Assembly (NCBI GenBank): GCA_015711825.1
Contig: JACVJD010000018.1
Coordinates: 1-40,918 of the forward strand
DNA length: 40,918 nucleotides
Reading direction: 5' to 3'
Source: Candidatus Solincola daggyaiensis
GTDB lineage: Bacteria > Actinomycetota > Geothermincolia > Geothermincolales > RBG-13-55-18
The translations under genes and the position numbers were made by a program. Below the pieces are notes generated by a model that was not told the DNA's origin, did not search any database, and worked only from the letters and a program-made list of their open reading frames with translations. Positions 1 to 40,918 of the stretch are shown here, piece by piece. Each line of letters starts with the position of its first letter. The stretch's first letter is position 1.

Positions 1-21
1 CCCGACATACACTCTACTCAT
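1..21 (-). CDS. 5' end of a gene running off the left edge (IS110-type transposase or RRM protein?)
   Basis: Read on the minus strand, an ATG at 21-19 opens seven codons, M-S-R-V-Y-V-G, before the window ends. A strong ribosome binding site (AAAGGAGG, positions 35-28) lies six bases upstream, so a real start is likely. Two families begin with a hydrophobic-Y-V-G motif like this: IS110/IS1111 recombinases (YVGIDVxK) and RRM RNA-binding proteins (YVGNL). The early codons AGT, AGA and TAT are unusual for this GC-rich genome. Together with the long structured leader, this leans towards a mobile-element gene. Seven residues cannot settle the family. Confidence 0.4.
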
Positions 22-240
22 GAGACGCCTCCTTTCAGTTAGGAGCCGATACTACCTACCTAATTGTTCGGAGGCGTCCGTTCATTATCATTCCACGCCT
101 CGTTCCATGTCCGAGGCTGTTCGGACCCCTATTTCAAATCATGAGAATGCTTCCCCCTTGCAAAGCCCATCCTTTTCCAACTTAGGGCCGCCAAGAAATC
201 CGGGGCGGCTCAAAACACTCCGCAGCCCTTAGGTCGGCAG
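22..240 (-). promoter_or_regulatory. structured leader of the left-edge gene; SD sequestered in a 9-bp stem
   Basis: This stretch has no convincing gene but is rich in inverted repeats. GACGCCTCC at 24-32 is the exact reverse complement of GGAGGCGTC at 70-78. In a minus-strand transcript this 9-bp stem would bury the GGAGG of the left-edge gene. Two mutually exclusive hairpins lie further out: GCCTCG 98-103 with CGAGGC 112-117, and GTCCGA 109-114 with TCGGAC 121-126. A third, GGCCGCC with GGCGGCT, lies near 187-210. The arrangement suggests translational control, or a structured noncoding RNA upstream of the gene. Confidence 0.4.
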
Positions 241-560
241 CCGGGCGACTACTTGAGGAGGGCGGCCCGAATGCGGCCGAATAGGAGACTCACGTATCGA
301 GCGAAGGGATGGTGGGGAAAAACCTGTAATCGGCTGAACGCAGCGGTAGTGGATACTCCATCTCCTTGACAGGGAAATGGAGGAGTATATTAATTGATGT
401 TTAATATATCTGAAAATAAGAAAAGCGGTTGATGAGACAACCGGAACACCGGGGATATCTGATCCGCAAATACCTTAAGCGCCGGGCAAACCTCGAAAAA
501 GGCAGGGTCGAGTGTGAAAGGGAGACTTAACAGCTTGATTAGGCATACCTGGAGGTAGAG
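241..560 (+). other. noncoding leader upstream of guaB3
   Basis: No reading frame here looks like a protein. Short hairpins can be drawn, for example GGTTG/CAACC near 428-443 and CTCGA/TCGAG near 492-512. The stretch 387-425 is distinctly AT-rich compared with the window. It holds the candidate guaB3 promoter. I matched it against purine, T-box and c-di-GMP riboswitch signatures from memory and none fits. Confidence 0.35.
353..393 (+). promoter_or_regulatory. candidate guaB3 promoter inside an inverted repeat
   Basis: TTGACA at 366-371 is a perfect -35 box. TATTAA at 388-393 (16-bp spacer) is the best -10 box; TATATT at 386-391 would give only 14 bp. An inverted repeat ATACTCC (353-359)/GGAGTAT (382-388), continued by ATCTCC (360-365) against GGAAAT (373-378), puts the -35 box in the loop and part of the -10 box in the right arm. 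A repressor site or an attenuating hairpin would both fit. Confidence 0.4.
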
Positions 561-1721
561 ATGGAGATCGAGATCGGGTTGGGTAAATTTGGTAGAAGGG
601 CGTACGGGTTAGACGACATCTCTATCGTCCCGTCCCGGCGCACGCGCGACGCGGACGACATAGATATAACCTGGGAGCTGGGCGGGCATCGCTTCGAGCT
701 GCCCCTCATCGCATCGGCCATGGACGCCGTGGTGGACGTGAAAATGGCCATAGCCATCGGGAAGCTTGGCGGGCTCGCGGTGCTTAACCTCGAGGGACTC
801 CAGACACGTTACGAGGACCCCGGACCGGTGTACGAGGAGATCGCGAGCCTGAGCAAGGAGGAGGCCACGCGGGGGATGCAACGGCTGTACCAGGAGCCGG
901 TCAAGGAGGAGCTCATCGCGCGGCGTATAAGGGAGATAAAGGAGGGAGGAGTGGTGGCCGCCGCCTCCCTCACCCCCCAAAGGGTGGAACAGTATTACCG
1001 CATCGCGCTGGAGGCGGGGCTTGACATCATGGTCATCCAGGGCACGGTGATAAGCGCCGAGCATGTCTCCTCGCGCAGCGAGCCCTTGAACCTCAAGAAG
1101 TTCATCGCCGAACTGCCCATCCCCACCATCGTGGGCGGCTGCGCCTCCTATTCCACCGCCCTGCATCTCATGCGCACGGGTGCGGTGGGGGTTCTGGTGG
1201 GAGTGGGGCCCGGAGCCGCCTGCACCACGCGCGGGGTGCTGGGCATAGGCGTGCCGCAAGCGACGGCTCTGGCAGATGCGGCGGCAGCGCGCATCCGCCA
1301 TCTCACGGAGACGGGAAAGTACGTCAACGTCATCGCCGACGGGGGCATGCGCACGGGTGGGGACATCGCCAAGGCCATCGCCTGTGGGGCGGACGCGGTG
1401 ATGCTGGGATCGCCCATAGCGGCCGCCAAGGAGGCTCCCGGCCTTGGTTACCATTGGGGCATGGCGACTTTCCACCCCGATCTTCCCCGCGGCACCAGGG
1501 TCAAGACGGAGCAGCGCTGGAGCATCGAGGAGATCCTGGTGGGGCCCGCGCACGAGAACGACGGCACCGTCAACCTCTTCGGCGCTTTGCGCACATCCAT
1601 GGCCACCTGCGGGTACGCAAACATCAAGGAGTTCCAGCGAGCCGAGGTGATGATCGCACCCGCCATCCGCACCGAGGGCAAGGCCATGCAATTCGAGCAG
1701 GGCGTGGGCATGATCAAATAG
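561..1721 (+). CDS. guaB3: GuaB3 family IMP dehydrogenase-related protein
   Basis: The 386-residue product is a TIM barrel of the IMP dehydrogenase/GMP reductase superfamily. It starts with the [13 protein letters not shown] segment typical of the GuaB3 branch and has no CBS pair. The catalytic loop is visible as [12 protein letters not shown] with Cys at about residue 221, and the phosphate-binding [14 protein letters not shown] stretch follows. IMP dehydrogenase converts IMP to XMP with NAD, the first step to GMP. GuaB3 was long regarded as an uncertain paralogue; at least one cyanobacterial member is reported active. GuaA, the next enzyme of the pathway, starts 53 bases downstream, which supports a true IMPDH role. 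The ATG is preceded by GGAGGT at good spacing. Confidence 0.9.
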
Positions 1722-1774
1722 GCGCAGGCAAGCGCAAAGCGGGAAAGGCGGAAAGACGGCGGAAGGGAGGGAGA

Positions 1775-3316
1775 TTGGCCGCCGAAAAGAGGGACAGCGT
1801 GCTGGTGATAGACTTCGGGGCGCAATACGCCCAGCTCATCGCCCGCCGGGTAAGGGAGTGCAGGGTGTATTCGGAGATCGTGCCCCATGACATCTCGCCG
1901 GATGAGGTCAAAAAGCGCGGGGCCGGGGCACTGATCTTTTCGGGTGGACCTTCCAGTGTTTACCAGGAAGGTGCGCCGCTACCCCACCCCGCCATCATGG
2001 AAATGGGCCTGCCTATCCTGGGCATCTGCTATGGTCACCAGTTGCTGGCTCGCGAATTGGGGGGGCGGGTCGAGGCGACCGGGATACGCGAATACGGCAA
2101 GACGGATTTGGATGTAACAGGCGAGAGCTTGCTCTTCGACGGGCTGCCCCTGCACCAGATGGTCTGGATGAGCCACGGCGACACCGTGGTCGAGGCCCCC
2201 GAGGGCTTCAGGGTAACCGCCACTACCGCTTCCTCGCCGGTGGCGGCCATGGAGGATCCGCGGCGAAAGCTTTACGGCGTGCAGTTCCATCCCGAGGTCG
2301 TACATACCCCCATGGGAAAGGAGATCCTGAAGAACTTCCTCTTCTCGGCCGCCGACCTCCTTCCCACCTGGACCATGGTCTCCATCATCGAGCAGGCGGT
2401 GGAGGAGGTGCGCGGGCAGGTGGGCGACAGCAAGATCATCTGCGGCCTCTCCGGCGGAGTGGATTCCGCCACCGCGGCGGTGCTGGTGCATAAAGCGGTG
2501 GGCGACCAACTCACCTGCGTATTCGTCGACCACGGCCTTCTGCGCAAGGGGGAAGCCGATCAAGTGGAGGACACCTTCCGCCGCCACTTTCACATGAACC
2601 TCGTGCACGTCAAGGCCCAGGAGCGCTTTCTGAGACGCTTAAAAGGGGTGACCGACCCCGAGGTCAAGCGTAAGACCATCGGGGAGGAGTTCATCCGCGT
2701 CTTCGAGGAGGTGGCGCGGGAGATGAAGGACACCCACTTCCTGGTGCAGGGAACCTTATATCCCGACATCATCGAGAGCGGCACCCGCGATGCCGCCCGC
2801 ATAAAATCGCACCATAACGTGGGGGGGCTTCCCGAGGACATGGACTTCACCTTGGTGGAGCCCCTGCGCAACCTCTTCAAGGACGAGGTGCGCGCGGCAG
2901 GGGAGGAACTGGGGCTTCCGGAGGAGATCGTGTGGCGACAGCCCTTCCCCGGCCCCGGCTTGGCCATCCGCATCATCGGTGAGGTTACGGCGGAGAGGCT
3001 GGCCATCCTGCGCGACGCGGACGAGATCGTGGTGGAGGAGATCAAGCGCGCCGGGCTCTACCGTGAGGTCTGGCAGTCCTTCGCGGTGCTGCCGGATATT
3101 AAGTCGGTGGGGGTGATGGGGGACGAGCGCACCTATGCCTACCCCATCGTGGTGCGCGCCGTGACCAGCGAGGACGCCATGACCGCCGACTGGGCGCGCC
3201 TGCCCTACGAAGTCATGGAGCGCATCTCCAACCGCGTCATCAACGAGGTCAAGGGCGTGAACCGCGTGGTCCTGGACATCTCCTCCAAGCCTCCCGCCAC
3301 CATCGAATGGGAATAG
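1775..3316 (+). CDS. guaA: GMP synthase (glutamine-hydrolysing)
   Basis: This enzyme makes GMP from XMP, ATP and glutamine. An N-terminal class I glutamine amidotransferase domain has the nucleophile in GICYGHQLL (Cys about 85) and the His/Glu partners in FHPEVVHT. The ATP-pyrophosphatase domain carries the SGGVDSATA loop. The C-terminal dimerisation domain ends in the family signature [10 protein letters not shown] chose the TTG at 1775 because AAGGGAGG lies just upstream and the 513-residue length matches the family. The open frame continues far upstream into guaB3, but that part resembles nothing. The gene is very probably co-transcribed with guaB3. Confidence 0.95.
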
Positions 3317-3417
3317 AGGCTCTGCGCCGACGCCCTCTCTACCCGCCCCCGCTCGTAGCTCTCGCAGGCGATGGGGGAGACCTTCTCCTGCCGCATCGCT
3401 TTTCCGCCCGCGAGGCT

Positions 3418-4647
3418 CTACTCCATCTCCTCGATGGCCAGGGGGAACTTCGAGGTCAGTTCGCAGCCGTCCTTCTCGATGACGATGGGGTTCTCGTAGC
3501 GGAAGCCCACCCCGTCCTCGGGGGCGGCGTACTGCATGGCCAGGATGACCATCTCGTTCTCCTGGTAAACGTGGTCGGGGTCGGTCCAGTAGGGGATGGG
3601 CACGTCCATGCTCGCCCCCACCCGCCACTCGTCCCCGAAGAGCCCGATGCCGTGCTCGACCCCGGGGAGGATGAAGTCGGAGCAGCCGCGCTCCTCCGCG
3701 AAGCGGCCGCATGCGGTGATGAGGTCCCCCGGGGTGGCCCCGGCCTTGTAGCTGTCCGCCACGAACTGCACGCAGGCCACGAAGTTGTCGGCGTGCCAGC
3801 GCTGCCTTTTGCTCGCCGGAGCTATGAGGTAGTTGTGGGAATGGTCCCCCAGGGCCAGCCGGAACATGGCGTGGAGGTCGAACATCAGCGCCTCGCCGGC
3901 GGCGAACTTTTTGGTGGTGGGAGGAGTGCAGGCTCCCAGGCCGGTGCGCCAGCCGCTGGAGATCTCGTTTAAGCCGGCGAAGTTCCACTCCGAGACGCTG
4001 CCCTCCCGTCGCATGGCCAGGGCGGCGATGCCCGCCAGCTCCGTCTCGGTCATCCCCTTCCAGCCGCCGTTCTCGATGGCCTCGCGCGCCGCCCGGTGCC
4101 CGGCGTCCACGATACGCCCCGCCTCGCGGAAACGGTTGATGGTGCCCTCGTCCTTGATGAGGGAGGCCCGGTCCACGATGTCGTGGGCGTTGATGAAATC
4201 GAATTCGGGCAGGGCGTCGCGGAAGCGCTCGTACTCGTAGTGGGTCATCCAGCCCTCGGCGGTGTAGGTGGCCATGCCGGTCTCGTATCCGATGCGCCCT
4301 TTGGCCAGGCCCAGCTCGTCCTGGATGAAGTACTGGATGACCTCGATCTGGTCCGCCCCGCTGGCGCCGAAGTAGCCGCGTACGTGGTCCTCGTCCAGCC
4401 AGGTCTCGCTCAGGAGGCGGGCGGAGTCGATGACGAAGGTGAAGACGGTGGGAAGGCCCTCGGCGGGTATGACCATGAAGGAGCGCCAGGGCACGAAGGC
4501 GTCGAGGACGAAGCTCATGGTGCGGATGCGCGAGGCGAGGTAGAGGTCGAGGTCGCGCTCGCGCATGCCCTCCTGGATGTCCAGGAGGCGCCTCTCGATG
4601 TCCACGGAATAGGGGTCGTTGGGATCGGGCTTGGGAATGTCCAGCAT
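3418..4647 (-). CDS. M24 family (creatinase/aminopeptidase P fold) protein
   Basis: About 409 residues with a creatinase-type N-terminal domain and a C-terminal pita-bread fold. The two metal-binding aspartates are visible 11 residues apart in FDLHAMFRLALGDHSHN, the histidine in PGVEHGIGL and the last glutamate in FRYENPIVIE. The other glutamate, normally in a TIEPG-like motif, is not obvious: the matching stretch reads MVILAMQYAAPE. The protein may therefore be a one-metal or non-peptidase member, as creatinase and the DMSP lyase DddP are. I prefer the ATG at 4647, which has GGGAG nine bases upstream, over the in-frame ATG at 4656, which the GGGAG abuts. It lies 40 bases after the SCP2 gene, likely in one operon. 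Confidence 0.8.
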   Translation of the reverse strand: MLDIPKPDPNDPYSVDIERRLLDIQEGMRERDLDLYLASRIRTMSFVLDAFVPWRSFMVIPAEGLPTVFTFVIDSARLLSETWLDEDHVRGYFGASGADQIEVIQYFIQDELGLAKGRIGYETGMATYTAEGWMTHYEYERFRDALPEFDFINAHDIVDRASLIKDEGTINRFREAGRIVDAGHRAAREAIENGGWKGMTETELAGIAALAMRREGSVSEWNFAGLNEISSGWRTGLGACTPPTTKKFAAGEALMFDLHAMFRLALGDHSHNYLIAPASKRQRWHADNFVACVQFVADSYKAGATPGDLITACGRFAEERGCSDFILPGVEHGIGLFGDEWRVGASMDVPIPYWTDPDHVYQENEMVILAMQYAAPEDGVGFRYENPIVIEKDGCELTSKFPLAIEEME

Positions 4648-4687
4648 CTCTATCATCTCCCGTCGTCTCGGCGCCGCGCCGGGCGCA

Positions 4688-5086
4688 TCAGAAATGGGTG
4701 GGAATGGTGGCGAGCACCTTGTTGAGCTTGTCCACCAAGGGGGCCAGGCGCAGGGCCTTGGCCATGTTGCCGCGCAGGGTGAGCTTGCGGGAGGTGAGCG
4801 CCTTCACCGCCCCCAGCTCGCCCCGGGTGATCTGGGCGAAGGTGGAGTAGTCGGCGATGATGCGGAACTCCGCCTTGGGGCCCTCGCCCTCCCCGGTCTC
4901 GAAGCCCGAGAGCCTGCCGTTCTCGAAGGCCACGTAGAAGTAGCGGTCTTTGCCGTCGGGGCAGTTCCTGTAGAGGTTGGTCATGGAGCTGGTGACGTTG
5001 TGCAGCATCTCCGGGGTCAGCTCCGCCTCCACCCTGCGGCGTCCCTCCTCGGCCCACTCCGGGCTGAGGTAAACCAGGTTGGCCAT
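4688..5086 (-). CDS. SCP2 sterol-binding domain protein
   Basis: A 132-residue stand-alone SCP2 domain. Its pattern FENGRLSGFETGEG...AEFRIIADYSTFAQITRGE, followed by a basic KLTLRGNMAKALRLAPLVDKL stretch, is typical of the fold, which binds lipids or acyl-CoA esters in a hydrophobic tunnel. The ATG at 5086 follows a near-perfect GAAAGGAGG. A longer upstream frame exists, but its first 40 residues look random. It is the first gene of a minus-strand pair with the M24 protein. The likely role is a soluble lipid or acyl-CoA carrier; the ligand is unknown. Confidence 0.85.
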   Translation of the reverse strand: MANLVYLSPEWAEEGRRRVEAELTPEMLHNVTSSMTNLYRNCPDGKDRYFYVAFENGRLSGFETGEGEGPKAEFRIIADYSTFAQITRGELGAVKALTSRKLTLRGNMAKALRLAPLVDKLNKVLATIPTHF

Positions 5087-5334
5087 GGCGACCTCCTTTC
5101 CGTAAGCGCCTTGCTGATTACAAGCATACATGCTGAGGCACTCGCGTCGCCATGACTTCGCGCCCCAAACTCTTAGGGTTATTCGTTCCCGTCGCGTGGA
5201 TACCACACCGTGCAGGGATGAAAAATCGCCCTGGGCATGAGAGATAGCGTTTTAGGTTTTGAGTTGTGTCGGGGTGGGCTCAGGACATGGGTGATAAGAT
5301 GGTGGCGCAAGGATGAAAACGAAAAGGAGGATAT

Positions 5335-6129
5335 ATGCCGGCAGTCCCGAAGGACGCCTCCTCGGTCTTGCTCCTGCGCGACGTCCCTGGGGGCGGCATC
5401 GAGGTGCTCATGGTAAGGAGGCACTCCGACAGCGACTTCGCGGCCGACATGCACGTCTTTCCCGGCGGAGCGGTGGAGGAACGCGACTGTGGGGAGGAGG
5501 CGGCCGGCCTGTGTGCCGGGCTCGGTCGCGAGGAAGCCGCATGCGTTCTGGATGGGGTGGAAGACCCCTCCCTGGCCCTGGGACTTTTCGTGGCGGCGAT
5601 CAGGGAGACCTTCGAGGAGACGGGGATACTGCTCGCGAGTGATGGCAGCGGGAAAATCGTTGACTGCCGAGGTGAGGCCGCCGCGCGTTTTGCCGCCTAC
5701 CGCGAGGAGATGAAGGCGGGAAGGATCTCCTTCACGCAAATGGTGGCGCGCGAGGGACTCAAGCTGGCGGTGGGCCGGCTGGCGTATTTCGCGCACTGGA
5801 TCACCCCCGAGATATCCCCTATAAGATTCGACGCCCGCTTCTTCCTCGCCGCGGCGCCCCTTTGCCAGGAGGCCCTGCATGACCATGTCGAGACCACCGA
5901 CCATGTGTGGATTTCTCCCGCGGAGGCTCTGGAGAGGAGCCGCAGGGGGGATTTCGCCATGCTCCCCCCCACGTTTATGAATCTCATGTCCATTGAGCGT
6001 TTCGCGAGCGTTGAGGAGGCCATGGCCTCCGCTTCCGGAAAGGAGGTCACGGCCGTGGCCCCGCAGGTGGTGGAAGAGAACGGGCGTTTGAGGCTGGTGC
6101 TGCCCGGGGATCCGGATTACCAAAGCTAG
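5335..6129 (+). CDS. Nudix hydrolase with split Nudix box (CoA-diphosphatase-like)
   Basis: A 264-residue Nudix protein. The Nudix box is interrupted: the glycine half is HVFPGGAVEERD (about residues 41-52), and the REUXEEXGU half, AIRETFEETGILL, follows only about 35 residues later. A long insertion at this place is known in the NUDT19-type group of eukaryotic (acyl-)CoA diphosphatases, so a CoA-ester or related substrate is a reasonable guess in this CoA-rich region. The C-terminal ARFFLAAAPL...TTDHVWISPAEAL is typical of that group. The ATG has AAGGAGG seven bases upstream. It appears to be transcribed alone. Confidence 0.85.
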   Translation: MPAVPKDASSVLLLRDVPGGGIEVLMVRRHSDSDFAADMHVFPGGAVEERDCGEEAAGLCAGLGREEAACVLDGVEDPSLALGLFVAAIRETFEETGILLASDGSGKIVDCRGEAAARFAAYREEMKAGRISFTQMVAREGLKLAVGRLAYFAHWITPEISPIRFDARFFLAAAPLCQEALHDHVETTDHVWISPAEALERSRRGDFAMLPPTFMNLMSIERFASVEEAMASASGKEVTAVAPQVVEENGRLRLVLPGDPDYQS

Positions 6130-6795
6130 AGACAGCGGGGGTTAAGGATGGGGCGCCTTTTCGCGCCGGCATATATGATTTGACGCGCGGATCCCGCCCT
6201 CGGCGGGTCGAGAAGGGATAGCATCGCTCCTCGTCGGACGTCTGAGCATTGGCCCTGAGTCGCCCAGCTCGGGTAGTACGGACGGTTCACACCCGGTTCC
6301 GTTGGCGGCTTGATCGCAATCGGCTCGTGTTCTTACAGGCGTAAGAGAACATATGGCGCCGACCGCGATTCCGGGATGAGGCCGCGAGACGGGGTTCTTT
6401 TCCGGAAAACCTGGGTGGAACGATGATGGCGACGGGATAGCGGTGTGAAAAAAAGCCGCGAGATATGGCATGGGGTAAAACCTGGTGGTAAACGTTGCGG
6501 CCTGAAAACCCGCATCCTGCGGCGAAGAGCCCTGGATGATTGCGGCGGTGGCCGTTTGTCCGCAGCCGGCTGTACTATACTCTGGTGCGGATCTCTGGCG
6601 CGGATCGGAGATTTTGAGCGGATCAGCGCGGCAGCTCGGTTGGATGACGGGAAGACCTCACGTTTTGAGCGCGAAGAGCCAGCATGAAGTGCCGGCCGAC
6701 CTCGATCCCGAGCGGCGGGAGGCGCTTCCTCCTGCTCATATGACTTGTTGGCGGCTCTGTCCCAAGGATGATTCAAGCCGAAGAGGAAGCGTGAC
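6130..6795 (+). other. 666-bp spacer before the helicase gene
   Basis: No frame here encodes a recognisable protein. It contains a tight hairpin GGCGC/GCGCC near 6152-6167 just after the Nudix stop, a perfect CCCGCC (6193-6198)/GGCGGG (6202-6207) hairpin, and an interrupted stem GTTCT-TAC/GTA-AGAAC at 6329-6350. A TATACT box at 6576-6581 has no good -35 partner. At 6698-6724 lies a near copy of the helicase 5' end (see the repeat entry). A frame at 6536-6799 overlaps the helicase ATG by four bases, but its composition is not protein-like. This may be a decayed gene. Confidence 0.4.
6698..6724 (+). repeat. imperfect partial copy of the pcrA 5' coding sequence
   Basis: Positions 6698-6724 match 6841-6867, inside the helicase gene, at 24 of 27 bases, 143 bp apart and out of frame with each other. 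In its own frame the first copy reads DLDPERREA, close to DLNPEQREA of the helicase. It could be the remnant of a duplicated or recombined start of a UvrD-like gene. Confidence 0.5.
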
Positions 6796-8988
6796 ATGAA
6801 CCTGGGAGGCGGAAAAAGCGTCGGGAAAGCAATATTGAACGACCTCAACCCCGAGCAGCGGGAGGCGGCCCAATACTTCGACGGCCCCCTGCTCATCCTG
6901 GCCGGGGCTGGAAGCGGCAAGACGCGCGTGCTCACCTACCGCGTGGCCTTGCTGGTGCAGGAGCTGGGAGTCGATCCAGGGAGCATCCTGGCCATCACCT
7001 TCACCAACAAGGCCGCCGAGGAGATGCGGGGGAGGGTCCACCGCTTGGTGGGTCCGCGCGCGACGGGGGTGTGGATATCCACCTTCCACTCCGCCTGTTC
7101 CCGCATCCTGCGGCGGGAGGCGGAGCGGCTGGGATACCGCCGCAACTTCGTCATCTACGACGATGACGACCAGCTACGCCTGGTGGGACGGGTAATGCGT
7201 GACCTGAACCTGGACACCAAGCGCTACCCGCCGCGCATGATTCGCGCCCTCATCGAGCGCGCCAAAAACGAGATGGTGGACGCGGATTCCTACCTCCAGC
7301 GCGTGGAGGACGACTTCACCGAGACGGTTCATGCCGTTTACCAGGCTTACCAGCGGCAGCTTATGCGCAACAACGCCATGGACTTCGACGACCTCCTCCT
7401 CAACACCATCGCCGTCCTGGAGCTGTACCCGGAGGTCCTGGAACACTACCGACGACGCTTTTCCTATATCAATGTGGACGAGTACCAGGACACCAACCCC
7501 GCCCAGTACCGCCTGGTGAGGCTGCTGTCGGAGGAACACCGCAATCTCTGCGTGGTGGGTGACGACGACCAAGGTATCTATTCCTGGCGGGGAGCCGACC
7601 TGCGCAACATCCTGGACTTCGAAAGGGATTACCCCGATGCTCTGGTGGTGCGCCTGGAGCGCAATTACCGCTCCACCCGCAACATCCTGGAGGCCGCCAA
7701 CCATGTGGTCTCGCGCATCGCCGGGCGCAGGGAGAAGAAGCTGTGGACGCAGCGCGAAGAGGGTGAACCCATACGCTTCTTCTTCGCCCCGGAGGGCGGG
7801 GACGAAGCCGCGTTCGTGGCCCTGGAGATAAACCGCCTCATGGAGGAGGAGGGGTACGGGCATCGCGATTTCGCGGTCTTTTACCGCACCAACGCCCAAT
7901 CGCGTCTCTTCGAGGAGGTGTTGTTGCGCTTCGGAATTCCCTACAAGATCGTGGGGGGGTTCAAGTTCTATGAGCGCAAGGAGGTCAAGGACGTAATCGC
8001 CTACCTGAAGTTGCTCTTGAACCCCGATGACGCCGTCAGCCTGCGCCGGGTCATCAACGAGCCCAAGCGCGGCATCGGCGAGGCTACCCTGGCCCACCTC
8101 GAGGCGTTCGCGCGCTCGCAGGGGATAAGTCTCTGGGGGGCCGTAAACGTGGCCGGCGAGGTGCCGAACCTTGGAAACTCGGCGCGGAAGAAGCTGGAGG
8201 GGTTCGCGGATCTGGTAAGGGGACTTGCGGGGGATATGGAAACGCTTTCCCCCCCGGAGCTGCTGTCCGCGGTGATGGAAAAAAGCGGATACCTGGAGGC
8301 CCTGAGGCAGCAGGAGACTTTTGAGGCCGAGGGCAGGTTGGAGAACCTCAACGAGTTGCACCGCGCTTTGGTGGAGTTCCACTCCGTCCATCCCGGCGAG
8401 GGGCTGGACGCCTTCCTGGAAAAAGTCTCCCTGGTGGCGGAGATAGACCTTTACGACGAGGAGGAGGGCGCGGTCACCCTCATGACCCTGCACAACGCCA
8501 AGGGGCTGGAGTTCCCGGTGGTCTTCATCGTGGGCATGGAGGACGGGGTCTTCCCCCACCTGCGTTGCATGGACAGCCCGCAAAGCATGGAGGAGGAGAG
8601 GCGTCTTTTCTACGTGGGCATGACCCGCGCCAAGGACCGGCTATATCTCACGGCGGCGGCCACGCGTTCCCAGTACGGGGAGAGGAAGTACAACCCGGAG
8701 TCGCGCTTCATCGCCGATATTCCGACGCGGTGTCTGTTGAGGTTGCCCACCGACCTCGAGCGCACCTCGTTTGGGGGCTCGCCGGCGAGGTTCAGGGTAG
8801 ACGAGGTGGGGGAACCGGGCCTGGAGCTGCGCGCGGGGGATCGCGTGGCGCACGACGTTTTCGGCGAGGGCATGGTGCTGTCCGTCTCCCACAGCCGCAG
8901 CGGGACGGAGGTGGCGGTCAACTTCTCCGGCGTGGGCGAGAAGCTCCTGCTCTTGAAGTATGCCTCCCTGCGCAAGCTCGGGGTTTGA
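6796..8988 (+). CDS. pcrA: ATP-dependent DNA helicase PcrA/UvrD
   Basis: A 730-residue superfamily 1A 3'-5' helicase used in nucleotide excision repair and in clearing recombination or transcription intermediates. All motifs are visible in order: Q motif LNPEQREA, Walker A AGAGSGKT, Ia TFTNKAAEEM, Walker B with DEYQDTN, III GDDDQGIYSWRGA, IV LERNYRST, V LMTLHNAKGLEF, and VI VGMTRAKDRLYL. The C-terminal AGDRVAHDVFGEGMVLS region is the Tudor-like RNA-polymerase-interaction module of PcrA. The length is normal. The ATG is preceded by a modest GAGGAAG. It has no operon partners. Confidence 0.95.
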   Translation: MNLGGGKSVGKAILNDLNPEQREAAQYFDGPLLILAGAGSGKTRVLTYRVALLVQELGVDPGSILAITFTNKAAEEMRGRVHRLVGPRATGVWISTFHSACSRILRREAERLGYRRNFVIYDDDDQLRLVGRVMRDLNLDTKRYPPRMIRALIERAKNEMVDADSYLQRVEDDFTETVHAVYQAYQRQLMRNNAMDFDDLLLNTIAVLELYPEVLEHYRRRFSYINVDEYQDTNPAQYRLVRLLSEEHRNLCVVGDDDQGIYSWRGADLRNILDFERDYPDALVVRLERNYRSTRNILEAANHVVSRIAGRREKKLWTQREEGEPIRFFFAPEGGDEAAFVALEINRLMEEEGYGHRDFAVFYRTNAQSRLFEEVLLRFGIPYKIVGGFKFYERKEVKDVIAYLKLLLNPDDAVSLRRVINEPKRGIGEATLAHLEAFARSQGISLWGAVNVAGEVPNLGNSARKKLEGFADLVRGLAGDMETLSPPELLSAVMEKSGYLEALRQQETFEAEGRLENLNELHRALVEFHSVHPGEGLDAFLEKVSLVAEIDLYDEEEGAVTLMTLHNAKGLEFPVVFIVGMEDGVFPHLRCMDSPQSMEEERRLFYVGMTRAKDRLYLTAAATRSQYGERKYNPESRFIADIPTRCLLRLPTDLERTSFGGSPARFRVDEVGEPGLELRAGDRVAHDVFGEGMVLSVSHSRSGTEVAVNFSGVGEKLLLLKYASLRKLGV

Positions 8989-9033
8989 GAGAGGGCTTCT
9001 GATATATGTCCGTCGGCCACCGCAGGGCGCGCC

Positions 9034-9768
9034 TTACTTTATCATCCTTATCTCTCTGAGCAGGGACTCTACCGCGCGCTCCCCCGCGGAGCGCATCACC
9101 TCTTCCTGGATCTCGGGGGGCACGTTGAAGTTCTCATCAAGGCTCACGTCACCGGGATGGTAGATCTCCATCCCCGACCCTGATCCCCTGCCCACAATGC
9201 GGTTCTCGCGGTTGTCGAGGAGGAAGGCGCTTATCTGCACGAAGCCGAAGCCGCTGTCCAGCCCCGTGCCGGCGCTGTGGAGCCGCGGGTAACGGAAAAA
9301 GAAATAGTTCACCTCCGGGAGAAAGAGGTATTCCGGGTCGTATTCGCTCTGGATGAGCACGAAGAGCTCGGTGGGCATGTGGGCGGCGCTTTCCGCCACC
9401 CGGTCCACGTCCGCGGGGTCGGGGATATCGTAGAAACCCATGGGATCGAGAAGGTCCTTGACCAACCTGGGGAGCATGCGCTCCGCGGCGGCAAAATATG
9501 CCTCCTTGGCGGTCACGATGAGTCGCGGTTTGTCGAGATCGCTGGTCATATACATCTGGCACCCGATGGCATGGGAGGGCTGAAGCTCACCGTCCCTTTC
9601 CACCAGCGCGCGGTGTTCCCCCAGGGATTCCGGCTCCTGGCCGCTTTCCACGAAGGGCATGATCACCACGCGCATGAGGGGAACCAGTTTGCTGCCGCAA
9701 GAGGTGCAGAACTCCGCCTGGGGGTCTCCGTGCGTCAAACACTTGGGGCAGTAGAGGCGCTTTGCCAC
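9034..9768 (-). CDS. zinc-ribbon protein of unknown function
   Basis: About 244 residues. The first 30 contain a zinc ribbon CPKC-x10-CTSC. The rest is a soluble alpha/beta domain containing LMRVVIMPFVESG and a tyrosine- and phenylalanine-rich stretch FLPEVNYFFFRYPRL, which I do not recognise. I chose the GTG at 9768 because AGGAGAGG precedes it and the zinc ribbon starts immediately after. The frame stays open upstream to 10095, but that part is basic and low-complexity. No signal peptide or membrane segment was seen. The stop is 45 bases from the converging helicase gene. Confidence 0.65.
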   Translation of the reverse strand: MAKRLYCPKCLTHGDPQAEFCTSCGSKLVPLMRVVIMPFVESGQEPESLGEHRALVERDGELQPSHAIGCQMYMTSDLDKPRLIVTAKEAYFAAAERMLPRLVKDLLDPMGFYDIPDPADVDRVAESAAHMPTELFVLIQSEYDPEYLFLPEVNYFFFRYPRLHSAGTGLDSGFGFVQISAFLLDNRENRIVGRGSGSGMEIYHPGDVSLDENFNVPPEIQEEVMRSAGERAVESLLREIRMIK

Positions 9769-10241
9769 CGCTTCTCCTCTCCTCAGCCGTAATGCTCCGG
9801 GACCAAGCAAGCTTTCCGGCAAGGTCGCCGCCGGACCTCCGCCTCTCCGCGATGGCGATGGGCTCCGAGTTCCTCCTTGTAGCGGTTTCCTCTTGCCGGC
9901 ATAAAGCGAATCCGTTGCATTTATCGTCCTTACGCGGGTTTCACTTGAGAAAGCTCCCAGCTCTTCACGGTTCCCATGCCTTGGTAGTCGGCCATGCCCC
10001 TCGCCTTGCGGATCGGTACCGCGCCTCCTCCACCGCTCGACGACCTGGTGGAAACGCTGCCGCCCCTTCTGTGGTGTCAAAAAGCCGCCGAACATGCTTC
10101 TTGCTGTTGGATGCCTTAACGTCGGTATGTTAATATGATGACGTTTTACGGCACAGTGTTGCTTATTACTTAATAATCCGTTACCCCGATGCCGGAGCAG
10201 GGGGCGCGGGAACAGGAAGTGAATGGGAGGGAGGGATTCGC
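9769..10241. other. divergent intergenic region
   Basis: 473 bp between the minus-strand zinc-ribbon gene and the plus-strand carbonic anhydrase. The 3' part (about 10100-10185) is AT-rich. It contains an inverted repeat AACGTC (10118-10123)/GACGTT (10140-10145) with a 16-base spacer, a plausible operator or hairpin. No supported gene and no clear promoter pair was found. Confidence 0.35.
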
Positions 10242-10742
10242 TTGGCCTTGATCCCTTACCAGGATAGCGCTCCGCGCGTGTCGCCGGAGGCGTTCATCGC
10301 GGAGGGGGCTATGCTCATAGGCGACGTGCGCGTGGGCGCCAACTCCAGCATATGGTTCAACGCCGTCCTGCGCGCGGACAGGGGAGAGATCGTGGTGGGC
10401 GAGTTCTCCAGCATCCAGGACTGCTGCGTGCTCCATGGACCCGTGAAGGTGGGGGACCACGTCACCTGCGGTCATGGGGCCATACTGCACGGCGCCACCG
10501 TCGAGGACAACTGCGTGATCGGGATGAACGCCGTGGTCCTGGACGGCGCGGTGGTGGGTCACGGCAGCATCGTGGCCGCGGGAGCGGTGGTCCCCCAGGG
10601 CATGAACATCCCCCCACGCTCCATGGTGGTGGGCATTCCGGCTAAGGTCACCAAGGAGTTCCCGGAGGAGAACGAGGAGAAGCTGCGGGAAATAGCCACG
10701 GCTTATTTCGAGTTCGCCCGTCCGCATATGCCGAAATATTGA
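10242..10742 (+). CDS. gamma-class carbonic anhydrase family protein
   Basis: A 166-residue left-handed beta-helix protein with hexapeptide repeats (for example VRVGANSSIWFNAVLRAD and ATVEDNCVIGMNAVV). The three zinc-binding histidines of the Cam family are in place: CVLHG (about 65) and CGHGAILHG (about 78 and 83). Residues RADRGEIVVGEFSSIQD also match the family. It likely interconverts CO2 and bicarbonate as a trimer in the cytoplasm. It starts with TTG behind GGGAGGGA; no in-frame ATG is nearby. The thiolase-like operon follows after 97 bases, so joint transcription is possible. Confidence 0.88.
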   Translation: MALIPYQDSAPRVSPEAFIAEGAMLIGDVRVGANSSIWFNAVLRADRGEIVVGEFSSIQDCCVLHGPVKVGDHVTCGHGAILHGATVEDNCVIGMNAVVLDGAVVGHGSIVAAGAVVPQGMNIPPRSMVVGIPAKVTKEFPEENEEKLREIATAYFEFARPHMPKY

Positions 10743-10839
10743 GTCCCGGATTTCGCACGAAGGTAGTAAGCGGGGAGGTGATCCTGACAGGTATCCTTGC
10801 TACATTCCAGGGAGGGATCGGTTCAAAAGGAGGTATCTC

Positions 10840-11988
10840 ATGAGGGAAAAGGTAGCCATAGCCGGTATCGGCTACACGGCTTTCACCTCCGTTTCCCCAG
10901 GGAGTTCCTATCGCGAGCTCACCTATGAGGCCGCGGTGAAAGCCTATGAGGAGGCGGGGATCGAGCCGAAGGACGTGGACTCCTTCGTCTGTACATCCGA
11001 GGACATGCTGGAAGGGTACAGTATCTCGGATGAATACTGTAACGATCAGTTGGGAGCGGTGCTCAAGCCCGTGCAGACCATACCCGGCGATTTCCTGCAT
11101 TCGCTCGCGGTGGGCGTCATGCACATCCTGACGGAGAAGTTCGACATCGTGGTTGTGCAGGCCCTGAGCAAGGCGAGTAACATGAAGACCATCCCGGAGA
11201 TGGTCAATTTCGCAATGGACCCGGTGCTCAACCGGCCGCTGGACATAACGGCCTATGCCGTGGCCGGACTGGAGATGAACCGCTTTCTGGAAGAAGGCAA
11301 GGCCACGCGAGAGCAGTGCGCCACCGTGGTGGTGAAGAACAAGGCCAACGCGCTTGCTAACCCGAGCGCGGGCTATGGTGCGCGCATCACCGTAGACCAT
11401 GTTCTCGAATCGGAGCCGGTGGCCGAGCCCGTCCGGTTGCTGGACATCGCCCCATACGCCGACGGCGCGGTGGTGGTCGTACTCTGCGCGGAGAAAATCG
11501 CCGCTAGTCTTACCGACAAACCGGTTTGGATTAACGGCATAGGCTGGTCGTCGGATAGCCCAACTCTGGAGAGCCGTGACTGGACAGACGCGGTGGCGGT
11601 GCGCTTGGCTGGGGACATGGCCTACCGGATGGCAGGCATCCGCTGCCCTGCGAAGGAGATTGACCTTGCCGAGATCAACGACGAGATAAGCTTCAAGGAG
11701 CTGCAGCACCTCGAAGCCCTCAGGCTTTTCGAGCCGGGCCAGGCGGGGAGGGCGACCGAAGACGGCGTGACCTCGCCTCAAGGGAAGCTTCCCGTAAACG
11801 TCTCCGGCGGCGGACTCGGCGTCGGCCATCTTTTCGAGTGTTCCGGGGCGCAAAAGGTCCTGGAACTGGTACTGCAACTACGCGGCGAAGCGGGGGCCAG
11901 GCAGGTGCTGGGCGCCAGGGTCGGCCTGGCCCAGGCTTGGAGAGGGATACCCACCACCTCCGCGGCGGTGGCGATACTGAGCGCGTGA
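10840..11988 (+). CDS. thiolase-fold protein A lacking the nucleophilic Cys
   Basis: A 382-residue thiolase-superfamily protein of the SCP-x/lipid-transfer type, with AIAGIGYTAF at the N terminus and NVSGGGLGVGH near the C terminus. In true thiolases the nucleophile lies in NKVCGSG. Here the aligned stretch reads TIPGDFLHSLAVG, with no cysteine. The histidine of the GHP motif is kept (GVGHLFECSG), but the C-terminal Cys motif is replaced by VGLAQAWRG. It is first of four tightly packed genes with a paralogue and two DUF35 proteins, behind AAAGGAGGT. Relatives such as Ltp2 work with DUF35 partners as retro-aldolases; thiolytic activity is not expected. The substrate is unknown. Confidence 0.82.
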   Translation: MREKVAIAGIGYTAFTSVSPGSSYRELTYEAAVKAYEEAGIEPKDVDSFVCTSEDMLEGYSISDEYCNDQLGAVLKPVQTIPGDFLHSLAVGVMHILTEKFDIVVVQALSKASNMKTIPEMVNFAMDPVLNRPLDITAYAVAGLEMNRFLEEGKATREQCATVVVKNKANALANPSAGYGARITVDHVLESEPVAEPVRLLDIAPYADGAVVVVLCAEKIAASLTDKPVWINGIGWSSDSPTLESRDWTDAVAVRLAGDMAYRMAGIRCPAKEIDLAEINDEISFKELQHLEALRLFEPGQAGRATEDGVTSPQGKLPVNVSGGGLGVGHLFECSGAQKVLELVLQLRGEAGARQVLGARVGLAQAWRGIPTTSAAVAILSA

Positions 11989-12008
11989 GGCGGGGGAGGT
12001 GATATGGC

Positions 12009-13172
12009 ATGGCATACCAGAGAGTAGCGATAGTTGGCGCCGGCATCACCAAGTTCGTGCGCCGTGCACATGAGACCGGCAAGGAACTGGCCGCGCAGGC
12101 GGCAAAAATGGCCCTGGATTCCTGCGGCATGACCATGAAGGACATCGAAAGCGTCAGCCTGGGCACCGCGCCTGACGCCTTCGACGGCGTACACATGAAG
12201 GGCGAGTATCTGAGCGACGGCTCGGGCGGCTGGAGGAAACCCTATATGCGCCAGTTCGTGGGCGGAGGTACGGGCGTCTTCGCACCCATCCACGGCTGGT
12301 ACCACGTAGCCTCGGGGATGTTCGACACCTGCCTGGTGGTGTGCTCGGAGAAGATGAGCTCGTGCCATCCCCATCCCCAAGGGGCCTTCAAGACCATCTT
12401 CGACCATACCACCGAGCAGGCGCTCAACCCCACCCTCATCTGGATCTTCGCCCTGGAGATGAACCGCTACATGTCCACCTACGGCATCACCAAGGAGGAG
12501 ATCGCCTTGGTCTCGGTCAAGAACAAGAAGAACGCCATGGATCACCCGGCGGCACAACTACCCATGGAGATAACCGTGGAAGACGTGTTGAATTCCGAGA
12601 CCCTGGCCTGGCCGGTGAACCGCTTGGATATCAGTCCCGCCTCCGACGGGGCGGCTGCCATCGTGCTCGCTTCCGAACACACTGCGAAGCGCATCACCGA
12701 CAAGCCGGTTTGGATCGACGGCGTGGGCTGGAACCTGGATACCGCCTACTGGGCCACCAGGGACCTCTACTACCCTCGCTATGTTGAGAAGGCGGCAAGG
12801 ATGGCCTACGAGATGGCCGGGATCACCGAGCCCAAGCGGGAGATTGAGATAGCCGAGCCCTACGACCCCTTCGACTACAAGGAGCTTCACCACATGGAGG
12901 GTCTTCTCCTCGCGGATCGGGGCAAGGCGGTGGAGATGCTCCTGGACGGCAAGACCCAGAGGGACGGCGACCGGCCCATGTGCCCGTCGGGCGGCGCGCT
13001 TGGGGTCGGAAACCCGATCGCGGCCACCGGGCTGATGAAGGTCATCGAGATCTTCCTGCAGTTGCGTGGCGAGGCAGGAAAGCGCCAGGTCCCCGGGAAC
13101 CCGCGCTGCGGCCTGGCCCAGGCGTGGGGCGACCTCATGCAGGTGGGCACCGTGGTGGTATTGCGGAGATAA
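12009..13172 (+). CDS. thiolase-fold protein B lacking the nucleophilic Cys
   Basis: A 387-residue paralogue of the preceding gene, sharing NRLDISPASDGAAAIVL-type and RITDKPVWIDGVGW-type blocks with it. The nucleophile position reads GTGVFAPIHGWYHV, again without cysteine, and the usual GHP histidine is an asparagine (GVGNPIAATG). A cysteine remains in PRCGLAQAWGD, near the usual C-terminal Cys. The start at 12009 is eight bases after GGAGGT; an ATG at 12004 is out of frame. Only 20 bases separate it from protein A. The two may form a heterodimer in which each supplies part of one active site. Confidence 0.82.
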   Translation: MAYQRVAIVGAGITKFVRRAHETGKELAAQAAKMALDSCGMTMKDIESVSLGTAPDAFDGVHMKGEYLSDGSGGWRKPYMRQFVGGGTGVFAPIHGWYHVASGMFDTCLVVCSEKMSSCHPHPQGAFKTIFDHTTEQALNPTLIWIFALEMNRYMSTYGITKEEIALVSVKNKKNAMDHPAAQLPMEITVEDVLNSETLAWPVNRLDISPASDGAAAIVLASEHTAKRITDKPVWIDGVGWNLDTAYWATRDLYYPRYVEKAARMAYEMAGITEPKREIEIAEPYDPFDYKELHHMEGLLLADRGKAVEMLLDGKTQRDGDRPMCPSGGALGVGNPIAATGLMKVIEIFLQLRGEAGKRQVPGNPRCGLAQAWGDLMQVGTVVVLRR

Positions 13173-13184
13173 AGGGGGTGCGGT

Positions 13185-13706
13185 ATGGAACTCGAAAAAT
13201 TCGAACTCGGCGCCACTCCTCTGAAGGAATCGGCGATGAAGGACGGCAAGGTTCTCACCCTGCATAAAAAGCCGAACCTGAAATACGCCTGGGACAACGG
13301 TCCGGCCATCGACCGCTACCTGGCCGAGCTCAAGAAGGGCCGCATCATCGCCCGTAAGTGCAACAAGTGCCGACGGATCATGATTCCGCCGCGCATGTTC
13401 TGCGAGCTGTGCTGGCGTCCCACCGACGAGTGGGTATATGTCGAGGACACAGGGGTGGTGAACACCTTCTCCATTTGTTACGTGAACTGGGACGCCTCGC
13501 GCATAAAGAAGGGCGATAAGCCTCACCTTCCGGCGGTGATCGAGATCGACGGCGCTTCCGACGGCATGGGCATACTGCACGTGCTGGGTGAGGTGGAGCC
13601 GGACAAGGTAAAGATCGGTATGAAGGTAAAGGCGGTCTGGAAGAAGCCGGAGGAGAGGGAGGGCGCTATCACCGATATCCTCTACTTCAAGCCGATGAGG
13701 GGGTGA
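13185..13706 (+). CDS. DUF35 zinc-ribbon/OB-fold protein, first copy
   Basis: 173 residues with an extended N-terminal helical arm, a zinc ribbon CNKC-x10-CELC (about residues 61-78), and an OB fold that includes GVVNTFSICYVNW and VKIGMKVKAVW. DUF35 proteins bind thiolase-fold enzymes and form part of the acyl-CoA channel, as in archaeal thiolase/HMG-CoA synthase, Ltp2-ChsH2 and PhlB complexes. It starts 12 bases after thiolase-like B behind a GGGGGTG site. Its long N-terminal arm distinguishes it from many single-domain members. Confidence 0.88.
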   Translation: MELEKFELGATPLKESAMKDGKVLTLHKKPNLKYAWDNGPAIDRYLAELKKGRIIARKCNKCRRIMIPPRMFCELCWRPTDEWVYVEDTGVVNTFSICYVNWDASRIKKGDKPHLPAVIEIDGASDGMGILHVLGEVEPDKVKIGMKVKAVWKKPEEREGAITDILYFKPMRG

Positions 13707-13710
13707 GAGC

Positions 13711-14184
13711 ATGGGGCTCACTGAGAGGATCAACCAGACGGACCAACTCTCCTACTACGAGGGCCAGATACCGGTAGAATATGTTTATACCTACGGCCTG
13801 GGCCTGGAGAAATTCTTCAGAGCCATCAAGGATGACGGAAAGTTCCTGGCCTCGCGCTGCCTGGAATGCGGGATCACCTACTTCCCGGTACGCTCGTTCT
13901 GCGAGCGCTGCCTCGGGAAGATCGAGGACACGGTCGCGGTCCCAGGAACGGGCAAGGTGTACGCCTTCACCGTCGTCCACCTGAATATGGACGAATCTCC
14001 TAAAAAAGAGCCCGCGCTGGTGGCGCTCATAGACGTGGACGGCACCGACTGCCGCTTCCTTCACTACCTGACCGGCGTCGAGGCCTACGAGGTCAGGGTG
14101 GGCATGAAGGTCAAGCCGATACTCAAGGCGAAGAAAGATCGTCGGGGCCATATCGAGGACATCTTAGGCTTCCAGCCTGCCTGA
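13711..14184 (+). CDS. DUF35 zinc-ribbon/OB-fold protein, second copy
   Basis: 157 residues with a zinc ribbon CLEC-x10-CERC (about residues 50-67) and an OB fold (GKVYAFTVVHLNM, VRVGMKVKPIL). It is clearly paralogous to the preceding gene, with the same FCExC and HxLxGVE/HVLGEVE elements. It begins four bases after that gene's stop behind GAGGGGGTGAG. It is the last gene of the operon; a GC-rich hairpin follows within 20 bases. Two different DUF35 proteins beside two different thiolase-fold proteins suggest an A-B-a-b complex. Confidence 0.88.
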   Translation: MGLTERINQTDQLSYYEGQIPVEYVYTYGLGLEKFFRAIKDDGKFLASRCLECGITYFPVRSFCERCLGKIEDTVAVPGTGKVYAFTVVHLNMDESPKKEPALVALIDVDGTDCRFLHYLTGVEAYEVRVGMKVKPILKAKKDRRGHIEDILGFQPA

Positions 14185-14203
14185 GCTACGTGGTGAAATG
14201 GAT

Positions 14204-14229
14204 GGGGGGCACCCGCCCCCCGTTCTCTT
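14204..14229 (+). terminator. terminator of the thiolase-like/DUF35 operon
   Basis: A perfect 7-bp stem GGGGGGC (14204-14210)/GCCCCCC (14215-14221) with loop ACCC is followed by GTTCTCTTT. The uridine tract is interrupted, but the position just after the last gene fits a Rho-independent terminator. Confidence 0.6.
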
Positions 14230-14624
14230 TCCCCGCTCATAACGCACGCGCTTCATCGAAACGCATACCCGGGGGTCAGGGGTCAGACGTTCATGTCGCG
14301 CAGACGCGACGAGTTATGGGGAAAAAGAGCAGCAAGCCGCAGGAGGCGCAATAGAATTGGAAGGCAGGTGTTTTTCAGAGCAGATTTCAAGGGTTGGCTT
14401 TGCACTATTAATGCGCCTAGACCTGGAGTCCCGGTCCTCGGGAAAGGATGTCCAGGACACACGGCATTCCTGGCAAGTCTGCCGTACGACCGGGTTTGGA
14501 GGCGGCGGCGGTTTTACTATATAATCCCATGGGAAGCTTCCGGCATTCCCCTAAAAGTAAAACCCAAAGACAACCCCCGCGTTTGTGGACGGAGCAAGGC
14601 AGGGAGCAGGAGACGAGGCAGGTG
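14230..14624 (+). other. intergenic region before acyl-CoA dehydrogenase 1
   Basis: No supported gene. A perfect hairpin GTCGCG (14295-14300)/CGCGAC (14305-14310) with loop CAGA lies in the first third. The region also holds the candidate promoter listed separately. Confidence 0.35.
14496..14525 (+). promoter_or_regulatory. candidate promoter of acyl-CoA dehydrogenase 1
   Basis: TATAAT at 14520-14525 is a perfect -10 box, with TTGGAG at 14496-14501 (18-bp spacer) as a four-of-six -35 box. The start codon is 99 bases downstream. The box lies in an AT-rich island in otherwise GC-rich sequence. Confidence 0.45.
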
Positions 14625-15782
14625 ATGAAGTTGCTGTTCGAGCTGGACGAGGAAAAAAGACTCTTTCGCAAAACGGTACGCGATTTCTCCGAACAGGTGA
14701 TACGCCCCCAGGTCGATCACCTCTGGGAGACGGGTGAGTTTCCCTACGACATCGTGCGCAAGATGGGAGAGCTGGGCATCATGGGCATCCCGTGGCCCGA
14801 GGAGTACGGCGGCGCCGGGGGAGACTACCTCGCCTACGCCATCGCGGTGGAGGAGCTGGCCCGGGTGGATGGCTCCTGCGCCATCACCGTGGAGGCCCAC
14901 ATCTCCCTGGGCTCGAGTCCCTTCTTCTATTACGGCAGCGAGGAGCAAAAACAGGAGTGGCTGGTCCCCCTGGCGCAGGGAAAGATCCTGGGCTCCTTCG
15001 GCCTCACCGAGCCGGAGGCGGGCTCGGACGCCCAGAACACCCAGACGCGCGCGGAGCTCAAGAACGGGGAATGGGTGATCAACGGCACCAAGTGCTTTAT
15101 CACCAACCCCGGCACGGAGATGAGTGGGGTGGTCACCATCACCGCCGTCACCGGGGTGCGCCCCAGCGGCAAGAAGGAGATATCCAACCTCTACATCCCC
15201 AAGGGTACGCCCGGCTATAATATCTCCCCCAAGTACAAGAAGATGGGGTGGCACGCCTCGGACACCCGCGAGCTCAACTTCGAGGACTGCCGGGTGCCCG
15301 AGGGCAACCTCATCGGCAACCGGGGAGACGGTTTCAGGCAGTTCCTGGACTGCCTGGACGGTGGGCGCATCGCCATCGCGGCCCTGGCGGTGGGAACCGC
15401 CCAGGGGGCCTTCGAGGAGAGCGTGAAGTACGCCAAGGAGCGCGTGCAGTTCAAACGACCCATCGCCTCCTTCCAGGCCATACAGTTCAAGCTCGCGGAC
15501 ATGGCCACGGACATCGAGCTTGCCCGCACCCTCACCTACAAGGCGGCGTCCATGCGCGACGCCAAGGTGCCGCACACCATGGAGGCCTCCATGGCCAAGC
15601 TCTTCGCCTCCGAGATGTGCATGCGCGCGACCACCCAGGCGGTGCAGATCTTCGGCGGCTACGGGTATATGGACGAGTACGCGGTGTCGCGCTATTTCCG
15701 CGACGCCAAGATCCTGGAGATAGGCGAGGGCACCTCGGAGGTGCAGCGCATGGTGATAGCCAGGGAGCTGGGCTTGAGGTAG
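14625..15782 (+). CDS. acyl-CoA dehydrogenase 1
   Basis: A 385-residue flavoprotein of the acyl-CoA dehydrogenase family, catalysing alpha,beta-oxidation of acyl-CoA with electrons passed to ETF. Signatures are FGLTEPEAGSDAQNTQT (FAD/substrate binding), KCFITNPG, the YAKERVQFKRPIASFQAIQFKLADM helix, QIFGGYGYMDEY, and the catalytic glutamate (about 368) in EIGEGTSEVQRM. The ATG at 14625 gives the normal family length; the upstream extension of the frame is not conserved-looking. The ribosome binding site is weak (GAGGCAGGTG). It heads a dehydrogenase-thiolase-dehydrogenase run. Chain-length or branched-chain preference cannot be read. Confidence 0.93.
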   Translation: MKLLFELDEEKRLFRKTVRDFSEQVIRPQVDHLWETGEFPYDIVRKMGELGIMGIPWPEEYGGAGGDYLAYAIAVEELARVDGSCAITVEAHISLGSSPFFYYGSEEQKQEWLVPLAQGKILGSFGLTEPEAGSDAQNTQTRAELKNGEWVINGTKCFITNPGTEMSGVVTITAVTGVRPSGKKEISNLYIPKGTPGYNISPKYKKMGWHASDTRELNFEDCRVPEGNLIGNRGDGFRQFLDCLDGGRIAIAALAVGTAQGAFEESVKYAKERVQFKRPIASFQAIQFKLADMATDIELARTLTYKAASMRDAKVPHTMEASMAKLFASEMCMRATTQAVQIFGGYGYMDEYAVSRYFRDAKILEIGEGTSEVQRMVIARELGLR

Positions 15783-15917
15783 CGGCATAGCGGGCAGGTA
15801 GCCCGCGGGGCGGAGGAGGCGCGGGCGCATAAGATTGGTTTTGACGAAGCCGTGATGATGGCAGCAGCGGAAGGAATACGGATCGCTGAGAGTCAAGCGC
15901 AAGCAAGGGAGGAAGAG

Positions 15918-17108
15918 ATGAAGGAAACGGTGATCGTCAGTTCGGCAAGGACCGCCTTCGGCAGACTGGCGGGGGCGCTTAAGGATTTCACCGCCCAGGA
16001 GCTGGGCGGACTGGCCATCGCCGAGGCGGTGAAAAGGGCGGAAATCGACCCAACCTGCGTGGACTGCGTGATCATGGGGCAGGTGCTCACGGGCGGCCAG
16101 GGCCAGATCACCGCTCGCCAGGCGGCGGTAAAAGGCGGCATCCCCAAGGAGGTGTGGTGCATCAACGTCAACAAGGTGTGCATCTCCTCCATGTCCGCAC
16201 TGGAGATGGCGGACATGATGATCAAAACGGGGGAGGCCGAGGTGCTGGTGGTGGGCGGACAGGAATCCATGACCAACGCCCCCTATTTCGTCCCCAAGGC
16301 GCGCCTGGGATACCGCATGGGCAACGGGGTGCTGGTTGACGGCATGATCCACGACGGCCTTTGGGACGCCTTCGAGAACGTGCATATGGGCAAGGGGTCG
16401 GATATCTGGGCGGCGAAATACGGCATCACCCGCGAGCAGATGGACCTGGTGGGGGCACGCAGCCACCAGAGGGCGGCGGCGGCCATGGAGAAAGGTCTTC
16501 TCGTCGAGGAGATCGTCCCGGTGGAGATCCCGCAGAAGAAGGGCGACCCGGCCGTTTTCGACCGCGACGAGGGAGTGCGCCCCGATACCACGGTGGAGAA
16601 ACTGGCGGCGCTCAAGCCCGCCTTCGACAAGGAAGGGGCCATCACCGCGGGAAACGCCTCGCAGATTAACGACGGCGCCTGCGCGGCGGTGGTCATGAGC
16701 GCCGAAAAGGCGGCGGAGCTCGGCCTCGAGCCTTTGTGTAAAGTGGTGTCCTATGGGTGCAGCGCGGGCGAGTTCGCCGACCTGCATCCCCACCCCGCCA
16801 ACGCCATCCTCAAAGCGCTGGACAAGGCGGGACTCGAGGTCAAGGACGTGAGCCTTTTCGAGATCAACGAGGCCTTTGCCAGCGTGACCTGGCGTTCGGC
16901 GCAGCTGCTCGGCCTCGATCCCGAGAGCATGGAAAACGTCAACGTCAACGGCGGCGCCATCGCTTTCGGCCATCCCATCGGGGTGAGCGGCATCCGTATC
17001 GTGACCACCATGGCCTACGAATTGCGCCGTCGCGGCGGCGGTTACGGCGCCGCGGGCATCTGCGGCGGTGGTGGCCAGGGCGACGGCATGCTCATCAAGG
17101 TAGGTTAG
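15918..17108 (+). CDS. acetyl-CoA acetyltransferase (thiolase II type)
   Basis: A 396-residue thiolase, catalysing CoA-dependent cleavage of 3-ketoacyl-CoA or condensation of acetyl-CoA. The nucleophile is Cys 88 in [12 protein letters not shown], the His is in [12 protein letters not shown] and the second Cys is in [20 protein letters not shown] is also present. The residues after the nucleophile are ISS instead of the common GSG, a modest departure next to the active site. The start at 15918 follows GGGAGGAAG; the in-frame ATG at 15852 is less likely. It lies between two acyl-CoA dehydrogenases, so a beta-oxidation role is likely. It keeps every catalytic residue missing from the 10840-13172 pair. 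Confidence 0.92.
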
Positions 17109-17501
17109 AGAGAAAAGAGTCGCGGCCGTTTGGCGCGGTAACCGGAAGGCACGGCGGCGGGGATCGAGCGGTGTTCCCAAGCGTGGTCGGCGGCATGAAG
17201 CGCGCCGTTCGGAGATATGGGCGCGGCGTTAGCTTGCGTGTCGCGGCCCCCGCAACGCTTGTACCTGAACCGGTGTGCGTACCGGGGGTGCGCGAGGGGC
17301 ATGTCGCCGCCAGACGGCATGCCGTGAAGGCAGAAGAGCCCTGCGCCATGGAGGATGGCTTTTCGATATAGGAGCGTTTCGAGTGCGGTTCATGCGGAGG
17401 TTTCGGAGGCGGGGCGGTGAAGCGCATCATCACCGGCGACGCTTCCGGAGGGTACGGCCCGGGTGGTATGACGGGCCGGCACGAGGTCTTAGGAGGGTGA
17501 C
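17109..17501 (+). other. 393-bp gap between thiolase and acyl-CoA dehydrogenase 2
   Basis: GC-rich throughout, with short open frames on both strands but none with protein-like composition or a ribosome binding site. I saw no promoter pair or terminator. It may be a decayed gene or a long untranslated spacer. Confidence 0.3.
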
Positions 17502-18638
17502 ATGTACGAACTGACCGAAGAGCAGAAGATGCTCCAGCAGACGGTGCGCCAACTGGCCAAGGAGAAAGTGGAGCCGAGGGCGGCGGAGATCGACGCCAGC
17601 GGCGAATACCCGTGGGACATGTTCGAGCTCCTGCGCGACAACGACCTGCTCGCCCTGTGCTTCCCCGAGGAGCTGGACGGAGCGGGGGCGGACCTGCTCA
17701 CGGTATGCATCGCCATCGAGGAGCTTGCCAAGGTGTGCACCAACACCAGCCTCATCCTGGGGGTTTGCAAGCTGGGCTCGCAGCCCATCATGCTCGCCGG
17801 CAACGAGGAGCAGCTCAAGAAGTACATCCCGCCCCTGGCCAGGGGAGAGAAGCAGTGCGCTTTCGGCCTCACCGAGCCCGGCGCGGGCTCCGACGCCGCG
17901 GCCATGGGCACGCGCGCGGTGCGTAAGGGCGACGTGTACGTCATCAACGGCCAGAAGTGCTTCATCACCAACGGCGGCATCGCCGATACCTATTCCATCT
18001 TCGCCAAGACGGACGATAGCGCGGGAGTCAAGGGCATCTCCGCCTTTATCGTGGAGAAGGATTTCCCCGGCTTCGAGGTGGGAAAGATCGAACACAAGAT
18101 GGGCATCCGCGGATCCCAGACCACCGAGCTGGTGTTCACGGATATGGAGGTACCGGCCGAGAACCTCCTGGGTAAGGAGGGCGAGGGCTTCAAGATCGCC
18201 ATGATGACCCTGGACCGTACCCGCCCCTCCATCGGGGCCCAGGCGGTGGGAATCGCCGCCGGCGCCCTGGAGCACGCCGTGAGCTATTCCAAGGAGAGGG
18301 TGCAGTTCGGGGCGCCCATAGCGCGTCTGCAGGGCATCCAGTTCATGCTCGCCGACATGGCCATGCAGGTGGAGGCGGCTCGCCAGCTGGTGTATTATTC
18401 CGCCGCCCTGGTGGAGAGGGCGGGGCGCGAGGCCTCGGCGGTCTCGGCCATGGCCAAGTGCTTCGCCTCCGACGTGGCCATGAAGGTGACCGTTGACGCG
18501 GTGCAGGTCCTGGGAGGATACGGGTACATGATCGAGTACCCTCTGGAGCGCATGATGCGCGACGCCAAGATCACCCAGATCTACGAGGGCACCAACCAGG
18601 TGCAGCGGGTGGTCATCGCCCGCCACCTTCTGAGCTAA
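17502..18638 (+). CDS. acyl-CoA dehydrogenase 2
   Basis: A 378-residue acyl-CoA dehydrogenase close to the butyryl/short-chain group. It has FGLTEPGAGSDAAAMGT, QKCFITNGGIADTY, MGIRGSQTTELVF, the helix YSKERVQFGAPIARLQGIQFMLADM, QVLGGYGYMIEYPLERMMRDAK, and the catalytic glutamate (about 362) in QIYEGTNQVQR. The ATG follows TAGGAGGGTGAC. It oxidises an acyl-CoA to the enoyl-CoA with electrons to ETF; no ETF genes are in the window. It is the last gene before a strong terminator. Confidence 0.94.
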   Translation: MYELTEEQKMLQQTVRQLAKEKVEPRAAEIDASGEYPWDMFELLRDNDLLALCFPEELDGAGADLLTVCIAIEELAKVCTNTSLILGVCKLGSQPIMLAGNEEQLKKYIPPLARGEKQCAFGLTEPGAGSDAAAMGTRAVRKGDVYVINGQKCFITNGGIADTYSIFAKTDDSAGVKGISAFIVEKDFPGFEVGKIEHKMGIRGSQTTELVFTDMEVPAENLLGKEGEGFKIAMMTLDRTRPSIGAQAVGIAAGALEHAVSYSKERVQFGAPIARLQGIQFMLADMAMQVEAARQLVYYSAALVERAGREASAVSAMAKCFASDVAMKVTVDAVQVLGGYGYMIEYPLERMMRDAKITQIYEGTNQVQRVVIARHLLS

Positions 18639-18655
18639 GGCGAAGAGGTAAAAGC

Positions 18656-18749
18656 CGGTCGTTTTCTCCCTTCCTGGGCGCGGGAGTCGGGAAGGCCGTA
18701 TGTGTGCGGGAGGGGTGAAGGGCTCCGCTTCGGAGACGGGAAACGACCG
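18656..18749 (+). other. structured 3' untranslated region
   Basis: CGGTCGTTT at 18656-18664 is the exact reverse complement of AAACGACCG at 18741-18749. Between them lies a small hairpin CTCCG/CGGAG near 18723-18735. The 9-bp closing stem makes a compact domain between the dehydrogenase stop and the terminator. It could stabilise the mRNA or be a small RNA. Confidence 0.4.
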
Positions 18750-18770
18750 TATCGCCGAGGGATGATAAAG

Positions 18771-18802
18771 AGGAGGGGCCGCGCGCCCCTCCTATGATTT
18801 TT
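18771..18802 (+). terminator. strong Rho-independent terminator after acyl-CoA dehydrogenase 2
   Basis: A perfect 9-bp stem AGGAGGGGC (18771-18779)/GCCCCTCCT (18785-18793) with a five-base loop is followed by ATGATTTTT. It is the clearest terminator in the window. Confidence 0.85.
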
Positions 18803-19114
18803 CGCAAACGCGGCTGCAAGCGGCAAGGCGCATCAAAGCCGGAGCGGATGCGTGGTAGAGACGCCATCGCCCTGCCGTAGGGCGGAAATCACCACTATGG
18901 CCTATGCGCGCACGATGGGCGAGATCCGAGAAGCAAGCTCTTATGTGTAGCAAGCCGCCCCCATCCGTTCTCCCGCCCTCCGTTGCGGCGCGTCCCTTGG
19001 GGGAGAGGAAACCTGCTATCACCCTAAGGTGAGCCGGAAATCACGCTCACGCCTTATATTTCGCGCTCCCCGCGCCTCCGAACCTCTCAGCAAAGAGGCA
19101 AAGGAGGCGATAAC
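18803..19114 (+). other. leader region of the subtilisin gene
   Basis: 312 bp with no supported gene. It has several GC-rich potential stems, such as GCCCTGCCG/GGCGG near 18869-18882. Parts near 18803-18845 (GCAAAC, then CAAAGCC) faintly recall a c-di-GMP-I riboswitch, but key elements are absent. The ribosome binding site of the protease is AAAGGAGG just before 19115. Confidence 0.3.
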
Positions 19115-21634
19115 ATGGCCGTCACGGCAAGGATGCGTAAAACGGCGCCCGCCATGGTGGCGGCCTTTTTCGTCTTCCTCTCCGCTTTTGCCGTCTTGGC
19201 TACGCCGTCCATAGGCGCTGGCGGCGCCTTGGCGGCGGCGGGAGGGCCGCCTCCCCGCCTTATGGTGGCCTGGGAGGAAGGCAGGGCGGGGCTGGAGAGT
19301 CCGACTTCCACCAACGCCCTGACTGAGGGGGCCAGGAAGGCCCTCCAGGCAGTGCCGGGGCTTTACGAGAGCCTGCGGAGAGCCGCGTGGCCGACACCCG
19401 ACCTCCAGGCGCTGACGTTGGGGGAGGGGGCTTCGCTTGAAGAGGCGAAACGCGCGTTGTCCTCCCTGCCGGGGGTGCGCTTCGTGGAGGAGGACACCGT
19501 GGTAAAGGTGGAATCTTATTCCAGCGACCCCTATTACCAGAAGCAGTGGTACCTTGCCCGCATCGGAGCGCCCGTCGCCTGGGAGGGCGGGATCACGGGC
19601 GGCGAGGTCCTGGTGGCGGTGGTGGACTCCGGCGTCGACGCTTCCCACCCCGATCTCAGGGGACGCGTGGAGCGAGGCTACGATTTCGTGGACCACGACG
19701 AGGACGCCTCTGACGCATACGGCCACGGCACCCATGTGGCCGGGATAATAGCGGCCGCCGGCGACAACGGCGAGGGCGTAGCGGGCCTGGCCTGGAGGGC
19801 GCGCATTCTGCCGGTGCGGGTGCTGGACGGGAGCGGGTACGGCTATTACTCGGACATCATCGCGGGCATACGCTACGCTGCCGATCGCGGAGCCCGCATA
19901 ATAAACCTCAGCCTCGGCGGCGGGGCCCAGTCGCAGGCCCTGCAGGAGGCGGTGGACTATGCGCGTTCCAAGGGATGCCTGCTGGTGGCGGCGGCCGGGA
20001 ACGGCGGCCTCGACTCCCTCAGCTACCCCGCCGCCTGCGAGGGAGTGGTGGGAGTGGGAGCGGTGGATACGGAGAGCCGCCCGGCTTCCTTTTCCAACCG
20101 CGGCGATGCGTTGGACGTGGTCGCCCCGGGCGTGGCTATTTACTCTACCTACCCCGGGAACCGCTATGCTTCCCTGAGCGGAACCTCCATGGCCGCGCCG
20201 CAGGTGAGCGGAGCACTTGCTCTCCTTATGTCGCGCGAGCCCGGCCTCGGGGTAGCGGAAGCGGAATCGCGCCTTACCGGCAGCGCGCGAGATCTCTGCG
20301 ATGTCGGCTGGGATGCCTACAGCGGCTGGGGGATGCTGAGGGTGGACGGGCTTCTCGGCCTGGACGTGAGGAACAGCGACGGATCCGACGGCGGGCTCTT
20401 TTTCGCCGAGGGCTGCACCGCCCCGGGGTTCGATACCTACCTGCTGCTGGAAAACCCCGGGAGCGAGCCCGAGGAAGCCACCCTTGATCTCTATGGAAAC
20501 GCTGGCCCCGTCTCCTCCAGCGGGGTGGTGGTCCCGGCTCGCTCTCGCCTGACCCTGCACCTCAACCGCATGGCGCCGGCTGGGGACGTCTCGGCCAGGC
20601 TTTCGACCAGCAAAGGATCACCCTTGAACGCGCAGCGCTCCATGTATTTCGATTATCACGGCATTAAGGACGGACATACCACCGGCGCCGCGGACGTTTC
20701 CAGGCAATGGTATTTCGCCGAGGGCTACACGGGTGAGGGATTCGATACCTACATACTGGTTCTCAATCCCCAGAAGGAGACCGCGCACCTGACCCTGGAG
20801 CTTATGACCCCCGAGGGGAACTCCACGCACGGATTCGAGGTCTCTCCCGGGACGCGCCGCACCATCAGGCTCAACGATCTGCTGCCGGGTGCGGAGATCG
20901 CCGCGGTGGTGACCTCCGACTTGCCGGTGGTGGCGGAGCGCGCGGTGTATTTCGATATGGGCGAGAGAAGCGGCGGTTCGGTGGCCATGGGAGCGCAAGC
21001 TGCCGCGGAGGAATGGTATTTCGCGGAGGGTTACACGGGAGGTGAGTTCGACACCTGGCTTCTCCTGGCCAACCCCTCTCCATCGCCCGTGACGGCCTTT
21101 GCCTCCTTACAGCGCGGTGACGGCGTGATCCTGGAGAGGGAAGTACCCCTGCAGCCGCGCTCCCGTGCCACCGTGCATATAGACGAGATCCCCGGCCTGG
21201 AGAACGCCGAGGTATCCACGCGGGTGAGAGCCGACTATCCGGGTGTGGTGGCGGAAAGGGCCATGTATTTCTCCTATCATGGCTCTTTCGGAACGGCGGG
21301 GGGCGGGCACGCGGCCGTGGGCGCCGTGGCGCCTTCCTCCCACTGGCTGATACCGGAGGGATACACGGGCACCGGTTTCGAGAGCTGGATCCTGGTGTCC
21401 AACCTGGAGGACAAAACGGTGTCGGTGCGCCTGGTGGTGATGGGAGAGAGTGGGGCGGAAACAACGCGCGAGTTCTCCCTCCCTCCCCACGCGCGCCTCT
21501 CGGTGCTGGAGAACGACCTCCTGGCGGGTGAGGGCGTCAGCGCGGAGGTGACCGCCCTCGGCGGTGAGCGCCTGGTGGTGGAGGGCGCGTTCTACTTCCG
21601 CTACGGCGAGGGCATAGATGGCGGAAGCTCCTGA
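19115..21634 (+). CDS. secreted subtilisin-like serine protease with four C-terminal WYFAEG repeats
   Basis: 839 residues. A signal peptide (basic MAVTARMRKT, then a hydrophobic stretch to about 30 and an Ala-rich cleavage region near 35-43) is followed by an I9-like propeptide (about 50-133). The S8 catalytic domain carries Asp 171 (VVDSGVD), His 204 (GHGTHVAG), the oxyanion Asn 296 (AAAGNGG) and Ser 358 (SGTSMAAP). From about residue 428 to the end are four ~105-residue repeats starting LFFAEG, WYFAEG, WYFAEG and HWLIPEG, shared with two other exported proteins here. No sortase motif or C-terminal membrane helix is seen, so the repeats may hold it to the cell surface. It starts behind AAAGGAGG. 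Confidence 0.93.
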   Translation: MAVTARMRKTAPAMVAAFFVFLSAFAVLATPSIGAGGALAAAGGPPPRLMVAWEEGRAGLESPTSTNALTEGARKALQAVPGLYESLRRAAWPTPDLQALTLGEGASLEEAKRALSSLPGVRFVEEDTVVKVESYSSDPYYQKQWYLARIGAPVAWEGGITGGEVLVAVVDSGVDASHPDLRGRVERGYDFVDHDEDASDAYGHGTHVAGIIAAAGDNGEGVAGLAWRARILPVRVLDGSGYGYYSDIIAGIRYAADRGARIINLSLGGGAQSQALQEAVDYARSKGCLLVAAAGNGGLDSLSYPAACEGVVGVGAVDTESRPASFSNRGDALDVVAPGVAIYSTYPGNRYASLSGTSMAAPQVSGALALLMSREPGLGVAEAESRLTGSARDLCDVGWDAYSGWGMLRVDGLLGLDVRNSDGSDGGLFFAEGCTAPGFDTYLLLENPGSEPEEATLDLYGNAGPVSSSGVVVPARSRLTLHLNRMAPAGDVSARLSTSKGSPLNAQRSMYFDYHGIKDGHTTGAADVSRQWYFAEGYTGEGFDTYILVLNPQKETAHLTLELMTPEGNSTHGFEVSPGTRRTIRLNDLLPGAEIAAVVTSDLPVVAERAVYFDMGERSGGSVAMGAQAAAEEWYFAEGYTGGEFDTWLLLANPSPSPVTAFASLQRGDGVILEREVPLQPRSRATVHIDEIPGLENAEVSTRVRADYPGVVAERAMYFSYHGSFGTAGGGHAAVGAVAPSSHWLIPEGYTGTGFESWILVSNLEDKTVSVRLVVMGESGAETTREFSLPPHARLSVLENDLLAGEGVSAEVTALGGERLVVEGAFYFRYGEGIDGGSS
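20396..21631 (+). repeat. four ~105-residue WYFAEG-type repeats (protease)
   Basis: Repeat units start at 20396, 20708, 21014 and 21344. Each opens with a (W/L)(Y/F)FAEG-x-T-x-x-GFDTY(L/I)L motif and ends with AERAMYF-type residues. The unit spacing is 312, 306 and 330 bases. Confidence 0.85.
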
Positions 21635-21698
21635 CCGTAACCGGGGCAAACGCCGTTTGGCCGCAAACAGGTGCGCACTGAGATCGCTTACCGTCCAG

Positions 21699-21807
21699 TC
21701 CTAAACCGCCCAGGAAACAGGCAATCGATAAGAAGAAAGCCTTGGCCTTTGACGACGAGATGCTCACACCCCCTCCTTAACCGCCCAGGCGAAAGGCGAT
21801 TGACAAG
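21699..21807 (+). repeat. two imperfect 34-bp direct repeats upstream of the TetR gene
   Basis: Copies at 21699-21732 and 21774-21807 match at 27 of 34 positions with a 75-bp period. The core is AACCGCCCAGG. The second copy contains the TTGACA -35 box of the TetR promoter; the first has TCGATA there. They could be regulator sites or a duplicated promoter upstream element. Confidence 0.55.
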
Positions 21808-21828
21808 GGGGAGGCGTGGCGATATAAT
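21800..21828 (+). promoter_or_regulatory. consensus sigma-70-type promoter of the TetR gene
   Basis: TTGACA (21800-21805) and TATAAT (21823-21828) are both perfect, separated by exactly 17 bases. The expected transcription start, near 21835, lies inside the operator palindrome. Confidence 0.8.
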
Positions 21829-21857
21829 ATCGACCGGATGGTCGGTCGAGATTATAT
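21822..21857 (+). promoter_or_regulatory. palindromic operator over the TetR promoter
   Basis: The arms 21823-21836 (TATAATATCGACCG) and 21843-21856 match as inverted repeats at 13 of 14 positions around a six-base centre, and the flanking A/T at 21822/21857 also pair. A second, shorter palindrome CGACC-GGAT-GGTCG (21831-21844) overlaps it off-centre. The left arm includes the -10 box, so a bound dimer or dimer pair would block transcription. Autorepression by the TetR protein just downstream is the natural reading. Confidence 0.75.
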
Positions 21858-21873
21858 AAAGGCGCGTACATCC

Positions 21874-22485
21874 ATGCCCAAGCGCGAGAACCCCGTCAAA
21901 GAGCTGCGAGAGAAACAGATCAAGGAAGCGGCCCTGCGCCTTTTCTCCGAGCGTGGCTTTCACCACACCACCATAACCCAGATCGCGGAGGCGGCCGAGC
22001 TTGGAAAGGGCACCATATATTGGTACTGGAAATCCAAGGAAGACCTGGCGTACTCGCTGGTATCAGACATGTTGGGCGATTTCCTGGCCCTCATCGAGGA
22101 GGCCAGGGACGCCGAGGGGGCGGTAGCGGATCGTTTCAAGGATCTGGTGGCCAAGGTGTCGGAATTGTATTACCGCGAGACCGACTACCTGCGCCTGCTG
22201 TGGAAGTTCAGGGTGGACCGCGGCTATATCTTCAGCGAGGGGTACAGGGAAAAGGTGGCAAGCTACTACCTGCGCATGCGCAAGGCGCTGGAGAGCCTCA
22301 TCGAGGAGGGGATGCGCAAGGGCGAGTTCAGGGAAGTGGACCCGGTGAGGATGGCCTTCATCCTCTTGGGGGTGGCGGAGGGCCTGGAGTTGGAATGGCT
22401 GGAGAACGAGGACGAGTTCTCGATGCGCGAGGCCCTGAACGAGATCATGGGCCTGGCCATCGCGGGCATCGCGAAACAGGCATAA
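21874..22485 (+). CDS. TetR/AcrR family transcriptional regulator
   Basis: 203 residues. The N-terminal helix-turn-helix is clear (AALRLFSERGFHHTTITQIAEAAELGKGTIYWYWKSK, about residues 18-52). The C-terminal helical ligand-binding domain is not diagnostic of a ligand. I chose the ATG at 21874 because the in-frame ATG at 21838 lies in the operator centre, at about the transcription start. It probably represses itself and the reductase gene 56 bases downstream. A fatty-acid or acyl-CoA ligand would suit the neighbourhood but is only a guess. Confidence 0.88.
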   Translation: MPKRENPVKELREKQIKEAALRLFSERGFHHTTITQIAEAAELGKGTIYWYWKSKEDLAYSLVSDMLGDFLALIEEARDAEGAVADRFKDLVAKVSELYYRETDYLRLLWKFRVDRGYIFSEGYREKVASYYLRMRKALESLIEEGMRKGEFREVDPVRMAFILLGVAEGLELEWLENEDEFSMREALNEIMGLAIAGIAKQA

Positions 22486-22541
22486 GTGGACATCCGTATG
22501 AAGGGGGCGTCGAGCTCCCGCGCGAGGAAAGGAGTTGAGGG

Positions 22542-23660
22542 ATGAGGGTGATAGCGCTGGGAGGAGCGGGAATGATGGGCCGCTTCGCGGTCAGGGACCT
22601 GGCATCCAAGGAGAGCGTGGAAGACCTGCTCATAGCGGACTACAACCTCGAGGAGGCGGAGGCCCTGGCCAGGGAGCTGGGCCCCAAATGCCGTGCCTGT
22701 AAGGTGGACGCCAACGACCATGCCCAGATGGTGGAGACGGTGCGCGGTTTCGACGTGGCCATGGGCACCATCGGCCCCTTTTACAAGTACGAGAAGAAGG
22801 TGGCCGGCGCCTGCATCGAGGCGGGCGTCAATTACGTGAGCATCTGCGACGACTACGACGCCGCGGCCGACTTCATGGCCCTGGACGAGGCGGCGAAAAA
22901 AGCGGGGGTGACCGCCATCACCGGCGTGGGGTGGACCCCGGGTATCACCAACGTTTTCGCGCGCCTGGGGGCGGACCAGCTCGACGAGGTGGACGAGATC
23001 GCCACCTCCTGGGCCTGCGATCCCGCGGACACCGCCGGGAAGGCGGTGACCCTGCATTACCTGCACGCGGTCACGGGCATGATCCCCTCCTACATCGACG
23101 GCAGGATGCAGTACATCAAGGCCGGGTCGGGCCTGGAGCGCATCACCTTCCCGCCCACGGTGGGAGCGGTGGACTGCTTCCATGCCGGGCACCCGGAGCC
23201 GGTGACCATACCGCGCTACATCGATTGCCGCTCCGTGACCCTCAAGGGCGGCCTCACGGACGTTTTCCTGGTGCAGCTCTGCAACCTGATCGTGGCCGCC
23301 AAGCTTACCGATAGCGAGCGCAAGAAGGACATCGTGGGCGGGTTTTTCAACAAGCTGTTGCCGTACCTGGAGAACATCGGCAAGCCGCCCGAGACCTGCT
23401 CCGCCTGCCGCACCGACATCACGGGAAAAAAGAACGGAAAGTGGGTGCATCTGGCCTACGGGGCCGCCGCGCATATGGACATGCTCACCTGCCTTCCCAC
23501 CTCCATCGCGGTGCAGATGGTGGGGGAGGGCAGGGTGGTCGAGAAGGGAGCGCTGGCTCCCGAGGCCTGCCTGCCCCCGCAGGAGTTCCTCAAACGCCTT
23601 GCGGAGGGCGGGGTGCGCCTCTACGAGGGCGACGACATGACCAGGCCCCTCACGTTATAG
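22542..23660 (+). CDS. saccharopine dehydrogenase family protein
   Basis: 372 residues with an N-terminal Rossmann fold: VIALGGAGMMGRFAVRDLA, then an acidic residue in LLIADYN suggesting NAD(H) preference. GVGWTPGITNVFAR and the central DFMALDEAAKKAGVTAI region are typical of the family, which includes lysine-pathway enzymes and many uncharacterised oxidoreductases. The ATG lies behind AAAGGAGTTGAGG. It sits directly after the TetR gene with no promoter visible between, so it is probably the regulator's target. The substrate is unknown. Confidence 0.82.
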   Translation: MRVIALGGAGMMGRFAVRDLASKESVEDLLIADYNLEEAEALARELGPKCRACKVDANDHAQMVETVRGFDVAMGTIGPFYKYEKKVAGACIEAGVNYVSICDDYDAAADFMALDEAAKKAGVTAITGVGWTPGITNVFARLGADQLDEVDEIATSWACDPADTAGKAVTLHYLHAVTGMIPSYIDGRMQYIKAGSGLERITFPPTVGAVDCFHAGHPEPVTIPRYIDCRSVTLKGGLTDVFLVQLCNLIVAAKLTDSERKKDIVGGFFNKLLPYLENIGKPPETCSACRTDITGKKNGKWVHLAYGAAAHMDMLTCLPTSIAVQMVGEGRVVEKGALAPEACLPPQEFLKRLAEGGVRLYEGDDMTRPLTL

Positions 23661-23672
23661 GCGTGACATGAC

Positions 23673-26600
23673 CTAGAAACCGGTTACGTCCGAACCTCCC
23701 TGACATGGGCCGAAGGAGCCCGAATAGTCGAAGTACATGGCCCTCTCGGCGAGCAAGGTGGGGGAGCCGTCGACGGAGGTAACGCGCATGGAGAACTCCA
23801 TGGACTCGCGCTCCAGGACCTGGTTGGCGAAGACGGTGGAGCGGGAAAGGGGCTCAAGCTCAAGGATCTGCGAAATCACCTCGCCGGTGGAGAGCACGTA
23901 ATCTATACGCGCCGCCGATGTCTCGGCGGAGGTGTTCTGGATGAGCAGCCAGGTCTCGAAGCGCGAGCCGGGGTTCCCCGTGTACCCTTCGGCGAAAAAG
24001 AACTGCGAGGCCGGCTGGGCGGCGCCGAGGCAGTTGTGCCCGCCCGTCCAAGCGCCGCGGTAGTCGAAATACATCGCCCGTTCCACCACCACCGGCAGGT
24101 CCGCATGCACGTGCGCGCTTACCATCTGCCCTTCGCCCACGTTGGCGTCGGCGCTCACCGTGGTGCGGCTGCGGGGGGCGGCGGTGTATTCAAATGGCCG
24201 GGTGCTCCCGTCGGGGAACATGTAGGTGACCGTGAAAGCCGCTGCCCTGTCGTTGCGGTTGGCCACCAGGATCCACTCGTCGAAGGGGCTGCCCTCCCAG
24301 CCCGTGTAGCCTTCCGCCAGGTACCAGTCGTTGGCGGCCGCCGTGGCCGCCACCCCGTTGTGCCCTCCCGGCCAGCGGTTGTTGTAGCTGAAATACATGG
24401 CCCTTTCCGCCACCAGGGGCTTGTCGGAGCGCAGCAGCGCGCTTACCTCCCTTCCCTCGCCCACCGCGGCGTCTACGCTGATGCTGAGGCGGCGCCGCGC
24501 GGGCACCAGGTACTGCAGGCGCTTTTCCTCGCCCGATGGGAAGAGATAGGCCGCCTCCACCACGGCGTCTTCCCCGCCGGGGTTGAGCAGAAGCAGCCAT
24601 TCCTCGAAGGGGCTGCCTGGCGTCCCCGTGAAGCCCTCCGCGAAGAAGAGCTCCAGGCTGGGCGAGGTGATCCCCATCACGTCGTCACCGCCCGTTATGC
24701 CTTGGTGCAGGTAGTACATGGAGCGTTCGCACACGAATCCCTCCTCGCCCTGCAGGATGGCCGCCACGCCGCTTTCCCCGGGCATCTCGGCGTTCACGTA
24801 AACGGTGCGGCGGCTGTGTGCGGGCAGGAAATGCTCGAACTCCTTTTGCTCTCCCCCCTCGGTGAGGTAGGTTACGGTAACCGCCATGTCGTCGTCGCCC
24901 ATGTTGCTCATGAGGATATATTCGTCAAAACCGGGTTGCGTGCTGCCCTCCGCGAAATACCATGTCTTCGGCAGGTCCGCGGAGGAGGCGTTGGCGCAGC
25001 TCGCCTCGAGCGGCGGCAGGCCCTGTGCCTCGGCCACGGCTACGTTGCGGACGGTGGCGCCCAGGGGCAGGTGGTTCCCTACCTGCACCGTGAAGCTGAC
25101 CACGGCCTCCGCGCCGGGAGCTATAACCCCGGGCGCCTCTCCGGGGGAGTTCACCGCCACCCCCCCCGCCAGGGGGGTGGTCCCGCTCACGTCTTCCACC
25201 GGCCCGCCGTTGAGGGTGGTGGTGAGGGGCACGTAGCCGGTGTACGCGGGCACCGCATCCGTGATCCTGGCTCCGGTGGCCGCCGCGTTGCCGCGGTTGC
25301 GCAAACGCAGGGTGTAGGTGATCACCGAGCCCCTGGTCACCTCCCCGGTCGGGCTGGGATATTTTTCTAACTCCAGGGCCGGCGTGGAGGCGGCCACCTT
25401 GTTCACCGTTTGCGCGGTGACGCCGGCGGCCTGTTCGTCGCAGGTCGCGGTCGCCTGGTTGGTTATCTCCGCGCCGCCGGGAGTGGCGTTCGCAACCCTG
25501 ACCTTGAAGACGGCGGTGGCGGACTTTCCGGGGGATATGACTCCCGGGGGATCGCCGGGGGAGTTCACGCTCATCCCGCTCTGCAGGGGGCTGTTGCCGC
25601 CGCTATCGGGCACGGGAGCGCCGTTCAGGGTGGTGGAGCCCGCGACGTAGGAAGTATGTTCCGGAACGGCGTCGGTGAGGAGCGTACCGGTGGCGGTTCC
25701 GCTGCCGTGGTTGGATAGCGTAAGGGTGTAGGTGATCTCCGCGCCCGTCTTCACCTCGCCCGAAGGCTGGGCGGCCTTGGCGAGGGAGAGTACGGGGTCG
25801 AGGGAGGACATGTAGCCGATGGCGTAGTTGGTGGAGGGGGTGTTGGTCCTTCCCGAAAACCACATCTTGCAGCGGGAGGGCTCGCCATGGCCGTCGAATG
25901 CGCTCGCGCTGTAGAGCACGCTGGGGGTGTAGGTGCGGACGTCCCTCCAGGCCACCCCGTCGCTTACGTGGATCAGGGGGTTGTCGGGGTCGCGGGTCCA
26001 GGTGATGCCGTCGGGCGAGGTGGCGTGACCTATGCCCTGGTTGGCCCCGCCCGCGGGTCCGCTGCCGGAATACCACAGGTGCCAAACCCCCTCGAGATCG
26101 GGTATCACCGCGCCGAAGGTGGCGTAATCGCTGTCCCAGTCACCGGGGTTCCCGTGGTCGAAGACGGGGGCGTCCTCGTAGGGCGGCTGGTGGTAGCGTA
26201 TCCAGTGGGCGCCGTCGCTGCTGTAGGCCAGCCCTATCACCTCCTGGCCCCCGGTGGTGGCGTCGTAGTACATGGCGAAGGAGTAATCGAAGGGACGGGA
26301 CCCGGTATTGGAGGCGGAGGGGTTGTGGTGCACCGATACCGGCCCGTAGGTGCCCCGCTTCCAGTCCGTGCCGGAGATGCCGGAGATAAGGGGATAGGTG
26401 GAGTCCTGGGTGACGGCCTGGTCGTTCACCCAGTTGACTCCGTCCACGGAGTCGGCCGTGCGCATATTGCCGATGGTGTAGTCCATGACCCCGTTCCAGT
26501 ACCATATCTTGTAATAATAGGGGCCGGCTCCGAAACCGCCCGGGATATAGAGGACCTGGGCATGATATCCGCCGGAAACGATGCCCTGCATCTCTTCCGG

Positions 26601-26987
26601 AGCCGACCAGTTGACGCCGTCGTCGGAGTAGGACACCGCCTGGTTGTGGGTCGCCCCCGCGGCCGTCTCGTGTCCCCCATACCACATCTTGTAATGATAT
26701 GAAGCCCCATGCCCGGAGAACCTGTCGGGGTCGTAGAGGACGCATGGGTAGTAGGCGCGGTGATCCGCGGGGTCGTAAACGGGGTTTGCGGCATGCTCGT
26801 GCCAGGAGATATCGGCCGCGGCGGCCTTGAACCCCACCCCGGCGGCCAGGGCGATGGCCAGGGCGGCCATGATGCAGAAGGATGAGGCGGCAAAGCCGAC
26901 GCGGCCTTTAGCGGGAAACCCCCTTGCCGTCTTTCCCTGTATACGGCTCGAAAACACCTTAGGCCACGCGTTCCCGGTCATCGCCAC
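23673..26987 (-). CDS. exported beta-propeller/DUF11 protein with four WYFAEG repeats
   Basis: About 1104 residues. A long positively charged N terminus is followed by a hydrophobic signal segment (FCIMAALAIALAAGVGF). Next comes a region (about 26850-25810) with five spaced motifs of the YKMWYGG / WHLWYSG / CKMWFSG type, like a five-bladed GH43/GH32-type propeller. Two DUF11 domains (about 25800-24990, each with EITYTLTLSNHG-like and ITDAVP elements) lead to four C-terminal repeats. The start is uncertain: I take the GTG at 26987 behind AAGGGGG. A GTG at 27077 and an ATG at 26981 are alternatives. It is probably a surface protein binding or cutting polysaccharide. The stop is 12 bases from the converging reductase gene. 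Confidence 0.8.
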   Translation of the reverse strand: MAMTGNAWPKVFSSRIQGKTARGFPAKGRVGFAASSFCIMAALAIALAAGVGFKAAAADISWHEHAANPVYDPADHRAYYPCVLYDPDRFSGHGASYHYKMWYGGHETAAGATHNQAVSYSDDGVNWSAPEEMQGIVSGGYHAQVLYIPGGFGAGPYYYKIWYWNGVMDYTIGNMRTADSVDGVNWVNDQAVTQDSTYPLISGISGTDWKRGTYGPVSVHHNPSASNTGSRPFDYSFAMYYDATTGGQEVIGLAYSSDGAHWIRYHQPPYEDAPVFDHGNPGDWDSDYATFGAVIPDLEGVWHLWYSGSGPAGGANQGIGHATSPDGITWTRDPDNPLIHVSDGVAWRDVRTYTPSVLYSASAFDGHGEPSRCKMWFSGRTNTPSTNYAIGYMSSLDPVLSLAKAAQPSGEVKTGAEITYTLTLSNHGSGTATGTLLTDAVPEHTSYVAGSTTLNGAPVPDSGGNSPLQSGMSVNSPGDPPGVISPGKSATAVFKVRVANATPGGAEITNQATATCDEQAAGVTAQTVNKVAASTPALELEKYPSPTGEVTRGSVITYTLRLRNRGNAAATGARITDAVPAYTGYVPLTTTLNGGPVEDVSGTTPLAGGVAVNSPGEAPGVIAPGAEAVVSFTVQVGNHLPLGATVRNVAVAEAQGLPPLEASCANASSADLPKTWYFAEGSTQPGFDEYILMSNMGDDDMAVTVTYLTEGGEQKEFEHFLPAHSRRTVYVNAEMPGESGVAAILQGEEGFVCERSMYYLHQGITGGDDVMGITSPSLELFFAEGFTGTPGSPFEEWLLLLNPGGEDAVVEAAYLFPSGEEKRLQYLVPARRRLSISVDAAVGEGREVSALLRSDKPLVAERAMYFSYNNRWPGGHNGVAATAAANDWYLAEGYTGWEGSPFDEWILVANRNDRAAAFTVTYMFPDGSTRPFEYTAAPRSRTTVSADANVGEGQMVSAHVHADLPVVVERAMYFDYRGAWTGGHNCLGAAQPASQFFFAEGYTGNPGSRFETWLLIQNTSAETSAARIDYVLSTGEVISQILELEPLSRSTVFANQVLERESMEFSMRVTSVDGSPTLLAERAMYFDYSGSFGPCQGGSDVTGF
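23676..24962 (-). repeat. four WYFAEG-type repeats (propeller/DUF11 protein)
   Basis: Units begin, on the minus strand, at 24962 (WYFAEGSTQPGFDEYIL), 24650 (LFFAEGFTGTPGSPF), 24326 (WYLAEGYTGWEGSPF) and 24002 (FFFAEGYTGNPGSRF). Three of them have a GSPF/GSRF insertion lacking in the other two proteins. Confidence 0.85.
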
Positions 26988-27592
26988 GGGCAACCCCCTT
27001 CTTCTTTTCCCGCAGGGTCGCTGCGGGGGGCGGCTTCCATGCCGCGAACCGTCTTTCCGCACATGTTTCCCACTCACCCTTTGCTTCCCTGTCCGAAAAG
27101 GGCGCCGCTCTTTGCGGCCGTCAACCTTTACGGCCGGCCGTCACCATGACTCTTCGTTGCGAAACTTCGTTACGAAACGCGGGTTTTCCTCCCGTGGCGA
27201 GCACTAGAGGAAGTCGCCGTCGCCAAGCCACATGCTTTTTACCGGCCCCCTATCTCGCCTCCTTCCGGCTTTTCTCCAAACCTCCTGGTAAAGAGACACA
27301 AACATATAAATATATATCGAGAAAAAAGGGAAACCAGGGCATTCGGTTCCTTAAACGGCTTCCAAGGGGAGAGAAGCGGTCAAATAGGATGGAAAACGGC
27401 GTGGGGAAGCAGGGACGGCGGCGCCACTCAAGGTCGCCGCGCCGGTCTATTGGACGGTCGATCATATAGGATCGATATAGGATCGCTCTTGGCGGCGAAA
27501 TGCGGGCGGGGACGCTGAACGAGGGGTTTTCCTGCTATCATAGTCATAGCTTCCGTAAGGCAGTGGGCAAGGAAGGCGCGGAGGAGGCGGAG
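26988..27592. other. divergent intergenic region between two exported-protein genes
   Basis: About 600 bp. The part to 27077 may code for an extended N terminus of the minus-strand gene. A strongly AT-rich island at 27300-27330 (ATATAAATATATAT-type) is the likely promoter area for the minus gene. For the plus gene, TTGGAC (27450-27455) with GATATA (27474-27479) at 18 bp is a weak promoter candidate. A tandem repeat overlaps it. Confidence 0.4.
27464..27485 (+). repeat. tandem 11-bp direct repeat over a candidate promoter
   Basis: ATATAGGATCG occurs twice without interruption, at 27464-27474 and 27475-27485. The 11-bp period is about one helical turn, so both copies face the same side of the DNA, as expected for cooperative regulator binding. 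The start codon of the exported repeat protein is 107 bases downstream. Confidence 0.5.
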
Positions 27593-29038
27593 ATGAGGGT
27601 TTTTCGCCCGGCGACCGGAGTGTTGGCGATAATCGTCATCACGGTCGCGTTTTTTCCCGGCTTTGCGGGCCGACCCGTGGTGGCCGCTTCCCCGAGGTCG
27701 CACGGGTTTGAAAGCGCCGCTGCGGAGCTTCCCACGCGATGGTATTTCGCCGAGGGCACCACGCGCGAGGGGTTCTTCGAGTATATATCCTTACAGAACC
27801 CGGGAACCGAGGCGGTGAAGGTCCGTATCACATACATGACCAACGACGGCCCCATCGGGCCCTTCGAGCACCTCGTCCCTCCCGTATCCCGCGGCACCGT
27901 TTTCGTGAACGGGTACCTTGAACCGGGCCTCGACGTGTCCGTGGCGGTGGAGGGCGACAAGGGCGTGGTGGCCGAACGCCCCATGTATTTCGTCTATAAG
28001 GGCGTCTGGGAGGGGGGACACGTCTCCAAGGGGGTCAATGAGCCCCAACGCACCTGGTATTTCGCGGAGGGGACCACCAGGCCCGGGTTCGATGAGTGGC
28101 TGTGCCTACAAAACCCCCAGGAAGCGGAACAGCGGGTAACGGTGACCTTTTATACCCCCGGGTACGTGGACTCCAAGACCTATCGCATAGCGGCGCGCCA
28201 TCGCTTCACCCTGGACATCAACCGAGAGGTGGCGGAACTGTGGCCCGACCATCCTCACCAGGACGTGAGCCTGAAGGTGGAGGCCGAGGAGGGCGTTATC
28301 GCCGAGCGTCCCATGTACTTCGATTACAAGGGAAGCTGGCGGGGGGGAGACATCGTCATGGGCCAGACCGAGCCGGGAAGGGAATGGTACCTGGCCGAGG
28401 GCTACTGCGAATGGAATTTCGAGACCTGGCTTTGTTTCCTGAATCCCAACCTGGAGGAAGCGCATATCACCTTGAACTACCGCCGCGGAGACGGGGCAGC
28501 CCTGCCCTCCCAAAGGTTCGAGGTCCCGGGTTACTCCCGCTTCACCCTTTACGTGAACGAGGTGGTGGGCAAGGGAGAGTTCTCCTTCCACGTGACCTCC
28601 GATCAGGACATCGTGGTGGAGAGGCCCATGTATTTCAATTACCGCTATACATGGACGGGCGGCCATGACAACACCGCCGTCTCCCGCGCCGCCCCGGAAT
28701 GGTACCTGGCGGAGGGGTCCACCCGAAGGGGCATGGAGACCTATTTGTGCGTGCTGAATCCTCTGGACGTGGGGCAGAGGGTGATCGTGGAGTATCTCAT
28801 GGAGGAGGGAGGATACATGGAGGTGGAGTTCCCCGTCCCGCCCCGTTCCCGCTATACGCGCAACGTCAACGCCGACCTGGGTGACGGGCATGACGTCTCC
28901 TTCCGCGTCAAGGCCCTCAAGGACACCGACCCGGTGGAGCCGGGCGAGGTGGTGGTGGAGCGCCCCATGTATTTCCTTTACGGTGGGACCATAGCGGGGG
29001 GGCACGTCACCTCCGGCTACCCCGAGGTCTCGCCCTGA
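27593..29038 (+). CDS. exported protein built only of four WYFAEG repeats
   Basis: 481 residues. A signal peptide (MRVFRPATGVLAIIVITVAFF, cleavage probably near PVVAAS) is followed by four tandem repeats filling the rest: WYFAEGTTREGFFEYI, WYFAEGTTRPGFDEWL, WYLAEGYCEWNFETWL and WYLAEGSTRRGMETYL. Each ends with a (V/I)(A/V)ERPMYFxYxGxWxGG element. No catalytic domain is present, so the repeat itself may be a structural or binding unit of the cell surface. The ATG at 27593 follows GGAGGAGG; the frame opens upstream at 27500, but that part is not signal-like. No anchor motif is seen. Confidence 0.85.
   Translation: MRVFRPATGVLAIIVITVAFFPGFAGRPVVAASPRSHGFESAAAELPTRWYFAEGTTREGFFEYISLQNPGTEAVKVRITYMTNDGPIGPFEHLVPPVSRGTVFVNGYLEPGLDVSVAVEGDKGVVAERPMYFVYKGVWEGGHVSKGVNEPQRTWYFAEGTTRPGFDEWLCLQNPQEAEQRVTVTFYTPGYVDSKTYRIAARHRFTLDINREVAELWPDHPHQDVSLKVEAEEGVIAERPMYFDYKGSWRGGDIVMGQTEPGREWYLAEGYCEWNFETWLCFLNPNLEEAHITLNYRRGDGAALPSQRFEVPGYSRFTLYVNEVVGKGEFSFHVTSDQDIVVERPMYFNYRYTWTGGHDNTAVSRAAPEWYLAEGSTRRGMETYLCVLNPLDVGQRVIVEYLMEEGGYMEVEFPVPPRSRYTRNVNADLGDGHDVSFRVKALKDTDPVEPGEVVVERPMYFLYGGTIAGGHVTSGYPEVSP
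27740..29035 (+). repeat. four WYFAEG-type repeats (repeat-only protein)
   Basis: Units begin at 27740, 28055, 28385 and 28700, spaced by 315, 330 and 315 bases. These have PMYF where the other two proteins mostly have AMYF, so this set forms its own subgroup. Confidence 0.85.
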
Positions 29039-29123
29039 AAAACGAGAGACCCCTTTCGCTGGTCCCGTAAAGCGGGCTGGTTCGATGGAGGGAAGGGGGG
29101 GCGACCCCTAAGGCTCGGAGTAT

Positions 29124-29151
29124 TTGCCACCCCCGCGCCTTTTGGGATAAT
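29124..29151 (+). promoter_or_regulatory. candidate promoter of the ATP-grasp acyl-CoA synthetase subunit
   Basis: TTGCCA (29124-29129) and GATAAT (29146-29151) with a 16-bp spacer each match the consensus at five of six bases. The ATG is 50 bases downstream. Confidence 0.45.
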
Positions 29152-29200
29152 ATTTCATGGCGTAACCGCAGGCGGAGCTTTAGGTAATACGGAGGAAACC

Positions 29201-29887
29201 ATGGGAATAATCGACGAGGCATTGGCGAAGGGCCAGAGGGCTCTCTCGGAATACCAGGCCAAGCTCTTCCTCAAGGAGCGCAATATCCCCGTCACCAGGG
29301 AGGAGCTGGTGCTGGGGGAGGAAGAGGCCATAGCGGCGGCGGAAAAGCTCGGCTATCCCGTGGTTCTCAAGGCCTGCGGCCCCGAGATCGCGCACAAGAC
29401 GGAACGCGACCTGGTGCAGGTGGGGCTGGACGGTCCCGAGGAGGTCAAAAGGGCCTACCAGACCATCATCGAGAACCTGGGGGGAGACCCCTATGACGGG
29501 GTGCTGGTGCAGGAGATGATCAAGGGCGAGCGCGAGCTGGTGGTGGGGCTGGTGAGGGATCCCCAATTCGGGCCCTGCGTGATGTTCGGGCTGGGCGGTA
29601 TCTTCACCGAGGTGCTCAAGGACACCTCCTTCCGCGTGGCTCCCATCGAGAAATACGACGCCCTGCAGATGATGGAGGAGATCAAGAGCAAGGCCATCCT
29701 CGGCCCCTTCCGCGGCAAGGAGGCGGTGGACCGCGATCTATTGGCCGACATCCTCATAGCCGTGGGCGACATCGGCATGGAGTTCGACGCCGTGAAGGAG
29801 ATCGACATGAACCCGGTGATCATCCAGGGCTCCAAGCCGGTGGTGGTGGACTCCCTAATCGTTCTGGGGAACGGATCCGCCGCTTGA
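29201..29887 (+). CDS. acetate/acyl-CoA ligase (ADP-forming), ATP-grasp beta subunit
   Basis: 228 residues with an ATP-grasp fold: ALSEYQAKLFLKERNIPV at the N terminus, YPVVLKACGPEIAHKTE (lysine and the conserved HK pair), DGVLVQEMIKGERELVVGLVRDPQFGP, and MFGLGGIFTEVLKD. This is the small subunit of ADP-forming acyl-CoA synthetases, which make ATP from acyl-CoA, ADP and phosphate. The large CoA-binding subunit carrying the phosphohistidine is absent from the window, so it must be elsewhere or replaced. It has a good GGAGG site and its own candidate promoter, and seems monocistronic. Confidence 0.88.
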   Translation: MGIIDEALAKGQRALSEYQAKLFLKERNIPVTREELVLGEEEAIAAAEKLGYPVVLKACGPEIAHKTERDLVQVGLDGPEEVKRAYQTIIENLGGDPYDGVLVQEMIKGERELVVGLVRDPQFGPCVMFGLGGIFTEVLKDTSFRVAPIEKYDALQMMEEIKSKAILGPFRGKEAVDRDLLADILIAVGDIGMEFDAVKEIDMNPVIIQGSKPVVVDSLIVLGNGSAA

Positions 29888-30224
29888 AGAGCGGGACGAA
29901 AAAGCGGAGGCGGCGGGCTTTAGCCTGAACAAACGGGCCCTACCCTTGTTTTTCGTAAAACCCTTGGTGTCGTGGATAATGGATGTCTTTACCTTTTCGA
30001 CGACCGCGCCTCATCCCGACCCGAGTTGGCCGGTGTCTCATGCTCCGATCCCAAGGGGGACGGTGGCATGAAGCGGGAGGGAAAAACGCGCTCCCGCTCG
30101 AATGGCTTAAAGACGGTCGCGGTTGAGTACCCTCAGGTGGTGTAGAGGGATAGGGCGAAAAAAGAACCTCCCGCGGGATGCCGGGCCGCGAGCGAAACGG
30201 AGGACGGTCATTCCGGAACGGTGA
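29888..30224. other. gap between convergent CoA genes
   Basis: About 340 bp with no supported gene. No convincing terminator for the upstream plus-strand gene was found; a short GGC/GCC hairpin near 29916 is too weak. The end of the stretch adjoins the minus-strand terminator. Confidence 0.3.
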
Positions 30225-30257
30225 AAGGAACACAAAGGGGGCGCGTTACGCGCCCCT
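30225..30257 (-). terminator. terminator of the CoA-transferase operon
   Basis: Stem CGCGCCCC (30249-30256) with GGGGCGCG (30238-30245), loop TTA. In the minus-strand transcript it is followed by a T-rich CTTTGTGTTCCTTT. It lies about 45 bases after the stop of the second subunit. Confidence 0.7.
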
Positions 30258-30302
30258 CCTCACACACTCCTGTTGACGGAACGGAAAGCCCCGGTGCGGC
30301 CG

Positions 30303-31070
30303 TCAGCGCCCGATGATATAGCGGTTGGGATCGACCTCGTCGCGCAGGAGGTGAAGCTCTTCCTCCGTGGGCTCGGGGGTTTCCACCACCTCGGGGGCCT
30401 TGAGCAGCTCGAAGCCGGTGTTCTCCTGCACCTCGTCGAAGGTGTAGCCCTTGTGGATGGACTCCACGCGCATGCGCTTGCTCTCGGGATCGTATCCCAT
30501 CACCGCCATGTTGGTGATCACCTTGTGGGGGCCGGTGTCGGCGGGGAGGCCGGCCGCCTCACGCGCCCCCGGCCCGTCCAGATATCCGGGGGTGGTGATA
30601 AAGCTCACCCTCTCCACGAAGCGACGCGCGTCCTGGGGTGTGATTACCATTATTTTCCATGCCATGGAGCCGAAGTCGTTGGCGCCGCCGGAGCCGGGGA
30701 AGCGCACCTTGGGCTTCTCCCAGTCCCCGATGACGGTGGAGTTGATGTTGCCGTACATGTCGATCTGGGCGCCCCCCAGGAAACAGTAGTCCACCATGCC
30801 CCGGGAGATGGTCTCCATGACCTCGCACATGCCGCTGGCCATCACCGCCTTGTAATAGGTGCGGGAATCGCCCACCGAGATGGGCATGGTGGGGAGCAAG
30901 GGCGCGATGCCTCCCGCCTCGAAGATGATCACCAGGTTGGGGGCGTAGGCCTTCTGCGCCAGCATGGCGGCGGCGCACGGGGCGCCGGTGCCCACGGCCA
31001 CCGCCGCGCCGTCCTCCAGGTTGCGGGCGGCGGCGCATATCATGAGCTCCATGGTGTTGTATTCGGTCAT
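30303..31070 (-). CDS. CoA-transferase subunit B (glutaconate CoA-transferase GctB-like)
   Basis: 255 residues of the family I CoA-transferase beta subunit. The glutamate used for the CoA-thioester intermediate in GctB is matched by the E of IIFEAGGIAPLLP. SRGMVDYCFLGGAQIDMYGNINST and GSGGANDFGS are family signatures. The ATG at 31070 lies behind GGGAGGGGG, two bases after the A subunit stop. Some paralogues of this fold (IpdAB) are hydrolases that open steroid rings, so transferase activity is probable but not certain. The acid it activates is unknown. Confidence 0.88.
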   Translation of the reverse strand: MTEYNTMELMICAAARNLEDGAAVAVGTGAPCAAAMLAQKAYAPNLVIIFEAGGIAPLLPTMPISVGDSRTYYKAVMASGMCEVMETISRGMVDYCFLGGAQIDMYGNINSTVIGDWEKPKVRFPGSGGANDFGSMAWKIMVITPQDARRFVERVSFITTPGYLDGPGAREAAGLPADTGPHKVITNMAVMGYDPESKRMRVESIHKGYTFDEVQENTGFELLKAPEVVETPEPTEEELHLLRDEVDPNRYIIGR

Positions 31071-31072
31071 CT

Positions 31073-32071
31073 CTACCCCCTCCCGTCCACGTCGATGAGG
31101 TGCTCTATGGCGCGCAGCTCGTTTATCCTCTCCAGGCCTCCGCAAAGCTCCAGGTACTGGTTGAAGTCACGGGTGCGGTATATGTATTTGTCCAGGAACT
31201 GCTTGAACTCCTCGGGGTCCTTCTCCACGTTGAGCCACAGCCTCAAGTGCTCCTCGTCCGAGAAGTACTCGTAGGGCATGTTGCCCGGGTAGCTCCCGAA
31301 GGGCACCTCGCACACCGCGTCCACCAGGTAGTAGGGGATGAGGGTGGAGGTGGGGTCGGAGCGTATCTCCTCGTTGGGGATCAAGCGCTCGGTGGTGATG
31401 ATGAGGCGCTTGGATGCCCGCGCCAGCTCCAGGTCGGCAACGGAAATGCCCTTGATGCGGCAGTTGCCGTAGATGTCCGCCTCGTGCACGTGGATGGCGG
31501 AGACGTCCGGCCACAGGGCGGGGTAGAGCACGTAGTTCTCCCCCGTGAAGGGGCACTTCACCACCTTGGCGGCGCTGTGCTTGAAGGTGTCGGTGCCCAT
31601 CATGTTGCGCGCGGGCATGAAGGACACGCCGGCCGCGGCCGCCTTGAGACGGCAGGCCATGCCGTAGTTGGTCCACTCGCATGACTGCACCTTGCCGCTC
31701 TCCATATAGCGGCGAGCGTTGGGGGAAAGGCCTCGCGCCTCCAGCCCGATGATGTAGGCGATGTCGCAGCGGTTGAAGACCTCACCGGCGGCCAGGATCT
31801 GGAAGTCGTGGGTGGAAGTGTGTCCGGCGAAGGCCAGGTTCTTCTTGCGCTGCCTCACGATCTCGTGGCATACGGCGGTGGGTATGCGGTTGGCCCCGAA
31901 ACCGCCGATGGCGAGGTAGTCGCCGTCGTGGACGAATCTTCCCACCGCCTCGCTGACGGTCATCACCTTGCTGACCATGGCCCTGGTCTTGGCGCGGAAA
32001 AACTCCCGGGCCTTGTCGGCGTCGGGATCCATAAAGAGGGGGCCGGTTCCTTCTGCGACGACTTCAAACAT
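31073..32071 (-). CDS. CoA-transferase subunit A (glutaconate CoA-transferase GctA-like)
   Basis: 332 residues of the alpha subunit: VSEAVGRFVHDGDYLAIGGFGANRIPTAV near the N terminus, VKCPFTGENYVLYPALWPDVSAIHVHEAD in the middle, and LIITTERLIPNEEIR. The start at 32071 follows GAGGGAGG; a frame extension to 32098 has no ribosome binding site. It pairs with the B subunit in a two-gene operon that has its own candidate promoter and terminator. IpdA-like hydrolases look similar, so the reaction (CoA transfer or CoA-ester hydrolysis) stays open. Confidence 0.88.
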   Translation of the reverse strand: MFEVVAEGTGPLFMDPDADKAREFFRAKTRAMVSKVMTVSEAVGRFVHDGDYLAIGGFGANRIPTAVCHEIVRQRKKNLAFAGHTSTHDFQILAAGEVFNRCDIAYIIGLEARGLSPNARRYMESGKVQSCEWTNYGMACRLKAAAAGVSFMPARNMMGTDTFKHSAAKVVKCPFTGENYVLYPALWPDVSAIHVHEADIYGNCRIKGISVADLELARASKRLIITTERLIPNEEIRSDPTSTLIPYYLVDAVCEVPFGSYPGNMPYEYFSDEEHLRLWLNVEKDPEEFKQFLDKYIYRTRDFNQYLELCGGLERINELRAIEHLIDVDGRG

Positions 32072-32122
32072 ACTCTTCCCTCCCTCGTCGTTGTGCAAGG
32101 AATATCCCGCAGGTTGATATGT

Positions 32123-32151
32123 AGGATATCATCTAGCAATTTGACTGGCAA
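32123..32151 (-). promoter_or_regulatory. candidate promoter of the CoA-transferase operon
   Basis: On the minus strand, TTGCCA (32151-32146) and TATCCT (32128-32123) are separated by exactly 17 bases, about 52 bases upstream of the subunit A start. Confidence 0.5.
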
Positions 32152-32166
32152 ACTATTAAGGAGCAC

Positions 32167-32195
32167 TTGTCATTTCGTCTCGCGGCATGTTTAAT
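32167..32195 (+). promoter_or_regulatory. candidate promoter of the AMP-forming acyl-CoA synthetase
   Basis: TTGTCA (32167-32172) and TTTAAT (32190-32195) have a 17-bp spacer. It lies nearly back-to-back with the CoA-transferase promoter, so the two operons may share regulation. The start codon is 219 bases downstream, leaving a long leader. Confidence 0.4.
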
Positions 32196-32413
32196 AAATC
32201 CTTAAAAGGGGATACTCCATAGCAAAGAAAGCACATTACGCGGCAGGATAGAAGCACTTTCGCTGCGGCGCACGTTCCCTAGTCGCACCAACGCACACGG
32301 CCTTCAGGAACCACCTTCGCTACACCGTCATATGGTATTTCATGACTTCGAGGCCGCCCGACATGGAAGGCAGGCAGGGAGAACGCGGAAGCGTGACGAA
32401 AGGGGGAGCGAGG

Positions 32414-34354
32414 ATGAGCGAGGTCGTCTGGGAACCTTACGGGGACTACATCGAGAAGGCCAACATCACCAGGTTCATGCGCAAGCACGGCATCTCCACC
32501 TACGAGGAGCTGCTGGCGAGGAGCACCGACGAGCTGGAATGGTTCTGGGACGCCATCATGGAGGACCTGGACATACGCTGGTACAAACCCTACGAGAAGG
32601 TGCTGGACACCTCGGAGGGCATACAGTGGGCGAAGTGGTACCTGGGGGGGAAGACCAACGTCGTCCTCAACTGTTTAGACAAACACATGAAGACCCCGGT
32701 CAGGGACAAACTCGCCTTCATCTGGGAGGGCGACGACGGCGCCATCCGCCGCTATACCTACGGGGACGTTTACCGCGAGACCTGCAAGATGGCCCACGCC
32801 CTCAAGAACCTGCGCGTGGGCAAGGGCGACACCGTGGGCATCTACATGCCCATGAGCCCGCAGATCATCTTCTCCCTTTTGGCCTGCTGGAAGGTGGGGG
32901 CCATCACCATCCCCATCTTCTCCGGCTTCGGCCCCGCGCCCCTGGCGGCGCGCCTGCGCAACGCCGAGGCCAAGGTGCTTATCACCGCCGACGGTTCCAT
33001 GCGGCGCGGCAAGATCTTCCCCATCAAGGAGAACGCCGACGAGGCCGTGGACCAGGTCCCCTCCGTGAAGCACGTGGTGGTGCTGAGGCGCGTGGGCATA
33101 GACATCCCCTGGCACGCCACCCGCGACATCTGGATGCACCAACTGGTGCAGGGTCTCCCCGAGGACTGTCCCACCGAGGAGATGGACTCCGAGGACTACG
33201 CCATGATCATCTACACCTCCGGCACCACCGGCGCCCCCAAGGGGGCGGTGCACACCCACGGGGGATGCCTGGCCCAGATATGCAAGGAGCTGGGTTACTA
33301 CTTCGACGTCAAACAGGAGGACATCTTCTTCTGGCTCACGGACATCGGGTGGATGATGGGGCCCTGGATGATCATCGGGGTGATGAACTTCGGCGGCACC
33401 TTCGTGATCTTCGAGGGAGTGCCCGACTACCCCGAGCCCGATCGCCTCTGGGAGCTCACCGAGCGCCACGCCATCAACACCTTCGGCATCTCGCCCACCG
33501 CCATCCGCATGCTCATGCGCTTCGGGGAGTCATGGATAGATAAGCACGACCTCTCCTCCTTGCGCATCCTGGGCTCCACCGGGGAGCCCTGGGATCCCGA
33601 TTCCTGGATGTGGTATTTCGAGAAGGTGGGCAAGAGGAAACTCCCCATCATCAACATCTCCGGGGGCACCGAGATCGTGGGATGCTTTCTCTCCCCCCTC
33701 CCCATCACCGACCTGAAACCCATTACCTTGCGGGGCCCCGGGCTGGGCATGGCCATAGACGTTTACGACGACGAGGGCAAACCGGTGCGGGGAGAGAAGG
33801 GGCACCTGGTGGCGGTAAAGCCCGCCCCCTCCATGACCCGGGGCTTCTGGCGCGACCCGGAGCGCTACCTGGACACCTACTGGTCGCGCTGGCCGGGCGT
33901 GTGGTACCACGGCGACTGGGCGAGCGTGGACGCGGACGGCTTCTGGTTCCTGCACGGCCGCTCCGACGACACCATCAAGGTCTCCGGCCGCCGCACCGGG
34001 CCGGCGGAGATCGAGGCCGCCTTGATGGAGCACGAGGCGGTGTCCGAGGCGGCGGCCATCGGCGTCCCCCACGACATCAAGGGGGAGGCCGTGGTCTGCT
34101 TCGTGGTGCTGCGCCCCGAGCACAAGCCCACCACCGAGCTGGCGGAGTCCATCAAGGACCGCGCGGCGGATTTCCTGGGCAAGGTGGGGCGCCCCGACGA
34201 GGTGCATTTCGTGCCCGCCCTTCCCAAGACCCGCTCCGCCAAGATCGTGCGACGCCTCATCAGGGCCCGCTACCTGGGGGAGGAACTGGGGGACCTGGCC
34301 TCGGTGGAGAACCCCCAGGCCCTGGAGGATATCCCGGTGCGCGGGGCGGAATAA
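32414..34354 (+). CDS. AMP-forming acetyl-CoA synthetase-like acyl-CoA ligase
   Basis: 646 residues of the ANL adenylating family, activating a carboxylic acid with ATP and CoA. Visible are the ACAS-type N-terminal region, the P-loop YTSGTTGAPKGAV, GSTGEPWDPDSW, YHGDWASVDADGFWFLHGRSDDTIKVSGRRTGPAEIE, and the catalytic lysine in LPKTRSAKIVRR. It is close to Acs, but the substrate may be a different short acid. I chose the ATG at 32414, behind AGGGGGAGCGAGG, over the ATG at 32342. It stands alone between a CoA-transferase operon and a terminator. Confidence 0.92.
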   Translation: MSEVVWEPYGDYIEKANITRFMRKHGISTYEELLARSTDELEWFWDAIMEDLDIRWYKPYEKVLDTSEGIQWAKWYLGGKTNVVLNCLDKHMKTPVRDKLAFIWEGDDGAIRRYTYGDVYRETCKMAHALKNLRVGKGDTVGIYMPMSPQIIFSLLACWKVGAITIPIFSGFGPAPLAARLRNAEAKVLITADGSMRRGKIFPIKENADEAVDQVPSVKHVVVLRRVGIDIPWHATRDIWMHQLVQGLPEDCPTEEMDSEDYAMIIYTSGTTGAPKGAVHTHGGCLAQICKELGYYFDVKQEDIFFWLTDIGWMMGPWMIIGVMNFGGTFVIFEGVPDYPEPDRLWELTERHAINTFGISPTAIRMLMRFGESWIDKHDLSSLRILGSTGEPWDPDSWMWYFEKVGKRKLPIINISGGTEIVGCFLSPLPITDLKPITLRGPGLGMAIDVYDDEGKPVRGEKGHLVAVKPAPSMTRGFWRDPERYLDTYWSRWPGVWYHGDWASVDADGFWFLHGRSDDTIKVSGRRTGPAEIEAALMEHEAVSEAAAIGVPHDIKGEAVVCFVVLRPEHKPTTELAESIKDRAADFLGKVGRPDEVHFVPALPKTRSAKIVRRLIRARYLGEELGDLASVENPQALEDIPVRGAE

Positions 34355-34427
34355 ACCGCATTCGGGCCGGTCGTTCAGCCGGCGCGGAGGAGAGAGCGCC
34401 GCGGGCGAAAACGGCCGCAGGATGTCG

Positions 34428-34461
34428 AGCGATCGACATATCGAGTTGGGATCGCTTTTTC
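34428..34461 (+). terminator. terminator after the AMP-forming ligase
   Basis: AGCGATC (34428-34434)/GATCGCT (34450-34456) form a 7-bp stem leading into TTTTTC. An alternative hairpin ATGTCGA (34422-34428)/TCGACAT (34432-34438) overlaps the left arm, so two exclusive folds exist, as in attenuators. Confidence 0.65.
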
Positions 34462-34915
34462 TGAACAGGCGCGGATGCAGGGCCGGTTCGCGATGAAAGA
34501 GCGCGGGTTTCCCGGAGGCTTGCCCTGCCGGCACCCTTGCTTACCCGTTTCTTGCCCCGGGCTTTACGGTCATGCAGCGGTCGAGCCCAACGCGCGCGCA
34601 GTAACGCAGAAAGCGGGAGGCTCCGCAAGGAAAGAGATACCCGCTGCGGCATGCCGACGCTCGAGGAGGCCAGGTCGTTCTCTCGCGCACCCCTGCGCAA
34701 GGCGCTGACGCGGCCTTATACGACGGGGCTGCTCAAGAAGGAAAACACGTTATCAAGTGCCCATCTGCCGCTTGCCTTTTCGACTTCGCCCGCAAACGCT
34801 CTCGCAAAGGCGGGGCTCAGGATGCGGAGGGGACCGCGCTCCGAGATCGCCACTTACGGTATTATTATGGCGGGAGGGGGTCGCTTCCGGCGGATTTCGC
34901 GCAAGGAGGAAAAAG
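34462..34915 (+). other. 454-bp gap before the FAD oxidoreductase
   Basis: Several overlapping open frames exist on both strands, but none has a ribosome binding site with a protein-like sequence; they are rich in Arg, Pro and Ala, as expected for random GC-rich frames. A TATTAT at 34860-34865 might be a -10 box, without a good -35. Confidence 0.35.
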
Positions 34916-36448
34916 GTGGAAAAGTGGGATGTAGTGGTGGTGGGAGCGGGCGTGGGAGGGCTCTCCGCGGGGGCGCTCCTGGCCAAGGAGGGCCTGCAGA
35001 CGTTGGTGCTGGAGAAAGACGATCGCGTGGGCGGCAGGGCCATGTCGCTGCGCGGGGATGAGCTGCGGGAGAAGGGAACGGGATGGTACCGTAGGCTTCT
35101 GGCGGGTCAATACTGCTACCTCGCGGAAAGCAGCCCTTCTCTGGAGGAGATGGCGGAGAAGGGGACCCTGGACGGCTACACCCTCGACCTCGGTTACCAC
35201 GGCGTGAGCGTGGCGGGGGAGGGATACTTCGCGAAGCTGAGGGATCTTATAGGGGGATACGGCTCGCGCGAAGTGGAGATCGTGCCCTTTCTGACCGGCT
35301 CATGGATAGACGGCGAGTTCTACCGTGAGCCGCCCTTGAGCGAGGGCAACGCCCTGGACGAGAAGATACAGGCGGAGCTCGACCGGCTCGGGAAAAAGTT
35401 CCTGGATTTCTTCGGCGACCTGCTCTCGCTGACGCCGGAACAGGCTCGGGAGCTGGACCGTGTCTCCCTGCACGAGCACCTGGTGAAAACCGGCTTCGCG
35501 GAGAGCCGCGTGCTTTACGATTATTTCCGCTGCATCGGGACGCTGATCACCACCATCAACAATCCCCACGACATCTCCATCGGAGATATCCTGCGCTACT
35601 CGGCCCAGGTGCTGGCGCCCGCCGTCCTCAAGGGGGGGAAGGTTTACGTGGGGGGGTTCACCCGCGACGGGGTGATGGCGTGGTCCGAGGCGGTGGCCGG
35701 AAGGCTGCGCGATTTCGGCGGGACGGTGCGTCTGGGCGCCAAGGTCAAGCGGATCGCCCTGCAGGGCGGAAAGGTGACCGGGGTGGAGCTGGAAGGAGAT
35801 GGCGGCGGGGAGTTCATCGCCGCCGAGCGCGTGGTCTTCAATATCCCGGTGCAGGAGCTGTTCGATTACGTGGAGGAGGGCGCGTTTCCCTCCCATTTCG
35901 TCTCCCGCGTGAGGTCGCTCTACGGGTACGGCAGCCTGTCTCCCTACATAGGCCTGTCGGATCTTCCCGTCCCAGTGGAACACGCCAAACGGCTGATGAA
36001 AACGCCCTGCGTGGTGCCTAGGTCGGAGGGGTTCGACTGGGATGTCTATATGGCCTGGAACATCCAGTCCTTCATAGAGACCGGCTGCGCCCCGGCGGGA
36101 AAGCACCTGTTCACCGCCTACCTTCCCTTGACCGAGGCGGAGTCTCACCATCGCGAGCTGGTGATGAAGGTGGTGAGGGCGGTGCCCGACTTCCTCGAGG
36201 GCCTCTACCCCGGCTTCAAGGACTGCATGGACTGGGAGCTTTATCCCGTCTGCGTGAAGCTGGAAGGGGTTGCCAAGAGCGTGAGTCAGGCGGGGAGCCT
36301 CAAGCCGGACGTCAAGGCCCCAGGGGTCGAGGGTCTCTACTTCGCGGGCGACACCGTGCGCGGCTACGGGGTGGCCATGGACTGTGCCTGCTCCAGCGGT
36401 ATCCTCTGCGCCTCCGCCATCACCGGCAGGGACTACGGGATAAGTTAG
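34916..36448 (+). CDS. FAD-dependent oxidoreductase, phytoene-desaturase/amine-oxidase fold
   Basis: 510 residues. The N terminus has the dinucleotide-binding VVVVGAGVGGLSAGALLAKEG and LEKDDRVGGRA motifs. The C terminus has GLYFAGDTVRGYGVAMDCACSSGILCA, the second FAD-contact motif. This is the CrtI/retinol-saturase-like group of flavin enzymes. There are no carotenoid genes nearby, so the substrate is open; desaturation or isomerisation of a lipid-like molecule is plausible. It starts with GTG behind AAGGAGG. No clear operon partner is seen, and a bidirectional hairpin separates it from the converging BKACE gene. Confidence 0.82.
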   Translation: MEKWDVVVVGAGVGGLSAGALLAKEGLQTLVLEKDDRVGGRAMSLRGDELREKGTGWYRRLLAGQYCYLAESSPSLEEMAEKGTLDGYTLDLGYHGVSVAGEGYFAKLRDLIGGYGSREVEIVPFLTGSWIDGEFYREPPLSEGNALDEKIQAELDRLGKKFLDFFGDLLSLTPEQARELDRVSLHEHLVKTGFAESRVLYDYFRCIGTLITTINNPHDISIGDILRYSAQVLAPAVLKGGKVYVGGFTRDGVMAWSEAVAGRLRDFGGTVRLGAKVKRIALQGGKVTGVELEGDGGGEFIAAERVVFNIPVQELFDYVEEGAFPSHFVSRVRSLYGYGSLSPYIGLSDLPVPVEHAKRLMKTPCVVPRSEGFDWDVYMAWNIQSFIETGCAPAGKHLFTAYLPLTEAESHHRELVMKVVRAVPDFLEGLYPGFKDCMDWELYPVCVKLEGVAKSVSQAGSLKPDVKAPGVEGLYFAGDTVRGYGVAMDCACSSGILCASAITGRDYGIS

Positions 36449-36571
36449 GGAAGGCGGCAGGGGGCGGGCGCTTTGCGGGGCAAGACCCCGGGCGGGAACG
36501 GGACCGCTTTCGCCGCGGATCCGCAACCGGCGCCCCTAACGGCTCGTATCGCTTCGGGCCGGAAAGGATAA

Positions 36572-36605
36572 GGCGCCCCGGGATGGGGCGCCTCAAGAGA
36601 TCTCT
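36572..36605. terminator. bidirectional terminator hairpin between convergent genes
   Basis: Perfect stem GGCGCCCC (36572-36579)/GGGGCGCC (36585-36592), loop GGGAT. On the plus strand it is followed by a palindrome AGAGATCTCT and TTTCT; on the minus strand by TTATCCTTT. It probably serves both converging genes. Confidence 0.6.
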
Positions 36606-36649
36606 TTCTCCGCCGGCGTGTTTTCCGCGGCCGTTTGCCCGGTGCCAGG

Positions 36650-37525
36650 CTACAGCTCGGGACCGCCCTTGAGGCCGAGGATCTGGCGTGCCTCGTCGGG
36701 GGTGGCCGGCTCGCGGTCCGCGAGCTCGATGATCTTCACCGCTTTCTCGACCTGCTCGTAGGAACCGGCGGCGAGCACGCCCTTGCGCACGGTGATGTTG
36801 TCCTCCAGGCCGACGCGGATATGCCCGCCCTCCTGGGCGGCGACGAAGGCGCCGCGGAACTGAGCCGGGCCCACGCCGCAGGTGCTCCAGGTGGCGTCAT
36901 CTGGGATGAGGTCCATGAAGCGCTTGAAATTGCCGAGGTCGAACCAGCATCCTCCCAGCACTCCCCACACGAACTGGTAGTGCAGGGGCTCTACGAAGAT
37001 GCCTTGGTGGCGCACGAAGAGGGTGTTGTAGATGCCGCCGACATCATAGACTTCCAGCTCCGGCTTGGTGCCGGCCTCCTTCATCTCCTTGGCGAAATCG
37101 ACCAGCATCTGGAAGGTGTTGGTGAACACCGTCTCGCCCAGCACCACGTGGTTCTTCCAGTCGCCGAGGGCGAAGTTCATGGAGTTGGTATTGAGGGAGG
37201 CCATCTCCGGCTTGAGCTGCTTTACCACGTTGATGCGCTCCTCGGGGGTGGCGCCGATGCCGATGGCGGTGGAGAGGTTGATGACGATGGGGCACTTCTC
37301 GGTGATCCCCTTCACGATCTCCCGCAGCACGTCGATGCTGGCGGTGGGGAGCCCGGTCTCGGGATCGCGGGCGTGGATGTGGACGATGGCGCACCCGGCG
37401 TTATAGCACTTGTAAGCCTCCTCCACGAACTCCTCCACGGTATAGGGCACCGCGGGATTCTGCGACTTCATGGTCGCGGCACCGGCCAAGGCCGCCGTGA
37501 TGATGCACTTATCCTCGAGCGACAT
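36650..37525 (-). CDS. BKACE family beta-keto acid cleavage enzyme (DUF849)
   Basis: 291 residues of the 3-keto-5-aminohexanoate cleavage enzyme family, which condenses a beta-keto acid with acetyl-CoA to give acetoacetate and a CoA ester. The zinc motif is visible in IVHIHARDPETGLPT, and INLSTAIG and the C-terminal GHIRVGLEDNI are family signatures. The start has CAGGAGGTG at good spacing. Known members act in lysine fermentation and carnitine or other beta-keto acid breakdown. The exact substrate cannot be read from the sequence. Confidence 0.92.
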   Translation of the reverse strand: MSLEDKCIITAALAGAATMKSQNPAVPYTVEEFVEEAYKCYNAGCAIVHIHARDPETGLPTASIDVLREIVKGITEKCPIVINLSTAIGIGATPEERINVVKQLKPEMASLNTNSMNFALGDWKNHVVLGETVFTNTFQMLVDFAKEMKEAGTKPELEVYDVGGIYNTLFVRHQGIFVEPLHYQFVWGVLGGCWFDLGNFKRFMDLIPDDATWSTCGVGPAQFRGAFVAAQEGGHIRVGLEDNITVRKGVLAAGSYEQVEKAVKIIELADREPATPDEARQILGLKGGPEL

Positions 37526-37941
37526 GGCAACACCTCCTGTTTTCCCTGCTGAGACGCCGATTTAAGACCTTGCTTCCCCTGGCGGTTAGAGGAAGCATCT
37601 TTAATCCTAATATAAAACCGCGGGCAAGGCAATTTAGTAATCTCCGCTTAATACTTTTGGAGGCAAACAAAAACGGCTAAGACGCCGCGACCTCCGTGTT
37701 TTCGGCGCCGGCCTTATGGGGATAAACAAGCGCGTTTGCGGTGAAGGCGGCTATAGCGCCTCTACGGATGGGCGCCGGATTCCCAACCCCGAGGCGTCGA
37801 TCTCGGGAATGTAAGAAGAGGCGGTTTTTGATATTGTTAAGGCTGTCGAAATGCGCGGCTCGGTGGAATACGGTGCACCGCTGGGAACGGATGCCGGCAG
37901 GCATCTGGGGAAGATAAAAAAAAGGAAAAAAGGAGAGGGCG
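37526..37941. other. divergent intergenic region
   Basis: 416 bp without a supported gene. It contains the minus-strand promoter listed separately and a hairpin GCTTCC (37572-37577)/GGAAGC (37591-37596) in the BKACE leader. Just before the zinc-ribbon gene is a GATGCC/GGCATC hairpin near 37891-37906, followed by a purine-rich A tract. Confidence 0.35.
37604..37632 (-). promoter_or_regulatory. candidate promoter of the BKACE gene
   Basis: On the minus strand, TTGCCT (37632-37627) and TAGGAT (37609-37604) are spaced by 17 bases, in an AT-rich island about 80 bases upstream of the start. Confidence 0.4.
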
Positions 37942-39027
37942 ATGGAACAGTATAATCCCGGGCAGATAAGAAAGTTCCTAAAGCAATTGAGGCAACGCGA
38001 GGAACAGTATATCTATTATCTTGGGCAGCTTGCCTTTCAGGCCGGGGAGGAGCAGCGGCTGTCGGAGCCCGCCATGCTCGATGCGTACCGCACCCTCAAG
38101 GACATAAAGACCCAGATTGCGCAGTGGGAGGCATCCCTGGCCCAACTCAAGGCGTCCAAGGACGCGGCGCGCAGGCCTCGCTGTCCCAGGTGCGGAAGCG
38201 AGGTGGTGCAGGGCGCCCTTTACTGCCCGTCATGCGGGGGGGCGTTGACCGCACCCTCCGGCGTTGCGATGACCACCGCTCCAACGGTCGAAACGGCGCC
38301 CGCGCAGGCCGCCCCCATGGCGCCGATTGCGGCCATGCCCGGGCCCGGCATGCCTGGGACCGTCCCTTCGCCCGTGCCCGGCGCGCCGGTGGCGCCCCCG
38401 CACGCGCCCGGGCAAGTCCCGATGCCGCCGTCCGCGCCTCTTCGGCAAGCGGCATCGGGAGCAACTCCGCAGGCCGTACCTCACGCGCAGGCAGCGGCCG
38501 CCGCGACCCCCGCGCAGATCGGGCGGTCCTGCCCGAAGTGCGGGGAGGCGCTTGACGAGGATGCGCTTTTCTGCGGCAACTGCGGGATAAGGGTGACATC
38601 GGATGTGGAGACTCCCGCTGACCAACCGCCGGGAGCCGCCACGGTGCCCGAGGGCGGGGAGGCAACGAAGGCGACGCTTGAGGCGGAAGGGAAGACGGGG
38701 GAGCCGGCGCTCGGAGGGACCACGGGGGGAGCTACCTACGCCGCGGAGGCCGGGATGCCCTCGGCGAGCGTTCCAGAGGGCGCGGCAGCAAGCGGGGCCA
38801 TCGCTTCCCGGGAAGCGAGCGGGACGGCAGCCCCTGCGCCCGAGTCCGCGGGGCCGGTCGGCGAGGCCTCAACCCAGCCCTCGCAAGCCGTGGCAAAGGA
38901 GGAATCTGCCGAGCAGCCGGAAGAGTTTACGGCCGAGGAGACCATCGCCTGCCCGAGCTGTTGGGCGGCCATCTCGGATCTCGATGCCCGCTTCTGCCCC
39001 AACTGCGGAACGAAGGTGAGAGAATGA
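37942..39027 (+). CDS. protein with three zinc ribbons and Ala/Pro-rich linkers
   Basis: 361 residues. An N-terminal helical segment (about 1-72, rich in Gln, Glu and Lys, likely coiled coil) is followed by a zinc ribbon CPRC-x11-CPSC. A long Ala/Pro/Gly linker, a second ribbon CPKC-x11-CGNC, another low-complexity linker and a terminal ribbon CPSC-x12-CPNC complete it. No signal peptide or membrane segment is present. The stop overlaps the start of the adenosyltransferase gene by four bases (ATGA), implying translational coupling. It may be a scaffold or metal-binding adaptor; the function is unknown. Confidence 0.8.
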   Translation: MEQYNPGQIRKFLKQLRQREEQYIYYLGQLAFQAGEEQRLSEPAMLDAYRTLKDIKTQIAQWEASLAQLKASKDAARRPRCPRCGSEVVQGALYCPSCGGALTAPSGVAMTTAPTVETAPAQAAPMAPIAAMPGPGMPGTVPSPVPGAPVAPPHAPGQVPMPPSAPLRQAASGATPQAVPHAQAAAAATPAQIGRSCPKCGEALDEDALFCGNCGIRVTSDVETPADQPPGAATVPEGGEATKATLEAEGKTGEPALGGTTGGATYAAEAGMPSASVPEGAAASGAIASREASGTAAPAPESAGPVGEASTQPSQAVAKEESAEQPEEFTAEETIACPSCWAAISDLDARFCPNCGTKVRE

Positions 39028-39533
39028 TCCAGGTATATACGGGAAACGGGAAGGGGAAGACCACCGCCGCGTTGGGCCAGGCCCTGCGCGCCCTGGGCCA
39101 CGGCATGAAGGTATTCATGATCCAGTTCATGAAGGGCCGCACCTACGGCGAGCTCGTCACCTGCGAGAAATGCCTGCCGGGATTCACCATCGTGATGTCC
39201 GGGCGCGACGAGTTCGTGAAAAAAGGCGAGCCGGAGGAGGTGGACCTGCGCATGGCGCGGGAAGGCTTCGAGCTGGCGAAGAAAGTGGCCGCGGGGGGAG
39301 AGCACGGCATGCTCATCCTGGACGAGATAAACGTGGCCATGGATTACGGTCTTTTACCCGTGGGGGAGGTACTCGATTTCCTCCGCTCTTGCCCCCGGGA
39401 GATGGAGGTGGTGTGCACCGGAAGGTATGCGTCTCCGGAGCTGATCGAGCTGGCCGACCTGGTGAGCGAGGTGCGCGAGGTCAAGCACCACTACCAGCAG
39501 GGCGTACAGATGAGGAAAGGAATCGAATTCTGA
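39024..39533 (+). CDS. cobO: cob(I)yrinic acid a,c-diamide adenosyltransferase, CobA/BtuR type
   Basis: 169 residues. The P-loop GNGKGKTTAALG (residues 7-18), FMKGRTYGEL, LILDEINVAMDYGLL, VVCTGRYASPELIELAD and the terminal RKGIEF are diagnostic of this adenosyltransferase family, which attaches the 5'-deoxyadenosyl group to reduced corrinoids. The ATG overlaps the stop of the zinc-ribbon gene. An AdoCbl-dependent mutase begins 126 bases downstream, so the product likely supplies cofactor to it. The length is slightly below the 180-200 usual for the family. Confidence 0.92.
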   Translation: MIQVYTGNGKGKTTAALGQALRALGHGMKVFMIQFMKGRTYGELVTCEKCLPGFTIVMSGRDEFVKKGEPEEVDLRMAREGFELAKKVAAGGEHGMLILDEINVAMDYGLLPVGEVLDFLRSCPREMEVVCTGRYASPELIELADLVSEVREVKHHYQQGVQMRKGIEF

Positions 39534-39658
39534 TCGCGTAGAGCGAATCCGCACCACACATCTCTGACGTGGCGGAAGGAGGTTCCGGGTTTTGTGTTAG
39601 ACCCCTCAGGCGTGATAACGCTTTGTGTGGGCACGCAGCGCGAGCGAGGTGGCAGAAA

Positions 39659-40918
39659 GTGGATAAGAAGCAGTGGTACAAGGAGCACTACCTTCCCGCC
39701 CCGGCGAGGGAGGCTGATTTCACTACCGTCTCCGGCCAGGAGCTGGAGCCCCTCTACACCCCCGAGGACACGGCCGGCCTGGACTATGAGCGGGACCTCG
39801 GTTACCCCGGCCTCTATCCCTATACCCGGGGGGTGCAGCCCACCATGTACCGGGGGAGGCTGTGGACCATGCGCCAGTTCGCGGGCTTCGGCACCGCCGA
39901 GGACACCAACCGGCGCTACAGGTTCCTCCTGGAGAAGGGGCAGACCGGGCTCTCGGTGGCCTTCGACATGCCCACCATCATGGGCCGGGACTCCGACGAC
40001 CCCCTGGCGGAGGGGGAGGTGGGGCGCTGCGGGGTGGCCATCGACTCCCTTGCGGACATGGAGACCCTCTTCGAGGGCATCCCCTTGCGGGATATCACCA
40101 CCTCCATGACCATCAACGGGCCGGCGGCGGTGCTGCTGGCCTTCTACCTTTGCGTGGGAGAGAAGCAGGGCGCCTCCTTCCGGGAGCTGGGGGGCACCAT
40201 CCAGAACGACATCCTCAAGGAATACATCGCCCAGAAGAGCTGGATCTTCCCGCCCCGCCCCTCCATGCGCATCATCACCGACATCCTCGCCTTCTGCTCG
40301 GCGGAGGTGCCGCGCTGGAACACCATCTCCATCTCCGGCTACCACATCCGCGAGGCGGGCTCCACGGCGGTGCAGGAGCTGGCCTTCACCCTCGCCGACG
40401 GCTTCGCCTACGTGGAGGCGGGTATGGAAGCCGGCCTGGACGTGGACGACTTCGCTCCCCGCCTCTCCTTCTTCTTCAACGCCCACGTGGACTTCTTCGA
40501 GGAGATCGCCAAGTACCGCGCCGCCCGTCGCATCTGGGCCCGCCACATGCGCGAGAGGTACGGGGCCAAGGACCCCCGCTCCTGGACGCTGCGCTTCCAT
40601 ACCCAGACCGCGGGATGCTCCTTGACCGCCCAGCAACCGGAGAACAACATCGTGCGCACCGCCTTCCAGGCCCTCTCCGCCGTGCTCGGGGGCACCCAGA
40701 GCCTGCACACCAACTCCATGGACGAGACCCTGGCCCTGCCCACGGAAAAGGCGGTGGAGATAGCCCTGAGGACGCAGCAGCTCATCGCCCACGAGACCGG
40801 GGTGGCCAACGTCATCGACCCCCTGGCCGGCTCCTACTTCGTGGAGGCCCTGACCGACCGCATGGAGGAGCAGGCGGAGGAGTACTTCCGCCGCATCGAG
40901 GAGCTGGGTGGGGTGCTC
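39659..40918 (+). CDS. icmA: isobutyryl-CoA mutase-like large subunit (B12-dependent), 3' end outside
   Basis: 420 codons run open to the window edge. It is the TIM-barrel substrate domain of the acyl-CoA mutase family ([50 protein letters not shown] with the conserved His, [18 protein letters not shown]). In methylmalonyl-CoA mutase, Tyr 89 and Arg 207 (P. shermanii numbering) bind the substrate carboxylate. Here they are Phe 74 (RQFAGF) and Gln 192 (YIAQKSW), the pair seen in isobutyryl-CoA mutase; 2-hydroxyisobutyryl-CoA mutase has Ile at the first site. It starts with GTG at 39659, behind GAGGT. The cobalamin-binding part should lie downstream. Confidence 0.8.

Follow-up and report, generated by a model that had tools for sequence, protein, structure and literature searches.

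Tetrads of ASRAH domains on exported proteins of Candidatus Geothermincolia, and their proposed closure into a ring

Hot-spring and subsurface Actinobacteria fuse units of the ASRT/ASRAH type, almost always four of them, to dozens of exported enzymes. Three such proteins lie in the window studied here, a stretch of 40,918 nucleotides from Candidatus Solincola daggyaiensis (Table 1). We consider it probable that the four-unit block is a closed ASRAH ring, located C-terminally or in a host loop, that most likely holds exported proteins on the cell's own surface glycans. Each block would be one functional module of four ASRAH beta sandwiches in a single chain, and by closing into a four-membered ring these would form a covalent pseudo-tetramer, equivalent to the homotetramer of ASRT or TM1070.

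The window proteins and the family of their repeat

The unit of ~105 amino acids occurs 12 times in the window, 4+4+4 over the three exported proteins. An earlier note on this DNA had described this arrangement, and the profile search, the ORFs and the signal segments bear it out. A profile made from two of the proteins recovered 4/4 units of the third (E values from 2e-21 to 2e-36) and found no unit in shuffled controls. The mean pairwise identity of the window units is 35%, about the same within as between proteins. A hydrophobic signal segment lies near the N-terminus in 3/3; the subtilisin also has the SD sequence AAAGGAGG. The true start of the repeat-only protein is probably the internal ATG at 27593 and not 27500, because GGAGGAGG lies just upstream of this ATG and a hydrophobic segment follows directly after it. 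The protein that the earlier note called 'propeller/DUF11' does carry two DUF11 domains, but its N-terminal part, propeller-like by eye, gave no match in the Pfam search. In all three proteins the array reaches the last 1 to 5 residues, its terminal units keeping the conserved residues. The three do not have the features of sortase-anchored surface proteins: as already noted from the sequence, a sortase motif or C-terminal anchor is missing, with no LPxTG-type C-terminal signal in any of them and unit 4 ending no more than 5 residues before the stop.

Table 1. Positions of the three tetrad proteins and their units in the window
Feature	Position	Strand	Remarks
Exported subtilisin (S8), C-terminal tetrad	19115..21634	+	Pfam PF00082 E=1.5e-64, aa 163-406
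Subtilisin unit 1	20387..20698	+	
Subtilisin unit 2	20699..21004	+	
Subtilisin unit 3	21005..21334	+	
Subtilisin unit 4	21335..21631	+	
Exported DUF11 protein: N-terminal part, two DUF11 domains, C-terminal tetrad	23673..27077	-	PF01345 E=2.3e-16, two stretches
DUF11 protein unit 1	24660..24971	-	
DUF11 protein unit 2	24336..24659	-	
DUF11 protein unit 3	24012..24335	-	
DUF11 protein unit 4	23676..24011	-	
Repeat-only exported protein: signal segment and one tetrad (probable start)	27593..29038	+	ORF opens at 27500
Repeat-only protein unit 1	27731..28045	+	AlphaFold model: 8-stranded beta sandwich, pLDDT 91.8
Repeat-only protein unit 2	28046..28375	+	
Repeat-only protein unit 3	28376..28690	+	
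Repeat-only protein unit 4	28691..29035	+	

The repeat unit is an ASRAH domain, a member of the Anabaena sensory rhodopsin transducer superfamily (Pfam DUF5719/ASRT) that was described by De Souza, Iyer & Aravind in 2009 (PMC2739507). The earlier note knew of no described function for the repeat, but the domain itself is in the literature. The profile and structure checks that had been proposed both led to this family. The A1 profile matches TM1070 (1nc7) at E=6.3e-5 and ASRT (2ii7) at E=0.009, and the AlphaFold model of a single unit has 1nc7 as its top match (TM 0.85, E 1.3e-6), followed by ASRT (TM 0.63-0.70), with nothing else at E<=0.001. The ASRT family PF07100 scores above its cut-off in one relative, L103 (40.8 versus 25 bits), and DUF5719 (PF18986, cut-off 26.2 bits) does so in the subtilisin (82.6) and the repeat-only protein (42.1); the DUF11 protein has no whole-protein DUF5719 match, only one stretch at 27.6 bits. 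The DUF5719 scores, the profile matches to TM1070 and ASRT and the structural match to 1nc7 rule out a novel domain.

As in the published superfamily, the fold, the export and the tandem dyads or tetrads recur here, together with the first-strand Trp (W in 79% of 352 units, otherwise mostly F/Y), the Asn at the end of the second strand (N in 99%) and the fusion to N-acetylmuramoyl-L-alanine amidase. The assembly described for the superfamily, a tetramer or, in secreted members, dyads or tetrads, corresponds to what is seen here: tetrads, closure signatures and a confidently modelled block. ASRT and TM1070 share the fold and are tetrameric, and the pocket Cys of TM1070 is kept in 60% of units. 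However, they are intracellular single-domain homotetramers, whereas the present proteins are exported with four units per chain, and the position of the pocket His in strand 2 is E/D in 78% of units, which sets them apart from the ASRT-like intracellular family. They also differ from the two-ASRAH lipoprotein family of PMC2739507, and likewise from DUF5719: the units come in fours at the C-terminus of many enzymes, and inspection of the N-terminal sequences revealed no lipobox in any of the three window proteins. With its 319 positions, the DUF5719 profile itself probably derives from that paper's actinobacterial lipoprotein with two domains; no paper mentioning the term DUF5719 was found in the literature searched.

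Copy number and distribution

The number of units is held at four. Exactly four were found in 22/26 complete ORFs of the same genome with at least two units and in 62 related ORFs; a handful of complete ORFs carry one, two or three units instead. The 3.0-Mb genome contains 142 unit matches, and the twelve copies within 10 kb that had been singled out are thus not notable in themselves. Nor is the window a special locus: three tetrad genes within 8.4 kb are unremarkable for a genome with ~45 such genes, since a group like this arises somewhere by chance in ~26% of cases when 45 genes are placed at random. All 13/13 sampled genomes of Candidatus Geothermincolia were loaded with units, and other actinobacterial classes had 0-2. 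A conserved gene pair was also observed, in which a one-unit exported protein adjoins a four-unit protein. Mobile spread found no support, with 0 matches in 50,697 phage records and 72,556 plasmid records; in IMG/VR a single phage contig encodes a unit-bearing protein, a repeat-only protein with exactly four units at ~35% identity to the query unit.

One way to account for the constant number is inheritance, an ancestral tetrad having been copied onto many proteins with no structural meaning in the four. The nearest unit is indeed the one at the same position in another protein for 257/352 units, largely orthologues. In each of six proteins, however, exactly four units group into a clade of that protein alone, and since these four are mutual closest relatives the tetrad must have been rebuilt or homogenised at exactly four. 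The distant phage protein likewise has four units, and permutants, whichever of the two sites is cut, also sum to four. We therefore regard inheritance of the number alone as improbable. Units specific to their position, such that all unit 1s are alike, were also considered but find no support in the mean between-protein identity, which is ~0.40 for same and different positions alike.

Closure of the four-unit block

The evidence for a ring comes from two kinds of rearranged block. In five proteins of the same genome and in L119, strand beta1 is missing from unit 1, and unit 4 is instead followed by a beta1 motif, an arrangement found in 0/105 plain arrays (Fisher 4e-10). A DNA pattern of beta1 followed by a stop codon occurs at 94 sites in 31/31 genomes of the class, with 0 hits for the reversed-pattern control. 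The complete ORFs found in this way have four units in 44/44 cases, the first without beta1 in 44/44, and 41 of them start at profile positions 12-15. In the second kind, eight proteins have a block that is cut mid-unit, at 63|64, to give half+3+half, and six of the eight blocks sit inside a glycoside-hydrolase barrel. Once the block is taken out, a profile built from four of these hosts aligns to PslG through the junction; the host of a single permuted protein treated likewise matched no solved structure or Pfam family. Folded alone, a half+3+half block of 427 amino acids gave a pTM of 0.84, and the two halves were modelled with roughly the same confidence as the whole units. In VIA-align the ring model had 1nc7 first (Z 13.7, model range 41..363), from which we draw no geometry because the ranges give first and last residues only.

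Both the beta1 exchange and the half+3+half arrangement require the array ends to meet, which argues that four units make a closed ring. In the permuted relatives, sequence and model confidence together indicate that the block is closed end to end, and the plain tetrads of the window would be closed in the same way by homology. The ring geometry itself is predicted from sequence and from the pTM and pLDDT values. Exported beta-sandwiches in tandem are often stalks, and the linkers of 1-4 amino acids would permit a rod, so the array could be four beads on a string that keep the catalytic domain off the cell without any ring. Stalk repeats vary in number, though, whereas this array is held at four; strand exchange and half-unit permutation would leave incomplete domains unless the ends met; and the pTM of the isolated array indicates a defined arrangement. 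A linear spacer is accordingly very improbable.

In an exported protein, the closed ring would either form the C-terminal end or interrupt a host domain within one of its loops. Its closure would resemble the 'velcro' of beta-propellers, where a strand from the other chain end closes the structure and circular permutation is tolerated, but here the 'blade' is a whole 8-stranded sandwich domain with no sequence relationship, so this is an analogy only. Possible tetramer-like structures from ASRAH tetrads had already been suggested (PMC2739507), for amidases only and mainly in Chloroflexi; here dozens of proteins per genome carry them in one actinobacterial class, and the main text of that paper reports neither circular permutants, which here involve two sites, nor arrays inserted into host domains. 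We conclude that the geometry is the new element: four units in one ring, so that a single chain would reproduce the ASRT/TM1070 tetramer.

Partner proteins and a possible surface role

A survey of partner domains across genomes, as had been proposed, found many different exported proteins with peptidoglycan enzymes recurring among them. Partners include Amidase_3, SpoIID, NlpC/P60, YkuD and polysaccharide deacetylase, and many others do not act on peptidoglycan (subtilisins, FG-GAP/PQQ propellers, DUF11, TIG). The genome has 0 LysM and 1 SLH domain. It encodes three sortases, so covalent anchoring exists as well. As the partners are rich in peptidoglycan enzymes and LysM and SLH are nearly absent, the role is most likely non-covalent retention on the cell wall or glycans. 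Surface attachment, one of the two roles that the earlier note had offered, thus still stands as the best functional guess; what that note missed is that the repeat is a fixed, closed set of four and not open-ended. Secreted ASRAH domains have been predicted to bind cell-wall sugars (PMC2739507). The ring may hold proteins non-covalently through cell-wall or other surface glycans, with binding possibly at four equivalent positions close to where the units meet. To our knowledge, no ligand has been measured for any extracellular ASRAH domain. LysM, SLH and SH3b are likewise modules common to many exported, peptidoglycan-acting proteins, but their folds are unrelated to the ASRAH tetrad, whose binding is only predicted.

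The ring could instead serve as a hub for protein-protein docking, linking exported proteins into a lattice or complex at the surface, and bind no glycan. ASRT itself acts by contacting protein and DNA (PMC8660804), the four-unit block is found on dozens of distinct exported proteins in a single genome, and the pairing of one-unit and four-unit genes would fit such a role. The recurrence of peptidoglycan enzymes as partners speaks against it, as does the published context of related domains, which indicates sugars (PMC2739507); we judge a docking hub to be rather unlikely. Returning to glycan retention, we propose tentatively, with somewhat less confidence than we place in the ring and its surface role, that the strand-exchange-closed ring, which can be cut at two loops and inserted into other domains, is the general surface anchor of Candidatus Geothermincolia, and that in each genome dozens of exported proteins bear it in place of LysM or SLH.

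These findings give a concrete structural form to a repeat known as a 'domain of unknown function': a predicted ring of four covalently linked units, of which circular permutants occur in nature. The general role of the ASRT superfamily has been disputed, and the superfamily now gains an extracellular branch that is abundant and accompanies peptidoglycan enzymes. The ring would also be a natural scaffold for protein engineering, as it tolerates insertion and permutation, and for this uncultivated class it offers a candidate surface-attachment system.

Units of the ASRAH superfamily

The ~105-aa unit occurs four times in each of the three window proteins, as the earlier note had proposed, and all 12 copies were recovered by leave-one-protein-out profiles (E values of 2e-21 to 2e-36), with no units found in the shuffled proteins used as a control. 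Identity between units is ~35%, within each protein and between them alike. All three proteins have a signal-like hydrophobic segment near the N terminus (for the repeat-only protein, the probable start is 27593), and in all three the array reaches the C terminus; LPxTG is absent from each, in agreement with the sortase motif having been reported as lacking. In 88 plain tetrads, i.e., unpermuted blocks of four (352 units), the period is 105 aa and the linkers are mostly 1 to 4 aa.

The earlier note knew of no described function for the repeat, but the domain itself has been described. The 12-unit profile matched TM1070 (1nc7; E = 6.3e-5) and the Anabaena sensory rhodopsin transducer, ASRT (2ii7; E = 0.009), in the PDB. 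AlphaFold gave an eight-stranded sandwich for unit 1 of the repeat-only protein (pLDDT, 91.8; pTM, 0.82), and its only PDB matches at an E value of ≤0.001 were TM1070 (TM score up to 0.85) and ASRT (0.63 to 0.70). In Pfam, DUF5719 matched the subtilisin (82.6 bits) and the repeat-only protein (42.1 bits; cutoff, 26.2), both of which also had subthreshold ASRT matches. De Souza, Iyer, and Aravind defined the ASRAH superfamily by a Trp in strand 1 and a near-absolute Asn in strand 2, described its secreted forms as dyads or tetrads, and predicted that sugars bind in a cleft which strand 2 lines and the subunit interface helps to form (PMC2739507). The Trp is found in 79% and the Asn in 99% of the 352 units, which are almost certainly ASRAH members. 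The TM1070 cleft is lined by a His and a Cys; 60% of our units have Cys at the latter position and 78% have Glu/Asp at the former, in agreement with the remark that families other than that of TM1070 employ different pocket residues (PMC2739507).

In the genome of the window (3.0 Mb in 190 contigs), the unit was matched 142 times. A sample of 149 genomes from the phylum included 13 of its class; each of these had at least 32 matches, and the other genomes had 0 to 2. Named among the relatives are Candidatus Solincola, Candidatus Geothermincola, and Actinomycetota MAGs, that is, class Candidatus Geothermincolia. No units were found in 72,556 plasmid and 50,697 phage records.

Permuted arrays and a proposed ring of four

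In five proteins of the window's genome, unit 1 lacks strand β1 and the last 12 to 15 residues are a β1 strand (for example, STHWYFAEGYTGS-stop); a related locus, L119, shows the same exchange with a longer tail beyond the β1 motif. The extra C-terminal strand is absent from all 105 plain arrays (Fisher P = 4e-10). At the DNA level, the pattern of β1 followed by a stop occurs at 94 sites in 31/31 genomes of the class, and the reversed pattern gave zero matches. Forty regions were retrieved, and exactly four units were present in all 44 complete ORFs with a terminal β1. Unit 1 begins at profile position 12 to 15 in 41 of these and at positions 3, 6, and 9 in the others, which look like matches overextended into host sequence.

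A second permutation is seen in eight complete proteins, where the block consists of a C-terminal half-unit, three whole units, and an N-terminal half-unit, the cut falling between strands 5 and 6 (63|64); another, on contig C119 of the window's genome, is likewise arranged but truncated by the contig end. The host is an interrupted glycoside-hydrolase-like domain in 6/8, and a profile of four hosts without the block aligned to PslG without a break over the junction (28 to 306; E = 5e-4); in the other two (L123), the block interrupts an unrelated protein. Since the block sits in a loop, its two ends must be together. Modeled alone without the host (427 aa, eight sequences), it gave a pTM of 0.84 and a pLDDT of 81.7, the half-units being about as confident as the whole units and the low-confidence segments lying at the same hairpin in each unit. 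This β7-β8 hairpin has high confidence in the lone-unit model and low confidence in all units of the ring model; it may be a ligand loop or be swapped between neighbors.

We infer a ring, a closed arrangement of four units in one chain like the ASRT/TM1070 tetramer, from sequence together with model confidence. The permuted forms very probably close in this way. In plain tetrads, the most conserved residues are kept in units 1 and 4 about as well as in units 2 and 3, which is what an array without free ends should show. The window's tetrads are likely to be closed too.

Constancy of four units

By the refined profile, complete ORFs of the window's genome have four units in 22 cases, three in two, two in two, and one in seven. 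Related complete ORFs have four in 62 and an apparent five in ten, 8 of which are the half-unit permutation and hence four; most others have fewer or are frameshifted fragments. In the complete ORFs with only three or two recognizable units, the rest may have diverged, been lost, or come from a partner chain. In each of six proteins, the units cluster together as a single-protein clade, exactly four in number, indicating that the copy number is re-established and not just inherited. A distant protein (~35% identity) on a phage contig, repeat-only like that of the window, also has exactly four; an Amidase_2 endolysin-like gene lies directly downstream of it. The fixed number is in all probability a structural constraint. 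Two tetrad genes appear broken, one with stops within a unit and the other with a 5' part resembling a transposase N terminus.

Features outside the window
Location	Feature	Remarks
Five proteins, window's genome	Strand-exchanged tetrads	CAP; two SpoIID; NlpC/P60+SLH; one without Pfam match
L181:4863-7864	Exported four-unit repeat-only protein	IMG/VR contig IMGVR_UViG_3300044692_000080
L123:5338-8724 and 8643-12119	Permuted block inside each	Tandem paralogues, exported, helix-like N-terminal sequence
Model m9b1a41b5da37 (from L103:4731-6011), residues 26-36, 130-139, 235-244, 350-355	β7-β8 hairpin (Y.G.W.GGH)	Low confidence
L021:4970-5722 and 5679-9524	One-unit/four-unit gene pair	Window's genome, C46; also L102, L106, L110, L117, L135, L139
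L027:2633-5161; L137:5155-6618; L094:4336-6606; L052:1230-2321	Complete ORFs	Only 3 or 2 recognizable units
L035:1478-3301	Tetrad gene, apparently broken	Window's genome, C44
L048:1386-1964	Tetrad gene, apparently broken	Window's genome, C120

Partner domains and the role of the tetrad

The partners in the window's genome are subtilisins, SpoIID, Amidase_3, YkuD, NlpC/P60+SLH, polysaccharide deacetylase, M28 peptidase, CAP, 5'-nucleotidase, DUF362, FG-GAP/PQQ/PD40 propellers, TIG, Big_7, and DUF11. The strand-exchanged tetrads tested have Amidase_3, NlpC/P60+SLH, SpoIID, or FG-GAP propellers as fusion partners. Genes with the first three are consecutive on one contig (G030 C9, L141-L142), in what looks like a conserved peptidoglycan-remodeling cluster; similar gene runs occur in regions of three other genomes (G056, G149, and G133; L145-L148 and L165-L166), Pfam having been run on G030 only.

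In a conserved gene pair, an exported one-unit protein (~170 to 250 aa, TM-like N terminus) is encoded directly upstream of a four-unit protein (~1230 to 1300 aa), whose copy in the window's genome has Ig-like domains. The smaller protein might assemble into a homotetramer or contact the ring.

The same genome encodes three sortases, no LysM, and a single SLH, within the NlpC/P60 ring protein. The tetrad may bind a glycan of the wall or surface, at a site in each unit or at each interface; we give a glycan as the ligand about an even chance. The earlier note had left attachment and assembly side by side, and the main rival to retention is that the ring is a protein-docking device. Surface retention is the favored role and a reasonably likely one: the most economical reading is that the tetrad would serve these varied exported proteins as a general, noncovalent surface-retention module.
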